Positions 1 to 64,000 of a stretch of 64,000 bases of DNA are shown piece after piece (the first letter of the stretch is position 1; each line of letters opens with the position of its first letter). The notes beneath the pieces are model-generated. The model was not told where the DNA came from. It made no database searches and was given only the letters and a program-made list of their open reading frames with translations. Both the position numbers and the translations under genes were made by a program. The stretch lies in NCBI RefSeq assembly GCF_000328525.1, contig NC_019964.1, positions 558,001 through 622,000 of the forward strand, given 5' to 3'. The stretch is from Halovivax ruber XH-70 (GTDB lineage Archaea; Halobacteriota; Halobacteria; Halobacteriales; Natrialbaceae).

Positions 1-704
1 GCGCCGCCGTCGCTGGCGAGGCCGTCGACCGTCGTGGCGTCGCTCGCGTGCAGCCAGCGCTCTGCGGGCGGGAACGTGGTGTCGGCTCGATCGGCGAGGG
101 TGGCCGCGAGGTCGGAAAGCGCCGGTGACGGGGGTTTGGCGACGGCCGCGGCGCCTGTCTCGACGGCCAGCTCGAGGACGTCGCGTTCGAGGCGGGCGTC
201 GATCGCGTCGGGGTCGGCGGCGTCGCGACGAGTCGTCTGGTCGCGACCGAACGCCTGGATCGTCTCGACGGCGCGATCGGCGGCGTCGGTACGTGACAGG
301 AGCGAGAAGCCGCGAGCGACGAGAACGTCGGCGGCGACGATCGCGAGGTCCGCGTCGGCATCCGCTTCGGCAGTGACATCGGTGTCCGCGTGGGTATCGG
401 CATCGTCGCCTGCGTGGGTATCGACGCCAGCGTCGACCTCGGCGTCGGACCACGGCGTCTCGTGGGCCAGCTCACGGGTGAGCGCCAGTCCGTCGTAGAT
501 CAGTTGGGTGCCCGCGGCGAGTTCACGGACGGCTGCGGGGTCGGTGCTCGGATCGGCCGCGAGCGCACTCTCGACCGTGAGAACGGCAGGCGTGAGCGCG
601 TTCGCGTCGATCTCGTCGTAAAGCCGACGTCGCAGGGGCGGTGGCGACACGTCGGCCACCGCCTCGCGGACAGTTCGTCGGCACCGGGCGACCCGATCCA
701 TCAT
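1..704 (-). CDS. DUF7114-type haloarchaeal protein (3' end cut off by window edge)
   Basis: The reading frame stays open from an ATG at 704 to the window edge, giving 234 residues without a stop. The protein is Ala/Asp-rich and probably helical. The stretch GTQLIYDGLALTREL (residues 65-79) and a later region ending in AFGRDQTTR match my memory of the haloarchaeal DUF7114 family, for which I know no biochemical function. An Asp/Thr/His-rich low-complexity insert separates the two conserved parts. A second ATG follows directly at 701, so the exact start is ambiguous by one codon. The gene is divergent from the crotonase-family gene, with 57 nt between the two starts. The family call is from recall. 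Confidence 0.72.
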   Translation of the reverse strand, partial: MMDRVARCRRTVREAVADVSPPPLRRRLYDEIDANALTPAVLTVESALAADPSTDPAAVRELAAGTQLIYDGLALTRELAHETPWSDAEVDAGVDTHAGDDADTHADTDVTAEADADADLAIVAADVLVARGFSLLSRTDAADRAVETIQAFGRDQTTRRDAADPDAIDARLERDVLELAVETGAAAVAKPPSPALSDLAATLADRADTTFPPAERWLHASDATTVDGLASDGG

Positions 705-761
705 CCAGCCGTTGCGCCGGCGGACGCAAAGACCTTTGGAAAGTGCCCACAGGATCGACGT

Positions 762-1475
762 ATGATCGAAACTGCCGAAGCCGATACGGGGGTGGTGCGG
801 GTCGTCCTGAACCGACCGACGGCGCGCAACGCGCTCACACCCGCGGGGCTTGAGGACCTCGCGAGCACCATCGAAGCGGCCGACGAACGCGAGGCCGTCG
901 CCGTCGTCGCCCTCCAGGGAGCCGGCGAGGCGTTCTGCGCCGGTGCGGATCTCGACGCGGTCGCCGAACTCGACCGCGAGACGGGCGCGGACTTCGCCCG
1001 GTTGGGCCAGCGCGTCGCGCGGACGATCGAAGACTGCGAGACGCCCGTCGTCGCCGCGATCGACGGCCCGGCGATGGGCGGCGGCCTCGAGCTCGCGCTG
1101 GCCTGTGACCTCCGAGTGGCGACACCGCGCTCGACGTTCGGCGAACCCGGCGTCACCTTCGGTCTCTTCGGCGCCTGGGGCGGAACCGTCCGACTCCCAC
1201 GCATCGTCGGCGACGGAAACGCCATGGATCTCGCGCTGTCCGGGCGAACGATCGACGCCGAGACGGCCCGCCGGATGGGGTTGGTCAGCCGCATCGTCGA
1301 CGATCCGATGGCGGTCGCGACGACGCTGGCCGAGAATCCGCTGGAGACGATGGCGATCCTCGCCGACCGCATTCGAGATCGTGACACTCTCTCCACGCAA
1401 GAACAGCGAGAAGCAGTTGCGTTCGGCGAGTCCGTCGAGCGCCACCGGGACGACGTTCGAGCGCTTCGCGAGTGA
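762..1475 (+). CDS. Enoyl-CoA hydratase/isomerase (crotonase) family protein
   Basis: This 237-residue protein has the crotonase fold signature: NRPTARNALT near the N-terminus (17-26), the CoA/oxyanion segment AFCAGADL (57-64) and GPAMGGGLELALACD (102-116). Family members act on acyl-CoA thioesters in the cytoplasm. Of the two glutamates used by true hydratases, the first is present (Glu110 in GGGLEL), but the second falls in FGEPGV, where Gly130 replaces it. Hydration is therefore uncertain and an isomerase or another crotonase reaction is possible. At about 237 residues it is slightly shorter than typical 255-260-residue hydratases. The ATG was chosen because upstream sequence in this frame is antisense to the DUF7114 gene. 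Confidence 0.85.
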   Translation: MIETAEADTGVVRVVLNRPTARNALTPAGLEDLASTIEAADEREAVAVVALQGAGEAFCAGADLDAVAELDRETGADFARLGQRVARTIEDCETPVVAAIDGPAMGGGLELALACDLRVATPRSTFGEPGVTFGLFGAWGGTVRLPRIVGDGNAMDLALSGRTIDAETARRMGLVSRIVDDPMAVATTLAENPLETMAILADRIRDRDTLSTQEQREAVAFGESVERHRDDVRALRE

Positions 1476-1529
1476 CGGCGAAGACGTGAGCCTGCTTCTC
1501 CCTGGCGTTCCAGGTATCCGACAATCGTC

Positions 1530-2324
1530 TCACTCGATCGGCCTGGGTGCCGGCGGCGCCGATCGCTTGTGTTCGTTCGCTTCGTACAGCGCGCGAACGT
1601 GTTCGACCGTCTCTTCGTCGACGTCGAGCTCGCGCGCCGTCGCCGCGATCGAGAGGGGGCCGTCGACGTGGGTCGCCAGGATGGCGTCGAGCGTGTCGTA
1701 GGTGAGTCCTAGTTCTTCCTCGTCTGTCTGGCCGGCCCAGAGTTCGGCGGTCGGGGTCTTCTCGACGAGATCGTCCGGGACGCCGACGTGACTGGCGAGC
1801 TGGCGCACCTGGGCCTTGTAGAGGTTCCCGATCGGGTGGCAGTCGACGGCGCCGTCGCCGTACTTGGTGAAGTAGCCGACGGCGGCCTCACTGCGATTGC
1901 CGGTACCCAACACCAGCCGATTCTCGTGGTTTGCGACGAGGTAGTTGAACACCGCTCGCACGCGAGCGCGAGCGTTGCCGACCGCCCGATGGTCGCCCTC
2001 GGCTTCGGGATAGGCCGAGAGAAGGTCGTCCACGACGGGTTCGACTTCGAAGACGTCGTAGGGCAGCTCCAGGTCCTGGGCGACGCGTTCGGCGTCGCTC
2101 ATGTGCTCGTCGGCGCTGACGCGGGCGGGCAAGACGAGCCCGTGGACGTTCTCGGATCCCAGTGCCTCCGTCGCCAGGTACGCGGTCAGTGTGCTGTCGA
2201 TCCCACCGGAGAGGCCGAGGACGGCGCCGTCGACGCCCGCGGCGTCGACCTGATCGCGAACGAAATCGACGATGTGTTCGCGCCACGTCTCGAGTTCGTC
2301 CGCGGCGAATCGAAGATCGATCAT
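1530..2324 (-). CDS. nadE: NAD+ synthase, ammonia-dependent
   Basis: The 264-residue protein carries the PP-loop ATP pyrophosphatase motif SGGIDS (39-44) and the downstream segments LVLGTGNRSE and YGDGAVDCHPIGNLYK typical of NadE. The enzyme adenylates nicotinate adenine dinucleotide and amidates it to NAD+, the last step of NAD synthesis. There is no N-terminal nitrilase/glutaminase domain, so free ammonia rather than glutamine is the expected nitrogen donor. Length is normal for the single-domain form. It lies tail-to-tail with the crotonase-family gene, with a 54-nt gap, and has no obvious operon partner. Confidence 0.96.
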   Translation of the reverse strand: MIDLRFAADELETWREHIVDFVRDQVDAAGVDGAVLGLSGGIDSTLTAYLATEALGSENVHGLVLPARVSADEHMSDAERVAQDLELPYDVFEVEPVVDDLLSAYPEAEGDHRAVGNARARVRAVFNYLVANHENRLVLGTGNRSEAAVGYFTKYGDGAVDCHPIGNLYKAQVRQLASHVGVPDDLVEKTPTAELWAGQTDEEELGLTYDTLDAILATHVDGPLSIAATARELDVDEETVEHVRALYEANEHKRSAPPAPRPIE

Positions 2325-2637
2325 GGCCGCTCATTACCCGGCAGCGACCAAATAGCCTCGGTCAGTGCGAAATCCGTGGACGAATGACCGATAAGGAACC
2401 GGATCTCGGTAATTCGACAGTGAACGTTCAAGTTACGGTGGGTTCAGCCACATTCGTCAAGCAACGGCTCAGGACGTCACGTGATCCGAGGTGGACCGGA
2501 GCCGCCGTCCACTCACCTCGGTACAGCAGTGAAGGGTACCCACCGCCGAATTTGGTACTCTTGTTTCGCTCCGAACACCGGGACTAAGGTGGAACGCAAC
2601 GCTGGTGGCCCGGACACACGAGCGAAATGATGAGCGA
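2325..2637. other. Intergenic stretch with no gene recognised
   Basis: This 313-nt gap lies between nadE, which reads away from it, and the end of the Tat-exported protein gene. An ATG near 2384 opens a plus-strand frame of about 68 codons, but it shows no recognisable domain and its codons do not look haloarchaeal. I saw no tRNA, long inverted repeat or strong terminator here. Confidence 0.5.
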
Positions 2638-3633
2638 TCAATCGTCGGCGCCATCGTTGGCCGTCACGTGAATCTCCCGGGTCACCGCATCGTCCGCACA
2701 CGCCACACGGATCGGGAACGTGACGTCCCGCTCGACGGGGTAGGTCGCGTAGCCGAGTTCGATCGTCGTCGACTCGTTCCAGTCCAGCGTTACTGACTGG
2801 CTGTCGACCACCTCGTCGCCGACGACGAGGCGGATGTCCTGCGTGTTCGGTCCGACCATCATCATGTCGCCGACGTTCGCGACCGAGACCGTCGCCGTGA
2901 ATCGGTCGCCGGCGGCCACAGGGGCGTTGGTCTCGACGAGTTCGAGCGCGAACGGCTGGCGGACGGATGGCCCGTCGCTGGTGGCCCCCTCGCCGAGTCG
3001 ACCATCCGCACAGATGGGGTACGCCACGGTCGGATACCCGTACTGGATCCAGTGGGGTGCCTCGTCAATCGAGAGCGTCGTCGTGTCCGATTCGCCCTCG
3101 ATCTCGTGGATGTCGACGACGGTGTAGTTTCGTCCCTCGACCCAGACGAGGCGCTCCAGGTCGCCCGCGTCGTCGAGCGCGTCCGCGACGATCTCCACGG
3201 AATCGGCGACGCCGATCGTCTCGTCGGGGCCGGGCCTCGTCGACAGCGAGTCGATCCGCGGGGGGTCGCGGCCGTCTTCGGCCGCCGTCACTGCCCATTC
3301 GACGGTTGTCCCGTCGTGACTGGCGCGTATCGTGTACGAGCCTGGTTCCTCGAACCGGGCAGACCTGGTGGCGTTTCCGGTCGCGTACGACAGGTCGAGG
3401 AGGGGACCGCCGGACAGGTCACCGAGTTCCCAATCGACGTCGGCCGGGTCGATATCGTCCGAGACGGCGACCTCGAACAACATCGCCGAGTCCGGTGTCA
3501 CGGTGACCTCCTCCGACGAACCCACCCGTTCGATCGACTGCAACGGAGGTGCCCCGGCGCGGTCCGAGCCGACCGCGCCGGCGCCGCCGATCCCCACAGC
3601 ACCGATACAGGAGAGATAGTCTCTACGACGCAT
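2638..3633 (-). CDS. Tat-exported cell-surface protein, function unknown
   Basis: The 331-residue product starts with MRRRDYLSC followed by a Gly/Ala-rich hydrophobic stretch, a twin-arginine signal peptide ending around residue 28. A lipobox is not clear. The mature part is acidic and beta-rich, with repeated immunoglobulin-like segments such as FALELVETNAPVAAGDRFTA near the C-terminus that resemble CARDB/adhesion modules. It is probably extracellular. The frame extends another 74 codons upstream, but that part is basic and low-quality and includes the tRNA promoter side, so the ATG at 3633 was chosen. The function is not recognised. Confidence 0.72.
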   Translation of the reverse strand: MRRRDYLSCIGAVGIGGAGAVGSDRAGAPPLQSIERVGSSEEVTVTPDSAMLFEVAVSDDIDPADVDWELGDLSGGPLLDLSYATGNATRSARFEEPGSYTIRASHDGTTVEWAVTAAEDGRDPPRIDSLSTRPGPDETIGVADSVEIVADALDDAGDLERLVWVEGRNYTVVDIHEIEGESDTTTLSIDEAPHWIQYGYPTVAYPICADGRLGEGATSDGPSVRQPFALELVETNAPVAAGDRFTATVSVANVGDMMMVGPNTQDIRLVVGDEVVDSQSVTLDWNESTTIELGYATYPVERDVTFPIRVACADDAVTREIHVTANDGADD

Positions 3634-3764
3634 GACCCCGTCTCCAACGCGCAGCATCAATGGTGTTCGCAGTCGACAGGTAGCCTGACGGTCACGCCGC
3701 CGGACCGATCGTCGCGGAAGCGGTTCGTTCAAGAGGGATGACCGCCATACGTCGACGTGGGAGC

Positions 3765-3775
3765 GCGCCGGTGGT
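3765..3775 (+). repeat. Copy of the first 11 nt of tRNA-Gly
   Basis: GCGCCGGTGGT here is identical to the first 11 bases of the tRNA-Gly gene that begins 65 nt downstream. The rest of the tRNA does not follow, so this is a 5' fragment. Together with the 3' fragments downstream it brackets the intact gene. Confidence 0.55.
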
Positions 3776-3829
3776 GAGCGAATCCGTCGGATTTGCAAAC
3801 CTCGGGGCACGAGGAACGAAGTGACGTGT

Positions 3830-3900
3830 GCGCCGGTGGTCCAGTGGTAGGACATTAGCTTCCCAAGCTAATAGCCCGGGTTCAATTCCCGGCCGGCGCA
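3830..3900 (+). tRNA. tRNA-Gly (anticodon CCC)
   Basis: A complete cloverleaf can be drawn. The acceptor GCGCCGG pairs with CCGGCGC, the D stem GTCC pairs with GGAC, the anticodon stem TTAGC pairs with GCTAA around loop TTCCCAA (anticodon CCC), and the T stem CCGGG pairs with CCCGG around TTCAATT. The discriminator base is A and CCA is not encoded. It reads GGG codons. No intron is present. The gene is flanked by fragments of itself on both sides. Confidence 0.96.
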
Positions 3901-4140
3901 TCCTGCGACGAACGAATGTGAGGAGCGGATGCGCTATCGAGGGAATTGAAGTACGGGAGACGCAGCGCGAACAGCGTGAGCGACCGTCTTCAGGTGGTTC
4001 AATTCCCGGCCGGCGCACTTTTGCGAGGAACGACGGTGACGAGCAAATGCGTTACAATGGGAATTGAATGAGACCAGTCGCAGCCCGCACAGCGAAGCGA
4101 GCAGGAACGTCTGGGCGTGGTTCAATTCCCGGCCGGCCCA
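3901..4140 (+). repeat. Degenerate tandem array of tRNA-Gly 3'-end fragments
   Basis: The last 22 nt of the tRNA, GGTTCAATTCCCGGCCGGCGCA (3879-3900), recur exactly at 3996-4017 and with one mismatch at 4119-4140, giving periods of 117 and 123 nt. The spacers are related: each begins with a GCGA(C/G)GAACGA-like stretch and carries GGGAATTGAA (3941-3950 and 4059-4068), the reverse complement of the T-loop segment TTCAATTCCC. Short frames across it are artefacts of this structure. It could be a record of repeated integration at the tRNA end or local amplification. No integrase gene is in the window. Confidence 0.8.
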
Positions 4141-4178
4141 CGTTTGCAAGTCTCTGACTCGGTTCACCCGCGAAGGCT

Positions 4179-4199
4179 CGTGAGAACGGTGTTCTCACG
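4179..4199. other. Perfect 9-bp hairpin with 3-nt loop
   Basis: CGTGAGAAC, loop GGT, GTTCTCACG. It sits between the tRNA-derived repeats and the convergent end of tbp, about 100 nt beyond the tbp stop. There is no T-run, so a classical terminator is doubtful. It resembles the triloop hairpins of the 13.2-13.4 kb cluster. Confidence 0.6.
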
Positions 4200-4297
4200 G
4201 TAACCGGACGAGGGGTGAGGCCAGCCGAGACCCAGCGGCCAGCAGTGTCGAGCGGAAGAGAAGGATCTCGGGCGCACTGTGCCGACCGTCGAGGGGC

Positions 4298-4858
4298 CTA
4301 CTCGAGCAGGCCGAGGTCCTCGAGCCGGGAGACGATCTTGTCGACGGCGTGTTCGGCGTCGACGGGTCGCTTCCCGCCGGTGATGACGAGCTTGCCGGAG
4401 CCGAACAGCAGCGCGACGACTTCTGGCTCGTCGAGGCGGTAGACGAGGCCGGGGAACTGCTCGGGTTCGTACTCGATGTTCTCGAGGCCCAGCCCGATCG
4501 CGATCGCGTTCAGGTTGAGGTTGCGCCCGAGGTCGGCCGAGGTGACGATGTTCTGGACGACGATTTCGGGGTCCTCGTTGACCTGAATCTGGAGTTCGCG
4601 CAGCTTGTCGAAGACGATGCGCAGACTCTCGTGGACGTCGTCGGTGCTCTTGGCGCCGGTGCAGACGATCTTCCCGGAGCGGAAGATGAGTGCAGCGGAC
4701 TTGGGATTCTGGGTGCGGTAGACGAGACCGGGGAACTGCTCGGGGTCGTAGTCGGCCCCCTCGAGGTCCATCGCGACGCTCTGGAGGTCGAGTTCCTGCC
4801 CGATACCGGTCGACGCCACCACGTTCTCGATGTTGATGGTGTCCTTCGGATCCGTCAT
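4298..4858 (-). CDS. tbp: TATA-box-binding protein (TBP)
   Basis: The 186-residue protein is the archaeal TBP saddle: two direct repeats, each with an N-terminal strand motif (NIENVVAST at 9-17, QNIVTSADL at 102-110), PEQFPGLVYR (39-48 and 132-141) and a GSGK/RSGK-type loop before a basic-acidic helix. It binds TATA elements and recruits TFB and RNA polymerase. The C-terminus has the short acidic tail usual in archaea. Length is standard. Haloarchaea often have several TBPs; this one has the canonical sequence of the housekeeping copy. It is convergent with the tRNA-repeat region and divergent from the TrmG10 gene. Confidence 0.97.
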   Translation of the reverse strand: MTDPKDTINIENVVASTGIGQELDLQSVAMDLEGADYDPEQFPGLVYRTQNPKSAALIFRSGKIVCTGAKSTDDVHESLRIVFDKLRELQIQVNEDPEIVVQNIVTSADLGRNLNLNAIAIGLGLENIEYEPEQFPGLVYRLDEPEVVALLFGSGKLVITGGKRPVDAEHAVDKIVSRLEDLGLLE

Positions 4859-4881
4859 TGGTCGCTTAAAAAGACGTATTT

Positions 4882-4897
4882 AACCTTTATAAAGGTT
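4882..4897 (-). promoter_or_regulatory. Perfectly palindromic TATA element of the tbp promoter
   Basis: AACCTTTATAAAGGTT is a perfect 16-bp palindrome whose centre lies about 31 nt before the tbp start codon, the position expected for the TATA box of a leaderless or nearly leaderless transcript. Because the element reads the same on both strands, TBP could bind it symmetrically. Autoregulation is an inference. Confidence 0.75.
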
Positions 4898-5072
4898 GGT
4901 ACCGCCCACTGATTAGTCAGCGTTGGCGACCGAATTCGAAAAGCGAGGATCGGACCGACAGCCGCTATCGCGGCGGTTTCGGCGGGTTCCGAAGCGGCGT
5001 CGAAACTGGTGAATCGAGGGTGTGCTCGGGGAAAGCGGTACGCTCATAGCGCGCGCACCGTCACGCTCGTGT

Positions 5073-6194
5073 GTGTACCTGCTCGAACTCGGCGGCGAAG
5101 ACGACGCGTTCGCGGCCCAGGAAGCCCGAAGCGCCGCCGTCGACGTCGAGCCACTCGCACCGGGGCTCGCGGTGGCGTCCACCATCGTCCCCGAACGAAT
5201 TCGTGGGCTCGCCTACACGCACCGGGCGAGCGAACTCGTCGGACACACCGACGCCGACCCGGCGAGCGCTCGCGCGTTGCTTGAGGCGGCACCTCTCGAC
5301 CGCGAGGGAAGCGTCGCCGTCCGCGCGACGGACGTGAAGGGGACGACGGGCGTCGACACCGCCGCGGCCGAGCGGGCGCTCGGACAGGTACTGGTCGATC
5401 GCGGCTTCGACGTCGATCTCGAGACGCCGGACCACGAGCTTCGCGTGGCGTTCTCGACGGGAGCGATCGCAGCCGACGCGGCGGACGCGCGAGAAAACGG
5501 ACCGGGCGCAGCGGGCGAAACAGCGACACGGGAAGACGACACGGACGCGCCAACTGAATCCGAATCCGTCTGCGCGCTCGGCTGGCTCGCCGCCGAGAGC
5601 GTTCGCGACTTCGGCGAGCGTCGACCGACGGACAAGCCGTTCTTCCAGCCGGGGAGCATGGATTCGTTGCTCGCACGCGCGATCTCGAATCTCGCCGGCG
5701 CGCGACCGGGGACGACGATCCTCGATCCGATGTGTGGCACCGGCGGCGTCCTCGTGGAAGGGGGCCTGCTCGGCGCCGACGTGATCGGGACCGACGCCCA
5801 GTCGAAGATGGTTCGGGGCGCGCGCGAGAACTTGACGCATTTCCTCGACCGCGAGGCGCCGTCACCGGTCGGCGTCGAGCGCGGCGACTGGTTCGTCGCG
5901 CGCGGCGACGGGACCCAACTCCCGCTTCCCGACGACGCTGTCGACGCCGTCGTCTTCGACGCGCCCTACGGCCGCCAGTCGAAGATCGAGACCCATCGGC
6001 TCTCGGATCTGGTGTCGGGTGCGCTCTCGGAGTCGCGTCGCGTCGCCGATCGGGCGGTCCTCGTCGCGGATCGGTCGTGGGCCACGGAGGCGCGCGCGGC
6101 CGGCTGGACGATCGAGGCGGCCTTCGAACGCCGCGTCCACCGCTCGCTGACGCGGTACGTGCTGGTACTCGGCCCCGCAGACGCTCCCTCGTGA
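5073..6194 (+). CDS. tRNA (guanine-10-N2)-methyltransferase, TrmG10 family
   Basis: From a GTG at 5073 the product is 373 residues beginning (M)YLLELGGEDDAFAAQEA, the typical start of haloarchaeal TrmG10. An in-frame ATG at 5022 would add 17 atypical residues. An N-terminal THUMP-like RNA-binding half (to about 140) is followed by an acidic linker (about 145-175) and a Rossmann methyltransferase with DPMCGTGG (about 219-226, SAM binding) and DAPYGR (about 296-301), the haloarchaeal form of the catalytic D-P-P-Y motif. The enzyme methylates G10 of tRNA in the cytoplasm. The acidic linker makes it somewhat longer than many archaeal homologues. It is divergent from tbp. Confidence 0.9.
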   Translation: MYLLELGGEDDAFAAQEARSAAVDVEPLAPGLAVASTIVPERIRGLAYTHRASELVGHTDADPASARALLEAAPLDREGSVAVRATDVKGTTGVDTAAAERALGQVLVDRGFDVDLETPDHELRVAFSTGAIAADAADARENGPGAAGETATREDDTDAPTESESVCALGWLAAESVRDFGERRPTDKPFFQPGSMDSLLARAISNLAGARPGTTILDPMCGTGGVLVEGGLLGADVIGTDAQSKMVRGARENLTHFLDREAPSPVGVERGDWFVARGDGTQLPLPDDAVDAVVFDAPYGRQSKIETHRLSDLVSGALSESRRVADRAVLVADRSWATEARAAGWTIEAAFERRVHRSLTRYVLVLGPADAPS

Positions 6195-6235
6195 GAGTAA
6201 ATGCCCGTTCTCGCGTTCCGGGGACCCGGTGTGGC

Positions 6236-6242
6236 TTTTTTT
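6236..6242 (+). terminator. T-run after the TrmG10 gene
   Basis: Seven consecutive T residues lie 42 nt after the methyltransferase stop, a plausible U-rich archaeal terminator. The same run lies 27-33 nt before the next start codon, so it may instead serve as a poor TATA-like element for that gene. Confidence 0.45.
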
Positions 6243-6268
6243 GGTTCGTTCGCCAATATGCGGACGCA

Positions 6269-6490
6269 ATGGAAGCAGAAACACTACGCGAGCGACTCCA
6301 GGAGAACGGCGAGCTGATGGTCAACGTCTCGGACTTCGACGCCCAGATCGAACTGCACCTCCACGACACGGAGATCGAAGAAGACACGGTGACCCTCGAG
6401 CTCGTCGACGGCACGCTCGAGTTTGACACCGACGAGGTCATCGGCGCGTGGAAACACTACCACTCGCTCGAGGACTACAGCCTCGACTGA
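6269..6490 (+). CDS. Small acidic conserved haloarchaeal protein
   Basis: This 73-residue protein starts MEAETLRERLQENGEL and ends in GAWKHYHSLEDYSLD. About a quarter of residues are Asp or Glu. The pattern suggests an N-terminal helix followed by alternating strands (MVNVSDFDAQIELHLHD) and a C-terminal aromatic helix. It is soluble, with no signal or membrane segment. I recall similar short proteins in other haloarchaea but no function. The ATG at 6269 is preferred; the nearby ATG at 6258 is out of frame. Confidence 0.7.
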   Translation: MEAETLRERLQENGELMVNVSDFDAQIELHLHDTEIEEDTVTLELVDGTLEFDTDEVIGAWKHYHSLEDYSLD

Positions 6491-6592
6491 CGAGGATCAG
6501 CGAACGCGACGAATTGGGCCCGGAGACCGAGATTCTGAGCGGAATCGATCCAAGAAAAGCGCGCGGTTCGAGACGACATTCGAGAACGACTG

Positions 6593-7024
6593 TTATCTCG
6601 AGCGCGCCCGCTCGCGTAGCGTTGCTCCCTCGTCGGTTTCGACGTCGAGATCGGGGACGGAGACGGTCTTCCCCGACTCGTCGATCGCGACGAACGTGAA
6701 CGATGAGGCCGTCGTTCGTTCGGTGTCGCCCGTCCGCGGGTTCTCGCGCCAGGCCCGGAGTGCGACCTCGGCGCTCGTCTCGCCGGCGTCGAAGACGTAG
6801 GCCTCGATCAGGGCCGTGTCACCGACGTGAAGCGGGCGCTCGAAGGCGAGCTCGGTCACGCCAGCCGTGACGCAGGGCTCGCCGGCGAAGCGCGTCGCCG
6901 CCATCGTCCCCACCTCGTCGAGCCACCGCATCAAATTGCCGCCGTGGAGCGTCCCCAGGCTGTTCGCGTGGTGCGGTTCGACCCGAAATCGATTCCGAAT
7001 GCGGGTCTCGAGAAGCGTCGGCAT
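6593..7024 (-). CDS. Acyl-CoA thioesterase, hotdog fold
   Basis: The 143-residue single-domain protein has the hotdog thioesterase signature: LGTLHGGNLMRWLDEVG (23-39), with the candidate catalytic Asp36, and the later strand pattern AYVFDAGETSAEVALRAW. YciA/acyl-CoA hydrolase-type enzymes cleave acyl-CoA to free acid and CoA in the cytoplasm; the substrate here is unknown. The ATG at 7024 begins MPTLLETRIRNRFRV. The frame is open upstream but overlaps the RfcC gene and lacks family resemblance there. It lies 165 nt downstream of rfcC on the same strand. Confidence 0.88.
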   Translation of the reverse strand: MPTLLETRIRNRFRVEPHHANSLGTLHGGNLMRWLDEVGTMAATRFAGEPCVTAGVTELAFERPLHVGDTALIEAYVFDAGETSAEVALRAWRENPRTGDTERTTASSFTFVAIDESGKTVSVPDLDVETDEGATLRERARSR

Positions 7025-7188
7025 ACCGGACCCACGTCCGGTCGGGGTAATAGAATGGCGCCGAACATGGCCAACCAGGACGATGCTGGCGCCGCACATG
7101 CCAGCGAGTGGCTGGTGTCCCGTCCGTACCGGTCGACGGTGGCACCGCTGTTCGCGATGTAAAACTCTACAACCCGCCTCCAGGATCG

Positions 7189-8193
7189 TCAGGCTTTCCG
7201 ACCGAGTTCCGCCAGCAGGTGCGAGACGTGAATCCGATCGCTGGTTCCTTCCTGCATGTCGAACTCGATGTCTGCTACCAGGCGATGAAGTTCGGCGAGG
7301 CGCTCGCCCTGGTAGCGCTTGCGACCCTGTTCGAGGATCGCGTCGAGCACTTCCTGGCCGTCCAGCCCTTCGTCGACGAGGAGGTCGTCGAGCGTCTTCC
7401 GGGCGTCCGTGAACGCGCCGGCCTCGGCGTCGTCTAACATCCCGTCGATCTCGTCGTCGAGCCCGACCTCTCCGAGGACCTCGTAGGCCGCGCTCATCGT
7501 GATCTCGCCGGCGTCGACGGCGGTCGTCTGGGCCGCGAGGATCGCCTCGCGGAGGTTCCCGCCGGCGTAGCCGGCGACGAACTCCAGCCCGTCGGCGTCG
7601 TACTCGACGCCCTCGGCCTCGACGATCGGTTCGAGCACCGAGACGATCTCCTCGCTCGTCGGCGCCCGCATCGTCACGGGGAAACACCGCGAGCGGATCG
7701 GCGGGATCAGCTTCGTCGGCTGGCGTGTCGTGACGATGAAGCGAGTCGTCCGGTGATGTTGCTCCATGATCCGGCGCAGCGCCTGCTGGAAGTCCTCGCG
7801 GACGGCTTCGGCGTTGTCGAGCAAGAGCGTCTTGTGGTCGCCGGCGACGGGCGCGTAGCTCGCCGACTCCTTCAAGACGTGGTTGATCATATCCCGTTTG
7901 GACATGTCCGAGCGGCCGACGAGGAAACCCTCGAAGCGGGGATCGTTTTTGATCTCCGTCTTCGTCCGGCCGAAGAAGTCGGCGACGTTGATCTCGATCA
8001 GGTCCGAATCCGGGTTGTCGTGCGTTTCGCGGGCCAGCGCCCGGGCGGATGCGGTCTTGCCGCTTCCCGGCGGCCCCTGTAGAATCAGGTTCAGGGGTTC
8101 TTCGACGGTCTGACCCAGCGTTTCGCGAGCGTCGTCCTGCGGGAGCTCCGCGAGCGTGGGGGCGTACGCCTCGGTCCACAGCGGCGCGTCCAT
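7189..8193 (-). CDS. rfcC: Replication factor C small subunit 2 (clamp-loader AAA+ ATPase)
   Basis: The 334-residue protein has the RFC small-subunit layout: Walker A GPPGSGKT (40-47), sensor 1 RFIVTTRQPTKLIPPIRSRC (about 151-170) with the SRC arginine finger, and a C-terminal collar helix bundle. It helps load the PCNA sliding clamp at the replication fork. The Walker B segment reads LLLDNAE (123-129) instead of the usual L-DEA-D/E type, so one catalytic carboxylate is altered. This fits the second small subunit of haloarchaea, which works with RfcA and RfcB; neither of those genes is in the window. Length is normal. Confidence 0.9.
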   Translation of the reverse strand: MDAPLWTEAYAPTLAELPQDDARETLGQTVEEPLNLILQGPPGSGKTASARALARETHDNPDSDLIEINVADFFGRTKTEIKNDPRFEGFLVGRSDMSKRDMINHVLKESASYAPVAGDHKTLLLDNAEAVREDFQQALRRIMEQHHRTTRFIVTTRQPTKLIPPIRSRCFPVTMRAPTSEEIVSVLEPIVEAEGVEYDADGLEFVAGYAGGNLREAILAAQTTAVDAGEITMSAAYEVLGEVGLDDEIDGMLDDAEAGAFTDARKTLDDLLVDEGLDGQEVLDAILEQGRKRYQGERLAELHRLVADIEFDMQEGTSDRIHVSHLLAELGRKA

Positions 8194-8292
8194 CGATGCG
8201 GGCTAGGGGAAGCCACCGTAAGAATCGGTCGGTTGGCGTCGCGTTCGGACCGCGATCGAGTGCTACCTCGGCGGTGAGCCAGGTCGACGAAC

Positions 8293-9378
8293 TCAGTCCG
8301 TCTCGGCCTCCGGGACCTGTACCGTTGCCCGAACCGGATTGTCGCCGAGTTCGTACGGGGCCGGTTCCGCACCCGCGGCGGGGTCGTCGCGGTAGACGAT
8401 CGCCGTCAGGTTCGAACCGGGTGTGACGTTGCCGACGTCGAGCTCGACGTCCGCGTGGACGCCTGGCGAGAGACGATCGCTGGTCGCCAGCCGCGTGCCG
8501 TTGTCGTCCTCGACGGCGACGTAGCCGCCCTCGGGGACGCCCGCCTCGACGACCAGTTCCGACGTCGAGACGTTCTCGACGGTGACGTGGGCCGGTCCGT
8601 CGTACTCGACGTCGATTTCGTCTAGCGTCCCGTTTCGTTCGGTGTAGACGCCGTAGGTGTGCGAGCCATTGCCGATGTCGGCCAGACCGACCTCGTAGGT
8701 GACCTCGCGCGTCTCGTCCGCAGCGAGTGAGAACACCTTTCGCTCGTAGAGATCGCCGTCGACGCGGAACTCGGCGTGCTGGCGGAGTTCGTTCGCCGTC
8801 GGATTACGGATCTCCGCGACGAACTCGACCGGTTCGCTGGTCCGGCCCTCCGACGGACCCGACAGTGACGTGACGACGAACGAGCGTTCGACGTCGTCGG
8901 GGCGCTCGACGGCCGTCACCGACGCCGTCTCGGAGACGGGATAGCCGTCGACGACGTAGGGGCGGTCACTCTCACCGTCCTCGTCTCGCGGGTCGAACTC
9001 GCCGTCGTCGCTACTGTCTATGTGCGCGGTTGCCGTCAGGCTCCCATAGAGAGAGCCGTCTGCCTCCGCAGTCGCCTCGACGGAGACGTTGTCGTGACTC
9101 CCCTCTGAGAGGTGCTCCGACACGCCCACGACGGTTCCCGATTCGTCGGTCACGACGACGAACCCACCCTCAGAGAGTGAGACGGACGAGACGACGACCG
9201 ACTGGCCGTCGGATTCTTGCGAGTCGAACGTGAGTGAGGCTTCGGGCTCCTGCGCGACCTCGGCGCCGAAGAGTTCGGGAGCCTGTCCGACCACCAGCCC
9301 GGCCCCCACCACGATGGCGATGGCGATCAACACGGCGACAACCAGTTTGAGACGACCGAGCGAGGTGGACGGAGACAT
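8293..9378 (-). CDS. Membrane-anchored surface protein with two DUF7282-like domains
   Basis: The 361-residue product has one N-terminal hydrophobic segment (about 10-33) and no lipobox or Arg-Arg motif, so it is probably anchored by that helix with the rest outside. Residues about 45-150 and 265-360 repeat a beta-domain with the pattern GGFVVVTDE..VVGVSEHLSEG and GGYVAVEDD..LATSDRLSPG, which I recall as DUF7282. A CARDB-like domain lies between (EFVAEIRNPTANELRQHAEF). The composition is strongly acidic with several N-x-S/T sites. No enzyme signature is seen. It is divergent from RNase Z. Confidence 0.75.
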   Translation of the reverse strand: MSPSTSLGRLKLVVAVLIAIAIVVGAGLVVGQAPELFGAEVAQEPEASLTFDSQESDGQSVVVSSVSLSEGGFVVVTDESGTVVGVSEHLSEGSHDNVSVEATAEADGSLYGSLTATAHIDSSDDGEFDPRDEDGESDRPYVVDGYPVSETASVTAVERPDDVERSFVVTSLSGPSEGRTSEPVEFVAEIRNPTANELRQHAEFRVDGDLYERKVFSLAADETREVTYEVGLADIGNGSHTYGVYTERNGTLDEIDVEYDGPAHVTVENVSTSELVVEAGVPEGGYVAVEDDNGTRLATSDRLSPGVHADVELDVGNVTPGSNLTAIVYRDDPAAGAEPAPYELGDNPVRATVQVPEAETD

Positions 9379-9547
9379 GTAGTGGTGTCGTACGGATTCC
9401 TACGTGCTGGACGTACTTTACTCATGCTTCGTCCCGAATTTCGATAGCTGTTTCCATCGTGGACGAATGGGGCGAAATCGACGGGCTGTGCCAAACGACG
9501 GGGCGGTTTCGAAGGGGGTTTAGGCGCCTGTATCCGACCACGTACTG

Positions 9548-10483
9548 ATGTCGTTACGCGTGACGTTCCTCGGGACCAGCGGGGCGATACCGACGGTCGC
9601 CCGCAATCCGTGTTCGATCTTCGTCGCCCGGGAAGGGGATTCGCTGCTCTTCGACGCCGGCGAGGGAACCCAGCGCCAACTCATGCGCTATGGGACCGGC
9701 TTCGACATTTCCGAGCTGTTCGTCACGCACGTTCACGGCGATCACGTCCTCGGGATCCCGGGTCTCTTGCAGACGATGGACTTCAACGACCGCGAGCGGA
9801 AACTCCGGATTCACGTGCCACGAGGGACGCGCCGCCAGGTACGCGAACTGGCGTTTTCACTCGATGCGCACATCTCGTTTCCCGTCGAGATCGCGGACGT
9901 CGACGACGGCGACGTCGTCTCCCGCGGCGACGAGTACGAGGTCCGTGCCTTTCGGACGGATCACGACACCCGGTCGGTCGGCTACGCACTGGTCGAAGAC
10001 GAGCGCAAGGGCCGATTCGACCGCGAGCGCGCGGAGGAACTCGGCGTGCCGGTCGGCCCGAAGTTCTCGCAGCTCCACGAGGGCGAGCCGGTCGAGCTCG
10101 ACGACGGGACCGTGGTCAGACCGGAACAGGTCGTCGGCGAGCCGCGACCAGGGCGCAGTCTCGTCTACACCGGTGACACCCGCCCGACGGCGCGGACGGT
10201 CGAGATCGCCGACGAGCCGGACCTGCTGATCCACGACGCGACCTTCGCCGACGACCGCGCCGAGCGGGCCGCCGACACCGCCCACTCGACGGCCCGGCAG
10301 GCCGCCGAGATCGCCAACCGGGCCAGTGCGAAACGGCTGGCGCTGGTCCACCTCTCCTCGCGATACGCCGGCGATCCCGCCGCCCACCTCGCGGAGGCCC
10401 GCGAGACGTTCTCGGGCGACGCCGACGACGTCTCCCTGCCCGACGACGGGACCGAGATCGAGATTCCGTACCCGGACGCCTGA
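9548..10483 (+). CDS. rnz: Ribonuclease Z (tRNA 3'-processing endonuclease)
   Basis: The 311-residue metallo-beta-lactamase protein starts MSLRVTFLGTSGAIPT and carries the zinc ligands THVHGDH (60-66), later VYTGDTRPT and a C-terminal LALVHLSSRY. This is the short form (ElaC type). It cuts precursor tRNA just after the discriminator base in the cytoplasm; the tRNA-Gly in this window lacks an encoded CCA, so it would need this enzyme. A TTTAGG-like element about 28 nt upstream may be the promoter. The DUF460 gene follows on the same strand after 90 nt. Confidence 0.94.
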   Translation: MSLRVTFLGTSGAIPTVARNPCSIFVAREGDSLLFDAGEGTQRQLMRYGTGFDISELFVTHVHGDHVLGIPGLLQTMDFNDRERKLRIHVPRGTRRQVRELAFSLDAHISFPVEIADVDDGDVVSRGDEYEVRAFRTDHDTRSVGYALVEDERKGRFDRERAEELGVPVGPKFSQLHEGEPVELDDGTVVRPEQVVGEPRPGRSLVYTGDTRPTARTVEIADEPDLLIHDATFADDRAERAADTAHSTARQAAEIANRASAKRLALVHLSSRYAGDPAAHLAEARETFSGDADDVSLPDDGTEIEIPYPDA

Positions 10484-10543
10484 ACGGGTCACCCAGACAC
10501 GGACTGTCAGTTGCTCCCGGCAGATTTCCGCACCCGCGTCGGA

Positions 10544-10550
10544 TTTATAC
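10544..10550 (+). promoter_or_regulatory. TATA box deciding the GTG start of the DUF460 gene
   Basis: TTTATAC is centred about 27 nt before the GTG at 10574. That spacing predicts a leaderless transcript starting at the GTG, which rules out the upstream ATG at 10511 that would place the TATA box inside the coding region. Confidence 0.65.
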
Positions 10551-10573
10551 GCGGTCCGGCCCTACCATCGGAT

Positions 10574-12547
10574 GTGCACACGCGAACGAGTGCGCTCGAT
10601 TCGGTCGTCTTCGGCGTCGACGTCCACCAGGGGGACGTCCGGGGTGACGCCTCCTACGCGCTCGTGGTGCTGACCGACGACGGCGTCGAGCGAGACGTGG
10701 TCTCACATCGGAAGCTACGGCGACTCATCGCCGGTCGGGAACCGGCGATCGTGGCTACCGACAACATGTACGAACTCGCCGCGGACAAGGACGCCCTCAT
10801 CCACTTTCTGGGCTCGCTCCCGGCGGAGACCAGGCTCGTCCAGGTGACCGGCGACGAGCGCCCGGAGCCCCTCTCCCGGGTCGCCAGCCGCCACGGGATT
10901 CCGTACGGGTCCGATCCAATGCAGGAAGCCGAGGCCGCGGCCAGGCTCGCCGCGCACAACGTCGGCCAGGAGGTCTCCGCCTTTACGGACACGACCGAGG
11001 TGAAGGTCTCACGCGGGCGTTCGACCGGCAGCGGCGGCTGGAGCGAGGACCGCTATACGCGACGGATTCACGGCTCCGTCAAGAAGCGCGCTCGCGAGGT
11101 CGAATCCGAACTCGACGAGGCGAACATCGACTACGAGCGCGAGGTCCGCGAGGCCTACGGCGGCTTCGCCAACGCCGTCTTCACCGTCCAGGCCCGACCC
11201 GAGGACATTCCCGTCTCGGCGGCGCGTTCGGGCGACGTTCGCGTCGAGATCGAGCGTGAGCGCCGCGACGGCATCGAGTTCCGCCCGCTCGCCAAACGCC
11301 TAGAGTACGTCGTGGTGGGGATCGATCCCGGGACGACGACCGCGGTCGCCGTCGTCTCGCTCGACGGGCAGGTCCACGACGTCTGGAGTTCGCGAACGAG
11401 CGACACCGCCGACGTGATCGAGTGGATCGTCGAGCGCGGCCGGCCGGTCGTCGTCGCCGCAGACGTGACGCCGATCCCCGAGACGGTCGAGTCGTTCCGG
11501 CGGAGCTTCGACGCCGCCGCCTGGACGCCCGAACGCGATCTGGCGATCGACGAGAAGCAACACCGCACTCGCGAGCACCCCTACGACGACGATCACCAGC
11601 GCGACGCCCTGGCAGCCGCCCTCTTCGCCGCCGACGCCCACGAAGATCAGTTCGAGCGGATCGCCGCGAAGGTGCCACCGGGCGTCGATCGAGGCGTCGT
11701 CATCGACCGTGTCGTCGCCGGCGAGGAGTCCGTCGAGGCGGTCCTGGCGGACCTTCAGGACGACGCCGAACCCGAAGAGCCTGACGAGACCCACGAGCCG
11801 CGAGAACTCACGCCCGAGGAAAAACGGATCCGCCAGCTCGAAAACCAGGTCGATCGCCTCCAGGACCACGTCGCGGAGCTCGAAGGACAGGTAGCCGAGC
11901 GCGACGAACGCATCGACTCGCTCGAAGCCGACCTCGAGACGGCACGGAGCGAAGCCCGCAGAGAGGTCCGGACCGATCGCGAGGTCACCCGGCTGAAGCG
12001 GCGGGCGAATCAGCTCGAACGTGAGCGTGACGACGCCCGCGAAGAGGCCGCGGCGCTCGAAGACAAGGTCGATCGGATGAAGGCGCTCTGGAAACTCGAT
12101 CACTCGAACTTCGCCGACGTCTCGGCGAAGAAGGCGGGGCTGGTCCCCGTCAAAGTGATCGAGAAATTCACTCGGGACGCGATCCGCGAGGCCGACGAAG
12201 CCTACGGACTGGCCCCCGACGACGTCGTCTTCCTCCGAGACGCGAGTGGCGCCGGTCGATCCACAGCGACCGCACTCGCCGAGTACGACCCGCGCGTCGT
12301 CTTGCGAGCCAAGGGCGGCCTCTCCGAGGTCGCCGATCGCATCCTCTTCGACGCCGAGATTCCGGTCGCCCCCGCGGACGACGTCGCCATGCAGGAAGTC
12401 GACGAACTCGCCGTCGCCCGCGAAGACGACGTCGAAGCGGCTATCGATGACTGGCGCACCAGAGCGCGTGAACGAAAGCGCGAACGCAAGGCGTCTATGG
12501 TCGATCGCGTCATCAGCGAGCATCGCGCGGGCGACAACGAGGCGTGA
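10574..12547 (+). CDS. DUF460 family protein (RNase H-like domain plus coiled coil)
   Basis: The 657-residue protein has an N-terminal domain with VVFGVDVHQGD, an RNase H-fold segment VVVGIDPGTTTAVAVVSLDG (about 244-263) with a DDDHQRDALAAALFAAD stretch downstream, a long charged coiled coil (about 415-510) and a C-terminal domain rich in Val/Asp. This is the archaeal DUF460 layout, predicted to act on nucleic acid, but I know of no established function. The GTG start is supported by the TATA spacing. It lies 90 nt after RNase Z on the same strand, so an RNA-processing link is possible but unproven. Confidence 0.85.
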   Translation: MHTRTSALDSVVFGVDVHQGDVRGDASYALVVLTDDGVERDVVSHRKLRRLIAGREPAIVATDNMYELAADKDALIHFLGSLPAETRLVQVTGDERPEPLSRVASRHGIPYGSDPMQEAEAAARLAAHNVGQEVSAFTDTTEVKVSRGRSTGSGGWSEDRYTRRIHGSVKKRAREVESELDEANIDYEREVREAYGGFANAVFTVQARPEDIPVSAARSGDVRVEIERERRDGIEFRPLAKRLEYVVVGIDPGTTTAVAVVSLDGQVHDVWSSRTSDTADVIEWIVERGRPVVVAADVTPIPETVESFRRSFDAAAWTPERDLAIDEKQHRTREHPYDDDHQRDALAAALFAADAHEDQFERIAAKVPPGVDRGVVIDRVVAGEESVEAVLADLQDDAEPEEPDETHEPRELTPEEKRIRQLENQVDRLQDHVAELEGQVAERDERIDSLEADLETARSEARREVRTDREVTRLKRRANQLERERDDAREEAAALEDKVDRMKALWKLDHSNFADVSAKKAGLVPVKVIEKFTRDAIREADEAYGLAPDDVVFLRDASGAGRSTATALAEYDPRVVLRAKGGLSEVADRILFDAEIPVAPADDVAMQEVDELAVAREDDVEAAIDDWRTRARERKRERKASMVDRVISEHRAGDNEA

Positions 12548-12593
12548 GCGACGCGAGCTCGCCGACCGAACGGCCGCGGTTCGCAAAACCGGT

Positions 12594-12773
12594 TTAGAAC
12601 ATTCCGAACGACTGCATCACGGAGGTGATGAGTCCCTTCGCGATCAGCGCGATGCCGACGAGTACCAGTGCGAGGCCCACCGCCACTTGCCAGTAGTACA
12701 GGCCGATGAAACCGAGACCAGCGAGTAGCAGCACGATTCCGGCCAGTCCGCTCATTCCGAGCTTATCGATCAT
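12594..12773 (-). CDS. Small two-helix membrane protein (DUF7470-like)
   Basis: The 59-residue product, [19 protein letters not shown] onward, consists of two adjacent hydrophobic helices rich in Gly/Leu/Val, with a Lys near the end of the second and a short C-terminal tail. I associate this pattern with the haloarchaeal DUF7470 family from memory. It is an integral membrane protein of unknown role. The open frame extends 28 codons upstream but those residues are basic and atypical. An AATAAAG element about 25 nt before the ATG fits a leaderless promoter. It is divergent from aIF1A. Confidence 0.7.
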
Positions 12774-12907
12774 ACGCCGAGTGGCCGGGCCTGACGAATA
12801 AAGACGCTGATTCGATTCCGATCGGCAACGGCCCGGGCACAGAAAGGCGCCCACCACGCTCGGAACAACCGTTAACAGTTAAACGCCTCCGACACGAACC
12901 GCTGCCC

Positions 12908-13195
12908 ATGAGTGACGAGGAGGGCGGTCGGAAGAACCTCCGAATGCCTGACGACGACGAGGTGTTCGCGACCGTCACGGACATGCTGGGGGCGAACCGG
13001 GTCAAAGTGCGCTGTGCCGACGGAACGGAACGAACGGCCCGCATTCCGGGCAAGATGCAAAAGCGCATCTGGATCCGCGAGGACGACGTCGTCCTCGTCT
13101 CGCCGTGGGACTGGCAGGACGAGAAGGCCGACATCACCTGGCGCTACGAGAAGGCCGACGCCGATCAACTCCGGCGCGAGGGCCATATTCAGTAA
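12908..13195 (+). CDS. eif1A: Translation initiation factor aIF-1A
   Basis: The 95-residue S1/OB-fold protein reads [20 protein letters not shown], then [23 protein letters not shown] and [19 protein letters not shown], all diagnostic for archaeal eIF1A. It occupies the A site of the small ribosomal subunit during start-codon selection. Length and sequence are canonical. A TTAAAC element about 30 nt upstream fits a leaderless promoter. A T-rich tract directly follows the gene. Confidence 0.97.
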
Positions 13196-13202
13196 CCCGA
13201 AC

Positions 13203-13207
13203 TTTTT
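13203..13207 (+). terminator. T-run after aIF-1A
   Basis: TTTTT followed by CTC lies 8 nt beyond the aIF-1A stop, a plausible U-rich termination signal. The hairpin cluster starts 10 nt further on. Confidence 0.5.
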
Positions 13208-13217
13208 CTCTGTCGTT

Positions 13218-13409
13218 CGAGAGAGCGGAGCTCTCTCGTGATGACGAAAGGCGCAAAGCGCCTTTCGAACCACGGGCGCGGCGTAGCCGCGCTCTCGGAA
13301 AAATCCTCAAAAGAGCCGGAGGCTCTTTTGGACCTCGCGGAAGCGAAGCTTCCGCTTAGCTTCGATGAAAAGCACTCCTCCCTCCCCGCCAGCCGCGCTT
13401 CGCGCGGCT
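13218..13409. repeat. Cluster of six perfect inverted repeats with 3-nt loops
   Basis: Six unrelated hairpins stand in 192 nt: 13218-13238 (9-bp stem, loop GGA), 13245-13267 (10 bp, AAA), 13276-13292 (7 bp, extendable to 9, GTA), 13308-13330 (10 bp, GGA), 13337-13355 (8 bp, GAA) and 13391-13409 (8 bp, TTC, that is GAA on the other strand). Stems differ in sequence but loop size is always three. Five of the six have a G-N-A loop on one strand, the type known to make very stable DNA mini-hairpins; one contains exactly GCGAAGC. The region from 13196 to 13696 has no recognisable gene. A looser 8-bp inverted repeat (13464-13471 with 13488-13495) follows. Confidence 0.85.
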
Positions 13410-13696
13410 TCTCGGTCGGTCGTCGGCCCGCTCGCTCGGCTCACGGCCCTGCCGTTCGCCGTCCGTGGTTCTCGGCCTTCGACCTCCGAACCACGCTTCG
13501 CTCGCGGTGAGGATCACATGGCGCGTCAACCGGGCGCATCCGAATTCGCCGGTCCCATCAGTCATCGCTGGTTACCCGGGATTCGCCGCACTGGCGTCGG
13601 AGCGGCCTAAAACATCGATTCTGACAGAAAACCAGCACAGAATATATGTAGAACATGATCAATAGTCACGGTTGTGAGTCACGCGTGAGTGGTAAT

Positions 13697-15256
13697 ATGA
13701 GCGACAACGGGGGTGAATCGTTTCCGGACGAACTCTCCGACTCGGTCGGAGGTGAAGAGATCGAGTTCTACGGCGGTCGTGGGATGAGCGCGGTGCCGAT
13801 CCTCTTCTTCATCGTGTGGGCGATCTTCCAGACCGCATTCTTACGGATCTCGAGCGAGCGTGGGCTCGTCCTCGGGATTCTCATCGGGCTGATCGCCGGG
13901 ATGTTCTTCGTGAAAGGCTCCTGGCGCGGCTACGCGAGCACGATCTTCGAAGGGATGACCCAGCCGGTCGCGGTGACGGCGATCGTCGCCTGGGTCTGGG
14001 CGGGCATGTTCGCGGAGACGCTACAGGCAGGTCAGTTCGTGGGCGGCCTGCTCTGGTTCGCCGAGGCGGCCGGTGTGACGGGCACGCTCGTGCCCGCGAT
14101 CACGTTCGTCCTTGCGGCGCTGCTCGCGACCGGTATCGGCACCGGCTACGGGACGACGATCGCGTTCGTCTCGCTGTTCTTCCCGGCGGGCCTCGTCCTC
14201 GGGGCGAACCCCGTCCTGCTGTTCGGCGCCATCCTCTCGGGGGCCATCTTCGGCGACAATCTGGCACCGGTCAGCGACACGACCATCGTCAGCGCCGTCA
14301 CGCAGGATTCGGACATCGGCGGCGTCGTCGCCTCGCGGTTCAAGTACGCGATCGTCGCTGCGATCGTCGCGTTCATCGGGTACGTGGTCGCGGGGTCGAT
14401 GATGAGCGGTGCGGACATCGCCGGAAACGCGGAGACGATTCTGGGAGATGCGACGAACGCGGTCGGGCTGGTCCACCTGCTCTCGATGGGGGTGGTGATC
14501 GTCACCGCGGTCGTGGGTCGCCACATCGTCGAGGCGATCTCCTGGGGGATCGTCGTCGCCGTCGTCGCGAACCTGACCCTCGGACTCGCGTCCGCAGGTA
14601 CGATGCTCACCTTCGAGGCGCCCGACAATGCGCCCGGAGCCGAGCTCCTGGAACCACTCCCGATCGTCGAGACATTCGACCCCCAGCTGGACAGGAGCGC
14701 CGAGGTGACCGGCAGCCTCGTCGAGGGCGCGGCCGGCTTCTTCACGCTCTCGATCCTCGTCCTGTTCATCATCGCGGCGGCCCAGATCATGATCCGCGGC
14801 GGGGCGTTCCAGGCGGTCCTCGACTGGTCGCTCGACAGTCTGGCGACGAACGTGCGCAACGCGGAGCTGACGATGGTCGGCTCGGCGGCGCTCATCAACG
14901 CGACGATCACGATCAACACCGCCGCCGAGGTCGCCATCGGGCCGTACATCTCCAAAGTCGGCGAGCGGTTCAACATCAACGGCTACCGCCGGGCGAATAT
15001 CTTGGACGCACAAACGTCCGCGCTCGGCTACATCTTCCCGTGGTCCGGCGGCGTCCTCGTCGGCTTCACGACGATGCAGGAGTTACCCGCCGACTTCGAT
15101 TTCTTCACCGACGCGATGGTCATCAATCCGATCGACGTCGTCCCCTACGTCTTCCACGGCTGGCTGCTCGTGGCGGTGTTCGTCCTCGCGGCGATCACCG
15201 GCTTCGGTCGTGAGTACACTATCGACCGCGAGTCCACGGAGGTGTCGCGCGTATGA
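13697..15256 (+). CDS. Na+/H+ antiporter, NhaC family
   Basis: The 519-residue protein has about 11-12 hydrophobic helices and NhaC-type motifs: LLATGIGTGYGTTIAFVS, SGAIFGDNLAPVSDTT and ALGYIFPWSGG. It exchanges sodium for protons (or acts on a related organic ion pair) across the cytoplasmic membrane, a key function in high salt. The ATG at 13697 (MSDNGGESFPDEL) gives an acidic cytoplasmic N-terminus; an ATG 14 codons upstream at 13655 lies too close to a TATATG element. It overlaps the next gene by 4 nt (ATGA), implying translational coupling. Confidence 0.9.
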   Translation: MSDNGGESFPDELSDSVGGEEIEFYGGRGMSAVPILFFIVWAIFQTAFLRISSERGLVLGILIGLIAGMFFVKGSWRGYASTIFEGMTQPVAVTAIVAWVWAGMFAETLQAGQFVGGLLWFAEAAGVTGTLVPAITFVLAALLATGIGTGYGTTIAFVSLFFPAGLVLGANPVLLFGAILSGAIFGDNLAPVSDTTIVSAVTQDSDIGGVVASRFKYAIVAAIVAFIGYVVAGSMMSGADIAGNAETILGDATNAVGLVHLLSMGVVIVTAVVGRHIVEAISWGIVVAVVANLTLGLASAGTMLTFEAPDNAPGAELLEPLPIVETFDPQLDRSAEVTGSLVEGAAGFFTLSILVLFIIAAAQIMIRGGAFQAVLDWSLDSLATNVRNAELTMVGSAALINATITINTAAEVAIGPYISKVGERFNINGYRRANILDAQTSALGYIFPWSGGVLVGFTTMQELPADFDFFTDAMVINPIDVVPYVFHGWLLVAVFVLAAITGFGREYTIDRESTEVSRV

Positions 15257-15612
15257 GCTTCCTCGAAAAGTACCTCGCCGGATGGACGTTCCGGACGTCG
15301 ACGCCGTCGCTCACGGTGGGCTCGGAGGTAAACGTCTTCGTCCATCGCTACGACGAGCACGCCGGCGATGGCGATGGCTCGACCGCGGATACAGCCACGG
15401 CGACGGGAGCCGAGAACGACACGGAGACGCCCACCGAATCCACGGGCATGGGCGTCGCGGACATCGGCGACACCCGTCTCTACGTCGAGGGCGTCGGGCC
15501 GGAGCACGTCGACGTGCAGATTCGGGTGCGAATCACCGAATTCGACGAGTCGACCGCGACCGGCCGCGGCGAATTCGTCCAGGTCGTCGGCGAGAGTTCC
15601 TACGCCGGGTGA
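15253..15612 (+). CDS. Small acidic protein coupled to NhaC, possible TRAM-like fold (DUF7513-like)
   Basis: The 119-residue protein starts MSFLEKYLAGWTFRT and ends in a beta-rich stretch (DTRLYVEGVGPEHVDVQIRV, then ITEFDESTATGRGEF) that resembles TRAM/OB-type RNA-binding folds. I associate it with haloarchaeal DUF7513 from memory. A Thr/Asp-rich low-complexity insert (about 40-70) divides it. No membrane segment is present. Its start overlaps the end of the NhaC gene by 4 nt, so the two are probably co-translated, though a functional link is unknown. Confidence 0.65.
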   Translation: MSFLEKYLAGWTFRTSTPSLTVGSEVNVFVHRYDEHAGDGDGSTADTATATGAENDTETPTESTGMGVADIGDTRLYVEGVGPEHVDVQIRVRITEFDESTATGRGEFVQVVGESSYAG

Positions 15613-15634
15613 TCTGACGACGGATTCAGTTCGA

Positions 15635-16747
15635 CTATAGTTCAGCCACGTCCTCGATCGCATCGGTCAGCGCCCGGATGCTCTCGACATCGTGTTCGCC
15701 CATGTGGCCGATTCGAAACGTCTGCTCGCCGAGTTGCGACCCGTAGCCGTTGGAGAAGACCATGTCGTACTCCTCGGAGACGGTTTCGATCGTCTCGGCG
15801 ACGTCGATTCCCCGGGTGTTCTCGATACAGGCCACCGTCTGGGATTCGTAGCCTTCCTCGGGGAACAGTGCGAAGTGCTCGCGGGCCCACTCGCGGGTGT
15901 ACTCGGCCATCTCGCGGTGGCGCTGGTCGCGGGCGTCGTGGCCCTCGTCCAGCATGTGCTTCATCTGTGTGTGGTAGGCGAGCATGATCGGGATGGCCGG
16001 CGTCGAGTGGGTCTGGCCCTTGCGGTCGTAGTAGTCGATCGTGCGCTGGAAGCCACCGTACCACGCGGCCGAGTCGGATGCGACCTCGCGTTCGTAGGCG
16101 TCGTCGCTGACGACACAGACCGCGAGGCCGGGCGGCATGGCGAAAGCCTTCTGGACGGAGGTGAAGATGACGTCGATCCCGTGGGCGTCGATGTCGACGG
16201 CGTCGCCGCCCAGCGAGGAGACGGCGTCGACGACGAAGTACGTGTCCGGGTACTCGGACACGACGTCGCCGATCGCCTCCACCGGGTTCCGGACCCCGGT
16301 CGAACTCTCGTTCATCACGCAGGTGACGACGTCGTAGTCGGTGTCACTCACCTCGAGTCGGTCGCGAACGTCCTCGGGCTTGACCGCCTTGCCCCACTCG
16401 TATTCGAGGGTGTCGACCGATTTGCCGAGACGCTCGGCGACGTTCGCCTGTCGCTCCGAGAAACTCCCGCAGGTCGTACAGAGGACGTGTTCGTCGACGA
16501 GGTTCTGGATCGCACTCTCCATGAACGCCGTCCCGGACCCGGAGAGGACGATCACGTCGTTGTCGGTGTCGAGGAAGTCCTTCGTGTCCTCGACGATCGT
16601 CGTATAGAGGTCCGTCATGCGATCCATGCGGTGGCCGAACATGGGTTCGCACATCGACTCGGCGACGTCCTCGCGGACCTCGGTCGGGCCGGGAATGTAC
16701 AGCGTCTTCTCGGGATAGTCGGCTCTGTATTCGCGTGTTTCGGTCAC
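15635..16747 (-). CDS. Class V aminotransferase (alanine/serine-glyoxylate type)
   Basis: The 370-residue PLP enzyme carries YIPGPTEV (17-24), VVDAVSSLGG (172-181) with the cofactor-contacting Asp174, and FTSVQKAF with the Schiff-base Lys200. This group transfers amino groups between alanine or serine and glyoxylate or related oxo-acids; the substrate cannot be read from sequence. The GTG at 16747 was chosen because residues before it (basic, His-rich) do not resemble the family and the product then begins VTETREYRADYPEK. Length is normal. It is convergent with the NhaC-coupled gene (22-nt gap). Confidence 0.88.
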   Translation of the reverse strand: MTETREYRADYPEKTLYIPGPTEVREDVAESMCEPMFGHRMDRMTDLYTTIVEDTKDFLDTDNDVIVLSGSGTAFMESAIQNLVDEHVLCTTCGSFSERQANVAERLGKSVDTLEYEWGKAVKPEDVRDRLEVSDTDYDVVTCVMNESSTGVRNPVEAIGDVVSEYPDTYFVVDAVSSLGGDAVDIDAHGIDVIFTSVQKAFAMPPGLAVCVVSDDAYEREVASDSAAWYGGFQRTIDYYDRKGQTHSTPAIPIMLAYHTQMKHMLDEGHDARDQRHREMAEYTREWAREHFALFPEEGYESQTVACIENTRGIDVAETIETVSEEYDMVFSNGYGSQLGEQTFRIGHMGEHDVESIRALTDAIEDVAEL

Positions 16748-16975
16748 GGTATCACTGCCGTGGCCGAAACTGTGTGGGGAACAGGTATGATCCTTGTGAT
16801 GAACGCGATTCTTGGTCCGAATCCGCGATCGCTGACGATGCGCTCTCGTTCGAGCCACGGCTCGGTACCTGTATCGATCGGCCTCGTCACGGACGGCTGG
16901 TCGGACTCACCGCCTTCGGAGCGTACGTGCTACCGCAGTGACGGAACGGAACAAAAGACGATCTATCGCAGTCGC

Positions 16976-17449
16976 TTACTCGACGACGATGGAGCCTTCC
17001 ATGCCCGAGTGGGGCTGACAGCGGTAGGTCGTGATCTCGCTGGTCGCCTCGAACTCGAGGATCTGGTCGTCGCCCGGTTCCATCGCGAGATCCGTCTCCA
17101 GGCCGTCGACGACCGAGCCGCTGTCGTCGCGCAGTTCGATGTTGTGGCCCGCGCCGTTGCCCTCGTCCCACCCGATCGTGTACGTCTCGCCCTCGGTCAA
17201 CACCAGCGTCGGGTTCTGCGTGCCCTCGATCTCCGGCGGCGCGTTACCCTCCCAGTGGCTCGTCAGCCCGGCGAACATGATCTCCGTCCCGGGCTCGATC
17301 TCGTACTCGTCGCCACCGCCGGTATTGTCGTCGCCACCCGAGCCGTCTCCGTTCCCGTTGTCGCTACTGCCACAGCCTGCCAGGGTCACAGCCGCGAGCG
17401 ACGCACCAGTCGCCTTCAGCACCGTCCGTCGGTTTGTAGCATCGTGCAT
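16976..17449 (-). CDS. Halocyanin-like blue copper lipoprotein
   Basis: The 157-residue precursor has a Tat motif NRRTVLK (6-12), a hydrophobic stretch and lipobox LAGC with Cys26, so it is exported folded and lipid-anchored outside. A Gly/Asp linker leads to a cupredoxin domain with all type-1 copper ligands visible: His101, Cys143, His146 and Met149 (AGHN and YRCQPHSGM). It would carry electrons at the outer membrane face in respiration. It starts at the ATG at 17449; a further 13 codons are open upstream but would spoil the signal peptide. Confidence 0.92.
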   Translation of the reverse strand: MHDATNRRTVLKATGASLAAVTLAGCGSSDNGNGDGSGGDDNTGGGDEYEIEPGTEIMFAGLTSHWEGNAPPEIEGTQNPTLVLTEGETYTIGWDEGNGAGHNIELRDDSGSVVDGLETDLAMEPGDDQILEFEATSEITTYRCQPHSGMEGSIVVE

Positions 17450-17587
17450 AGGTTCTCCAGTCACAGGTTGGTATCGAAACCCGTTCAAAAGCGGGGGCGA
17501 TTCCCGGTCAGTGGGAGTGGGGCGAATATGTTCGATTTCGGGACCGTGTCGCCAGTTGGGTTGTGGATCACCCGGGACAGCTTATTG

Positions 17588-19360
17588 CTATTCGTCACCG
17601 GCCGAGACGGCTGCGGGCTGTCCGGACCCACTGTCCGGCTCTCCCGGGTCGTCGATGTACTTCTCTCGCCACGTGCCACGGCTGAACCAGGCGACCCCGA
17701 CGAGTGCGCCGACGACGTTCCCGAGGGCCATCCCGATCCAGATGCCAGTCGCGCCGAGGCCGAACGCACTGATCGTGATCCCGACGACGGGAACCGTCAC
17801 CGACCAGTTGAACGCGAGGACGAAGACGCTGACGACCCGACCAACCCAGAGGGTGAGCATCGAGATGACCATCGCGGTCCTCGTGTTCCCTGCCCCGCGG
17901 AACCCGCCGAGAACTACCTGTGAGACGCCGATAAACGCGAACTCGACGGTTCGGGTACGGACGTACTCGACACCCAGGGCCTCCACGATCGCGGCGTCTT
18001 GCACGTCGGGGCCGATGAACACCGAGACGATCGGTTCCGTAAACGCCAGCGCGACGACCGCGACGAGGAGCATCACGCCGGCACCGGTCGAGGCGGCGAG
18101 TGTGACGGCGCGTGCCGCTCGGTCGGCCCGATCTGCCCCCAGGTTCTGCCCGACCATCGTGTCGATGGCCCGGCCGAGCCCCATCGCCGGGAGGAAGACG
18201 AGTGAGATGAGCCGGTTCCCGAGCCCGAAGGCCGTCACGACCGGTGGGGCAAACGTCACGATCATCGCCGTCAGCGTGATCATCGCCATCGCCGACATGG
18301 CCTGCTCGACCATGCTGGGCGTCCCCAGTCGGACGATGTCACGAATCACGTCGAGATCGGGGACGAGGTGGCTCGTCTCGATATCGGGCCCGCGCGAGGT
18401 GGCAAAGAGGACGTAGACGCCGACCGCCGTCGCGACGGCACGCGCACCGATGGTCGCGAGCGCCGCCCCTTCGATCCCCCAGCCGGTGAAACCGGTCAGC
18501 TCGTACAGTGTCGCTTCCAGTGCGAGGAAGTCGATCGTCCCGAGCACCGGGACACCGGCGAGCATCCCGAACAGCGGGTTGTCGGCGAACCCGAAGATCA
18601 AGAACGGGTCGGCGACGACGTTGACGACGACCGAGACGACCATCACGAGCATCGGCGTCCGGGTGTCGCCGTACCCTCGCATGAGCGCGGAGAAGACGAA
18701 GAACCCACCGACGAGCGGAAGCCCGAGGAAGAAGACCTCCATGTAATCGGCGGCCAGTGGGATCACCGTCGCCTTGGTGTCCGGGTCGCTCGGCAGGATC
18801 GAAAGCGCCGGGCGCGTGTAGAAGTACCCGACGATCGCGATCACGACCGAGAGGAGCATGACGAACGACAGCGTCTGACCCGCGACGAGTCCCGACGATC
18901 GCTCCCCGCGGGCACCCGTGTACTGGGCGACCAGAATCGCCCCGGCCGTCGTGAAGCCGCCGGCGATCGCGATCATGAGGAAGATCAGCGGAAACGCCAG
19001 GCTGATCGCGCCGACGGACTCCGTCGAGAGCCGACCGAGCCACAGCGTGTCGGCGACGTTGTAGGTGACCTGCAACAGCTGGATGACGACGATCGGCCAC
19101 GCGAGGTGAAAGAGCGGCTTGACGAGACTCCCCTCGGTGATCGACGACGAGGCCGGATCCGAACCCCCGGCTCCAGCGTCGGCGTCCGGGCCGGCAGTCT
19201 CACCGGCGGCCCCGTTTGCCGCGTCCGCCGGCGCTTCGCCGGACGGGCCAGTCTGTCGGCTGTCGGCTGGTGCCGGGCGACCGTCGTCCGAACTCGAGTC
19301 CGGAGACTCGGGACGGTCGGATGGAGCGTCAGTCGGGTCGGAGTCGTCTGAGTCGGTCAT
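17588..19360 (-). CDS. MATE family multidrug/cation exporter
   Basis: The 590-residue protein begins with about 80 acidic low-complexity residues (Asp/Ser/Ala/Gly) and then 12 hydrophobic helices arranged as two bundles. MATE features include PLFHLAWPIVVIQLLQ at the first helix and QNLGADRADRAARAV in the second half. It is expected to export organic cations or drugs by Na+ or H+ antiport. The long acidic N-tail is unusual for the family but common in haloarchaeal membrane proteins. It is 138 nt from the halocyanin gene on the same strand. Confidence 0.93.
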   Translation of the reverse strand: MTDSDDSDPTDAPSDRPESPDSSSDDGRPAPADSRQTGPSGEAPADAANGAAGETAGPDADAGAGGSDPASSSITEGSLVKPLFHLAWPIVVIQLLQVTYNVADTLWLGRLSTESVGAISLAFPLIFLMIAIAGGFTTAGAILVAQYTGARGERSSGLVAGQTLSFVMLLSVVIAIVGYFYTRPALSILPSDPDTKATVIPLAADYMEVFFLGLPLVGGFFVFSALMRGYGDTRTPMLVMVVSVVVNVVADPFLIFGFADNPLFGMLAGVPVLGTIDFLALEATLYELTGFTGWGIEGAALATIGARAVATAVGVYVLFATSRGPDIETSHLVPDLDVIRDIVRLGTPSMVEQAMSAMAMITLTAMIVTFAPPVVTAFGLGNRLISLVFLPAMGLGRAIDTMVGQNLGADRADRAARAVTLAASTGAGVMLLVAVVALAFTEPIVSVFIGPDVQDAAIVEALGVEYVRTRTVEFAFIGVSQVVLGGFRGAGNTRTAMVISMLTLWVGRVVSVFVLAFNWSVTVPVVGITISAFGLGATGIWIGMALGNVVGALVGVAWFSRGTWREKYIDDPGEPDSGSGQPAAVSAGDE

Positions 19361-19690
19361 CGTCTCACGTGAGGGCAGTCGTCGATCGGCTCACAGGGGG
19401 TACCCACAGCGAGGCGGCGGTGGTGGTCGAGCCGGGTCCGGTGGCCGGCAGGCGATGCGATCGTCTCGACCAGGCGCAGTTGAGCGCAGACCGGGCGGCA
19501 GGAGACGGACTGGCTGTCGAGAGACCACCTGAAGGCGGGTACCGAACCCCCGATAGCGGGGGCGGGTCGTACGTACCGGACACTGCCGTCGCCCGCCCAT
19601 CAATTTTGTGAAATACGAGCGTCCGCGAGTGACCGACCGGACGTAGCGTTCCGAACCGGTCGTTCGCGATTCAGGACAGTCTGCCGCAAT
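19361..19690. other. Intergenic stretch with no gene recognised
   Basis: This 330-nt gap separates the MATE gene start from the end of the 6-phosphogluconate dehydrogenase gene, both on the minus strand. Several frames are open only because the sequence is GC-rich; none shows a domain. The MATE promoter must lie at its left end. An AT-rich patch (TCAATTTTGTGAAATACG, about 19599-19616) could hold a promoter for an unseen short transcript, but I cannot support one. Confidence 0.5.
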
Positions 19691-20599
19691 TCAGGACCGA
19701 CGCTGGACCTCGTGACGGCCGAACCCGTAGCGGAGCCGGTTCGCGAGTCTGCGGGAGAACCGACCGTCGTCCGCACGGGAACCGAACCGCTCGGCGAGCG
19801 CCGTGTAGATCAGCGGGACCGGAACCTCCTGCTCGAGGCCCTCCTGCACGGTCCACGTCCCCGTCGAACCACCCTCGATCCGATCGGCGACGTCACCGAG
19901 CGCGGCTCCCTCCTCGCGGAACGCCTCCTCACAGAGTTCGAGCAGCCACGAGCGGATGACCGCCCCGTTGTTCCAGACGCCGGCGACCGCTTCGAGGTCC
20001 AGGTCGTATCGCCCCTCGTGGAGCAGTTCGAATCCTTCGCCGTAGGCCTGCATGAGTGCGTACTCGACGCCGTTGTGGACCATCTTGACGTAGTGGCCCG
20101 CTCCCGACGGCCCCATCCGCGCGTGGCCGTCGGGTCCCGTCGCGACGGCGTCGAAGACGGGTTCGAGCGCCTCGTACGCCCACGCCGGCCCACCGACCAT
20201 CAGCGAAAAGCCGAGTTCGGCGCCGGCAGGGCCACCGGACGTGCCACAGTCGAGGTAGGCCGCGGGGCAGGCCTCGGCTCGCCGGACGGAGTCTTCGTAG
20301 TACGAATTGCCACCGTCGACGACCACGTCGTCGCCGTCGAGGTGCGACTCCAGGTCGTCGAGCGCGGCGTCGACGGCTGGCCCTGCAGGCACCATCAACC
20401 AGACGCACGAGGGTCCGTCCGTCGCCGCGAGCTGCGTCGCCAGATCGGCCACCGAGTCGGCCGGCTCCGCACCGGCGTCGGCCGCCGCGGCGACGGCGTC
20501 TTCGTCCAGATCGAACGCGACCACGTCGTGACCGGCGTCGAGACAACGGTCCGCGACAATCTGGCCCATCCGTCCGAGCCCAATCAGTCCCAGTTGCAT
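19691..20599 (-). CDS. gndA: 6-phosphogluconate dehydrogenase, decarboxylating (GndA type)
   Basis: The 302-residue enzyme has the N-terminal Rossmann motif GLGRMG (7-12), the substrate motif DGGNSYYEDS and CGTSGGPAGAELG, and the catalytic-lysine region GAGHYVKMVHNGVEYALMQA. It converts 6-phosphogluconate to ribulose 5-phosphate with CO2 release, supplying pentoses. The short (about 300-residue) form and an acidic residue after the second strand (AFDLDED) suggest NAD+ preference. The ATG at 20599 gives MQLGLIGLG; a GTG 3 codons upstream is also possible. Confidence 0.94.
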   Translation of the reverse strand: MQLGLIGLGRMGQIVADRCLDAGHDVVAFDLDEDAVAAAADAGAEPADSVADLATQLAATDGPSCVWLMVPAGPAVDAALDDLESHLDGDDVVVDGGNSYYEDSVRRAEACPAAYLDCGTSGGPAGAELGFSLMVGGPAWAYEALEPVFDAVATGPDGHARMGPSGAGHYVKMVHNGVEYALMQAYGEGFELLHEGRYDLDLEAVAGVWNNGAVIRSWLLELCEEAFREEGAALGDVADRIEGGSTGTWTVQEGLEQEVPVPLIYTALAERFGSRADDGRFSRRLANRLRYGFGRHEVQRRS

Positions 20600-20658
20600 G
20601 GCGCTCACTCGATGCGCCGCTGTCGTGAGCGTTGCGGTTTCCCCAGTCGACGAGCGCC

Positions 20659-21087
20659 TCAGTAAGCGGCCTCTTCGAGGCGGGCCCAGCCGACCGCATC
20701 CAGCACGACGATTCGGTCACCCCACCGAACGTACACCCCATTGTACTCGCCGTCGTCACCGTCGTAGTACGGAACCGTCTCGCGAAGGGTGTCGACGACG
20801 CTCCAGGCGCTCTCGTCGGTGAACGTCACTTCCGCCCACGATGCGTCGTCGTCGCTGGCGACGGCACGCTCGATCGCATGGGTAGCGCCCGGAATCTCCT
20901 GGAGGCGACGGGACGTACTGTCGACGACCGTCGCTGCCTGCGGGACCTCCTCGACGATGCGTGCTCCGATACTGGCCTGGACGTGTGCTCGCTGGCGTCT
21001 TCGCCCAACTTGAAGCGCGAATCCGACGAGGGCTGCCGCGCCGACGACCAGCGCCGACAACCCGAGTGTCCTGCCACGGCCCATCAT
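20659..21087 (-). CDS. Hypothetical membrane-anchored protein
   Basis: The 142-residue product has one N-terminal hydrophobic helix (about 8-27) followed by QVGRRRQRAHVQ, which would keep the N-terminus outside or act as a stop-transfer, then a soluble domain with SWAEVTFTDESAWSVVDTL and WGDRIVVLDAVGWARLEE. No lipobox or twin-Arg motif. I do not recognise the family. It ends 59 nt before the 6-phosphogluconate dehydrogenase start on the same strand, so they may be co-transcribed. The start could be either of two consecutive ATGs. Confidence 0.65.
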   Translation of the reverse strand: MMGRGRTLGLSALVVGAAALVGFALQVGRRRQRAHVQASIGARIVEEVPQAATVVDSTSRRLQEIPGATHAIERAVASDDDASWAEVTFTDESAWSVVDTLRETVPYYDGDDGEYNGVYVRWGDRIVVLDAVGWARLEEAAY

Positions 21088-21329
21088 GCACCTACCTGAA
21101 ATCGAACGGGTAAGTATCTTTCGCGGGAGATTTCAGAAGTGAGAACGGGTGCGTTGCGCCTCGAAAACGGGCGGGGCCGGCGGTATCTCGAATCAGGCCG
21201 GGAGAAAATATATTCCTATCATCAGGTTAAATTCCACCGGCTCACGATAGATCGACACTGGACTGGTGAGAGGATCAGTGGGAGGAAGGACACCGGCTCG
21301 ACGGCAGTATTGGCGACACAACCGCGCAC

Positions 21330-21794
21330 CTAGAGCAGCGTGGCAGCGTTCGCCGAGATCGCGCCGGCGACGAGTAACAGCGCAAGCGAGACGAGCGCTG
21401 CGGCGCGGAACAGGAAGAGGCTGTCACGCGCCGGTTCGCGAAGTTGCTTCGCGTCGAGGCCGGTCTCGAAGCGACTCGCGGCGATCTCGACGAGTGCGGT
21501 CAGGACGAGCCAGAGGAGCGTCATGAGCACCACGAGTTGACCGTTCGTCGTCGAGACCAGACTTTCACTCGTGTAGATCCGGCCGGCAAGGTGACCACCG
21601 GTCAGCAACAGAACGAGCGAACTTACCCGGGAGATGCGTTTGAGCGTGCGCAAGAGTGTGTAGAGCGGATCGGTCGTCGTGAACACGCCGTCGCGGGCGG
21701 CCGGGACGACCGACAGCGCGACGTAACAGACGCTGCCGGCCCAGATCGCCGCGACGAGAAGATGCGTCATCCGCGCGAGAACGAGGTCGATCAT
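21330..21794 (-). CDS. Four-helix membrane protein, CopD-like
   Basis: The 154-residue protein has four hydrophobic helices (about 8-30, 55-72, 84-106, 130-150). The first, HLLVAAIWAGSVCYVALSVVPAAR, with its His and Trp, resembles the beginning of CopD/DUF2269-type membrane proteins, some of which take part in copper handling or bind haem. The assignment is only by pattern. The ATG at 21794 is chosen; the 20 residues open upstream are Cys/Arg-rich and unlike a membrane protein start. It lies 105 nt before the YdjM-like gene's stop. Confidence 0.6.
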   Translation of the reverse strand: MIDLVLARMTHLLVAAIWAGSVCYVALSVVPAARDGVFTTTDPLYTLLRTLKRISRVSSLVLLLTGGHLAGRIYTSESLVSTTNGQLVVLMTLLWLVLTALVEIAASRFETGLDAKQLREPARDSLFLFRAAALVSLALLLVAGAISANAATLL

Positions 21795-21899
21795 ACTCGA
21801 ACGACGTGACGACACGCAGTTGAACGTTCCGATGCATCCGACCGGTCGGGACAACTGGACGGCCCTCCCGAAACGCCCAACCCGCGATCCACCGGTCCG

Positions 21900-22445
21900 C
21901 TACTCGTCGATCCAGGACGGGAGTCGGCGTCTGACGAGCGCGTAGCCGACCGAGAAAAGCAGGCCGAGGGCGACCAGTGGACGAACGGGGCCGTCGAAGA
22001 CGACGAGGGCAGGAATCGCGAGGAGGGCCCCGAGTGCGGCGTCTTCGGGCGCGCCATCGTAGCGAATCCACCGTCTGGGGCGGATCCACTGGCCGTGCCA
22101 GTGGTCGAAGACGGCGCGATCGATCGGGTTCGTCCAGGGGTCGAACCCGGCCCCGCCGCCGACGACGTCCGTCACCGCGTGGACCCAGGCGACGGTCAAA
22201 AACGCCGCGAGACCGACGGCTGCCGGAGTCGAGACGATCGTCGCCCCGATCATCGCCGCGGCGGCCGGGCCGGCTCCCAGGACAGGGAAGTGGAACGTTC
22301 GACGGTGTGTGAAGAGTAGATCGAGATCCGGCGCGATACCGCCGACGATCGCGCCTGCCGCCAGTGGCGCCGCGACGTCGGGGGCGACGACGGCGATCGG
22401 CGCCACGAGCGCGAGTCCGACGAGCGCGTGCGTCGTCGCCATCAT
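21900..22445 (-). CDS. YdjM-like (DUF457) membrane protein, putative metal-dependent hydrolase
   Basis: The 181-residue protein has five hydrophobic segments and the DUF457/YdjM pattern: THALVGLAL at the N-terminus, GGIAPDLDLLFTHRRTFHF (35-53) and AWVHAVTDVVGGGAGFDPW. The conserved His and Asp residues at the membrane surface are the reason such proteins are annotated as metal-dependent hydrolases; no substrate is established. The start is MMATTH. Two short upstream reading frames end exactly on this start (see the neighbouring regulatory entry). Confidence 0.82.
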   Translation of the reverse strand: MMATTHALVGLALVAPIAVVAPDVAAPLAAGAIVGGIAPDLDLLFTHRRTFHFPVLGAGPAAAAMIGATIVSTPAAVGLAAFLTVAWVHAVTDVVGGGAGFDPWTNPIDRAVFDHWHGQWIRPRRWIRYDGAPEDAALGALLAIPALVVFDGPVRPLVALGLLFSVGYALVRRRLPSWIDE

Positions 22446-22491
22446 GCGATGTACCCCATCATGCGACGGTTCGTGCGGTGTGCACCATCAT
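22442..22491 (-). promoter_or_regulatory. Two chained upstream mini-ORFs overlapping the YdjM-like start
   Basis: Reading the minus strand, ATGATG occurs three times within GCATGATGG. The first (22491) opens a 10-codon frame MMVHTARTVA whose TGA (22461-22459) overlaps the second ATG (22462). That one opens a 6-codon frame MMGYIA whose TGA (22444-22442) overlaps the gene's own ATG (22445). Each stop-start pair is an ATGA overlap as in translational coupling. A CAATACG element about 25 nt before the first ATG could give a leaderless message starting at the first mini-ORF. A small tandem duplication of the start region is the simpler origin. Confidence 0.6.
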
Positions 22492-22625
22492 GCAGCGTTT
22501 CCCTCGCGAGTCGTATTGTCGTGCAATGGTTCAGCCGTGAGTGGCGTCCGATCGATCCAGTTTCGAGGAACGGCTACTCGGGAGCGTGGCAATCGAGTGG
22601 GTAGTCAGGTCGCCGCGCGGGCGGG

Positions 22626-23105
22626 TTACAGATTTTCGCCCTGATACGTGCCGTCGTAGACGTCCTCGTGCTCGGCCTCGGCGAGGACGAACTGGGCGAT
22701 TCGGGCGCCGCGTTCGAGTTCGATGTCGTGGTGGACCTGCAACAGTCCCTCGCCACGACCCTCGTACCCGGCGTCCCAGACGGCCGTGTTGAGCATGCAG
22801 GAATTGCGCATGAGCGACGAGCGCGGGTAGACGAAGCCGACGTGCCCTTCGGGGACGCTGATCTGCTCGGCGTAGCGCGCGACGTAGGTTCCCTCGGGGA
22901 GGTAAAACGTTGCGGGCGCCTTCTCGTCGAGTTCCTCGAGGGGGCGGGCGACCCGGTCACCGATTTCTTTGCCGTCGCGCGTGATGCGACCCGGTTCGAG
23001 CTGTTCGAAGACGACGTCGAGCGTGAGGTCGACCCCGTTCGGCTGTTCCTGTTCGTCCGTCGTCGGCGTGACGTGATCGGCCACGAACGCGCCCGAGCGG
23101 TACAT
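22626..23105 (-). CDS. dut: dUTPase/dCTP deaminase family protein
   Basis: The 159-residue protein starts MYRSGAFVADHVTP and contains QPNGVDLTLD, YPRSSLMRNSC and DAGYEGRGEG, the beta-barrel trimer motifs of the dCTP deaminase/dUTPase superfamily, and ends with the flexible GTYQGENL. Haloarchaeal proteins of this type are annotated as dUTP nucleotidohydrolases; they keep uracil out of DNA. Whether this one hydrolyses dUTP, deaminates dCTP or does both cannot be settled by eye. The ATG at 23105 is chosen; the upstream 46 codons are unlike the family. Confidence 0.88.
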   Translation of the reverse strand: MYRSGAFVADHVTPTTDEQEQPNGVDLTLDVVFEQLEPGRITRDGKEIGDRVARPLEELDEKAPATFYLPEGTYVARYAEQISVPEGHVGFVYPRSSLMRNSCMLNTAVWDAGYEGRGEGLLQVHHDIELERGARIAQFVLAEAEHEDVYDGTYQGENL

Positions 23106-23379
23106 GACAGGACCAGGCGCCGGTATCGCCAAAAGCGTATCGCGTTCGACCGAGGCTGTCGACGGTGTACACGCCCCACGAACACGACTCACAGGGACCA
23201 GCTTGTCGCATTGCTCACTGGTGAACACAGGCCACAGCGACAACTGGCGGCGGTCACGACCGACGGACCAGCCCAGCCATCACGGACCCACCTCGACTGT
23301 CGAACCAGCAGGAATCTAGTGACCGGTGGCTGCATCCGAGACAGGTGTTTGGCCGGCCTAAAACGGGAGAACACGCTGG

Positions 23380-23386
23380 TTTTATC
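23380..23386 (+). promoter_or_regulatory. TATA box of the aconitase gene
   Basis: TTTTATC is centred about 31 nt before the aconitase ATG at 23414, consistent with a leaderless transcript and with rejecting the upstream in-frame ATG at 23345. Confidence 0.6.
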
Positions 23387-23413
23387 AGTGCCGATAGCGG
23401 ATTTGGAGACGCT

Positions 23414-25384
23414 ATGGGACAAACACTTACCGAGAAGATTCTCGAGGATCACCTCGTCGAGGGCGACCTCGAAACCGGCGAGGAGATCGGCATCGAGATC
23501 GATCAGGTCCTCACCCAGGACACGACGGGAACGATGGTCTGGCTGCAGTTCGAGGCGATGGGGCTGGACGAAGTCCAGACCGAGATCGCCGCCCAGTACT
23601 GTGACCACCAGACCTACCAGTTCGACTTCAAGAATACGGACGACCACCGATTCCTGCGCTCTGCTGCCGGCACCTACGGCGCTCACTTCTCTCGCCCCGG
23701 CAACGGTATCTGTCACAACGTCCACCGCGAGAACTTTGCCGCCCCCGGCAAGACGCTGCTGGGTTCTGACTCGCACACGCCGACCCCTGGCGGTCTCGGC
23801 GAACTCGCCATCGGCGCCGGCGGGATCGACGTCACCGTCGCGATGGGCGGCGCGCCGTACTACATCGAGATGCCCGAAGTCGTCAACGTCCGCCTCGAGG
23901 GCGAACTGCCCGACTGGGCGACCGCGAAGGACGTCATCCTCGAACTCCTGCGACGCCTGACCGTCAAGGGTGGCGTCGGCAAGATTCTGGAGTACACGGG
24001 GCCGGGCGTCGAGACGCTCACCGCCCCCGAGCGGATGACGATCACGAACATGGGCACCGAACTCGGTGCGACCTCCTCGATCTTCCCGACCGACGAACAG
24101 ACCGAGGACTACCTAGAACGCGTCGGCCGCGGCGGCGAGTACGTCCCGCTCCAGCCCGACGACGACGCCGAGTACGACGACGAGATCGTCGTCGACCTCT
24201 CGGATCTCGAACCGCTGATCGCACAGCCATCGATGCCGGACAAGGTCGTCCCCGTCAGCGAAGTCGCTGGCACCGACGTCGACCAGGTCATCGTCGGCTC
24301 CTGTACGAACGGCGCCTACGAGGACGTCCTTCCGGCCGCGAAGATGCTCGAGGGCCGCGAGGTCAACAAGAAGACCGAGATGATCGTCGCCCCCGGCTCG
24401 AAGCAGGCCTCCGAACTGCTCGCCCGACAGGGCTGGGTCGCCGAGATGATGGCCGCCGGCGTCAACTTCTCCGAGGCGACCTGTGGCGCTTGCATCGGCA
24501 TCGGCCACGTCCCGGCTTCCAACTCCGTCTCGCTGCGTACCTTCAACCGCAACTTCGAGGGGCGCTCCGGCATCGAGGACGACAACGTCTATCTCTGCTC
24601 GCCGGAAGTCGCCGCCGCTGCCGCGCTCAAAGGCGAGATCGTCGATCCACGCGACCTGTCCGACGAACTCGGCGACCTCGAGGCGCCCGGCTTCGAACTC
24701 GCCGAGGAGTACAACGCCTCGAAAGCCGACCTTATCACCCCCGACGAGGCCGTCGACGACGAGCTCGTCAAGGGCCCGAACATCGGCGAGGTGCCCCTGC
24801 GTGAAGGGATCGACGAGGACATCGCGGGTGAGGTCCTGCTCAAGATGGACGACAACATCACGACGGACCACATCATCCCCGCGACGCAGGACATCCTGAT
24901 GTACCGCTCGAACATCGACAAGCTCTCCGAGTTCACGCTCAGCCGCGTCGACGAGACCTTCGCCGACCGCGCGGCCGAAGCTGACGGCGGCGTCCTGCTC
25001 GCCGGCGAGAACTACGGTCAGGGCTCCTCGCGCGAACACGCCGCGATGTGTCCGATGCACCTGGGCGTCGAGGCCGTCCTCGCCCAGAGCTTCGCCCGGA
25101 TCCACCGCGCGAACCTCTTTAACTTCGGCATCGTCCCGCTCGTCATCGACGAGGACGCCTACGACGGCATCGACCAGGGCGACGAGGTCGAGATCGTCGA
25201 GGACGTCGAGACCGGCGTCTCCGAAGGGCGCTCCGAGTTCACCGTGACGGTCAACGGCGACGAGGAGTACACCGCGACGCTCGACGCCTCCCAGCGCGAA
25301 CGCGACATCCTCGCTGCTGGCGGCAAACTCTCCTGGACCAAGGCACAGGCGCAGTCGGGATCCGACGCACCGGCAGACGACTGA
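23414..25384 (+). CDS. acnA: Aconitate hydratase
   Basis: The 656-residue enzyme has the [4Fe-4S] ligands Cys297 (GSCTNGAYEDV), Cys357 and Cys360 (TCGACIG), LLGSDSHTPTPGG near residue 120, and the swivel-domain active-site loop YGQGSSREHAA near 535. It isomerises citrate and isocitrate in the TCA cycle. The length of about 655 residues is the archaeal/mitochondrial-like form, shorter than the 890-residue AcnA of many bacteria. The C-terminus ends in an acidic tail. It appears monocistronic and is convergent with the DUF1102-type gene (96 nt gap). Confidence 0.97.
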   Translation: MGQTLTEKILEDHLVEGDLETGEEIGIEIDQVLTQDTTGTMVWLQFEAMGLDEVQTEIAAQYCDHQTYQFDFKNTDDHRFLRSAAGTYGAHFSRPGNGICHNVHRENFAAPGKTLLGSDSHTPTPGGLGELAIGAGGIDVTVAMGGAPYYIEMPEVVNVRLEGELPDWATAKDVILELLRRLTVKGGVGKILEYTGPGVETLTAPERMTITNMGTELGATSSIFPTDEQTEDYLERVGRGGEYVPLQPDDDAEYDDEIVVDLSDLEPLIAQPSMPDKVVPVSEVAGTDVDQVIVGSCTNGAYEDVLPAAKMLEGREVNKKTEMIVAPGSKQASELLARQGWVAEMMAAGVNFSEATCGACIGIGHVPASNSVSLRTFNRNFEGRSGIEDDNVYLCSPEVAAAAALKGEIVDPRDLSDELGDLEAPGFELAEEYNASKADLITPDEAVDDELVKGPNIGEVPLREGIDEDIAGEVLLKMDDNITTDHIIPATQDILMYRSNIDKLSEFTLSRVDETFADRAAEADGGVLLAGENYGQGSSREHAAMCPMHLGVEAVLAQSFARIHRANLFNFGIVPLVIDEDAYDGIDQGDEVEIVEDVETGVSEGRSEFTVTVNGDEEYTATLDASQRERDILAAGGKLSWTKAQAQSGSDAPADD

Positions 25385-25480
25385 CGCGATCGAACCGTCG
25401 ATCCGCTCCTGTCGGATTTTGCCTCTCTCCGTTCTTCGGCCGTCCGTCGGTTCACAACCGCTCGGTTCGGCGTTCGAGAC

Positions 25481-26419
25481 TCACTTCGAGCCCGTCGGGA
25501 CCCGGATCGTGACGAGCGGCGGTGAGCCATCGCTGGTAGCCCCGGAATCTGTGAGGAGAACGTCGAATGCGGCGGTCAGCGAGGGTGAGCGGCTGGAAGT
25601 GTCGCGCTCGATGACGGTCACGGACACGCCTGCGCCCGTTCGAACGGTGGGTGGGCCGACCGAACGACCACGATCGGCTGATTTGGCCGGAATGGGAGCC
25701 TGATCGTTATCGGCAGCGACCGACACGGACGGCTGATCGATGGCTGACGACCGCTCGAACCGAACGAGAAGGCCCCCAGTCTGCCGAAATCCGGGAACGG
25801 CAACCTGCCTGCAGCGAACCCGCGCTCCCGATCGATCGTCGATCACCACGAGACCGATCGATCCCGGTCGTACCCGCCGAAGGAGGACGATTTCGTAGTC
25901 CGCAGCCGAGATCTCAGCGATCCCCGCAGCGTCGAGCGAGACCGATCGCCGGACGGTCGCCGTCGTCTCCCCCGTTTCCGATCGGGCCTGGAACGTCACG
26001 GCGTCGGTGGCGGATTCGAACGGGTCTGCTGGCGAGATGGCGACAGTGTGAGCAGTGCCTGGGTCGAGCGCTGGGAGCGTGAGTGGCCGGGTGCTACACT
26101 GGGTCGTTCCCCCTCCGAGACGACGAAATTGCAGCCCGTCGGCCGCAGACCGGAGGGTAACGGTCACCGACTCGGTCAGTCGGTTCGCGATCGAAACCGT
26201 CGCTGGTGCCGACTGCGAACCATCGGCATCGAAGAGGGTGCCAGCCGTCTCGACGCCGGCGTCTCCCTCCACGAGGCCGATATACGCGTCCGCGTCGTCG
26301 GCGGTGGCGACCGACACCCGCCTGTCGACCTCGGTGGTGGACGAACCGAGGGTTCCGGCCGCCAGTAGTGTCCCGGAACCCAGGATGGCGATCGCCGCTG
26401 CACGTCGCGTGTAGGTCAT
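25481..26419 (-). CDS. Secreted DUF1102-like protein, long variant
   Basis: The 312-residue precursor has a Sec/SipW-type signal (MTYTRRAAAIAILGSGTLLA) followed by DRRVSVATADDADAYIGL, the same mature start seen in the two plus-strand DUF1102 proteins of this cluster (V-A-x-A-D-D-A-x-x-Y-I/L). The first 150 mature residues form beta-rich segments (APATVSIANRLTESVTVTL); the second half, about 160 residues, is extra and not recognised. It is probably an extracellular subunit or tip component. Its ATG overlaps the stop of the HTH regulator gene by 4 nt, so the two form a coupled operon divergent from the other subunit genes. Confidence 0.68.
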   Translation of the reverse strand: MTYTRRAAAIAILGSGTLLAAGTLGSSTTEVDRRVSVATADDADAYIGLVEGDAGVETAGTLFDADGSQSAPATVSIANRLTESVTVTLRSAADGLQFRRLGGGTTQCSTRPLTLPALDPGTAHTVAISPADPFESATDAVTFQARSETGETTATVRRSVSLDAAGIAEISAADYEIVLLRRVRPGSIGLVVIDDRSGARVRCRQVAVPGFRQTGGLLVRFERSSAIDQPSVSVAADNDQAPIPAKSADRGRSVGPPTVRTGAGVSVTVIERDTSSRSPSLTAAFDVLLTDSGATSDGSPPLVTIRVPTGSK

Positions 26420-27027
26420 CGGTGCTCCCGATAGTCGAATTCGACGTCGAGTCGGTCTTCGTCGATTCCGAGGCGAGAGCGACGGGCGACGTACCGGTGT
26501 GCGAGTGCGAACACGCTGAACGAGACGACGACGAACACCGTGACGGCACGGGCTGGCAGGACGGTGAACGGAACCACCGAGACCGACGAGGCGACGAGGA
26601 CGAGCACGGAGAGTGCCGCGAGTCCCAGATAGTAGTCGCTCCAGGGGAGTTCGCGGCCGCGAACGACGTCCATGTAGATCTCGACGTTCTCGAGCGCCGC
26701 TGTCGGCTCGACCGTGCCACGATCCCGATCGAAGTCGACGACACCCGACCGATCCAGCTTCGGCAAGTGTGATTGCTGCAGTGCCGTGTAGACCCGTTTC
26801 CGATCCTTGCTCGAGACCTCCTCGAAGGCGAGTCCGTCTTCCTGCGCAGCGATCTCCTGAGAGATGGTCCCGATATCCAGTGTCGTCCCTTCTCGCAAGA
26901 GTGCGTTGAGAATGTGTCGTCGCCGACCGTTCGCCAGCAACTCGAACAGTTCGTCTTCCGTCAGCCGGCGACTCTCCGACGGTGACGAACCGCTCCTGTC
27001 GACCGTCTCGTGTATGGTGCCCCCCAT
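26416..27027 (-). CDS. Membrane-anchored HTH regulator (DUF7344-like)
   Basis: The 203-residue protein has a winged-helix-like domain (about 20-110: LTEDELFELLANGRRRHIL, then VYTALQQSHLPKLDRSGVV) of the haloarchaeal DUF7344 type, followed by two hydrophobic helices (about 128-150 and 154-172) and a short acidic tail. It would bind DNA from the membrane. The position, divergent from two DUF1102 genes and directly coupled to a third, suggests it controls the secreted-fibre cluster. The ATG at 27027 is chosen because a TTTATTTTAC element sits about 28 nt upstream. The regulatory role is an inference. Confidence 0.8.
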   Translation of the reverse strand: MGGTIHETVDRSGSSPSESRRLTEDELFELLANGRRRHILNALLREGTTLDIGTISQEIAAQEDGLAFEEVSSKDRKRVYTALQQSHLPKLDRSGVVDFDRDRGTVEPTAALENVEIYMDVVRGRELPWSDYYLGLAALSVLVLVASSVSVVPFTVLPARAVTVFVVVSFSVFALAHRYVARRSRLGIDEDRLDVEFDYREHR

Positions 27028-27050
27028 TCGGACAAAAACAACTATTGGGC

Positions 27051-27073
27051 GTAAAATAAAAGTAACTATTACT
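27051..27073 (-). promoter_or_regulatory. TATA box and 13-bp dyad before the HTH regulator gene
   Basis: On the minus strand TTTATTTTAC (27060-27051) is the likely TATA element, about 28 nt before the ATG. Directly upstream, AGTAACTATTACT (27061-27073) is a perfect inverted repeat of AGTAA around CTA and covers the BRE position, so a protein bound there should block TFB. Autoregulation by the encoded regulator is a guess. Confidence 0.6.
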
Positions 27074-27236
27074 CTCATTCGAGTTTTTAAATCTCGGTAT
27101 TATAGTAACAGTTGCACGAGCTGGTCGCCGACGACTCGAGGGCGACGGATGACGTCAGCAGCGTTCGGGAGAGACACGACCCGGGGTGTGGGAATGGCGT
27201 CGCCGAGAGACGGCAGCAAACCCGCTCAACGGCTCG

Positions 27237-27377
27237 TTGACCCCAGTCAATGTATCGTCTCGACTGACACTGACAGGAGAATCACCAGTTGACCGGCAGT
27301 CAACGACCTCCGTACCCGGGAGCACATCTCGTAGTCGAGGGGTTGAGAATTCTTTCGAGGAGTTGACCGTCGGTCAA
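27237..27377. repeat. Three TTGAC-n-GTCAA dyads upstream of the DUF1102 genes
   Basis: Three inverted repeats share the half-site TTGAC: 27237-27250 (4-nt spacer), 27288-27304 (GTTGAC..GTCAAC, 5-nt spacer) and 27363-27377 (TTGACC..GGTCAA, 3-nt spacer). They lie 86 to 226 nt before the first subunit gene, in the 435-nt divergent intergenic region that holds no gene. Variable spacers argue for recurrent short half-sites rather than a copied block. A separate dyad GTATTACAATAC (27404-27415) lies closer to the plus-strand start and may include the promoter element. Confidence 0.65.
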
Positions 27378-27462
27378 TGCCGTCCGGAGTCGAGTCCACG
27401 ACCGTATTACAATACCCATCTCCCGACTGGGTCGATTCGTCCCGGAAGGGGCGAGACCAACT

Positions 27463-27978
27463 ATGCAACGACGAAAATTCGTAATTGGGATGGGAGCGCT
27501 GGCATCGGGCGCCGCTGCGATGGTCGGAACCGGCGCCTTCACCTCTGTGACGGCCGCTCGAGATATCGACGTCGCGGTTGCTGACGACGCATCCGCCTAT
27601 CTGCGACTGAAGGGCACTGATTCGCACTACGTCACCGACGACGGCGATGGTGGCACGCTCGCGCTCGACCTCAGCGGGGATAATGCAACGCCATCGGGCG
27701 GCTCGGGTGTGAACCCGAACGCCGTAACCGAGTTCGGATCCCTGTTCGAGGTTGCGAACCAGGGGACCCAGCCGGTCACCGTCGAGGTGACGAAATCCGG
27801 ACAGCACCCGGGAGCGGTCGCGTTCGAGGACGGAAACGGCGACGAACTCGCCGACGGCATCGAACTCGACGTCGGTGAGAGCGCCGACATCAGCCTCGTC
27901 GTCGACACGACGGACGACGCGATCGACGTCGACGAACAACTGGTCGACTCGGTCGTCTTCCACGCGGTCGATACCTAG
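27463..27978 (+). CDS. DUF1102-type secreted protein A (TasA-like candidate)
   Basis: The 171-residue precursor has the signal MQRRKFVIGMGALASGAAAM followed by VGTGAFTSVTA and a mature start ARDIDVAVADDASAYLRL. The G-T-G-A-F before the cleavage zone and the V-A-V-A-D-D repeat are hallmarks of DUF1102 and resemble SipW-dependent signals. The mature part is an all-beta acidic domain with VNPNAVTEFGSLFEVANQGT, shared with the next gene. It is probably an extracellular structural subunit. Its stop is 4 nt before the next ATG. No Cys is present in the mature part, and there is no lipobox. Confidence 0.78.
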   Translation: MQRRKFVIGMGALASGAAAMVGTGAFTSVTAARDIDVAVADDASAYLRLKGTDSHYVTDDGDGGTLALDLSGDNATPSGGSGVNPNAVTEFGSLFEVANQGTQPVTVEVTKSGQHPGAVAFEDGNGDELADGIELDVGESADISLVVDTTDDAIDVDEQLVDSVVFHAVDT

Positions 27979-27982
27979 GACG

Positions 27983-28555
27983 ATGGAACGCAGAACATTC
28001 GTCCTGAGTGCCGGTGCGATCGTCGCTGGTGGCGGCCTCGCACTCGGCACCGGGGCGTTCGACAGCGTCGAGGCCGAACGGGACGTCACCGTTGCGGTCG
28101 CGGACGACGCCGACGGCTACCTGAGCATCCGGCCGCACGACGGACCAAACGGCGCGTACGCGACGATGGACGGCGGCGAGCTGGCAGTGGAACTGACCGA
28201 CGCCAACGGCGCTGTCGCCGGCGACGGCGTCAACGCGAACGCCCTGACGGGGGTCGCGAACCTGTTCACGATCCAGAATCAGGGAACGAACGAGGTCGAA
28301 CTCGCCGTCTCGCCGCTCACGTTCCTCGACGTATCCGGGAGCATCTTCCCGCCGAGCATCGACGGCGTCCTGGGCGTCTTGCTCGTCCCACAGAGCGGCA
28401 ACTGGAGCGTCGATCCCGAGCGCGGGGTGCTCTCGATCACCGACCTCACCCCGGGTGAGGAGACCGACTTCAGCCTCGCGGCCGTCGCGTTCCCGGAGAG
28501 CGCGATCGACGAAGTGGAGATCGACGACGAACTCCTGATCACTGCGGAGGCCTGA
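27983..28555 (+). CDS. DUF1102-type secreted protein B (TasA-like candidate)
   Basis: The 190-residue paralogue of the preceding gene starts MERRTFVLSAGAIVAGGG, continues with GTGAFDSVEAERDVTVAVAD and has VNANALTGVANLFTIQNQGT in the same place as protein A. A hydrophobic insertion (FPPSIDGVLGVLLVPQSGNW) between two strands distinguishes it. It ends ELLITAEA. Presence of two unequal paralogues plus a third across the divergent promoter suggests major and minor subunits of one structure. The ATG is 4 nt after protein A's stop. Confidence 0.78.
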   Translation: MERRTFVLSAGAIVAGGGLALGTGAFDSVEAERDVTVAVADDADGYLSIRPHDGPNGAYATMDGGELAVELTDANGAVAGDGVNANALTGVANLFTIQNQGTNEVELAVSPLTFLDVSGSIFPPSIDGVLGVLLVPQSGNWSVDPERGVLSITDLTPGEETDFSLAAVAFPESAIDEVEIDDELLITAEA

Positions 28556-28557
28556 CG

Positions 28558-28680
28558 ATGGATACTGCACCGACACTCGCCGATTACGAGGAACTGGCCG
28601 ACGTCGAGATCGACCTGAGCGACACCGATCTCGACAGGGAAACGATCGATGTGGAACTGGAGCGGCTCTTCGACGCCTAA
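28558..28680 (+). CDS. 40-residue acidic protein in the DUF1102 operon
   Basis: An ATG 2 nt after the stop of protein B opens a 40-codon frame (MDTAPTLADYEELADVEIDL to ERLFDA) with strongly haloarchaeal codon use (third positions mostly G/C) and about 40 percent Asp/Glu. It has no signal or membrane segment, so it should remain in the cytoplasm, possibly as an amphipathic helix-forming partner or chaperone. It is easily missed because of its size. Tight spacing with the upstream genes is the main support. Confidence 0.6.
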   Translation: MDTAPTLADYEELADVEIDLSDTDLDRETIDVELERLFDA

Positions 28681-28916
28681 TCGAGGATAGTCGTCCACGG
28701 GCGGCTACCACCCCTTCGTCGATCCAACGGGCGTCTCAACCGGCCGCGATATTTCGTAAAAACGCCAACTCGACCGATCAGAGCCGGTTGGTGGAAAAAC
28801 CGATCGCCGACGTGACCGTCCGGAACCGATCCCGCCGATTCCGGTCACGTTCGCTAGTCCGCCACCAGTGTTGGGATGGCAGGTCCCCAAGCACCATAAG
28901 TACAATATAGTTAAAA

Positions 28917-28924
28917 TTAAATAT
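28917..28924 (+). promoter_or_regulatory. TATA box of the signal-peptidase gene
   Basis: TTAAATAT in an unusually AT-rich stretch (28896-28935) lies about 28 nt before the ATG at 28949, as expected for a leaderless transcript. The peptidase and DUF5305 genes therefore seem to have their own promoter, separate from the DUF1102 genes, after a 268-nt gap without other genes. Confidence 0.65.
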
Positions 28925-28948
28925 TTTCAAAATAGAATGCGGTAATAG

Positions 28949-30100
28949 ATGGGGCTAGCCCGAGCGGGACGGGGACTTGCGGTGGGAGCCGGAGTCGTCG
29001 TATGCCTCCTGGTAGTCGGCCAGATACTCGGGTACCCGATCCTGCTCGGGTTCGTCGAGACGGGGAGTATGGAGCCGGAGATTCCCGCTGGAGATGGGTT
29101 CGTCGCCATACCGACGCCCGTCAGTGACGACCCGGATCCGGGCGACGTCGTGGTCTTCGACGCACGCGATATCCAGGGCGGCGGACTGACCACCCACCGG
29201 ATCGTCGACGAGACCGAGGCGGGTTACGTCACGCGCGGGGACGCGAATCCGTTTACCGATCAGGATGGTGGCGAACCACCGGTAACCGACGAGCAGATTC
29301 ATGCGACGGCCTGGCAGGTCGACGGGCAGGTCGTGACGATTCCACACCTGGGTACGGTCAGCACGACGATCGGCCGGTGGGTCGACGGGGTGAACGGTGC
29401 CATCACGGGCGCGCTGGGTGTCCGAACCGGCGTGGGGTCGAGCGGCGCGGCGGCGGTACTGTTCGTCCTCTCGGTGCTGTGGTACGGCGTCGAGACCGTT
29501 CGTGACCGACGACACACGACCACACAGTCACGCTTCGCGTCCGACGTATCCGTCCCGATCGATCCGCGATATCTCTGTGCCGGGTTCGCGTTTCTCGTGG
29601 TCGTCGCGGGCGCGGGAGCCATGATCCTGCCCGGCGGGACACAGCACTACGACCTCGTCAGTGCCGAGTTCGATTCCGACGACCCGACGGTCGTCAGACA
29701 GGGAACGACCGCGGAGACGACCTACCGGGTCGAAAACGACGGGTTCGTCCCTGTCGTCGCGTACGTCGACGGCGGCGATCACGTACAGGTCGAATCGGAT
29801 CGGGTGACGGTCGGCCCACGCTCTGGAACCGATGTGCTGCTCGCGATCAGCGCCCCCGACGAGACGGGGTACTACCCGACCGCGGTGACCGAACACCGGT
29901 ATCTGCGCTTCCTCCCGAAGCCAGCCCTGGACGCCCTCAACGGGGTGCATCCTGCGGTCGCACAGCTTGCGATTCTCGCCGTGATCGGCGGTGGAACGTA
30001 CGGAATCGCCCGCGTTCTCTGGCGACGGGTGGACGACGACCCACGTGCGAGACGACAGGCCCGAACCGCGCAATCGCGACGGCGACTGGACCGACGGTGA
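28949..30100 (+). CDS. Signal peptidase I, SipW/ER type, with extracellular C-terminal domain
   Basis: The 383-residue protein has an N-terminal membrane helix (about 9-33), the catalytic serine in ETGSMEPEI (Ser40) and a histidine in TTHRIV (His83) in place of the bacterial lysine, plus GDANPFTD (97-104). This is the Ser-His form found in SipW and eukaryotic Sec11. Further helices near 160-180 and 210-228 flank an added beta-domain (about 235-320: RQGTTAETTYRVENDGF) and a last helix near 333-352. It should cleave preproteins at the outer membrane face; the neighbouring DUF1102 precursors are the obvious clients. GTGA overlaps the next gene. Confidence 0.88.
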   Translation: MGLARAGRGLAVGAGVVVCLLVVGQILGYPILLGFVETGSMEPEIPAGDGFVAIPTPVSDDPDPGDVVVFDARDIQGGGLTTHRIVDETEAGYVTRGDANPFTDQDGGEPPVTDEQIHATAWQVDGQVVTIPHLGTVSTTIGRWVDGVNGAITGALGVRTGVGSSGAAAVLFVLSVLWYGVETVRDRRHTTTQSRFASDVSVPIDPRYLCAGFAFLVVVAGAGAMILPGGTQHYDLVSAEFDSDDPTVVRQGTTAETTYRVENDGFVPVVAYVDGGDHVQVESDRVTVGPRSGTDVLLAISAPDETGYYPTAVTEHRYLRFLPKPALDALNGVHPAVAQLAILAVIGGGTYGIARVLWRRVDDDPRARRQARTAQSRRRLDRR

Positions 30101-31380
30101 CCACCATGGAACACGACCCGATCCCACACGAGAGCGATTCGAGCGACGACCGACGGCTTCGACTCCGTGCGGTCCTCGCCGAGTACCGACCGATACTGAT
30201 CGTGGCGCTGCTCGCCACCGCTGCGATGGGTGGCTGGCTCTGCTACGGTGCCTACGCGGCCCAGCCGGAGACGACCGAGGTGCGAACGGACGAAGCCTGG
30301 TCACTCTCCGGCGAGCTCCACCACAGCGCCGAGGTTGTAGACTCCACGACGCTCTACGCGGCGGGAACGGTCCTGGAGGATCGACCGCGGTACTTCACCG
30401 CTGTGACGCCGACGGCCGACGGCGAGTACGCCGTCACGTACGAGGCACACGACGGGACGGCCGACGTCGACGTCTCGATCGATCGATACGTCCAGGCGGT
30501 CGAGGGGAATACGGTGTACTGGGAGTCGGCCGAACCGGTCGCGTCGACGACGCAGACCGACGTCGAACCGGGTGAGACGGTCACCGTCGACCTGGACGTG
30601 CCCGTCGCCGATGTCGTCGATCGCATCGAAACGATCCAGGCGGAACTCGGTGCGCGACCCGGCGAGACCAGCGTATTCCTGCAGGCCACCGTCTCGGTCG
30701 AAGGATCGATCGCGGGCGCCGAGCGCTCGACCAGTGAGACCCATCGGATCCCCGTCACCATCGACGGCGGAACGTACGGGTTCGACGACGAGACCATAAC
30801 GGAACCGTATCGGGACGCCGAAACCGTCACGGTGAGCGATTCAGCCGGCCCAATCGAGTCGGTCGGTGGACCCCTCCTCCTGCTCGCCGGGCTGGGCGGA
30901 CTCGGCGGGGTTGCCGTCGCGACCCGCCGGTATCACGCTCCCACGACCGCCGAACGCGAGTGGCTCGACTACTGCGCCGACGTCGACGAACACGGCGAGC
31001 TGGTCACTCCCGCGAGCCTTCCCGCCGCCGTCACCGATCGACCACGCGCGTCGGTCGAGTCACTCGCACACCTGGCCCAGCTGGCGATCGACCTCCGGAC
31101 CGGGCTCCACTACGACCCACTCGAACGGACCTACCTCGTCGTCGACGACGAGATTCTCTACAGCTACGACCCACCGAGGCCGCCGCAGCGCCACTCGTCG
31201 CGGACTGTCGACGGGAGTCCCGCCGTTAGCCCCGATCGAGGGAGCAAGACAGGCGGGATCGTCCTCACGAGCGACGAATCGAGCGCCGGCGAATCAGCTC
31301 CTGACGAACCGGACGATGGCGTTCTCACGGCAAACAGCGATGGGGCCGGCTCGAACGATGACGGACCGGACGAGTCGTGA
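30097..31380 (+). CDS. DUF5305 family membrane protein
   Basis: The 427-residue protein has a cytoplasmic N-terminus, a helix (about 34-55), an external beta-domain of about 200 residues beginning TEVRTDEAWSLSGELHHSAE and containing DRPRYFTAVTPTADGEYAVTY (typical DUF5305), a second helix (about 255-275), and a cytoplasmic tail with a small domain and a low-complexity acidic end. Haloarchaeal genomes often place DUF5305 beside a signal peptidase, as here. A role in holding or assembling the secreted subunits is inferred. The start is a GTG overlapping the peptidase stop; an ATG 3 codons later is an alternative. Confidence 0.82.
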   Translation: MTTMEHDPIPHESDSSDDRRLRLRAVLAEYRPILIVALLATAAMGGWLCYGAYAAQPETTEVRTDEAWSLSGELHHSAEVVDSTTLYAAGTVLEDRPRYFTAVTPTADGEYAVTYEAHDGTADVDVSIDRYVQAVEGNTVYWESAEPVASTTQTDVEPGETVTVDLDVPVADVVDRIETIQAELGARPGETSVFLQATVSVEGSIAGAERSTSETHRIPVTIDGGTYGFDDETITEPYRDAETVTVSDSAGPIESVGGPLLLLAGLGGLGGVAVATRRYHAPTTAEREWLDYCADVDEHGELVTPASLPAAVTDRPRASVESLAHLAQLAIDLRTGLHYDPLERTYLVVDDEILYSYDPPRPPQRHSSRTVDGSPAVSPDRGSKTGGIVLTSDESSAGESAPDEPDDGVLTANSDGAGSNDDGPDES

Positions 31381-31487
31381 GGAGAGGCGGAGACGACGGG
31401 AGAGTGAACAAGGGTCGACACGGATCACCACTCCAGTCGAATGTGGCCACCCTCGCCGCCGACGGGCAGACCACCTGAAGCCACTCG

Positions 31488-32312
31488 TCAGGCCACCCGC
31501 AGGTGGATTCCGATTTCGTCAGGATCGGTCAACTCGATCCCGTCGTCGATTTCGGTCGCCGAAAGGACCTCTCTCAGGTCCACGATCGTCGACTCGTCCG
31601 GTACGACGAACTCGAACCACTCGAGGCCCTGGCCACCGGCAGGTTCGGACCGACCGTTCCACGCGTTCACCCCGACGTGGTGGTGATAGCCGCCGATCGA
31701 GGTGAAGAGGGCGCCCTGTCCGGCCATCTGGACGCGCAGGCCGAGAGTGTCGGCGTAGAACGAGCGCGCGGCGTCGAGGTCGGTCGTCTCGAGGTGGACG
31801 TGACCGACCGTCGTGTCCGCCGGTGCGTCGGCCGCCCCATCGAACGCCGCCGCGATGGTGTCGAGGTCGAGTGGGAGCGTTCGCATGCGGATCGAGCCGT
31901 CGTCGGCTCGCGGCCAGACGTCAGCCGGTTTGTCCCTGTAGATCTCCACACCGTTTCCCTCCGGATCGGTGAGGTAGAGTGCCTCGCTCACGTCGTGATC
32001 GGAGGCACCCTCGAGTGCCCCGGCCGCTCGCACGCGTTCGAGCGCTGCGCCGAGTGCGGCCCGGGAAGGAACGAGGAACGCGGTGTGGAACAGGCCCGCC
32101 TGCGCAGGATCTCTCGGCGTCGCATCGGTATCCGCCTGCAGAACGAGCAGGGGCGTTCCATCGACACCGAGCGTCGCCTCGGTCTCCGAACGCGACAGGA
32201 CGGAGAGGCCGACGACGGTCCGGTAGAAGTCGGTGAGTTCGTCGAGGTCGGCGATGCGGAGTGCGACGCGTCCGATGCGTGCGGCAGCCGGAAGGGATGG
32301 CGTCTGTGTCAT
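31488..32312 (-). CDS. Two-domain VOC family protein (extradiol-dioxygenase/glyoxalase fold)
   Basis: The 274-residue protein is a tandem of two vicinal-oxygen-chelate domains. The first begins IGRVALRIADLDELTDFYR and ends with YLTDPEGNGVEIYRDKP; the second begins VGHVHLETTDLDAARSFYADTLGL and contains GGYHHHVGVN. Metal-ligand candidates are the His in GHVHLE, His in HHHVGVN and Glu in GLEWFEF. The layout matches CatE/YfiE-type catechol 2,3-dioxygenases, but the substrate is open. Cytoplasmic. It stands alone, convergent with the DUF5305 gene. Confidence 0.85.
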   Translation of the reverse strand: MTQTPSLPAAARIGRVALRIADLDELTDFYRTVVGLSVLSRSETEATLGVDGTPLLVLQADTDATPRDPAQAGLFHTAFLVPSRAALGAALERVRAAGALEGASDHDVSEALYLTDPEGNGVEIYRDKPADVWPRADDGSIRMRTLPLDLDTIAAAFDGAADAPADTTVGHVHLETTDLDAARSFYADTLGLRVQMAGQGALFTSIGGYHHHVGVNAWNGRSEPAGGQGLEWFEFVVPDESTIVDLREVLSATEIDDGIELTDPDEIGIHLRVA

Positions 32313-32554
32313 CTGGATTCGGAGGTGGGTCGAGTGCGGTTTGCTGCCCGGGGTGCTGACGCATCAACATCAGCGGGCTGCGTGGGTCGGGACGACCGCA
32401 GACGTGTGAGGGTGTCCGCGACGGCGTCCAACGAGCCTCTAGAAGGGCGCGACTGTGTAATATCTTCCCGGCCGCTGCCGTCACCAGGTCACACCGGTGT
32501 CACCGGCGGTCCGTCAGTGGCTGGCCGCAGCCGGGAGCCCTGCGAAACGGCCGC

Positions 32555-33811
32555 TCAGACCGTCGTGACGCTGCCGAGTTCCGGCGCCTGGGCCGCGTAG
32601 CCATCCTCGCGTAGGGCCGCGGCGAAGTGTTCACACCGGTCGCCGTGGTTGACGAGAATCTCGGCGTCGTCGTACGGGTCGAGAAAGGTACGGAGGCCGT
32701 CGCGGTCGGCGTGAGCCGAGAAGTCGTAGTGTTCGGCCTGTGCGCTGATCGGCATGAGTTGCCCGTCGATCTCGGCGCGACCGGTGTCGAGCAGTTCGCG
32801 GCCGGGCGTGCCCTCGACCTGATAGCCCGTGAATGCGATCGTGTTGACCGGGTGGTCCCGGATCTCGGGAACGTAGGTCATGGCCGGACCGCCGTGAAGC
32901 ATCCCGCTCGTCGTGACGATCACGGTATTCTGGGCGGCGATCCGCGTTCGTTGGCCGTCCCGGCCGTCGACGAACCGGGCGTTCGCGGTCGCTCGACGGA
33001 GGACGTCCGGGTCGCGCAGGAAGTCCCGGTTTCGCTCGCGGCCGAGCAGGTCGGCGACGCGCGTGCCCATCCCGTCTGCGTAACAATCGATGTCGTGGTC
33101 GGCGCAGATGGCCAGTACCTCCTGTGTTCGCCCGATGGCGAAGGCCGGAACGACCACGGTGCCACCTTCCCACAGCGTCGTCCGGAGGCTCTCGACGAAC
33201 GCGGCCTCGATGTCGGCCCGGGGCGGGCGGGTGGTGTCGGCGTAGGTGCTCTCGACGATCACCGCGTCGGCGTCCGGGCGGGCCGTCGAACCGGCGAGTA
33301 ACTGCTGATCCTCGGTGTTGAAATCCCCGGAGTAGAGCAATCGGGTCTCGCCGTCGTCGACGAGCACGTGGGCGCTCCCGGGGACGTGCCCGGCGTCGTA
33401 GAACGTGACGTCGTACCCGCCGGCGTCGGCGCCACCGAGAACGGGGAACGGCTCGCGATAGCCGTGGGGTTCCGATACCTGCGTGAGACGAGCGACCTCG
33501 GCCGCCGTAAACGGACAGTCGTAGGTCCCGCCGTGGAGATTCAGGGTATCCCTCGCCAGCAAGAGCGCGAGATCGCGTGTCGGGGGCGTCCAGTGGACCG
33601 GTGGACGAGCGTCCCCCGAGAGCAGCGAGGGGAGCGACCCGACGTGGTCCAGATGGCCGTGGCTGACGACGACGGCCTCAGGATCGGGTTCACGGATCGG
33701 GAACTGTGGCGGGTCGCCGGAGTCCATCCCGTAGTCGAGCAACAGACGATCGTCGACGAGGATGGCGCTCCGTCCGATCTCGTGCGCCCCGCCGAGAAAC
33801 TCGACGTCCAT
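32555..33811 (-). CDS. Beta-CASP metallo-beta-lactamase hydrolase (RNA-processing type)
   Basis: The 418-residue protein starts MDVEFLGGAHEIGRSA and has the metal site SHGHLDHVG (His51, His53, Asp55, His56), VPGSAHVLVDD, LYSGDFNTEDQQLL, and beta-CASP segments including TTSGMLHGGPAM and a late SAHADRDGL and LVNHGDRCEHF. This is the architecture of archaeal CPSF/exonuclease-like RNA processing enzymes; the KH domains of aCPSF1 are absent, so it is the aCPSF2-like or YSH1-like short form. The upstream in-frame extension (61 codons) lacks resemblance. It is divergent from the HtpX-like gene. Confidence 0.85.
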   Translation of the reverse strand: MDVEFLGGAHEIGRSAILVDDRLLLDYGMDSGDPPQFPIREPDPEAVVVSHGHLDHVGSLPSLLSGDARPPVHWTPPTRDLALLLARDTLNLHGGTYDCPFTAAEVARLTQVSEPHGYREPFPVLGGADAGGYDVTFYDAGHVPGSAHVLVDDGETRLLYSGDFNTEDQQLLAGSTARPDADAVIVESTYADTTRPPRADIEAAFVESLRTTLWEGGTVVVPAFAIGRTQEVLAICADHDIDCYADGMGTRVADLLGRERNRDFLRDPDVLRRATANARFVDGRDGQRTRIAAQNTVIVTTSGMLHGGPAMTYVPEIRDHPVNTIAFTGYQVEGTPGRELLDTGRAEIDGQLMPISAQAEHYDFSAHADRDGLRTFLDPYDDAEILVNHGDRCEHFAAALREDGYAAQAPELGSVTTV

Positions 33812-33960
33812 CTGGCCGGGGTAGGGGCGAGCGCCGTTTGGATCCGTCGGTTCGCGTATCGACACGGTGTGCGGAGTCGTCGATATGTTCGGATCACGCA
33901 AAATCGGATCCATCACCACGAAAGGAAGTTTTTTGACGGCTGTCACGAAGGTGATCGGTA

Positions 33961-35052
33961 ATGGCGACACGGCGGAGCGGACGCGAGTGGTCAACCGACC
34001 GTGGACTACAGCTCCGAATGGCGCTCTCGCTGGGGCTCATCGTCGTCTTTCCGTTCGCGTTCGTCCTGATCCTGGAGTGGGCGCTCTCGACGATCGTTCC
34101 AGCAGTGACGGTTGCACTCACCGGCGTCGAGCTCGAAACCGAGGTGGTCGTCGACAGGCGGCTTCTCGTCGGAGCGGTTGTGGCCGGCTTCGTCGGGCAG
34201 TACCTCTTCGGCGACAGACTCGCACTGTGGTCACTCAGGGCGCGGCAGATTTCGGAAGAGGTGGGCCCCGAGTTGCACGGAGCCGTCCGTAGACTGGCCC
34301 AGCAGGCAGACCTGTCGCCGCCGGACATCGCGGTGATCGATTCGTCAGCGCCGAACGCGTTCGCGACCGGCCGGTCCCCCGATACGGCGACGATCGTCGT
34401 GACGACGGGGTTACTCGACCGTCTCGACGACGACGAATGCGAGGCCGTCCTCGCCCACGAGGTGGCACACGTCCTGAATCGCGACGCTGCCGTGATGACC
34501 GTCGCGTACCTCCTGCCGACGGTGACGTATTTCATCGCGACAGGTGCGTACACCGTCCTTCGGGTAGTTTCTGATCTGTTCACACCCGCTGACAGTTATC
34601 AATCGGTCAGGTTTCTCGATACCAGTCACGACGGGGACGATCCACGGGGCTTCGCGGCCGTGATCGTCGTGATCATCACTACGACGGTGGTCACTTTGGC
34701 CGTCTCGACGCTTTTCTGGATCGCGAGTTTCCTCCTCTATCGGCTCCTCAGTCGGTACCGAGAACACGCCGCCGACCGCGGTGCGGCCCAACTCACCGGC
34801 GATCCACTGGCCCTCGCGAGTGCGCTCCAGAAACTCGATTACGAACTTGCGCGGGCGCCAGACGACGACCTTCGAACGCTAGACGGTGGCGTCGAAGCAT
34901 GCTACATCGCACCGCTGGACTTCGCCAAATACACCGAAGACGGCGACGACGGACTACTGAGTCAGGACCTCTTTCCGGACACCCATCCCGACACTGCAGA
35001 ACGAATCGAGCGACTGCAAGCCCTTGCCACCGAATACGAGGTGGCAACCTGA
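33961..35052 (+). CDS. htpX: M48 family membrane metalloprotease, HtpX-like
   Basis: The 363-residue protein has two N-terminal helices (about 20-42, 60-80), a peptidase domain with the zinc motif HEVAH (166-170), two more helices (about 180-200 and 225-255), and RYREHAADRGAA with the third zinc ligand Glu, as in HtpX. It degrades misfolded membrane proteins with its active site facing the cytoplasm. A T-rich element (AGTTTTTTG, about 28-35 nt before the ATG) is the likely promoter. Length is somewhat above the 290-residue bacterial HtpX, owing to the longer membrane loops. Confidence 0.9.
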   Translation: MATRRSGREWSTDRGLQLRMALSLGLIVVFPFAFVLILEWALSTIVPAVTVALTGVELETEVVVDRRLLVGAVVAGFVGQYLFGDRLALWSLRARQISEEVGPELHGAVRRLAQQADLSPPDIAVIDSSAPNAFATGRSPDTATIVVTTGLLDRLDDDECEAVLAHEVAHVLNRDAAVMTVAYLLPTVTYFIATGAYTVLRVVSDLFTPADSYQSVRFLDTSHDGDDPRGFAAVIVVIITTTVVTLAVSTLFWIASFLLYRLLSRYREHAADRGAAQLTGDPLALASALQKLDYELARAPDDDLRTLDGGVEACYIAPLDFAKYTEDGDDGLLSQDLFPDTHPDTAERIERLQALATEYEVAT

Positions 35053-35053
35053 C

Positions 35054-35335
35054 TTACTCCGACCGATAGCGCCGAACCCCGAACTGGCCGTAGCCACCGT
35101 AGGCCACCTCCAGCGATCCGATCCACCAGTTCCAGCGGTCTGCGGGCGTCCCGTCGGGCGCGTCGGCAAGTTCGTCGAGCACCACCTCGTTCGAGAGCGG
35201 GGCGCCGACGTCGGCAGCGTACTGCCCGCTTGCGGCGAGGTCGACGGCCTGGCGAACGACGACTCTGGATTCGCCGACCGTGCCACCGTAGGCTGCGCGG
35301 AGCCGGACTTCGAGGCGGCCGGGATCGAGACTCAC
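35054..35335 (-). CDS. Small conserved haloarchaeal protein
   Basis: From a GTG at 35335 the product has 93 residues, (M)SLDPGRLEVRLRAAYGGT..WNWWIGSLEVAYGGYGQF. AAYGG and AYGGYGQF at the two ends and the Trp-rich centre suggest a compact conserved fold. An ATG 8 codons upstream (35359) would add MSCGRTVP, which looks atypical. No signal or membrane segment. I do not know a function. It sits tail-to-tail with the HtpX-like gene with 1 nt between the stops. Confidence 0.65.
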   Translation of the reverse strand: MSLDPGRLEVRLRAAYGGTVGESRVVVRQAVDLAASGQYAADVGAPLSNEVVLDELADAPDGTPADRWNWWIGSLEVAYGGYGQFGVRRYRSE

Positions 35336-35423
35336 AGGGACAGTACGACCGCACGACACTTGGGTGGACCGGCGCGGCCGTGGCGACGCCGCGGCGGCGA
35401 CAAACCCGTCGACGCCGGTCGAC

Positions 35424-35858
35424 TCAGTCCTCTAAGTCCTCGGCGATCGAGGCGAGCGAGTCCGAAGGCGGTTCCTTGGCCGCGTACACCGTCGATTCAC
35501 CGGGTGTTCGGAGCCCGTAGTAAAAGTCCGATTCGACGACGTCGAGCAACACGGACGAGCCGTCGTCGATACCGTTCTCGTCGAGCCACGCTTCGAGCAG
35601 GTCGGTTCCCTCGCCGGGCGTTCGAGCGAGGCTCGGCGACTCGTAGACGCCCGTGATCGACCGACTCTCACCGGTGAGTGCCGGCTCGATGCGAGCCGAC
35701 CGTTCGTCACCGTCGACGACCAGCCGAACGACGTCGTCCGCCGGCACCAGGTCGACTGCGTCGGCCGGAATTTCGAGTCGGTGGCCGGTCGCCGTGGCCA
35801 CGCACGACGTCCGAACCGTCTCGACCGACGGGTGGTCGCTGGCGATACGATCTGTCAC
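35424..35858 (-). CDS. DUF7112-like haloarchaeal protein
   Basis: The 144-residue acidic protein reads MTDRIASDHPSVETVRTSC, VVRLVVDGDERSARIEP and ends with FYYGLRTPGESTVYAAKEPP and DSLASIAEDLED. I associate this with the haloarchaeal DUF7112 family from memory; the N-terminal half looks like a small beta-barrel. It is cytoplasmic, with no known role. It ends 88 nt upstream of the preceding small gene and begins 17 nt downstream of the S6e stop, so the three minus-strand genes are probably one transcript. Confidence 0.75.
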   Translation of the reverse strand: MTDRIASDHPSVETVRTSCVATATGHRLEIPADAVDLVPADDVVRLVVDGDERSARIEPALTGESRSITGVYESPSLARTPGEGTDLLEAWLDENGIDDGSSVLLDVVESDFYYGLRTPGESTVYAAKEPPSDSLASIAEDLED

Positions 35859-35875
35859 GAAAACTCGCCTCCGAG

Positions 35876-36280
35876 TTACTCCGCTGCCTCGTCGTCGCCC
35901 TCGCCGAGCAGTTCGTCGATGGCGGTCGAACCGGACTCGGTGACGGTGGCGTTGATCTGGCTCACATCGTCTGCGATCTCGCGACCACGAACCGTCACAC
36001 GGCGTCGCTCGCCGCCGCGACGCTGGTGGTAGCCGGTCCCGGATTCGCGCATCATGACCTCGGTGAGCGACGTGCCAGTCACGCCGGCGTGAAGCGGCCG
36101 GCCGGTCTCGTCGGACCCGCCCGTGATCTCGAGCGTGTAGCCGTCGAGGCCGAGTGCACCGCCGTCGACCTCGTCACCGATCGACTTGCCCATGAATCGA
36201 TTCGCGTCCTGTCCGTCGGCTTCGAGCTGGTAGGCCAGCCCCGAATCCGGGTCGCCGACGACGACATTGAAGGTTGCCAT
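35876..36280 (-). CDS. rps6e: Ribosomal protein S6e
   Basis: The 134-residue protein starts MATFNVVVGDPDSGLAYQLE and contains FMGKSIGDEVDG, DETGRPLHAGV and GERRRVTVRG, the S6e signature. It is a small-subunit ribosomal protein. The C-terminal part is acidic (LLGEGDDEAAE), as in other haloarchaea, and lacks the long phosphorylated tail of eukaryotic S6. The ATG at 36280 is preferred over one 9 codons upstream. It probably heads a transcript that continues into the DUF7112-like gene. Confidence 0.96.
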   Translation of the reverse strand: MATFNVVVGDPDSGLAYQLEADGQDANRFMGKSIGDEVDGGALGLDGYTLEITGGSDETGRPLHAGVTGTSLTEVMMRESGTGYHQRRGGERRRVTVRGREIADDVSQINATVTESGSTAIDELLGEGDDEAAE

Positions 36281-36442
36281 GCGTGGGACAAGTCGGCGGT
36301 CGCTCAAAAGGACATCGAACCGAGCCGACGGCTCGGGGCATCGGTGACCCCAGTCTCTTGTGCAGGGCCCTCACATTTCGCCCGGCTACAGGCGTCGAAC
36401 GCGGTCGCTATCGAACGTTCGAGCCGGAATCGAACCGGAAAA

Positions 36443-36946
36443 CTACAGTCGGGGCAAGAATGCGTACAGCAACAGGCCGAACGCGAGGTGCTGGACCATC
36501 GTGCGCTCGACACGACCTCTGACGGCGTCTTCGTCGTCGATCGCGTACTCCTTGGTGCGAACTTTCGCGTGCATCGAGAGTACTTCCTCGTCCTCGAGTG
36601 CGTGCAGGCTCGGGTAGACGGTGCCAGGGCTGAGCTGCGTCCCGAAGAACTGGGAGAGGTCCGAGAGGAGCTCCTTGCCGTGGGTCTCGCCGTGGAGCGA
36701 GATGAGCATGAGCAGGACCTCCTCTAAGTTCTCCTTGACGATGGCCTCGTCGAACTGGACGTCGTCCGTCGGCAGCGCGCCGCGAACCTGCTTCATCAGT
36801 TCGTCGATGTCAGCTTCGATATCGTGCGTCGCATCCTCGACGGTGCCGATCGTGATATCGTACGATTCAGTCGAATCTGCGCCCTGAGTCGCCGTAGCGA
36901 GCTCCTCGAGCACTGAGTGCGTGTCGTTGGGGGTCGTATCGCGCAT
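36443..36946 (-). CDS. PadR-type winged-helix regulator with C-terminal membrane segment
   Basis: The 167-residue protein has an acidic, probably helical N-terminus (to about 75), a winged-helix domain of the PadR type (LEEVLLMLISLHGETHGKEL, LSPGTVYPSLHALEDEEVL) and a hydrophobic end (MVQHLAFGLLLYAFLPRL), which may tether it to the membrane. PadR-type proteins repress or sense small signals. It is downstream of the archaellum operon on the same strand, separated by 458 nt with its own AT-rich promoter (about 37030-37047), so a role in motility control is possible but unproven. Confidence 0.75.
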   Translation of the reverse strand: MRDTTPNDTHSVLEELATATQGADSTESYDITIGTVEDATHDIEADIDELMKQVRGALPTDDVQFDEAIVKENLEEVLLMLISLHGETHGKELLSDLSQFFGTQLSPGTVYPSLHALEDEEVLSMHAKVRTKEYAIDDEDAVRGRVERTMVQHLAFGLLLYAFLPRL

Positions 36947-37404
36947 AGTCCGATCACCTGTCGGGGAACCATCGTTCGACGGAGTCGAAGCGACGGTTCG
37001 CTCCCGAAGTATCACAGCAGATGAACCCACGGGTTATAAAAAATATGGCCATTCCTAACCCCAGATGTCCAGCGAAATCCACGATCTAAGCACATTCATC
37101 ACTTATCCGGACAGATCCAACAGAAGCGTGGGAAAGTTGGGCCGAAAATGCGTGGATCGGTCACGATTCAAGTGTGTTCAGGGAACATATAATATTTCGT
37201 TGACCGGCAGTCCGATTCCGGCAGTTGACGACGGAATGGGTGGAAGGAAGGCCGAAACATCGGTTTTAGTCACGCACCGGGAGTGCAACTCAGCCACTCG
37301 ACCGACTGGTTCTAGCAGAGATACAGTCGGATCGAATACATGATGTGAACGTATACTGTCTCGGTTGGCTGGAGCGATCCGCCGATCGGATCCCGATCGA
37401 GTGC
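36947..37404. other. Intergenic region between arlD-like and padR genes
   Basis: No gene recognised in 458 nt. The right side of the padR promoter (TTTTTTATAA on the minus strand, about 37033-37042) is clear, giving a 5' leader of about 60 nt. An AT-rich block (ACATATAATATTT, 37185-37197) is followed at 37199-37212 by GTTGACCGGCAGTC, identical to 27288-27301 upstream of the DUF1102 genes, and by another GTTGAC at 37224-37229. Confidence 0.55.
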
Positions 37405-37872
37405 TCAGTCCGAAAGCGTCGAATCGTCACGAATGACGCTGACGAGCTGGCCGCCGCCGTCCTCGTTGTCGTCGGACTCGTCGTCGATGCGCCGGTCGAC
37501 ACGGCGTTCGGCCATTCGGGCCACCATGACGTGTTCTTCCAGATCGTCGCCGTTGATTCGAGAGATGTACTCGAGCGACTGGGCGTGCGCGCCAAAGAGC
37601 GTCCCGGAGAGCGATTCGAGCGGATACTCGAGCGTCGTCGGTTCGTCGTAGCGCTTGTTGTGGATCTCCCCCATCGACAGGCCTCGCAGGTACGAGATCA
37701 TCTGCTCGCGCACGAGCGGGCTGATCCAGCCCAGATCCTCGTAGTACCGGAGACAGTTGAGCGCACCCGTCGTCCCGAACGTTTCTCCCAGAAAGCGCGC
37801 CCACTTGATCGTCGCATCGGTGCGACCGACCGACTGCTCTAAACTTTCGAGGAGTGGTGTCGATTCCGTCAT
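37405..37872 (-). CDS. arlD: ArlD/E domain protein of the archaellum
   Basis: The 155-residue protein contains the archaellum D/E domain: FGTTGALNCLRYYEDLGWISP, VREQMISYLRGLSMGEI and PLESLSGTLFGAHAQSLEYI, matching the C-terminal domain of ArlCE in this operon in layout. Such proteins form the cytoplasmic ring that links the motor to chemotaxis proteins. It lies 117 nt after arlJ. An ATG 7 codons upstream (37893) is an alternative start. The symbol is by similarity of domain; paralogues in haloarchaea vary. Confidence 0.75.
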   Translation of the reverse strand: MTESTPLLESLEQSVGRTDATIKWARFLGETFGTTGALNCLRYYEDLGWISPLVREQMISYLRGLSMGEIHNKRYDEPTTLEYPLESLSGTLFGAHAQSLEYISRINGDDLEEHVMVARMAERRVDRRIDDESDDNEDGGGQLVSVIRDDSTLSD

Positions 37873-37989
37873 AGTGGCGACCAGACTATCCAACTAGAGG
37901 ACAAGGCGGTCAAAGTAAGTTCCCTCCGTATCGAGCCCTGAGTCGAGTCTCGACACTGGATCCCGTGACTGGCCACTGTGGGCGGACGA

Positions 37990-39711
37990 TCAGACGCTGA
38001 TAACCCCACTGACGACGTGGCCGGTGATAACCGCGATGATGGCTCCGAGCCAGGTGAGAAAGACGAAGTTCACGAGTCCGGAGATGAGGTGACCACGGTC
38101 GGTCAACCGGATCATGACCGCCGACAACGCCGCGTTGATCAGGATCGTCGCGATCAGCAGATACTCGATCATCATCAGGTTGTACTGGCCCGTCTGGAGG
38201 AGGTCACCGACCATTTGCTGGTCGAGGTCCATCTCGTTGGTGATGTCCATCATGACTTCGACGACTTCGAGTCCGATGAAGAAGGAGAACACGGACGAGG
38301 CCGTAATCCCATAGAGAACCCCAGTCAACGTCGTCGTCGCTTGCTGGCGCTTCTCTCTGACCTTGAGGACGTGGCTCTGGTTTGTGCTGATGAGCTGGCC
38401 CAGCAGTTGCGGATTGCCACCCATCTGTCGGCCCATCACGTACATGTCGCCGAACTTCTGGATCAGGTACGAACCAGTTTCGGCCGCGAAAAGCCGCCAC
38501 GAACGGACGTTGTCGACGCGCATGTGGAGACGCTTGTACAGGGCGTCGACGTTCTTGGTGAGTGCCCCGAAGTCTTTTTTTCGCAGCGAGGAGAGAACAC
38601 TCGACGTAGACGTCTGTTTGACGCTCTCGACCGACCCGAGCGCGCGGATGAACGAGGGGAACTCCTGATCGCGCTCTTTGACCTTCTTCTCCTCCTGGCG
38701 CATTCGCCAGCCGGGGAGCAACAGCGGCGTGACTGGAATCGCCGCCATGACCGGCGTCGGAATGCGATCCGGTGCGATCGGGGTGATCCCGAGGAGGACC
38801 GCGAGAACGACGACGCCAAGGAGGAGACAGGCGCCGAACCCGACGACGAGCGCCTGCGGGATACGCTCAGTCGGCCCGCCGCCCGCCGTCTTCTCGATGT
38901 ACCAGACGGGGTCGTACGGCGAGACGACGTGGATCGCGTAGACGAACGCCGCCTGAACGATGGAGAACATCAGGATGGTCGCCCCGATCAGGAGTGTCGG
39001 ACTCATTCCGATCAGGATCGGCAGCACGATGGCGAACACGAGGATGAACGCCATCGAGAGCATCATCGACATGTACAGCTCTTTCATCACGTCGAGTTTC
39101 GCCAGGTCCGACTCGTATCGGGTGGTAAACTGCTGAATCATCGAATCTTGCTCCTCGACGAGGAACTCGCTGATCTCCTGGCCGGCACCGACGGTGTAGG
39201 CGAGTCGTTCGAGGAAGTCCGAGAGGAGCGGACTCGACACCTGCTTCGCGCGCATTCGGCAGGCGTCGTCCAAGCTCTGATTCCAGGTGTCGACCAGCGC
39301 GACGAGGTAGCCCATCTCCTCGGCCAGCGCCTGGTACTCGTCCTCCTCGGCGAGGATCCGGAAGATTTCCACCCGGTTGATGTTCGCCATCGAGAGGACT
39401 GTGATGTGCGTCAGGAACAGGTGAAATCGCTGTCGAACCTGCTTCTTTCGGCGGTCCTGGGAGAGCTTCGGATAGATGATGGCAGTGGTCAGCGCGAGGA
39501 AGCCGAACGCCACGAGCGGTCCGGCGACGAACAGGGGGAGCCCGATCACGAACGGCGCGACGAGCGCGCCCACGAACAGTCCAACCGCGGGCGTGATGAC
39601 GAGGAGAATGTACCGCTCGATCGACATCCCCATCGTCTCGTACGCGCGGTAGAGCGAGAACAGCAGCGACCGCGCACTCAGATCCGGCTGTGACTGGGTC
39701 TCCGTGGACAT
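37990..39711 (-). CDS. arlJ: Archaellum motor platform protein ArlJ (FlaJ)
   Basis: The 573-residue membrane protein has groups of hydrophobic helices near 45-80, 225-300, 305-345 and at the C-terminus (about 470-573), with cytoplasmic loops of the T2SF/GspF type between them (FLERLAYTVGAGQEISEFLV; RQMGGNPQLLGQLISTNQ). It anchors the ArlI motor and the filament in the membrane. Two nt separate it from arlI, so it is the last member of the tightly packed core of the operon. Confidence 0.95.
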   Translation of the reverse strand: MSTETQSQPDLSARSLLFSLYRAYETMGMSIERYILLVITPAVGLFVGALVAPFVIGLPLFVAGPLVAFGFLALTTAIIYPKLSQDRRKKQVRQRFHLFLTHITVLSMANINRVEIFRILAEEDEYQALAEEMGYLVALVDTWNQSLDDACRMRAKQVSSPLLSDFLERLAYTVGAGQEISEFLVEEQDSMIQQFTTRYESDLAKLDVMKELYMSMMLSMAFILVFAIVLPILIGMSPTLLIGATILMFSIVQAAFVYAIHVVSPYDPVWYIEKTAGGGPTERIPQALVVGFGACLLLGVVVLAVLLGITPIAPDRIPTPVMAAIPVTPLLLPGWRMRQEEKKVKERDQEFPSFIRALGSVESVKQTSTSSVLSSLRKKDFGALTKNVDALYKRLHMRVDNVRSWRLFAAETGSYLIQKFGDMYVMGRQMGGNPQLLGQLISTNQSHVLKVREKRQQATTTLTGVLYGITASSVFSFFIGLEVVEVMMDITNEMDLDQQMVGDLLQTGQYNLMMIEYLLIATILINAALSAVMIRLTDRGHLISGLVNFVFLTWLGAIIAVITGHVVSGVISV

Positions 39712-39713
39712 GG

Positions 39714-41393
39714 TCAGGCGAACTGGTGCATCCCGGTGGGCTGTATGGGCAGCCCTTCGATCCCGTCACGCTGGAAATCGGCGATCGCCTTGTTGACCTC
39801 GTGATAGCCGAGCACGTCCGCGTCGATGAGCTGGCGGATGATCTCCGCTCGCTTGTCGAGTTCGTCGTAGATCTCTCGCGTGTCCGCGTAGCCCAGCAGC
39901 GTCGCGATCTGTTCTTCCAGAACGAACGAGTTGTTCCGCCCGGTGAAGACGATCTCGTCGTCGCGGGGATCCCAGCGGAACGCCTGTCGGGTGACGACAC
40001 CACCCTCGTAGTCGGAGTAGCCCTCGATCTCCTGGACGGAGGTGACCCGGCGTAGGACGTCGTCGCCCTGCTTGACGCGGTTCTGGAAGAGCGCGACGTC
40101 GCAGTTGTCCATGAACGTCTCGGGGACGTTGATCGGCGCCCCCGTAAAGCGCTGGATCATCGAGACGATGTCACTCGCGTGGAAGGTGAGCATCACTGGG
40201 TGGCCCGTCTGGGCAGCCTGGAACGCCATCTGCCCCTCCGCTCCCCGGACCTCACCCACGACGATGTAGTCGGGGCGCGATCGCAGTGCAGCGGCGACCA
40301 GATCGAACATGTCGACGTCGGCGCTTTCGTCGCCCGACCCTTCCCTGGTGAGCAGTTGCTGCCAGGTGTCGTGCGGCGGGACGACCTCCGCGGTGTCCTC
40401 CGCGGTGTAGATCTTCGAATCCCGCGGGATGAACGACAACGAGGCGTTGAGCGTCGTCGTCTTGCCCGACGCCGTCTCGCCGACGACGAAGACCGTCTGT
40501 TCGTTCTCCAGGCAGAGCCAGAGGTACGCAGCCAGCTCGGGGCTCAGGGTACCCCAGTTGGTGATCTGGAAGACCGACAGCGGGATCTCCTCGCCCTGTC
40601 GGATGGTCAGCGACGGCCCTTGCACCGAGACATCGTCGGAGTAGATGATGTTGATACGCGAGCCATCGGGCAGCGTGGAGTCGATGATCGGATCCGAGTC
40701 GCTGACCGGGTGGCTCATCCGTTCGCCCATGTTTCGTAGCCACTGTTCGAATTCTTCGGGCGACCCGAAGTCGACCGTGGCGCTGATCATCCCGTACGTG
40801 CCGTGATCGAGGTAGCACTGCTTCGGCCCGATCACGTGAATGTCCTCGTTGGCCGTGTCGGCCATGACCGGTTCGAGAGGGCCAAGTCCGACGATGTCGC
40901 GCTGGAGCTGGTAGCGCAATCGGTCGAACCGCTGCGGTGAGATCGATATCTTGGTCGTTCCGAGGGATTTGAGGCGGCCGATCGACTGACCGGTGATCCC
41001 GCTCGTTATCTCGACAACTTCGTCGAGAAGCGCATCCAGGTGTTCCTCGAACTCCTCGTCGTTCGTCGGTGCCGGCCGGGTGACGCTCTTGTCGAGGATT
41101 CGCTGGCGGATCCGGTCGTACAGCTCCTTGTCGGCCTCGTCGAGCGTCGGTTCGACGCAGTAGTAGGTCGTGTCGATGCCGAGGTCACCGTAGACGTGAC
41201 AGAAGATGGGGGCCTCGGCCTCGTAGATGACGTTCGGCCGGTGTGACTCCCACTCCCCGCTCGGTTCGTCGATCAGCGCGGGATACTCGGTGTACTCCTC
41301 GTAAAACCACTCGAGGTGCTCCCTGAGGTGCGGGTATTCGGTCGCCAGGTCGTCGAGTTCGTTCGAGAGTCGTGTCGAGCCAAAGTCAGCCAT
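39714..41393 (-). CDS. arlI: Archaellum motor ATPase ArlI (FlaI)
   Basis: The 559-residue protein is a secretion/motor ATPase. It shows Walker A GETASGKTT near residue 305, YTAEDTAEVVPPHDTWQQLL (Asp/Glu box), VVGEVRGAEGQMAFQAAQTGH (Walker B/His box) and LTFHASDIVSM. It powers both assembly and rotation of the archaellum. The N-terminus has the acidic regulatory region typical of haloarchaeal FlaI (ELDDLATEYPHLREHLEWFY). It lies between arlH (1-nt gap) and arlJ (2-nt gap). Confidence 0.97.
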   Translation of the reverse strand: MADFGSTRLSNELDDLATEYPHLREHLEWFYEEYTEYPALIDEPSGEWESHRPNVIYEAEAPIFCHVYGDLGIDTTYYCVEPTLDEADKELYDRIRQRILDKSVTRPAPTNDEEFEEHLDALLDEVVEITSGITGQSIGRLKSLGTTKISISPQRFDRLRYQLQRDIVGLGPLEPVMADTANEDIHVIGPKQCYLDHGTYGMISATVDFGSPEEFEQWLRNMGERMSHPVSDSDPIIDSTLPDGSRINIIYSDDVSVQGPSLTIRQGEEIPLSVFQITNWGTLSPELAAYLWLCLENEQTVFVVGETASGKTTTLNASLSFIPRDSKIYTAEDTAEVVPPHDTWQQLLTREGSGDESADVDMFDLVAAALRSRPDYIVVGEVRGAEGQMAFQAAQTGHPVMLTFHASDIVSMIQRFTGAPINVPETFMDNCDVALFQNRVKQGDDVLRRVTSVQEIEGYSDYEGGVVTRQAFRWDPRDDEIVFTGRNNSFVLEEQIATLLGYADTREIYDELDKRAEIIRQLIDADVLGYHEVNKAIADFQRDGIEGLPIQPTGMHQFA

Positions 41394-41394
41394 A

Positions 41395-42123
41395 TTAAGC
41401 CACCGTCCTGCTCACGATCGAGAGTCCACGGCCCTGTTGGACCGAGTAGCCGATCGAGTCGTCGACCGGATTTTTCATGTTCTGGAAGCGACGCACCCTG
41501 ACGTTTCGCCTGATCTCCTGCCCGACCGAGTTCGTCTCGAGCTGGAAGTAGACGTCGACCACGTTCCGAAGCGGCCTGAGGGCGTCGTCGCCGACACTCG
41601 TCGGGTCGACGGTGAAGATCACCGTCTTGTCCTGCTCGGTCACCGACCGAAGGAAGGAGACCAGCCGTTGCAGGACGTGGTCCTCGTCGCCAGTGCCGGC
41701 GACGGACTCGTAGCGAGGATCGTTGCGAAGCAACGCCGAGAGGCTGTCGACGAAGACGACGTCGGCTTGCCACAGCGTCGTCGCCTCCGTAAAGCGCGTG
41801 AGGAGTTCCCGCTGCTGGCCATCGTTGTGAGTGTCGATGTCCGCGTGCAGGAACAGGAGCTGCTCGCCGAGCAGGTGGTCGACCACGTCGTACGACAGCG
41901 AGTGCATCTGCTGGACGAACTCCCAGGAGGCCAGTTCGGTCGAGATGTACGTCACGTAGACGTCCTCTTCGGCCATGCCGTAGGAGAAGCGCTGCGAGAT
42001 GGCGCTCTTGCCCGCGCCGTCTTCTCCCTCGACGAGCACGATCGATCCCTGCGGGATTCCGCCGCCGAACGCACTCTCGACGCGATCACTCCCCGTCAAT
42101 CCGAGCGGGTAGTGGTCCACCAC
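41395..42123 (-). CDS. arlH: Archaellum regulatory ATPase ArlH (FlaH)
   Basis: The 242-residue RecA/KaiC-like protein has Walker A GEDGAGKS (33-40) and Walker B ADVVFVDSLSALLRND. ArlH binds ATP, is thought not to hydrolyse it strongly, and docks on the ArlI hexamer to regulate switching between assembly and rotation. Standard length. It is 2 nt downstream of arlG and 1 nt upstream of arlI. Confidence 0.96.
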   Translation of the reverse strand: MVDHYPLGLTGSDRVESAFGGGIPQGSIVLVEGEDGAGKSAISQRFSYGMAEEDVYVTYISTELASWEFVQQMHSLSYDVVDHLLGEQLLFLHADIDTHNDGQQRELLTRFTEATTLWQADVVFVDSLSALLRNDPRYESVAGTGDEDHVLQRLVSFLRSVTEQDKTVIFTVDPTSVGDDALRPLRNVVDVYFQLETNSVGQEIRRNVRVRRFQNMKNPVDDSIGYSVQQGRGLSIVSRTVA

Positions 42124-42125
42124 GC

Positions 42126-42593
42126 TCAGGCACCCCCGTAGTAGAACTGGAACGTACTCTCGGCGCCCCTGACCGACAACTGGACCCGGTGCTCACCGGC
42201 GTCGAGTGGTGTTTCGAGCGTGATATCGACGGCTGCGACGACGCCGTCACGCCAGACTGGCTCCTCCTGTGGGGTGATAGAGATGTTGTGGGTCGGGATG
42301 TACTCTCCATCGACGAGCACGTCCAGTTCCGTTCCGTCTTGGGGAATCGTCCGGTCACCAGTGTTCTTGACGAGAAGTCTGAGTGTCTCGTTCGAGTCAC
42401 CCACGATCGCACCGCTGCCGGGATCGCTGATGATCTCGAGATCGGTGTCGATGTCCGTACTGACGTCGTCGCTCGCGGAATCGACCGAGTTGGTGAGCCC
42501 GCCGACAGTCGTGACGAGGGTACCGGCGACGCTCGCGGCGACTAACATCGCCGCGATGAACAAAATAAGCGTCGAAATCGACTCGCCCGCCAT
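42126..42593 (-). CDS. arlG: Archaellum stator protein ArlG (FlaG)
   Basis: The 155-residue protein has one N-terminal helix (about 5-32, STLILFIAAMLVAASVAGTL) resembling an archaellin N-terminus but without a class III cleavage site, then an external beta-sandwich (LEIISDPGSGAIV, LLVKNTGDRTIPQDG). ArlG forms a filament capped by ArlF that fixes the motor to the S-layer. The start overlaps the arlF stop by 1 nt. Confidence 0.92.
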   Translation of the reverse strand: MAGESISTLILFIAAMLVAASVAGTLVTTVGGLTNSVDSASDDVSTDIDTDLEIISDPGSGAIVGDSNETLRLLVKNTGDRTIPQDGTELDVLVDGEYIPTHNISITPQEEPVWRDGVVAAVDITLETPLDAGEHRVQLSVRGAESTFQFYYGGA

Positions 42594-43033
42594 CAGATCC
42601 CCTCCGTGACGGTCTCGGCGACACCGTTTCCGGTGATCACCTTGAGTCGATTCGGTTCCGTGTCCCGGTCGATGGTCAGCTCGAGCAACTCGCCGGGCTG
42701 GACGAGCGTTCGCGCCGAGTCACCCTCGACCGCGCGATCTGATTCGTTCCAGTCGGTGACGAGTCGCCCGTCGACGAGGAGATCGACGTGTTCGACCGAG
42801 AGCGTGGTCGAGCCGGTGTTCGTGACGTTCACGGTGAGCGTCTCGGTACCGGAGTCGTACAGTCCCTCGACCTGAATCGCCGTGTTTCTGACCTCGAGCG
42901 CGCGGTCGTCGCGCTGTTCCATCGCGGCCGACTGACGCTCGTAGGCCGTCTCCATCACCGGAAACACCATCCCGATCGCGACCAGTACCCCCAGAAAGAG
43001 GATGACGACGGCCGCACTGGAACTAAATCCCAT
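42593..43033 (-). CDS. arlF: Archaellum stator protein ArlF (FlaF)
   Basis: The 146-residue protein has an N-terminal helix (MGFSSSAAVVILFLGVLVAI) and an external beta-domain with TLTVNVTNTGSTTLSVEHVD and LVDGRLVTDW. ArlF binds the S-layer protein in the pseudo-periplasm and anchors the motor. It is 105 nt downstream of arlCE; the stretch between them holds no gene that I can see. Confidence 0.92.
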   Translation of the reverse strand: MGFSSSAAVVILFLGVLVAIGMVFPVMETAYERQSAAMEQRDDRALEVRNTAIQVEGLYDSGTETLTVNVTNTGSTTLSVEHVDLLVDGRLVTDWNESDRAVEGDSARTLVQPGELLELTIDRDTEPNRLKVITGNGVAETVTEGI

Positions 43034-43138
43034 TGGCTTCCCCCCAAACTGAACGGCGCCAGTCGGCCGAGGCGGACCGACACCGCTGGCGACGATCTCG
43101 ACGCCGGCTCGAACGATATCCGACAGTGCCGACCGACA

Positions 43139-44323
43139 TCAGAGTTCCACCTCCGCGCTGGCCTCGTGGACTTCCTGGAGCTTCATGATGTACTCGTAAC
43201 TGTCGGCGTGGTCCTCCGCGGTCAGTTCCTCCGGCGTCCGTTCGGGATCGACGTGAATGTCGAGGTCCGGCCCGCTGAGGACGGCCTCGAGATGCTGGCG
43301 CACGTCGTCGTCGATCCAGCCGATCTCGTGGTAGTACGAAATCGCACGCAGTGTCGCAGACGGTCCACCGGTTCGGACCAGCTCGGTGAGCCACTCGAAG
43401 ACGAGGAGATCTGCCGCATACGTGTCCGCGAGCGATGAGAGCGTGACGTCCGAGTCGTCGGCATCCGCATCGTCGTCCTCGGTTACGTCGGTAGCTTCTT
43501 CCCCAGCTACCTCGTCGGTCGCCTGCACTTCGACGGACGCGTCCGTCGACGTCTCGTCGGATTCGCGGTCTGCATCGGCCGGTTTCCCCGGCTCGTCGTC
43601 GAGTTCGTCTTCGAAGGGGATTCGCTGTGGCTCCCCGGCACCGTCCGCCTCCTCGACTGCCGATCGAAGGTCGTCGAAGGAAATCGAGGCTCCACCGGTT
43701 TCGGTGGTCTGCTGGTTCAATCCGAACCCTTCCTCGTGATTTTCGCCGAAGACGCCGAAGCCCTCGGCCTCCTCGCCCGCTCCGGTGAACGGGTTGACCT
43801 GTTCCGTCAGTCGATCGTAGACGCCGAGCAGGCGCCGGACGGTGTCGTTTACCTCCTCGATGTCGTCGCTGACGCTCTCCTGGGCGTCGCGAATCGAACC
43901 GAGTCGGGTGCCGTTTCGCTCGAGTTCCTCTTCGAGCGTCTCGATACGGTGGTAGAGATCGTCGACCACTTCGTCGTCGTCGAGTTCGTCCGAATCCGGC
44001 CGGTCCTGGTCGAACGAGGAAGTGGACTGATCGGTGCTCGATGTGTCGGTCGCGTCCGCTCCACCTCCCTGTGCGGCCTGGGCGTTCGCCGGATCACCGG
44101 TCTGGCCCGCTGGCTGCTGTTGGCCGGCCGCGGCGCCCGGCTGTTGGCTCGCCTCGGCGCTCGGTTCGCCGGGAAATCCCTGGCCCGCCGGATCCTCCGT
44201 GACGGCCCCCTGTGTGCCGTCCTGCTGCTGTCGCACCTGCTCTCGTTCGCGACCACGGCGGCCACCCGTGTTCCCGAGCAGGTTCTGAAAGAGCTCCCTG
44301 AGATTGGCTAACGTTAGATCCAT
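43139..44323 (-). CDS. arlCE: Archaellum cytoplasmic ring protein ArlCE (FlaCE fusion)
   Basis: The 394-residue protein is the euryarchaeal fusion. After a Gln/Gly/Ala-rich spacer (about 20-95) comes a coiled coil (DLYHRIETLEEELERNGTRL, SVSDDIEEVNDTVRRLLGVY; about 108-165, the C part), a variable acidic linker, and a C-terminal E domain (FEWLTELVRTGGPSATLRAI, YYHEIGWIDDDVRQHLEAVL). It connects chemotaxis signalling (CheF/CheY) to the motor. First gene of the minus-strand operon; no che genes are in the window. Confidence 0.93.
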   Translation of the reverse strand: MDLTLANLRELFQNLLGNTGGRRGREREQVRQQQDGTQGAVTEDPAGQGFPGEPSAEASQQPGAAAGQQQPAGQTGDPANAQAAQGGGADATDTSSTDQSTSSFDQDRPDSDELDDDEVVDDLYHRIETLEEELERNGTRLGSIRDAQESVSDDIEEVNDTVRRLLGVYDRLTEQVNPFTGAGEEAEGFGVFGENHEEGFGLNQQTTETGGASISFDDLRSAVEEADGAGEPQRIPFEDELDDEPGKPADADRESDETSTDASVEVQATDEVAGEEATDVTEDDDADADDSDVTLSSLADTYAADLLVFEWLTELVRTGGPSATLRAISYYHEIGWIDDDVRQHLEAVLSGPDLDIHVDPERTPEELTAEDHADSYEYIMKLQEVHEASAEVEL

Positions 44324-44755
44324 AGGCGTGTGCGCAGCGAGCGAGCGTGAGCGTCGAAGTGGGGCGACGCCATCCCTGTCGCGCGAGACGAGTTCATCTA
44401 CCCATCCCTACCGATACCATCCCTAAAGCCCTACGTGAAGAGTCGGCCGCCGATTCGGCCCGTGTTTCGAGCCGTGAGTCGAGGTTCGATTCGCCGAGTG
44501 AAGTGATACGGAGGTTAATAGAAGAACGAGAGAACGTCTTCGTCGGGGTACATCCCCAGATACTGTGATGCCATACGACGCAACCGCTCCCGGCGATCGA
44601 CGGACCGACCGACGGCCCGTCGCCACTTCCGCGGGGTCGAACGCCGCGGACGCGACGGGGACTCCCCGTCGACGCGGGCTGCCCGCACGGGCGGCAGCGA
44701 GGCCGGCCCGACCGGCACTCGATCGGTCGCGTCACGCATGCAGGGTGTACATACA
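44324..44755. promoter_or_regulatory. Divergent arlCE/archaellin control region with three CCATCCCT repeats
   Basis: This 432-nt region separates arlCE (minus) from the archaellin gene (plus). CCATCCCT occurs at 44370-44377, 44402-44409 and 44417-44424, reading AGGGATGG towards arlCE, 47 to 101 nt before its ATG. A TTAATAG element near 44515 is the best AT-rich candidate on the archaellin side; that would leave a leader of about 210 nt. No gene is supported here (see rejected items). Confidence 0.5.
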
Positions 44756-45349
44756 ATGTTCGAAAAACTAACAGACGACGAACAGCGCGGTCAGGTCGGT
44801 ATCGGTACCCTGATCGTGTTCATCGCGATGGTGCTGGTTGCGGCGATCGCAGCCGGCGTCCTGATCAACACGGCAGGAGTACTGCAGAGTCAAGCATCCG
44901 ACACCGGGTCCGAGACCCAGGAGGCTGTCGCGAACCAGATCGAAGTTATTCACGCGAGCGGGAACGTGAGCGGTGGCAGTGCAGTCGACATGGTTAACAT
45001 GACGGTCATGAAGTCCGCCGGATCGAACGCCATCGACCTTACGTCGATGACGCTCCAGTATACCAGTGATACCACTGACACGACGTTGACGCACGATAAT
45101 ACGAACGGACCGGATGCAGAGACGTTCACGACCGAGAATTTGGCCGGTGAGGACGGTGACGAGACGGAACTCATCAGCACCGACGATCGCGTCAAGCTCA
45201 CGCTCAACGTAAGCGCGATCCAGGGTGACGACGGTCTTGATGGTGGCTCCAGCGCCACGGTCGCCCTCGTCGACCAGTCCGGTGCGCAGTTCACCTACGG
45301 CATCAGTGTGCCGTCGACCTTCGGCAACAAGGAAGTCGTGGAAGTCTAA
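44756..45349 (+). CDS. arlA: Archaellin (major archaellum filament protein)
   Basis: The 197-residue precursor has the class III signal peptide [12 protein letters not shown] cut by the prepilin peptidase ArlK/PibD, giving a mature start [20 protein letters not shown], the near-invariant haloarchaeal archaellin N-terminus. The hydrophobic helix forms the filament core and the beta-domain is exposed. Three N-x-S/T sites are present (NVS, NMT, NVS). The ATG at 44756 fits this signal; one 6 codons upstream (44738) would extend it atypically. It is the only archaellin in the window. Confidence 0.95.
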
Positions 45350-45529
45350 CCGAATAGTTTCCCAACCGACGACCGATCACCGATTCATTTTTCGGGAACT
45401 CGTGCGACGCGCCAGTGACGACGATGCTCGATTCCCCGACGACAGAGCGGAGCCGTCGAACCGCTCGTTTCCGTCCTCGGCCGATACCCCTACAACGATC
45501 GCCGCCCATCGAAGAGGTAGCCGACCCCC

Positions 45530-45955
45530 ATGACCGCCGACCACTCCGACGACGGCGTGCTCGACCCCGACGATCTCCAGTTAGACCCGGACCACGTCGA
45601 GCGAATCGAAGACAATCGGTTCATCGTCAAACCCGGTGACTCGGACGATCGACCGGCCGCCGGTGATGCGTCGTCACCACTCGACACGGACAGCGCTGCT
45701 CGCGACCCCGATCCGGTTGAATCGCTCGACCCCGATCCGACCGGTGCACTCGCCGCCGATCCGGCACCCCACGGCGTCGATATCAGTCTGAAGACCGACG
45801 GCGAGGTGGCCCGCCACCGGAACACGTCGGCCGACATCCGTGAGGTGTTCGCCGACATGATGGCCTGGTACGCCACCCAGCTTGACGAGGACGTGACGCC
45901 GATGGAGGCCCTCGAAGTGCTGATTGCGACGACCGATCTCGACGAACGGATCTGA
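45530..45955 (+). CDS. Small acidic haloarchaeal protein (DUF7500-like)
   Basis: The 141-residue protein has an acidic N-terminal half (DDLQLDPDHVERIEDNRFIV, then a Pro/Asp/Ala low-complexity stretch) and a conserved C-terminus HGVDISLKTDGEVARHRNTS and REVFADMMAWYATQLD. I associate it with haloarchaeal DUF7500 proteins, which I recall near archaellum and chemotaxis genes. It lies 180 nt after the archaellin gene on the same strand. Soluble; function unknown. Confidence 0.7.
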   Translation: MTADHSDDGVLDPDDLQLDPDHVERIEDNRFIVKPGDSDDRPAAGDASSPLDTDSAARDPDPVESLDPDPTGALAADPAPHGVDISLKTDGEVARHRNTSADIREVFADMMAWYATQLDEDVTPMEALEVLIATTDLDERI

Positions 45956-46041
45956 GTCGCTTTCGCAGCCCCGGTTCCGTGCCCGATACGGCGCTCGATA
46001 TCGAACGGACCTATTTCCGTCCGAGAAACCGATCACTCCGT

Positions 46042-46617
46042 ATGTCAGTAGACGGGTCCGATGCGACCGCCCACACCCGCCGGCACCTCCTCACAGGGAT
46101 CGGTGGGCTCAGCGCCGCCGGGATCGCCGGCTGTCTCGGCGATTCTGCCTCCGAGACGAATCGCGAAGAAATTCGCCCGGCCGAACCGCCGATCGCCCGC
46201 GAAGGGACGCCGGCGGAGTTCTACTACTTCCTCGAAGAGAACGGAATCACCGTCGAGAAACTCACCAGGGGCGACGATATCCTCTACCTCACCTATCAGT
46301 CGGGAGCGGATACGATACCGGAATCGAACGACGAAATCGGAATCGTCTATCAGGTGTACAAAGGTGGGCTCGTCGATCGCGGCTCCGACATCAGCTTCCT
46401 CAATTGTGAGATAGCCGCTCCGTTCGACGACCAGGCACATGGCTGGGGCGTCAGAACCGAGTGGATACACGAGCACGACGGTGAGAGTGATAGCGGAGAC
46501 GACGAGACCAACGCTACCAACGAGACCCAGTCATCAGGTGACCGGGATCTGCAAACGCTCTGGAACCTGATCCTTAACTCGAAGGTGTACGGTGACGAGG
46601 GGGACGACGGTTCGTAG
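46042..46617 (+). CDS. Tat-exported lipoprotein, DUF8159-like
   Basis: The 191-residue precursor has a Tat motif TRRHLLTG, a hydrophobic stretch and lipobox IAGC (Cys about 31). The mature domain (PAEFYYFLEENGITVEKL, DDILYLTYQSGADTI, NDEIGIVYQVYKGGLVDRG) matches my memory of DUF8159, an extracellular haloarchaeal domain. The C-terminal part is a Thr/Ser/Asp-rich linker followed by QTLWNLILNSKVYGDE. The ATG at 46042 is chosen because it places the twin arginines correctly. Role unknown. Confidence 0.75.
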   Translation: MSVDGSDATAHTRRHLLTGIGGLSAAGIAGCLGDSASETNREEIRPAEPPIAREGTPAEFYYFLEENGITVEKLTRGDDILYLTYQSGADTIPESNDEIGIVYQVYKGGLVDRGSDISFLNCEIAAPFDDQAHGWGVRTEWIHEHDGESDSGDDETNATNETQSSGDRDLQTLWNLILNSKVYGDEGDDGS

Positions 46618-46731
46618 GAACGTGACGGGGGCAGTCGTCGGCCGATCGGATCCTCGCAGGACCCAGCCTACACGCTGACGTTGCAGTGTCGAATAACGTC
46701 CTTTTTCCCCGTTCGGCACTCACGTCGTCGT

Positions 46732-47172
46732 ATGCCGACCGACCGCGAGGCGTTTCTGGCCGGAGACCGGCCGGACGACGTCGCCATCTACATCGAAGAC
46801 GACGCGATCGACGACGAGACGAAACTCGAAGACTACGGCGACCGGGTCGCCGACGGCACCCTCCTCGTCGTCGAGGGCGAGCAGGGCCGCAATGCCTTCC
46901 GTGCCGCGACCGGCCTCGACGCGATGGCCTTCGCGAAGGAGGCAATGGGGACCGAAGGCGAGATCGCCGAGACGTTGACCGACGCGACCTGTCCGGAGCA
47001 CGGTGACGGGAACGATGACGACGATACACACGACCTCAAGTTCATCTTCGCCTTCAGTGAAGAGCAAAACGAGGACGTCGGCGGGCTCTACGCCGAAGGC
47101 GACGTCGTTCACGCCTATGCGCGATGTACGTGCGGCGAGGCGTACTCGGACAAGTGGGTCGTCGAAGAGTGA
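46732..47172 (+). CDS. DUF5807 family protein
   Basis: The 146-residue protein reads MPTDREAFLAGDRPDDVAIY, LLVVEGEQGRNAFRAATGLD, AFAKEAMGTEGEIAETL and VVHAYARCTCGEAYSDKWVV, closely matching haloarchaeal DUF5807 in my memory. It contains three cysteines in TCPEHG and RCTCGEA that could bind a metal. Cytoplasmic. Function unknown. The upstream frame is open for 17 more codons but covers the AT-rich promoter (ATAACGTCCTTTTT). Confidence 0.88.
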   Translation: MPTDREAFLAGDRPDDVAIYIEDDAIDDETKLEDYGDRVADGTLLVVEGEQGRNAFRAATGLDAMAFAKEAMGTEGEIAETLTDATCPEHGDGNDDDDTHDLKFIFAFSEEQNEDVGGLYAEGDVVHAYARCTCGEAYSDKWVVEE

Positions 47173-47336
47173 AATACACAGCTGGGCGAGAACACTTGGC
47201 GTGAGTGGGACTCCCGGCGGTCGTTCCCTCCCGTCGGCTGCGAGTTTCGCTACCCGGTCGCCTGTACAAGGTCGACGACGCCGAACGTGACGAATGCGAC
47301 AAATCTATTTCCCAGTGCTTGCTGTAGCACGCACCC

Positions 47337-48035
47337 ATGAACTCCGTCGGAACCGGCACGTCGACCGAGACCGGATTCGGCCTCTCCGGACGGGACGCCA
47401 GGGTTATCGGCGGTGCCACCGGCCTGCTGCTCGTGACGATCGCCGTCATGTACGTCCTCGCGATGACGCCGCTGGCCGCCCTCAATCGACAGCTGTTCGC
47501 GGCCCCGATCGTCGGCGTCCTCGTCTACGGGGTCGCGATCGGCGGCGGCGAGTACGTCGCCGAACGGGGCGTCGAACGCGGCAACCTCGGGATCGCCGCG
47601 CTCGGAACGGCGATACTGATCCTCGCGTTCGGTACCTTCGGCGCGGGCGTCCTGGCGATCGCCCCGCTCGACCTGCGCGTCGAGATCCTCGCCATCACGG
47701 CCCTCGTCACGGCAGTGCTCACCGCCCTCATCGCCGCGTACGTCTACGGACGGGCCAAGTCGTTCGCCGCCTGGGGCACCTACGCCACCTACGCGTTCCT
47801 CGGCGGTATCGGCGCCATCGCGATCGGTACCTTCGTCCTCTCGCAGCTCCTGCTCGTCGGCTTCGTCCTGCTCTTCCTCGGATTCTTGCTGCGACTCGGC
47901 TGGGAGATCTGGCGCGTCCGCGAGAACGCGGTCGCCTCGGCGACGATCCAGGCGATCGGCGTCTACGTGGCCATCGCTGGCGTCTTCGTCCACGTCCTGC
48001 AGCTGGTCCTGCGGTACGTGCTCTCGCGGGAGTGA
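47337..48035 (+). CDS. Seven-helix integral membrane protein
   Basis: The 232-residue protein has seven hydrophobic segments (about 25-45, 52-72, 85-107, 113-135, 143-165, 168-190, 203-228) with very short loops. The overall layout resembles Bax-inhibitor-like membrane proteins but I see no clear family motif. The N-terminus is soluble and Gly/Thr-rich. It lies 50 nt before the S9 peptidase gene on the same strand; they may share a transcript. Confidence 0.75.
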   Translation: MNSVGTGTSTETGFGLSGRDARVIGGATGLLLVTIAVMYVLAMTPLAALNRQLFAAPIVGVLVYGVAIGGGEYVAERGVERGNLGIAALGTAILILAFGTFGAGVLAIAPLDLRVEILAITALVTAVLTALIAAYVYGRAKSFAAWGTYATYAFLGGIGAIAIGTFVLSQLLLVGFVLLFLGFLLRLGWEIWRVRENAVASATIQAIGVYVAIAGVFVHVLQLVLRYVLSRE

Positions 48036-48084
48036 GGAAGACCGGTAACCCAACTGTTATTTCGACCCGTGTGTACATCGGTGT

Positions 48085-49923
48085 ATGCACACACCCGACA
48101 CACAGTCCGTCGACCCCGAGACGCTCGCCCGCCTCCCCGAGTTCTACCACCCCGTCGTCTCACCGGACGGCAGTCAGGTGGCGTTCTACTACGACGAACA
48201 CGGTCGGAACGACCTCTACCTGTTCGATCGAGAGCGTGGGAGCTACGAGCAGGTCACCGACGGGGAAGCACCGAGGAGCGCGCGCTGGCACGTCCAGTGG
48301 AGTCGGGACGGAAGCGGCGTCTACTTCCACCAGGACGACGCCGGCGACGAGCAGAACGACCTCGTTCGGGTGACGGCAGACGGAACCGTCGAGCCCATCG
48401 TGTCGGTGGACGGCCAGGCCATCTTCATGGACACGACGATGGACGGCCAGACGGTGCTGTACGGCAGCGACGAGGGAGAGCAGATGAACCTCTACCGGTA
48501 CGACACGGCGCGTGACGAGCGCCAGCAACTCACCGCCTACGAGCATCCGGTCATGTACGGGGCGTTCAGTCCTGACGACGATCGGATCGCGTACGCCACC
48601 AACGAATCGGACGCCCTCGAGAACCGAGACGCGTACGTGATGGCCGCCGACGGGAGCGAGAAACGCCGCCTCGACATCGGCGAGGACGGTTCGGAATCGA
48701 CGGTCAGTGGCTGGTTCCCCGACGGTGAACGGGTACTCGTCTCGGACAACGCCGCCGATCTCCGTCGCGTCGGGATCTACGCGCTCGCGACCGACGAGAT
48801 CGAGTGGCTTGGCCTGCACGAGGCCGAAGAGGCCCCAGCGGCGATCTCGCCAGACGGCCGGTACGTCCTCGTCTCGCGACAGCGCCGCGGGGCGACGATG
48901 CCCGTCGTGTACGATCTCGAGACGGACGAGGCGACCGAACTGGCCGTCGCGGAGGGAGTCGCCTCGATCCCCGGCGGCCGGACGAGTGCGTTCGTCGACG
49001 ACTCGACGCTCGTCTTCTCTCACTCCCGCCCGGACGCGCGCAAGGAGCTGTACGAGTACGACCTCGAAACGCACGAGTACGAGGTCCTGCTCGAAGCGAC
49101 CTACGGCGACGTCGACCCCGACGCCTTCGTCGACGCCGAGTACGTCACCTACGAGAGCGAGGACGGCCTCGAGATCGGCGGGCTGCTGTACGATCCCCGA
49201 GACGGACCGGTCAGAGCAGGCGACGAGACGGCCGTTCCGGGCGTGGTCCACGTCCACGGCGGCCCGCACGCGCGGTCGTCGAAGGCGTTCGGCCTGATGG
49301 CCCAGTTCCTCGTCTCCCGCGGCTACGCGGTCTTCCAGCCCAACTACCGGGGGTCGACGGGGCGTGGTCGGGCGTTCAAGCAGGCGATCCTCGGCGACTG
49401 GGGCGGGATGGAGCAGGCCGATGTCGCCGCGGGCGGCCGGTGGCTGATGGACCAAGACTGGATCGACGCGGACCGGGTCGCCGTCTACGGCGGCAGTTAC
49501 GGCGGCTACTCCGTCTACTCACAGCTGACGCGCTACCCGACGCTGTGGACGACCGGCATCGCCTCGGTCGGCATCACCGATCTCCACCGCCTCTACGAGG
49601 AGGACATGCCCCACTTCCAGTACATGCTCCGCCAGCAGATGGGCGATCCCGAGGAGAATCACGAACTGTGGCGCGACCGGAGCCCGATCGAACACGTCGA
49701 CGAGATCGAACGGCCCATCTACATGATCCACGGCGTCAACGATCCCCGCTGTCCGATCGAACAGGCCCGAATCTTCCGTGACGCGCTCGAGGAACGCGGC
49801 TGGACCGAGGGTACGGACTACGAGTACACAGAACTCGGCGAGGAGGGCCACGGCTCGACGGACATCGAACAGAAGGTCCGCAAGTTCGACCTGCTCGGCG
49901 ACTATCTGCATCGGCAGCTCTGA
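48085..49923 (+). CDS. S9 family serine peptidase (prolyl oligopeptidase type)
   Basis: The 612-residue protein has an N-terminal beta-propeller with repeated strands (SRDGSGVYFHQDDAGDEQND, SPDGRYVLVSRQRRGATMPV) and a C-terminal alpha/beta hydrolase domain. The catalytic triad is visible: Ser471 in GGSYGGYS, Asp553 in VNDPRCP and His589 in EGHGS. It cleaves short peptides, like acylaminoacyl or dipeptidyl peptidases. There is no signal peptide, so it is cytoplasmic. Length is usual. The stop lies in a 32-bp tandem duplication. Confidence 0.95.
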   Translation: MHTPDTQSVDPETLARLPEFYHPVVSPDGSQVAFYYDEHGRNDLYLFDRERGSYEQVTDGEAPRSARWHVQWSRDGSGVYFHQDDAGDEQNDLVRVTADGTVEPIVSVDGQAIFMDTTMDGQTVLYGSDEGEQMNLYRYDTARDERQQLTAYEHPVMYGAFSPDDDRIAYATNESDALENRDAYVMAADGSEKRRLDIGEDGSESTVSGWFPDGERVLVSDNAADLRRVGIYALATDEIEWLGLHEAEEAPAAISPDGRYVLVSRQRRGATMPVVYDLETDEATELAVAEGVASIPGGRTSAFVDDSTLVFSHSRPDARKELYEYDLETHEYEVLLEATYGDVDPDAFVDAEYVTYESEDGLEIGGLLYDPRDGPVRAGDETAVPGVVHVHGGPHARSSKAFGLMAQFLVSRGYAVFQPNYRGSTGRGRAFKQAILGDWGGMEQADVAAGGRWLMDQDWIDADRVAVYGGSYGGYSVYSQLTRYPTLWTTGIASVGITDLHRLYEEDMPHFQYMLRQQMGDPEENHELWRDRSPIEHVDEIERPIYMIHGVNDPRCPIEQARIFRDALEERGWTEGTDYEYTELGEEGHGSTDIEQKVRKFDLLGDYLHRQL

Positions 49924-49981
49924 CCTACGTCGCCACTATTGCTCCGCGACTCTGACCCACGTCGCTACTACTGTTCCGCGA
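49918..49981 (+). repeat. 32-bp tandem duplication spanning the S9 peptidase stop
   Basis: CTCTGACCTACGTCGCCACT onward (49918-49949) is followed immediately by a second copy (49950-49981) with 28 of 32 bases identical. Each copy contains CTCTGA, and in the first this is the last codon and stop of the S9 peptidase gene. Confidence 0.7.
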
Positions 49982-50015
49982 CTACCTGGAACGGTGGCTC
50001 TAGCCGGCGTCGACG

Positions 50016-51311
50016 CTACTCCTCATCAGGCCGATCGGTTTCTACCACGGCTTCGAACGCTCGAAGGATGACGCGTTTGGTGACCGCACCGCGGGTCGTC
50101 CAGTGGTTCGCGTAGTCGAGCATGTCGTCGTAGATGTCGGGTTTGCAGCCCGCGGCCTTCGGATGACCGCCGCCGTTGACGCGGTCGGCGACCTCGTGGC
50201 AGCGGTCGAACGTGTCCGTCCCGCGGATCGAGGCACTCCCTGCGGGTTTGACGACGACGGCGGCGTCGGCACCCTGTTCGCGAAGCGCCTCCGCGACCTC
50301 GTTCTGCGAGCAGCGGCCGTAGGTGACGCCGACGGTGTAGGGACCGACCGCGTGGAACTCCGCGCGGTCGACCGCGTACTCGATCAGGCGCTCTTTCTCG
50401 ACGCGACGCTCGGCGAGGAACTCGCGCACCCACTCGGGCAGGTCGGCGCCGTGTTTGCGGACGACCTCGACGTACTCCTCGGGATCGGTCCAGTACGCGT
50501 AGTCCGCGAGATCGTCACTGCGGGAATCCTCGCGGATCCAGAGGTCGTGATCGCGCGTGACGGCGACGAGATCGGTGAGGCGATCGTCGAACGTGGTCTC
50601 GAGCGAACGTGCGACGACGTCGGCGCTGCACTCCTCGTCGGAGTCGCCGACGACGAGGTCCGCCCCCGCGTCCCGGACGGCGGCCGCCACGTCGTCGTCC
50701 CACTGGTGGTGGTCGTACCAGCGAACCGAGTCGGCGACGTTCACCGCTGCCTCGAGCTCGTCGGCGACGTACTCGTACCGGTCGGGTGCGAGATCACAGA
50801 CGAAGAGGTCGACGCCGGATCTGGCGGCACCGGCGACGCGACCGAGGGCGTCCTCGACGTCGTGGGGACTCGCCGGCACCAGCACCACGTCGTGTGGACC
50901 CGGCTCGGGGGCGTCGATCGCCTCGCTCGGAGCGTCAGAATCGATCGCCTCGGCCGGGGTGTCGTGATCGGATGTCTCTGCCGAGGCGTCGGAAGCGGAC
51001 GTCTCGACCGCCCCGGCGCTGCCGTCAGCGTCGTCGGTCTCGCCGTCGCTTTCGGCGTCGCTCTCGTCGTCTCTGGCATCCAGCTCCGGCAGTTTCAGCA
51101 CGTCGTCGTAGGCCTCGCGGATCAGCGCGACGCAGGCCAGCCCATCGGCGTCGGGATCGGCGACGACGACACACTCGGCGTCGGCGACGGCGGCTTCGAT
51201 GCGGTCGCTCTCGAGGTCGGCCTCGAGATCGTCGGGGAGGAAGAAGCCGGCTCCGGGGAGCAGACTCCGGCGCGCCGGGTCGAGATCTGTCGTGTCGAAC
51301 AGGTCGTCCAT
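50016..51311 (-). CDS. DHH family phosphoesterase
   Basis: The 431-residue protein has DPDADGLA (52-59), YDHHQWDDD near 200 and a C-terminal DHHA1 domain with NGGGHPKAAGC. These are the RecJ/NrnA-like metal-dependent phosphodiesterase motifs, acting on single-stranded DNA, short oligonucleotides or cyclic dinucleotides. An Asp/Ser/Ala-rich low-complexity insert (about 80-135) splits the DHH domain, as is common in haloarchaeal homologues. It is convergent with the S9 peptidase gene; a hairpin lies directly before its start. Confidence 0.88.
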   Translation of the reverse strand: MDDLFDTTDLDPARRSLLPGAGFFLPDDLEADLESDRIEAAVADAECVVVADPDADGLACVALIREAYDDVLKLPELDARDDESDAESDGETDDADGSAGAVETSASDASAETSDHDTPAEAIDSDAPSEAIDAPEPGPHDVVLVPASPHDVEDALGRVAGAARSGVDLFVCDLAPDRYEYVADELEAAVNVADSVRWYDHHQWDDDVAAAVRDAGADLVVGDSDEECSADVVARSLETTFDDRLTDLVAVTRDHDLWIREDSRSDDLADYAYWTDPEEYVEVVRKHGADLPEWVREFLAERRVEKERLIEYAVDRAEFHAVGPYTVGVTYGRCSQNEVAEALREQGADAAVVVKPAGSASIRGTDTFDRCHEVADRVNGGGHPKAAGCKPDIYDDMLDYANHWTTRGAVTKRVILRAFEAVVETDRPDEE

Positions 51312-51312
51312 G

Positions 51313-51330
51313 CGCTCCGTTCGCGGAGCG
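51313..51330 (-). promoter_or_regulatory. 7-bp hairpin immediately before the DHH gene start
   Basis: On the minus strand CGCTCCG, loop CGAA, CGGAGCG ends one base before the ATG at 51311. If the transcript has a leader, this hairpin would sit exactly where the ribosome binds. No clear TATA box lies at the distance expected for a leaderless start. Confidence 0.45.
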
Positions 51331-51374
51331 GGGAGAAGAACTCGGCGGTCTCCGGTCGGTCGGTAGTGTGATAC

Positions 51375-51821
51375 TCAGAGTTCGGCTTCCTCGTCCGTGG
51401 CGAGCTGGCGCACCGTGAGGACCGGGACCGACGACGTCCTGACGAGGTGTTCGGCGACGCTCCCCAGGAGCTGGCGGTGCTCGCCGTGGCGACCGCGCGT
51501 GCCGGCGACGATCAGGTCGGCGTCGATCTCGTCGGCGTGGGCCCGGATTTCGGCTTCGGGTCGCCCGTCGCGGATGGCCGTCGAGACGGACTCGGTCGCC
51601 ACCTGCTGCTCCAAGGAATCGAGCGCCGTCTCCGCCTGCGACTCCAGCGCGGCTCGATACTCCTCGCGGAGCGCCTCGGGAGTGGACGCGAGTTCACCCG
51701 TATCCAGCACCGTCACCGCGTGAAGGTCGGCGTCGAAGCGCGCTGCGACGTCGAGGCCGACGTCGATGGCGCGCCTGACGCTTTCGGACCCGTCCGTCGC
51801 GACGAGCACTCGCTCGAACAT
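51375..51821 (-). CDS. Universal stress protein (UspA), ATP-binding type
   Basis: The 148-residue UspA-fold protein begins [20 protein letters not shown] and has the nucleotide motif [15 protein letters not shown], fitting G-x2-G-x9-G-S, followed by [17 protein letters not shown]. It is a cytoplasmic dimer with a general stress role. The ATG at 51821 is preferred; the 53 codons open upstream are Arg/Gly-rich. It is divergent from a second Usp gene and one of three within 2.3 kb. Confidence 0.93.
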
Positions 51822-51988
51822 AGCCGTGGGTTCGGATCGCCCGCCCATAATTCCTCCCGTCCGCCTCGGCACTGCTCCCTGGCCGACAGTCCTCCGTCCC
51901 GGTATCTCCCACGCTGCTCGACTCGATCGCCGCCGAATCCCTCGGCCGAAGAGGGACCTTTTTGATCCCGGTCGACGCACCCTCCGGC

Positions 51989-52444
51989 ATGGACGACACC
52001 GCTGCGCTTTCGGTCGAGACGGTGCTCGCTCCCGTCGACGGCAGCGACGCCTCGACGGCCGCGGTCGACGACGCCGTCGAACTCGCCGACCGCTACGACG
52101 CCACCGTCCACGTCCTCTTCGTCCTCGGTCGCGAGGTCGTCCTCGGGATGGACGCCGACGCCGTCGAGGAAGCCGACGTCGCCGAGAGCGTCAGGACCTA
52201 CCTCGCGGACGTGCGGTCCCACGCCGACGACCGGGGCGTCCCGATCACCACGTCGACGGTCCACGGCTTCTCGCGCGAACGAAAGACGACCCACCCGGGA
52301 AGCGTCGTGCTGGACACGGCCGACGACGTCGACGCCGACCTCGTCGTCGTCCCGCGGCCCTCGACCGACGGCCCCGCCACCGTCCTGGAAACCGTCGCCG
52401 AGTACGTGCTGGGCTACGCGACCCAGCCGGTGCTCTCGGTTTGA
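51989..52444 (+). CDS. UspA-like protein without the ATP-binding loop
   Basis: The 151-residue protein has the Usp fold start VETVLAPVDGSDASTAAVDD and end AEYVLGYATQPVLSV, but the region where ATP-binding members have G-x2-G-x9-G-S/T reads VVPRPSTDGPATVLET, so nucleotide binding is unlikely. Start at MDDTAALS; a TTG 9 codons upstream is less likely. It is divergent from the ATP-binding Usp gene with 167 nt between, and convergent with the GNAT gene. Confidence 0.85.
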   Translation: MDDTAALSVETVLAPVDGSDASTAAVDDAVELADRYDATVHVLFVLGREVVLGMDADAVEEADVAESVRTYLADVRSHADDRGVPITTSTVHGFSRERKTTHPGSVVLDTADDVDADLVVVPRPSTDGPATVLETVAEYVLGYATQPVLSV

Positions 52445-52511
52445 GGAGCGGTGGAATCACCAGCACGCACACGGGTCACCGTCGCGAGGTGAGAATCGAT
52501 ACCGCCGCCGA

Positions 52512-53210
52512 TCAGGCCGGATCGAGCTGGATCGACATCTCGATGTCGAATCGTTCCGTGCCAACGGATTCGAACCCGGTCGATTCGTACAGCGAGATCG
52601 CCGGGCTGTTCCAGCGTTCGACGGTGAGCCAGACGTGTTCGATCCCGACTGCGGTCGCTTCACCGAGGAGGTGTTCGAGCAGCGCGGTCCCGACGCCCGC
52701 TCCCTGATACTCCTGTAAGACGAAGATCGCGAGTTCCCACTCGTAGCGACCCGGGTCGTCGAGTGCGCCCGACTCGTCGGTGTCGGGGACGAGGACGGCG
52801 TGACCGACGTACTCGATCGACCCGGTGTCGGCGCTGGTGGCGTCTGCGTCCGCGTCGTCGTTCCGGTCGGCGTCGGTAGCAGCGTCGGGCGTGGACGCGT
52901 CCGGTGTCGTTTGGCCGGCTGTGGCCGAGGCGGTCGGCTCCAGCGGCCGAACCGCGACGTTGACACCGGTGTCGATCAGTGGGTCGAGCCAGTCGCGGAT
53001 CTGTGCCTCGCCGGTCGGCGGGATGCCCTGGGCCCGATCGGCCGGGTTGAAGCGATCGTACATTCGCGTGAGCGAGTCGTGGACCGCCCCATCGGTGGCC
53101 ACCCGTTCGATCGCGAGGTCGCGGCCCTCGGCGTCGGTGTGCGTCGCGGGCGGGGTCGGAAACGGCCCGGCGGGTTCGTCCGGGTACCGTCGCGAGCGTT
53201 CTACGTTCAT
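52512..53210 (-). CDS. GNAT family N-acetyltransferase with acidic insert
   Basis: The 232-residue protein has the GNAT acetyl-CoA motif LQEYQGAGVGTALLEHLLGE (Q/R-x-x-G-x-G/A) and the following WLTVERWNSPAISLYESTGF. About 45 residues of Ala/Asp/Thr low complexity (about 90-135) interrupt the domain. Substrate unknown. Its start overlaps the stop of the next Usp gene by 4 nt, so the pair is translationally coupled, which links acetylation to a stress protein. Confidence 0.87.
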   Translation of the reverse strand: MNVERSRRYPDEPAGPFPTPPATHTDAEGRDLAIERVATDGAVHDSLTRMYDRFNPADRAQGIPPTGEAQIRDWLDPLIDTGVNVAVRPLEPTASATAGQTTPDASTPDAATDADRNDDADADATSADTGSIEYVGHAVLVPDTDESGALDDPGRYEWELAIFVLQEYQGAGVGTALLEHLLGEATAVGIEHVWLTVERWNSPAISLYESTGFESVGTERFDIEMSIQLDPA

Positions 53211-53575
53211 CGGATGAGGGTGACCGGCATCGAGGCGTTCAACAGGACGAACTCCGTGATCGGGCCGAGGCGGATCTTGCCCATCGGCGTCTCGGTGCCG
53301 CCGCCGATGACGACGTGGTCGAACCCCTCCCGTTCGGCGAGCTCGACCAGCGCCGGGCCGGGATCGCCCTCGAGTTCGCGGATATCCGCGTCGAACCCGG
53401 CCGCTTCGAGGGTCGCTGCCGTCTCCGACCGCATCTCCGCCGGCGACCGCGGGGCGTCGGCTTTGTCCAGGATAGCCACGACCAGCTCGTCACCGACCGC
53501 GCTGGCGCGGTCGATGGTGGCCTCCAGGGCCTGGATCGATTCGTCGGTCCCGCCGAGGCCCAGCAACACGTTCAT
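53207..53575 (-). CDS. UspA-like protein coupled to the GNAT gene
   Basis: The 122-residue protein begins MNVLLGLGGTDESIQALEAT and ends with VVIGGGTETPMGKIRLGP and VLLNASMPVTLIR, a short Usp fold. The G-x2-G-x9-G-S loop is modified: RLGP has Pro where Ser usually stands. It is upstream of and overlaps the GNAT gene by 4 nt. Some bacterial Usp-acetyltransferase pairs or fusions control acetylation by a nucleotide; whether that holds here is unknown. Confidence 0.82.
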   Translation of the reverse strand: MNVLLGLGGTDESIQALEATIDRASAVGDELVVAILDKADAPRSPAEMRSETAATLEAAGFDADIRELEGDPGPALVELAEREGFDHVVIGGGTETPMGKIRLGPITEFVLLNASMPVTLIR

Positions 53576-53726
53576 ACTCCGCGTTTGCGGGGCCGGGGGA
53601 AAATAATTGCGGGGCTGCGAATGGAGCGTCGTTCACCGCGAGTGTGCGGTGGGCGGCGGACGGGCTGCCATCGGGCACAACGGGGTGCGCTCGGCTGGAA
53701 ACGAGTACTCGGCGTCCGGCCGTCGC

Positions 53727-53891
53727 TCACCCAGACAGGAACGCGGCGGCGACGATCCCGATCGCCAGTCCGATCGAGAGGCCGAGCGCCGGGTCGTCCA
53801 TCACGACGCCGAGGAGGAGGCCGATCCCCGCGCCGACGGCGATTCCCGCGCCGACCGTCTCGCCGTCGGGCCGATCGTCGGAGCGTGGCAT
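53727..53891 (-). CDS. Small Gly-rich two-helix membrane protein
   Basis: The 54-residue product has an acidic N-terminus (MPRSDDRPDGE) and two Gly/Ala/Ile-rich hydrophobic segments, VGAGIAVGAGIGLLLGVVM and LGLSIGLAIGIVAAAFL, separated by DDPA. The glycine-zipper pattern (G-x3-G) suggests helix packing or oligomer formation in the membrane. The ATG at 53891 is chosen since upstream residues are basic and atypical. Function unknown. Confidence 0.65.
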   Translation of the reverse strand: MPRSDDRPDGETVGAGIAVGAGIGLLLGVVMDDPALGLSIGLAIGIVAAAFLSG

Positions 53892-53958
53892 GGCAAACTG
53901 GACACCGCAGCGGCGGAAAACCCCTCCGCTGCGTCTCAGCGCTCGTAGCAACTGAACG

Positions 53959-54639
53959 CTATCGAATCGCCTGAAGCTCGAGTTCGGTGGGCTGGTCACC
54001 GCGCCCGGAAACGGTCACCGACAGGGTGTTGGGGACAGTCCGCGCGAACGCGAGTCGGACGAGCACGGAGACGGGCGTGATCGCCTCGCCGCAGAGGTCC
54101 TCGGGTGGGGCGGTTCGCGTCACGGCGAGCGAGACCTGGGGACGCCCCGCCTCGTCGACGGTCGGCTCGTCGTCGAGTTCGAGGGCGTAACAGGTCTGGG
54201 GCGCCAGCGCCCGGACGAAGAGCAGTGTCTCGCCGTCGTCGAACGCCGTCTCCGAGACGAATGCGCGAACGGCGTCGGCGTCCGAGCCGGTGGCAGCCGT
54301 GAACGCCGCATCCGCGGCCGATCGTGAGGCCAAGTAGACTCCCCAGACGTCCGTCTCGTCCCCACTATCGACGGTCGGTTCGACGACGTAGTCGCTCACC
54401 GCGTAATCGGACAGTTCGATCGACGAGTCGTCGCCAGACGAGTCAGTTCCCGAAGAGCCGTCGTCGGACTCGTCGCCATCGGATTCGTTCGATTCGGTCG
54501 GGCTATCGCTGGAGTCGTTGCCACGTGGGTCGTCGGGCCCGGCCGGCCCACCGCCGGAACCGATGCGGTCCCGAAGACAGCCCCCGACCGTCGCCGCGAG
54601 GAGCGTTGCCACGCTGGCGAGTGTTCGACGGCGGTGCAT
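53959..54639 (-). CDS. Haloarchaeal lipoprotein, function unknown
   Basis: The 226-residue precursor has MHRRRTLASVATLLAATVGGC with a lipobox VGGC (Cys21). A Ser/Asp/Gly linker (about 25-75) precedes a domain with SDYVVEPTVDSGDETDVWGV and a late TVSGRGDQPTELELQAIR. Two cysteines (about QTCYAL and EDLCGEA) may form a disulphide. It is extracellular and acidic. No family recognised. It is divergent from the next lipoprotein gene. Confidence 0.72.
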   Translation of the reverse strand: MHRRRTLASVATLLAATVGGCLRDRIGSGGGPAGPDDPRGNDSSDSPTESNESDGDESDDGSSGTDSSGDDSSIELSDYAVSDYVVEPTVDSGDETDVWGVYLASRSAADAAFTAATGSDADAVRAFVSETAFDDGETLLFVRALAPQTCYALELDDEPTVDEAGRPQVSLAVTRTAPPEDLCGEAITPVSVLVRLAFARTVPNTLSVTVSGRGDQPTELELQAIR

Positions 54640-54780
54640 ACTCGGTCAGTGACCGCTATACTCGACAGCGATAAACCGCTTTGTGCGGGTCATCGAGTCT
54701 GTTCAGTTTGCGAGAGCGAGAGTCACGAGAGGCGTCGCCAGACTCGCTGGACTAATATAGCCACTCCGACAAGACAGCGT

Positions 54781-55278
54781 ATGGAGTCGATCGGCAGCGA
54801 CCTCGCTCCCGTGCGCGGCGCGGTTTCTCGACGCCGCGTGCTCGCGATGGGTACGGGCGCACTCGCCGTCGCGACCGCGGGCTGTACACGACTGAGCGAA
54901 CTGGTCGTCGATCGTATCGTCGGCGACGTCAACGTGTTCAACACGACTGACGAACCCGTGACCGGCTCGCTCACGCTGACCGATCCGAGCGGCGAGACAC
55001 TGCTCGATACGGAGCTTGACCTGACCCCGGACGGGGACGACGGGATCTACGAGGACACGCTGACGACCGCCGGCACGTACGCGATCTCCGTTCTGTTCGA
55101 GACGGATGACGGATCGGCGTCCGGTGGCGACTCCCGGACGATCGAGGTCAGTGACCCCGACGAAGAACACGTCGTCGTCTTTCTCGGCCAGACCTACACC
55201 GACCAGCCGGTCACGATCGAGGTCGTCGAGGACTTCGCCGAACTGGAGGGGACGATCGAGGGCGACGGTCGGTCCTGA
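54781..55278 (+). CDS. Tat-exported lipoprotein with beta-sandwich domain
   Basis: The 165-residue precursor has VSRRRVLAMGTGALAVATAG followed by Cys39 (lipobox TAGC), a Tat lipoprotein signal. The mature domain (VNVFNTTDEPVTGSLTLTDP, GTYAISVLFETDDGS) is an acidic beta-sandwich resembling carboxypeptidase-regulatory or CARDB-like folds. It is anchored outside the cell. Function unknown. The start at 54781 places the twin arginines near residue 17. Confidence 0.75.
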   Translation: MESIGSDLAPVRGAVSRRRVLAMGTGALAVATAGCTRLSELVVDRIVGDVNVFNTTDEPVTGSLTLTDPSGETLLDTELDLTPDGDDGIYEDTLTTAGTYAISVLFETDDGSASGGDSRTIEVSDPDEEHVVVFLGQTYTDQPVTIEVVEDFAELEGTIEGDGRS

Positions 55279-55305
55279 TCGGCGTCCACAGCCACCCGGC
55301 GCGAC

Positions 55306-55806
55306 CTACCCCCCGCGCCGGTGACGCTCGGGACGCGTTTTCGCGTCCGGATCGTACAACCAGTAGAAGGCCGGCACGTAGGCGAGCCAGGCGAGAACGT
55401 ACGCACCACCGAGCAGGAGGCTCCGGGTGTCGAACGCCTGGACGGCACCGTCGACCAGCCCGATGGCGAGGAGCATCGCGACGAGCGTCGGCGCCGAGGG
55501 ATTCTCGAGCCAGTCGTAGACGACGCCGACGAGCGATCCAACCACGTACGCCAGTGCGTACCGGCCGACGGCCGCGCCCGCGGTGTAGAGCCAGAAGTAG
55601 ACCGTCGCCGTCGCGCCGGGATCCAGCCCGACGAGACTCGGGCCGAGGCCGACGAGTTCGACCGACGTGAGCAGGCGCCCGACGAATACCTCGCGGACCG
55701 ACAGCAGACTCACGACGGCCAGGATCCCCGTCAGGAGGCCGACGACGCGGCCCGCCTTGACGCCGGTCCGTGCCGGATCGACGCGATCGATCGAGACGTC
55801 GCTCAT
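55306..55806 (-). CDS. Integral membrane protein, function unknown
   Basis: The 166-residue protein has four to five hydrophobic segments (about 20-42, 60-95, 110-125, 133-155) and a charged C-terminus DPDAKTRPERHRRGG. No recognised family motif. The frame continues upstream of the ATG at 55806 for at least 33 Ala/Pro-rich residues, which I treat as non-coding, but an N-terminal low-complexity extension cannot be excluded. Convergent with the preceding lipoprotein gene (27-nt gap). Confidence 0.68.
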   Translation of the reverse strand: MSDVSIDRVDPARTGVKAGRVVGLLTGILAVVSLLSVREVFVGRLLTSVELVGLGPSLVGLDPGATATVYFWLYTAGAAVGRYALAYVVGSLVGVVYDWLENPSAPTLVAMLLAIGLVDGAVQAFDTRSLLLGGAYVLAWLAYVPAFYWLYDPDAKTRPERHRRGG

Positions 55807-55972
55807 GCGTGGGGCGAACAGTGCCGGAGTGGCAAACGGGGTTGCAGCCGGGGTGGGTGCCTGCGCGATAGCGGCCGCGGCGGGTCGCGGCGCAGTACCG
55901 GCCACGGCGGGTGATGACGCGGTAGCGGACGCCGCAGGTGACAGCGCAACACCCGCCGAGGTTCGACGATGG

Positions 55973-56287
55973 TCACTGCAGCGTCACTGCGGTCCCGTAG
56001 GCGATGACCTCCGAACTGCCGCCGGCGATTTCCGAACTCTCCATACGGACGTTGACGACCGCGTCGGCGCCCATCGCCGCCGCGTCGTCGGTCATCCGGG
56101 CGATGGCCTCGTCGCGTGCATCGGTGAGCAGTTCGGAGTACGCCTTGAGCTCGCCGCCGGTGATGTTGCGGATGCTCTGGGTGATGTCGCGGCCGACGTT
56201 TCTCGCCTTGACGGTGTTCCCGCGGGCGATGCCGAGTGCTTCCTCGATCTCTTCGTCCGGGATCGTCTCGGTCGTGACTATCTCCAT
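55973..56287 (-). CDS. YbjQ/UPF0145 family protein
   Basis: The 104-residue protein MEIVTTETIPDEEIEEALGI contains GNTVKARNVGRDITQSIRNI and TGGELKAYSELL, then DAVVNVRMESSEIAGG and EVIAYGTAV, which is the YbjQ/UPF0145 signature. Such proteins form pentamers and are annotated as putative heavy-metal binders, though the function is unsettled. Length is standard. Cytoplasmic. Confidence 0.92.
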   Translation of the reverse strand: MEIVTTETIPDEEIEEALGIARGNTVKARNVGRDITQSIRNITGGELKAYSELLTDARDEAIARMTDDAAAMGADAVVNVRMESSEIAGGSSEVIAYGTAVTLQ

Positions 56288-56419
56288 GTGAGAATAGTAG
56301 GAGAACCAAACAGTTTATCTTTGCTATGCCGTGCTAATCCGTTCGCCAACACGTTCGACGATCGCCCCTTCGGCCGACCCATCCGTCGAGGGGCAACGTG
56401 GCTGCCTGTGGCCGGTCGA

Positions 56420-57103
56420 TTACGCGACACCGAGTTCGTCCAGCAGCGTCCGGGCCGCCGCGTGCGAGGATTCGGGACCGCGGCCAGTGACGAGGTCGCC
56501 GTCGACTTGCACCGAGGTGTCGGCGTCGAGTTCGGCGTCCCAGTTCGCGCCGACGGCGCGGACCTCGTCTTCGACCCAGTAGGGAAGTTTTCGCCCGTCC
56601 GGCAGCAGGTCTCGGTCGTCGACGATCCCCTCCTCCCAGGCGTTCGGAAAGCCGGTGACGGTTCTGTCCGCTGCGAGGAAGTCGCCGTCGGCGTCGCGCG
56701 TAAACGCCAGGAGCCCCACGGCGTGACAGACGACGAGCGCTTTGCCATCCTCGCCCGCGACGGTCTCACTGAGGAGCTCACGGGCGTGGTGATCCTGCGT
56801 CACGTCCCACTCGACTCCGTGGCCGCCGGGGAAGAAGACGGCGTCGTAGTCGTCGGCTACGGCGTCGGCCAGCGCGATGGGATCGGCGAGGCGCTCGTCG
56901 GAGTCGATCACGGTCCGGACGTGCTCGGCCGTCTCCTCGCCCACCTCGTCCGGGTCGAGCGACATGTCGTCGACGACCGGCGGCTCACCCGTGGGGGTGG
57001 CGACGGTGATCTCGACGCCCGCGTCGGATAGCGTCGTGAGCGGGTCGACGCACTCTTCTGCCCAATAGCCGTGCTCGCTGACGACGAACAGAATTGCAGT
57101 CAC
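56420..57103 (-). CDS. DJ-1/PfpI family protein (Hsp31/glyoxalase III-like)
   Basis: The 227-residue protein begins (M)TAILFVVSEHGYWAEECVDP and has FFPGGHGVEWD (90-100) and VVCHAVGLLAF with the nucleophile Cys126 followed by His127. This layout matches the class I glutamine amidotransferase-like DJ-1/Hsp31 family, acting as glyoxalase III, deglycase or chaperone. The GTG at 57103 is supported by a TATA element at the leaderless distance; ATG starts further upstream would lie inside or before that element. Monocistronic. Confidence 0.87.
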   Translation of the reverse strand: MTAILFVVSEHGYWAEECVDPLTTLSDAGVEITVATPTGEPPVVDDMSLDPDEVGEETAEHVRTVIDSDERLADPIALADAVADDYDAVFFPGGHGVEWDVTQDHHARELLSETVAGEDGKALVVCHAVGLLAFTRDADGDFLAADRTVTGFPNAWEEGIVDDRDLLPDGRKLPYWVEDEVRAVGANWDAELDADTSVQVDGDLVTGRGPESSHAAARTLLDELGVA

Positions 57104-57127
57104 GCGAGTGACCACGTCGCGGAGCAA

Positions 57128-57134
57128 CATAATA
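57128..57134 (-). promoter_or_regulatory. TATA box supporting the GTG start of the DJ-1 gene
   Basis: TATTATG on the minus strand is centred about 28 nt before the GTG at 57103, as for a leaderless message. Confidence 0.6.
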
Positions 57135-57221
57135 CGTAGACAGCGTGACGACGAGAGCACTGGTATGGTGCCGGCAGCCGACGAGTTCGCGTTCCACGGC
57201 GGCGAGGGATCGAGCGGGCAC

Positions 57222-59543
57222 TCACTCGAGGATCTCCACCCCGGTCACGTCGAATCGGGCGCCGCCGCCGGCGCTCTCGGTTACCTCGATGGACCACCCG
57301 TGGGCGTCGACGACCTGTCGAACGATTCCCATGCCGAAGCCGGTCCCGTCGCTCGAGGTGGTGTAGCCGGTCTCGAAGATTCGATCGCGATCGTCCGGCG
57401 GAATCCCCCGCCCGTCGTCTGCCACGAAGAATCCGTCCTCGGTGGCGCCAACCGTCACCGTGAGGGAGGCGTCTCCCTCGGAAGTCATCCAGCGAGTGTC
57501 CGACGGCTCGATCGGACGGCCGTGTTCGACGGCGTTGTGCAACAGATTTTCGAGCAACTGTCGAAGGCGGCTCCGGTCGGCGCGAACGACCAGGTCCGAA
57601 TCACAGCGGATCGTCGCCGCCGGCGTATCGACGGTCCCCCAGCACTGTCGGGCGAGGTGGTCGAGGACCACCGGTTCCAGCGACCCGATCGTCTCACCCT
57701 GTCGTGAGAGGGTCAACAGGTCGTCGATGAGCGCGTCCATCCGGTCGAGGGCCGCGATCGCTTCGCCGAGGGCGTCACTGTCGGCCCCCGTCTCCCGTGC
57801 GAGTTCGACCTGTCCGCTGGCCACCTGCAACGGGTTGCGGAGATCGTGACTGACGACCGATGCGAACTCCTCGAGACGATCGTTCTGTGCCGTCAGTTGC
57901 CGCTGCCGGGCGGCGAGTTGCTCGGTCCGTTCGACCGCCTCGAGCGCCGCCTCGATCGAACCGGCGAGAATCTCGCCGAGGACGACGTCTTCGTCGTCGA
58001 ACGCGTGTGGCGTTTCGGACGCTGCGATGAGGACGCCGTACTCGCCGAGGGGCAGAAAGACCTCGCTCTCGATCGAGGTCGCCGGGTTCAACACGTCCGG
58101 GTCGGCCCGGACGTCGTCGGAGGCGTAGGAGTCGCCCGATTCGAAGACACGCCCCGCGATACTCGAACCGGGTTCGAGCGTCGGCGGATCGGGGAGGAGT
58201 TCCCCGCCGCTCTCGGTCTGGGCAACCGGGACGAGACCGCCCGTCTCCTCGTCGTAGAGGTGGATAGCGTTTGCCCCCAGGCCGAGCACGTCGCGGGCGG
58301 CCTCGACGCCGATTTCGGCGACCGCCGCCTGCGTCTCCCCGCCCATCAGCTCCTGGCCCGTCTCGTTGAGCGCACGCAGTTTTCGTTCACGAGCACGGCG
58401 CGCCGAGATATCGCGGCCGACGCCGATCACGCCCACGAGGGTACCGTCGCCGTCGCGGAGTTGATCGCCCGTGAACTCGAACGGGACGCGTTCGTCGGCA
58501 GCGGTCTCGATGGCGGTTTCGACGACCACGCTGTCGCCAGCCAAGACGGCGTCGAGTGCCGCTTCGATCCGCCCTCGCTCGGTGTGTGGAAAGAACTCCT
58601 GGACGCTCATCTCGTCGATCGCCGACGGTTCGTATCCCGAGACCGCCGGGAGCCGCTCGTTGTACCACGCCAGGCGTCCCTCTTCGTCGACGACGTAGAG
58701 GACGTCGCTCAGGAGATCCGTGGCGCGATCGACGAAGAGGCGCTCTTCGATCTCGGCCGCCCGTGCGTCGCGGGCGTCGACGTCGTGGACCGTACAGACG
58801 AGTGTCCCGTCCGCGGTCAACGCGAGATTGTGATCTTCGACGAACGTCGACCCGTCGGCGCGGCGCCCGGTCGTGTATCCGCTCCAGCTCCCCGTTTCGT
58901 ACACCTCTGGCAAAATCTCCTCGCGTACTTCCTCGACGTCAGCTGGGCGGTAGAGCCGCTCCCACGACTCGCCGAGGAGGTCGGCCCGGTCGTAGCCGTA
59001 GAGAGTGGCGTACGCCTCGTTGACGTAGAGAAACCGCCCATCTTCGTCCAGGTGACTGATCCCCTCCGTCGCCGTTTCGATCGCGGTGAGGTGGCGTTCT
59101 CGGTCGCGGTGTGCGCGACGACGGTCGACCGCGTCCCGAATGCGCTTTACCACCGTCCGAGGTTGGCGGGCCGTCTCCTGTTTCGACAGGTAATCGGTGA
59201 CGCCAGCCGAGATCGCCTCACTCGCTATCGCCTCGGACCCGGCATCCGTCACCAGGATAACGGGCAATTCCGCGTCGATCGCCCGAACGTGCGATACCAG
59301 TTCGACCCCGGTCGTCCCGGGTAGGTCGTACCCGGTGACGACGCAATCGACGGCAGTCGAATCGGTTTCAAGCGCGTCGAGAACGTCGTTCGGATCGGTT
59401 TCGACCGACACGTGCAAGTCGGCCTCGCTCCGTAACGCGGTTTCGACTTCGGACGCGACTGCGGTATCGTCGACGATAGAGAGGGAAATCGGCTCATCGA
59501 GACCTACCCAGGCTCCAGCCTCGACGACCGAATCATCACGCAT
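57222..59543 (-). CDS. Hybrid sensor histidine kinase: pseudo-receiver, two PAS, GAF, HisKA, HATPase
   Basis: The 773-residue soluble kinase has an N-terminal receiver-like domain (about 20-135), two PAS domains (about 150-260 and 275-395, with RFLYVNEAYATLYGYDRADL and GRLAWYNERLPAVSGYEPSA), a GAF domain (about 400-545), HisKA with SHDLRNPLQ near residue 565, and HATPase with NLLHNAVEHG, DDGRGIPPDD and GTGFGMGIVRQVVDAHG. The receiver reads CVVTGYDLPG where the phospho-acceptor Asp normally precedes Tyr, so it is Gly. The output partner is unknown; haloarchaeal kinases of this type often control gene expression through separate regulators. Confidence 0.92.
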   Translation of the reverse strand: MRDDSVVEAGAWVGLDEPISLSIVDDTAVASEVETALRSEADLHVSVETDPNDVLDALETDSTAVDCVVTGYDLPGTTGVELVSHVRAIDAELPVILVTDAGSEAIASEAISAGVTDYLSKQETARQPRTVVKRIRDAVDRRRAHRDRERHLTAIETATEGISHLDEDGRFLYVNEAYATLYGYDRADLLGESWERLYRPADVEEVREEILPEVYETGSWSGYTTGRRADGSTFVEDHNLALTADGTLVCTVHDVDARDARAAEIEERLFVDRATDLLSDVLYVVDEEGRLAWYNERLPAVSGYEPSAIDEMSVQEFFPHTERGRIEAALDAVLAGDSVVVETAIETAADERVPFEFTGDQLRDGDGTLVGVIGVGRDISARRARERKLRALNETGQELMGGETQAAVAEIGVEAARDVLGLGANAIHLYDEETGGLVPVAQTESGGELLPDPPTLEPGSSIAGRVFESGDSYASDDVRADPDVLNPATSIESEVFLPLGEYGVLIAASETPHAFDDEDVVLGEILAGSIEAALEAVERTEQLAARQRQLTAQNDRLEEFASVVSHDLRNPLQVASGQVELARETGADSDALGEAIAALDRMDALIDDLLTLSRQGETIGSLEPVVLDHLARQCWGTVDTPAATIRCDSDLVVRADRSRLRQLLENLLHNAVEHGRPIEPSDTRWMTSEGDASLTVTVGATEDGFFVADDGRGIPPDDRDRIFETGYTTSSDGTGFGMGIVRQVVDAHGWSIEVTESAGGGARFDVTGVEILE

Positions 59544-60499
59544 ACTGGTTACAACGCACACCCGCGGTATTGTCCTTGCGATACGATCGCACCCACAACT
59601 GTCGAAAATAACCGAAAGAGAACGGCGTCACGAACCACGAATTCGCTTCACACAGGCGGCAGTGGCGAGCCGGGTAATCGACGATCAAAGCGGGTCGACA
59701 GACAGGACCCGGGCTGGACGGCCAGCGAATCAAACGAATAGACAGCGGACCCAGGGTACCTGGAGCGAACAGAGGCACAGACACACGGCAGCGGGTCAAA
59801 CGGTTTCCGAATCGGTGTCGCTACCCCCAGTTAGACGACGGTTGCCGTGGCCGCGTTGTCTGCAACGTTTCCGATCGACACGAACGCGAGCGCCGGCTTC
59901 GGACTCGCCTCTACCCTCCGCGGAACGGCTAGCGCTGTGAGGACGAACCGTCGTGGGCCGATCATCGATGTCGGGGATGACGCCGAACGGGGTCTCGGCG
60001 ACACAGTCGCCGAACTCACAGGTGACGCAATCGACTGGACCGACGAGATCGCCATTCCGACGACCGAGACCGCGCTTGGAGCCGGTCCAGCCAGCGCTCG
60101 AGACGGACGAGACGTTCGGACCGACCGCCAGGTACGGACGAAGCAAGGCGACAATCGCCACGTGCGCGAACGCGGACACGGGTGCTTCCGATGTGGGTTC
60201 GGCCGCTGCGCTCGAAGGCTCGATCGTCGACATCACGGACGGTGACGTCGCGGGCACCAACACGAGCGCCGAACGGTGAGGATGTCCGGATCGCCTGCGA
60301 CGCCAACCAGAGTTGTCGGTGATGGACTTCCAGGGTGCTGTTTCAGCGCTGGTGGTGCGGAATTTCGCCCTGGCGCGGTGAAAGCGATTTCTCCTTCAAC
60401 AGATTCTTGCATCCCACGCCGCTGGTCGCCGGGCACATGCAGGTACTCGGCGTACCGGCACGCGACGCGACGAGACGCGACAGTGGCAGACAATCGACG
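59544..60499. other. Gene-poor stretch before the BCCT transporter
   Basis: Nearly 1 kb without a convincing gene. Both strands have moderately long frames around 59800-60280, but no frame keeps haloarchaeal codon bias throughout. A plus-strand stretch (59847 to about 60110: ATFPIDTNASAGFGL and TVAELTGDAIDWTDEI) looks partly protein-like and a different plus frame continues at about 60160-60279 (GSIVDITDGDVAGTNTSAER), as if one gene had decayed by frameshift. The kinase promoter (CAATACC on the minus strand, about 28 nt before its ATG) is at the left end. Confidence 0.45.
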
Positions 60500-60733
60500 A
60501 TGACGACGGCCCCCGCTTCGTCGACGGATATCGATTCGGCCCCGACGGGGGACGACCCGGCGCCGACGATGGATAACCCGGCGCCGACGAGGGACGAACC
60601 GGTGTCGGCGAGGGACGAGTCGCCGTTGGCGAGACACGAACCGGCGTCGACGGCGACGACACGAGCGGGCGAGGGTGCGGCGGCGGTCACACCGGCGGTC
60701 GGTGGACACAGTCGCAATACTGCCAACCCATGA
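60500..60733 (+). CDS. Possible low-complexity leader protein overlapping the BCCT start
   Basis: An ATG at 60500 opens a 77-codon frame rich in Pro, Ala, Thr and Asp whose TGA overlaps the ATG of the BCCT transporter by 4 nt, as in coupled genes. Its middle is a 21-bp tandem repeat encoding variants of D-x-P-A-P-T-R. It has no fold or signal that I can see and would be disordered. The coupling-type overlap is the only support, so the frame may be fortuitous. Confidence 0.3.
   Translation: MTTAPASSTDIDSAPTGDDPAPTMDNPAPTRDEPVSARDESPLARHEPASTATTRAGEGAAAVTPAVGGHSRNTANP
60551..60655 (+). repeat. Five imperfect 21-bp tandem repeats
   Basis: Units start at 60551, 60572, 60593, 60614 and 60635; the first two read GACGACCCGGCGCCGACGA and GATAACCCGGCGCCGACGA plus two bases each. 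Later copies diverge. Because the unit is a multiple of three, one frame stays open on each strand through the whole array. Confidence 0.75.
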
Positions 60734-62364
60734 GTGCGATCGAGTCGTTCAAACGGGAGACCGACCTGCCCGTGTTCGCGCTCGCAGTGGCTGCGCTGCT
60801 GGGACTCATCGTGGCCATCGTCGGCTGGCCGGACGCCGCGGCGGCGAAGCTGGCGACCGCGAACGAACTCATCGTCGCCAACCTGGGCTGGCTCTACCTC
60901 TGGGTCGTCTTCCTCTCGTTCGTCTTCGTGGTCTACATCATGATCGGCCCGTGGGGGAAGATCAAACTCGGCGATCCCGACGACGAACCCGAGTTCTCCT
61001 TCTGGCAGTACATCGTGTTGACGTTCACCGCCGGACTCTCCTCGGGCGGCCTCGAGTTCTGGGGACCGGCGGAACCGCTCGTCCACTACGACACGCGGCC
61101 GCCCTTCTTCAGCGGCGAGGCGGGGACGTGGGCCGGGATGGCCGACGCGCTCCAGTACGCCATCTTCCACTACGGCCTGTCGGCGTGGGCGACGTACCTC
61201 GTGTTCGCCGTGGCGATCTCGTACTACGTCTACCGGAAAGGAGCCGACTTCCGACCCGCCGTCGTCCTCGCGCCGTTCGTCGGCGTCGACAACCTGGACG
61301 GCTGGCTGGCGAAGGTAGTCGACGCGCTGATGATTATCGTGATCGTCAGCGGGATCACCGTCTCCTTCGGCCTCGGGATCAGCCAGTTCGCCTCGGGACT
61401 CGGATTCAAGTGGGGCGTCGCGCTCGGTGACGGCGGGAAAATCGGCCTCGCGCTGCTGGTCGGCGTCCTCTTCTTGCTCTCGGTCCTCGCCGGCATCCAG
61501 AAGGGGATCCAGCGCTTCGCCGACCTCAACGTCGTCCTGCTCATCGGGCTGATGGTCGCGACGTTCGCCTTCGGCCCGCTCTCGTCGCTGGTCGACCTCG
61601 GGACGCAGGCGGTCACCGGCTACGCGACCGACTTCGTCGGCATGAGTCTCTTCTTCGCGCCCGGTGCCGAGGGGGCCGACTGGCTGAGCAGCTGGACGCT
61701 GTTCTTCTGGCCCTGGTGGCTCACCTTCGCGCCGATGGTCGGCATCTTCATGGCCCGGATTTCGAAGGGGCGGACACTCCGCCAGCTCGTCGCCGCGGGG
61801 CTGTTCGGCTCCTTCGGCCTGACCGTCCCCTGGTACGTGGCGACCGGCGGCTCGGCACTCTTGCTCCAGACGTCCGGCACGGCCGACCTGCTGGGCGTCT
61901 ACAACTCGGCTGGCCTGGAGGCCGTCGGCTTCGCCCTCTTCGAGGAGCTCCTGCCGTTCGCCGGCCTGTTCTCGGGGGTGCTGTTGTTGCTCGTCGTGAG
62001 TTTCCTCATCACCACCATGGACTCCTCGACGCTCAGCCTCGCCATGATCGTCGCCGACGGCGAGTCGCCCTCCTGGATCACGCGCGTCGTCTGGGGTGTC
62101 CTCATGGTGTTGTTGACCATCGCGCTGATGCTCGCCGGCGGCATGAGCGTCATGCAGTCGTTCACCATCCTCGTCGGGCTCCCAACGGCGATCCTCTGTG
62201 CCGTCGCGATGGTCGGGATGGTGCTGGAGTTCGAGCGAGAGGTGCCCGTCCTGGGTGCCGCGCTGGGTGGTGACGATGGCGGGGAACGGACGGATGACAC
62301 ACCGGAGTCGACATCGTCGGTGACCGTCCAGGGATCGACCGGACAGCCCGCCGACTCGGACTAG
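60730..62364 (+). CDS. BCCT family transporter (betaine/choline/carnitine type)
   Basis: The 544-residue membrane protein has 12 helices and BCCT marks: GPWGKIKLGDPDDEPEFSFW after helix 2, LTFTAGLSSGGLEFWGPAEP, and the Trp-rich helix 8 segment WTLFFWPWWLTFAPMVGIFM. It imports a quaternary-ammonium or related compatible solute with Na+ or H+, useful for osmotic balance. The SGG segment is Ser/Gly-rich like the Na+-dependent members. The C-terminal tail is acidic and Thr-rich. Length is usual. It starts inside the stop of the upstream low-complexity frame. Confidence 0.94.
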   Translation: MSAIESFKRETDLPVFALAVAALLGLIVAIVGWPDAAAAKLATANELIVANLGWLYLWVVFLSFVFVVYIMIGPWGKIKLGDPDDEPEFSFWQYIVLTFTAGLSSGGLEFWGPAEPLVHYDTRPPFFSGEAGTWAGMADALQYAIFHYGLSAWATYLVFAVAISYYVYRKGADFRPAVVLAPFVGVDNLDGWLAKVVDALMIIVIVSGITVSFGLGISQFASGLGFKWGVALGDGGKIGLALLVGVLFLLSVLAGIQKGIQRFADLNVVLLIGLMVATFAFGPLSSLVDLGTQAVTGYATDFVGMSLFFAPGAEGADWLSSWTLFFWPWWLTFAPMVGIFMARISKGRTLRQLVAAGLFGSFGLTVPWYVATGGSALLLQTSGTADLLGVYNSAGLEAVGFALFEELLPFAGLFSGVLLLLVVSFLITTMDSSTLSLAMIVADGESPSWITRVVWGVLMVLLTIALMLAGGMSVMQSFTILVGLPTAILCAVAMVGMVLEFEREVPVLGAALGGDDGGERTDDTPESTSSVTVQGSTGQPADSD

Positions 62365-62441
62365 GTGGCCTGTGTTCGGCGCGATTGTGAAAATCGATTC
62401 ACGGGATCATACGAACCGACTCGGTCACAGGCCGAGGGCAC

Positions 62442-62960
62442 CTACAGATCGCGGCGATATTGCACGGTCGGGTACGGCTTCCCGTCGATCGGCGTCTCGT
62501 CCGTCCCGACTCGCTCGAACCCACGGGCCTCGAAGAACCCGGCGCCGATTTCGTTCCCGTCGAGCATTTCGAGCGTGATCGCGTCGAGGTCGTCCGGGAG
62601 TTCGTCGAGTCCGCGCTCTATCAGCGCTGTCCCTACACCCTCGCCCCAGACCTCCGGGTCGACGTAGAGCTCTTTCAGGCCTGCCTCGGTCTCGCCGACG
62701 AACGGCTGGGTGTCCTCGCCCCAGCGGAGGTGGGCGTAGCCCAGCACCTCGCCCTCGTCGTCTTCGGCGACGAGGAAGCCCGCCGGGTCGTCCAAGAGCT
62801 GGTCGAATCGGCGGTCCACGTGCTCGTCGACGGGATCGCTCGCGACCTGTTTGAGGACGTCCGCCGGGAGGACGTCGGCGTAGGCCGCCTCCCACGCCCG
62901 GCCGTTTATCTCGATCGCCGCGCGCACGTCCTCGCGACCGCGGAGCTGTCGAACGTTCAT
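62442..62960 (-). CDS. GNAT family N-acetyltransferase
   Basis: The 172-residue protein starts MNVRQLRGREDVRAAIEING and has LKELYVDPEVWGEGVGTALI, the GNAT acetyl-CoA loop (x-x-G-x-G-x-A/T), then LEMLDGNEIGAGFFEARGFE. Length and order match single-domain acetyltransferases. Substrate unknown; possibly protein N-termini or small amines. The ATG at 62960 is chosen; the 72 codons upstream in frame are not conserved-looking. Convergent with the BCCT gene. Confidence 0.9.
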   Translation of the reverse strand: MNVRQLRGREDVRAAIEINGRAWEAAYADVLPADVLKQVASDPVDEHVDRRFDQLLDDPAGFLVAEDDEGEVLGYAHLRWGEDTQPFVGETEAGLKELYVDPEVWGEGVGTALIERGLDELPDDLDAITLEMLDGNEIGAGFFEARGFERVGTDETPIDGKPYPTVQYRRDL

Positions 62961-63191
62961 GGATGGTGGGTTGGGGTCGGGTCGACAAAAAACGGAGCGG
63001 TCGCGATAGACGGGTGAACCGTAGATTACAAGCGAATTTGGCGCAGCAGGACACGTCCCGATGCGGTGAAGCATCGGGTGCAGGTGCGTATTCGAGTTTA
63101 GCGTCGGTCGACCAATCCGACGGCACGCGGTCTGCAACGCCGATCGGAGGCTGATGCCTGTCGAGACGGAATGCACCGTTCTGGAGTTCGA

Positions 63192-63995
63192 TTACGTATC
63201 CGGGCGCACTACCTCGTCACCTCGGTTCACCCGGTCGAATGCTGCGAGATACGTGACCCTGTCACGGACTACGTCTACGTCAATTCCGAGATCAGCGGCC
63301 AGTTCGTCGATGGTCATCGATTCGTCGAGTACCTGAAGCACTTCGAGGCCACGGTAGTACCGGTTCGTCAGTTCTTGGACGCGATCCTCGATCGGCGTGA
63401 TCACGCCGTATCGCTCCTCGAGGTCGATCAGCGCCTCGTTCGCGAATGTGACGAACTGATCGTCGCCGAGACGGTCGATCTGAACCGCGAGTTCGTCGTC
63501 GACGGCATCGTAGTCGAGGCCGGCCTGTACCAGTGCGTTCATGTCCTCGATATCATCGTCGCGGCCGGCGATCGCCTTGAACAGGAAGATGTCTCCGTTG
63601 CTGACCAGTCGAACCGTCAGCGGGTCCGCCGCGAGAAACGACTCGCTGCGGTCCCGCATCCCATCGGTTAGCACGAGCTTGTTCGCCACCTGTCGGTTGA
63701 AGATGTCGAGACGGCATCCGTCGTCGTTCTCGACACAACAGGTCGCGCCCAGCGCTCGATAGTCCGCGTCCAGCGACTGTACTTCGGCATAGCCGAGATC
63801 CATCAAGACGGTCTACAGCTGGCCGTAGGCGTCGCCGTCGGCGACGACGAGGTCGATATCCTTCGTCGCGCCCTTGAGGTCTCGCAGCGACATCGCGCCG
63901 CCACCGATCAGGTAAACCGTGAGTGGTTCGGATAGCCCATCGGCGATCCGGCGGAACTCGCTCTCTATGTACTCCCGTCCGAACGTCGGTCTCAT
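63192..63995 (-). pseudogene. Nucleotidyltransferase-HTH gene interrupted by an in-frame TAG
   Basis: Two minus-strand pieces lie in the same frame, 63995-63816 and 63812-63192, separated only by TAG (63815-63813). The first has a nucleotidyltransferase start FGREYIESEFRRIADGL and the G-G-x-A motif LIGGGAMSLRDLKGATKDID with an Asp-x-Asp pattern (DIDLVVADGD). The second continues MDLGYAEVQSLDADYRALG to a C-terminal winged-helix (MTIDELAADLGIDVDVVRDR). Together they make a 267-residue MNT/DUF6036-like protein, as in antitoxin-type or HTH-linked nucleotidyltransferases. A CAG-to-TAG change would explain the stop. The true start may lie beyond the window, 5 nt away. Confidence 0.8.
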
Positions 63996-64000
63996 TCTGG

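Follow-up and report, generated by a model that had tools for sequence, protein, structure and literature searches.

A probable Tafi-type pilus locus in Halovivax ruber, on a branch separate from that of the solved Tafi pilus

Background

The closest solved relative of the proteins considered here is PDB 9p0a, released on 2025-07-23 and titled, according to Foldseek, as the Tafi pilus of Natrinema sp. J7-2, the subunits of which we infer to be held together by donor strands. A locus of the 9p0a type can be found via a gene that is 100% identical over the 123 printed residues of 9p0a, and it comprises genes for a pilin, a TM-anchored CARDB protein, a long S26 signal peptidase and a DUF5305 protein, together with a divergently oriented DUF7344 helix-turn-helix (HTH) gene and a TafC-like gene. 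Canonical TafA loci (e.g. locus L045) carry a similar set, consisting of a membrane HTH, TafC, a long S26 peptidase and DUF5305. From the gene order of L045, our guess is that TafB and TafD, for which there are no models, correspond to the HTH and the peptidase.

Here we compare with these systems a cluster of seven genes from Halovivax ruber XH-70, situated in a stretch of 64,000 nucleotides (hereafter the window; Table 1). An initial annotation of this DNA had proposed a secreted fibre system of TasA/camelysin type, served by its own SipW-type signal peptidase. The idea of a filament proves to be largely right, given the homology of the pilins to those of Tafi and the gene set of the locus, but the TasA label does not hold: no protein of the window matches a TasA, camelysin or TapA profile, and the peptidase scores 29.5 bits against a SipW cut-off of 190 bits. 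The Tafi pilus 9p0a, known and solved already, is more closely related to the cluster than TasA, and we are confident, short of certainty, that the cluster is a Tafi-type pilus locus of Halovivax belonging to a branch separate from that of 9p0a.

Results and discussion

Gene content and layout of the locus

All seven of the genes initially annotated are real, every one lying at or within the coordinates first assigned to it. The coupling proposed between the peptidase and DUF5305 through a shared GTGA was confirmed, with an ATG at position 30106 as an alternative start for DUF5305, as was the coupling of the regulator to one of the subunits, the HTH and C_long genes overlapping by ATGA. Furthermore, pilin B starts 4 nt past the stop codon of pilin A, and a gap of 268 bp lies between the gene for the 40-residue protein and that for the S26 peptidase. 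Matches to sigma-70-type promoters were discounted, the host being an archaeon.

Within our species collection, the most closely related locus is that of Halovivax asiaticus, in which pilin A is 97% identical. S26 and DUF5305 relatives occur within 8 kb of 20 out of 25 relatives of A, and as these 25 loci were fetched by similarity to A alone, the layout is beyond chance; two of the remaining five are situated on short or cut contigs. Moreover, the HTH gene is itself conserved as a divergent neighbour in nearly all loci. In three loci from Halorubrum and Halolamina (L015, L026 and L028), an HTH gene and pilins are present but neither S26 nor DUF5305 lies within 8 kb, which we count against the Tafi reading. 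An aconitase-like gene (window positions 23345-25384) borders the cluster and is also found close to two related loci, L075 and L077, and to judge from this neighbour the genomic site of the cluster appears to be partly conserved.

Table 1 Features of the Halovivax ruber locus (positions are those of the window)
Feature	Coordinates	Strand	Description	Evidence
C_long	25481..26419	-	312 aa; TafC-type secreted subunit, probably minor/tip	TafC match at N-terminus
DUF7344 regulator	26416..27078	-	Winged-helix regulator, membrane-anchored	PF24035, E 1.9e-25
Putative divergent promoter region	27079..27462	.	Between the HTH and pilin operons	Gene layout, same in relatives
Pilin A	27463..27978	+	171 aa; twin-arginine-type signal, then beta-sandwich	9p0a and TafE matches
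Predicted cleavage site, pilin A	27526..27540	+	GTGA/F	GxGAF invariant; 9p0a chain start
Pilin B	27983..28555	+	190 aa; tandem partner of A	9p0a and TafE matches
Predicted cleavage site, pilin B	28046..28060	+	GTGA/F	Invariant motif as in A
Acidic 40-residue protein	28558..28680	+	Conserved, without signal peptide	
S26 Ser-His signal peptidase	28949..30100	+	383 aa; second ectodomain, extra TM segments	
DUF5305 protein	30097..31380	+	Two TM, beta-sandwich ectodomain, acidic cytoplasmic tail	PF17231

Homology and fold of the pilins

In a sequence search of solved structures, chain C of 9p0a was the sole convincing relative of the two pilins (single-sequence E values of 1e-10 for A and 1.9e-13 for B), and a pilin profile built from 29 sequences matched 9p0a over nearly its full length at E 2e-30. 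The same profile gave no match to the chains of the AbpA bundling pili (7ueg) or the Sulfolobus thread (7pnb). By NCBIfam, A and B are TafE/TafA-like (TafE E values of 3e-16 and 1e-15, respectively), yet under the curated cut-offs, with A scoring 59.6 against the 155 bits set for TafE. However, the 9p0a pilin fragment itself (123 aa) scores 76.9 against the same 155 bits, and consequently the NCBIfam cut-offs define a narrower group than Tafi-type pili. The initial annotation had typed all three secreted subunits as DUF1102, which stands for A (23.9 bits against a cut-off of 22.2) but not for B (12.6 bits), all Pfam matches of which are sub-threshold, nor for C_long, for which there is no match. 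The mature start VAVADDAxxYL that the three were said to share is exact in A and B but altered in C_long, where it reads VATADDADAYI, while the second motif, VNxNA..LF..NQGT, is restricted to A and B, just as had been noted.

Structure prediction, which had been suggested as a check, yielded for mature A an AF2 model of medium confidence (pLDDT 75), in which residues 1-14 fall below 50 and form an apparently free tail ahead of a beta-sandwich. The best solved match to this model is again 9p0a (Foldseek prob 1.00; Z 9.3, rmsd 2.6, 117 residues aligned), followed by FimA, the bundling pili of P. calidifontis and the Sulfolobus thread, all at Z near 7. Unrelated Ig-like and MSP folds also match at Z values near that of 9p0a (8.3 for one Ig-like fold), and the Tafi assignment is therefore carried by homology and not by the fold score alone. 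The AbpA bundling pili (Z 7.3, with 8% identity over the structural alignment) and the Sulfolobus thread (Z 6.9, with 7%) have in common with A a beta-sandwich pilin with an extended N-terminal strand. A type IV pilin was ruled out by fold, since its mature form would start with a long hydrophobic helix, whereas mature A is modelled as a beta-sandwich that lacks any helical core. Taken with the homology, the model supports a secreted beta-sandwich pilin that possesses a disordered N-terminal tail and is homologous to a solved archaeal pilus.

TasA is not among the matches listed for the A model, which shows nothing either way. With the TasA/TapA/SipW system of Bacillus the cluster shares a secreted beta-sandwich subunit with an N-terminal tail, a clustered Ser-His peptidase and an aromatic residue just past the cleavage site (PMC10269814), whereas it differs by its twin-arginine-type signals and by the additional DUF5305, HTH and 40-residue proteins. 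Given that TasA-like proteins are able to act in matrix bundles (PMC9674648), that pilin A lacks a TM segment at its C-terminus and that the window contains no TafF-type anchor gene, the products could alternatively be beta-sandwich proteins, soluble or bundled, that form a coat belonging to a matrix or associated with the S-layer, rather than discrete pili, with the peptidase merely processing them. We consider a coat of this kind distinctly unlikely, however, as the closest relative of solved structure forms a pilus and pilus loci carry this same set of genes.

The signal peptidase and DUF5305

The catalytic pair proposed for the peptidase, Ser40 and His83, was confirmed, both residues being invariant among 15 relatives. 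Asp98 is also invariant in these 15, among which are peptidases from canonical TafA loci and from the 9p0a-type clade. With SEC11A/C as its relatives by PDB profile, the presence in the cluster of a Ser-His signal peptidase of the ER type is borne out. The enzyme has four hydrophobic segments, and in its relatives the second ectodomain gives sub-threshold Ig-like matches. DUF5305 matches PF17231 at E 5.6e-63, and its AF2 model (pLDDT 86) shows a beta-sandwich of long strands flanked by two TM helices. The structural matches of this model are generic (Ig-, arrestin- or glycosidase-accessory-like, at Z 8.4 or less), and consequently we do not read a function from the fold.

The two genes are closely associated across haloarchaea. 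A long S26 peptidase is found in 87 of 116 sampled haloarchaeal genomes, and DUF5305 is present in every one of these (87/87), while at the threshold used DUF5305 occurs without a long S26 in four of the 116 genomes and 25 have neither (Fisher p 1.5e-21). Moreover, 112 out of 122 S26 genes are situated within 10 kb of a DUF5305 gene, and 71 of the best 82 matches to the TafA profile have a long S26 peptidase no more than 10 kb away. We counted the genomes that have DUF5305 without a long S26 (4/91) against the reading of the pair as part of a Tafi machine. The association links DUF5305 and the long form of S26 with pili of the donor-strand type in the majority of the haloarchaea sampled (87/116 genomes).

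Archaeal signal peptidases process many substrates, and the best NCBIfam match of the window peptidase is the general archaeal type (sigpep_I_arch, E 2.4e-12), both of which would suit a role for the peptidase and DUF5305 as general secretion factors that are not dedicated to pilins. We regard this as unlikely, given that the long peptidase is absent from 29 of the 116 genomes, and is therefore dispensable, and that it sits with pilin genes in the manner described above.

Cleavage site and export route

The motif GxGAF is invariant across the 29-pilin alignment, and 56 of 58 pilins have GAF directly after the signal. In 9p0a, 188 residues are resolved of a sequence of 215, with the alignment extending to residue 215, and the chain, if contiguous, begins at residue 28, which is the F of GTGAF, the 27 preceding residues being missing. 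On the strength of the invariant motif and of this chain start, mature pilins probably begin at the F of GTGAF. In TasA, an aromatic P2' residue is part of the reason why LepB cleaves poorly and the dedicated SipW acts (PMC10269814), and by analogy the aromatic residue directly past the cut could plausibly explain why this cluster would have a dedicated peptidase.

An RRxPhiPhi motif is present at the start of 55 of the 58 pilins, including A and B, where it is followed by 22-27 uncharged residues, and TAT-signal profiles give weak matches in relatives. Most of the pilins thus appear to carry twin-arginine-type signals, and Tat export is predicted. Broad use of the twin-arginine route is documented in Haloarchaea, where for example 78-87% of predicted lipoproteins are assigned to it (PMC2945643). 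If the prediction is true, the pilins would cross the membrane folded, unlike TasA, and an incomplete sandwich would need protection in the cytoplasm.

The acidic 40-residue protein

The short acidic open reading frame that follows pilin B had been put forward as a gene, and it is indeed one: it is found in 11 loci, the 11 sequences have 15 invariant residues, and over ten of the loci pS (0.49) exceeds pN (0.18), values uncorrected for shared ancestry, by which measure it is under purifying selection. In 16 of 17 genomes, a peptidase gene lies no more than 9 kb from it. We considered whether the protein might substitute for the TafF anchor, and dropped this idea, as both it and a TafF-type anchor are present in loci L074 and L076. 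Since it directly follows B in the loci examined, and occurs also beside an anchor, the 40-residue protein goes with the A-B pair. Coupled with the twin-arginine signals, its presence leads one to ask what protects an incomplete beta-sandwich ahead of export.

In another Halovivax locus (L075, positions 3682-14541), a set of HTH, A, B and 40-residue genes of the window type lies without an adjacent peptidase, and adjoins an expanded array of pilin-like genes that has its own HTH, S26 and DUF5305.

C_long and the membrane HTH

C_long matches the NCBIfam TafC model over its N-terminus (E 9e-6; 25 bits against a cut-off of 410), a Pfam search finds no known domain in it, and its C-terminus varies widely among relatives. 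The TafC of L045 ends in a Laminin_G_3/concanavalin-A-like lectin domain (E 8.6e-23), suggestive of a pilus tip that binds sugars, and a tip or adhesin role is consequently likely for the TafC slot. The earlier view of the long variant as a minor or tip subunit gains support from the TafC match and from the lectin domain that ends a canonical TafC, and by analogy C_long is probably a minor subunit acting as a tip adhesin. In locus L031, the protein in the TafC slot (positions 3319-4317, minus strand) has a C-terminus of short, imperfect Asp/Gly-rich repeats.

The regulator has two C-terminal hydrophobic segments, at residues 151-169 and 179-197. In L045, the HTH and TafC genes overlap by four bases, ATGA, as do the HTH and C_long genes here, and the pairing is kept in Natrialbaceae and in Taf loci. 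This constancy, along with the wide variation of the C_long C-terminus, would also be compatible with a membrane sensing unit, in which C_long is a secreted ligand-binding sensor for the HTH and the pilins are merely a regulated output. Yet C_long carries a signal peptide, resembles a pilin at its N-terminus and matches TafC, and a lectin domain such as that ending canonical TafC is expected of an adhesin; we accordingly find a sensing unit very improbable in comparison with a pilus subunit.

Proposed mechanism

The following is what we infer for the locus with regard to the exchange of strands, processing by a dedicated peptidase, and the parts played by C_long, DUF5305, the HTH and the 40-residue protein. 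The S26 peptidase of the cluster would cut exported A and B between GTGA and F, and cleavage would leave about 20 N-terminal residues (FTSVTAARDIDVAVADDASA in A) as a free tail, which could then act as the donor strand and complete the beta-sandwich of a neighbouring subunit. Subunits would in this manner concatenate without ATP, and neither an usher nor an ATPase is apparent in these clusters. The assembly step of archaeal strand-exchange pili becomes directly testable in genetically tractable haloarchaea. C_long, which is of the TafC type, pilin-like at its N-terminus and variable at its C-terminus, would be added as a minor subunit, probably the tip adhesin, while DUF5305, with its two TM segments and Ig- or arrestin-like ectodomain, may form with the peptidase a membrane platform for assembly or anchoring. 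The membrane-anchored DUF7344 HTH would regulate both divergent operons, and the 40-residue acidic protein may be a cytoplasmic partner of pilin B.

A more elaborate version, which we hold to be a long shot, is that the pilins are exported by Tat in a folded or half-folded state, that the 40-residue protein is a small cytoplasmic chaperone lending a strand to, or holding, A and B until they are exported, and that the peptidase and DUF5305 are the counterpart, in the membrane, of a chaperone-usher platform, coupling cleavage to strand exchange.

Relation to other Tafi and Taf loci

The locus shares with Tafi and Taf systems its homologous pilins, the GxGAF region, the coupling of a TafC-like gene to an HTH gene, the long S26 peptidase and DUF5305. 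It differs by a separate peptidase clade, by two tandem pilins, by the conserved 40-residue protein, by subunit scores that all fall below the equivalog cut-offs, and by having no adjacent TafF-type anchor gene. In a tree of 35 peptidase sequences, the clade of the window is separated from the 9p0a-type and TafA-type clades by a split with support of 100/99, these two clades themselves being supported at 96/92 and 100/99, respectively. The higher-scoring class of peptidase (E about 1e-110 or lower, the next class beginning near 1e-93) is present in 34 of 101 sampled Natrialbaceae genomes.

No TafF-type anchor gene lies beside the window peptidase, whereas such an anchor is present in 9p0a-type loci and in several related ones, and there are candidates in other branches of the clade to which the window peptidase belongs (L022, L024, L025, L029 and L032). 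A search of the Halovivax ruber genome with the NCBIfam TafF model gave only weak matches, the best at E 0.03, and failed to pick up the anchor gene adjoining a second locus in that genome, from which it follows that the model is too narrow.

The sub-cut-off scores of the subunits, a peptidase outside the 9p0a and TafA clades, and the absent anchor gene all count against a Tafi identity. The separate peptidase clade, the 40-residue protein and the lack of the anchor gene, on the other hand, are the grounds on which we regard the locus as a variant. Judging from sequence, the cluster most likely represents a branch of its own, with good support, among the Tafi-type systems, and not a novel type of fibre.

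The second Tafi-type cluster of the same genome (L007, in G000:C1:344000-360000, at positions 6160-12057, or about 350-356 kb) falls within the 9p0a clade, and has a single pilin, an anchored protein, S26 and DUF5305, with a divergent HTH gene and a TafC-like gene. One genome therefore keeps two divergent versions of the pilus machine.
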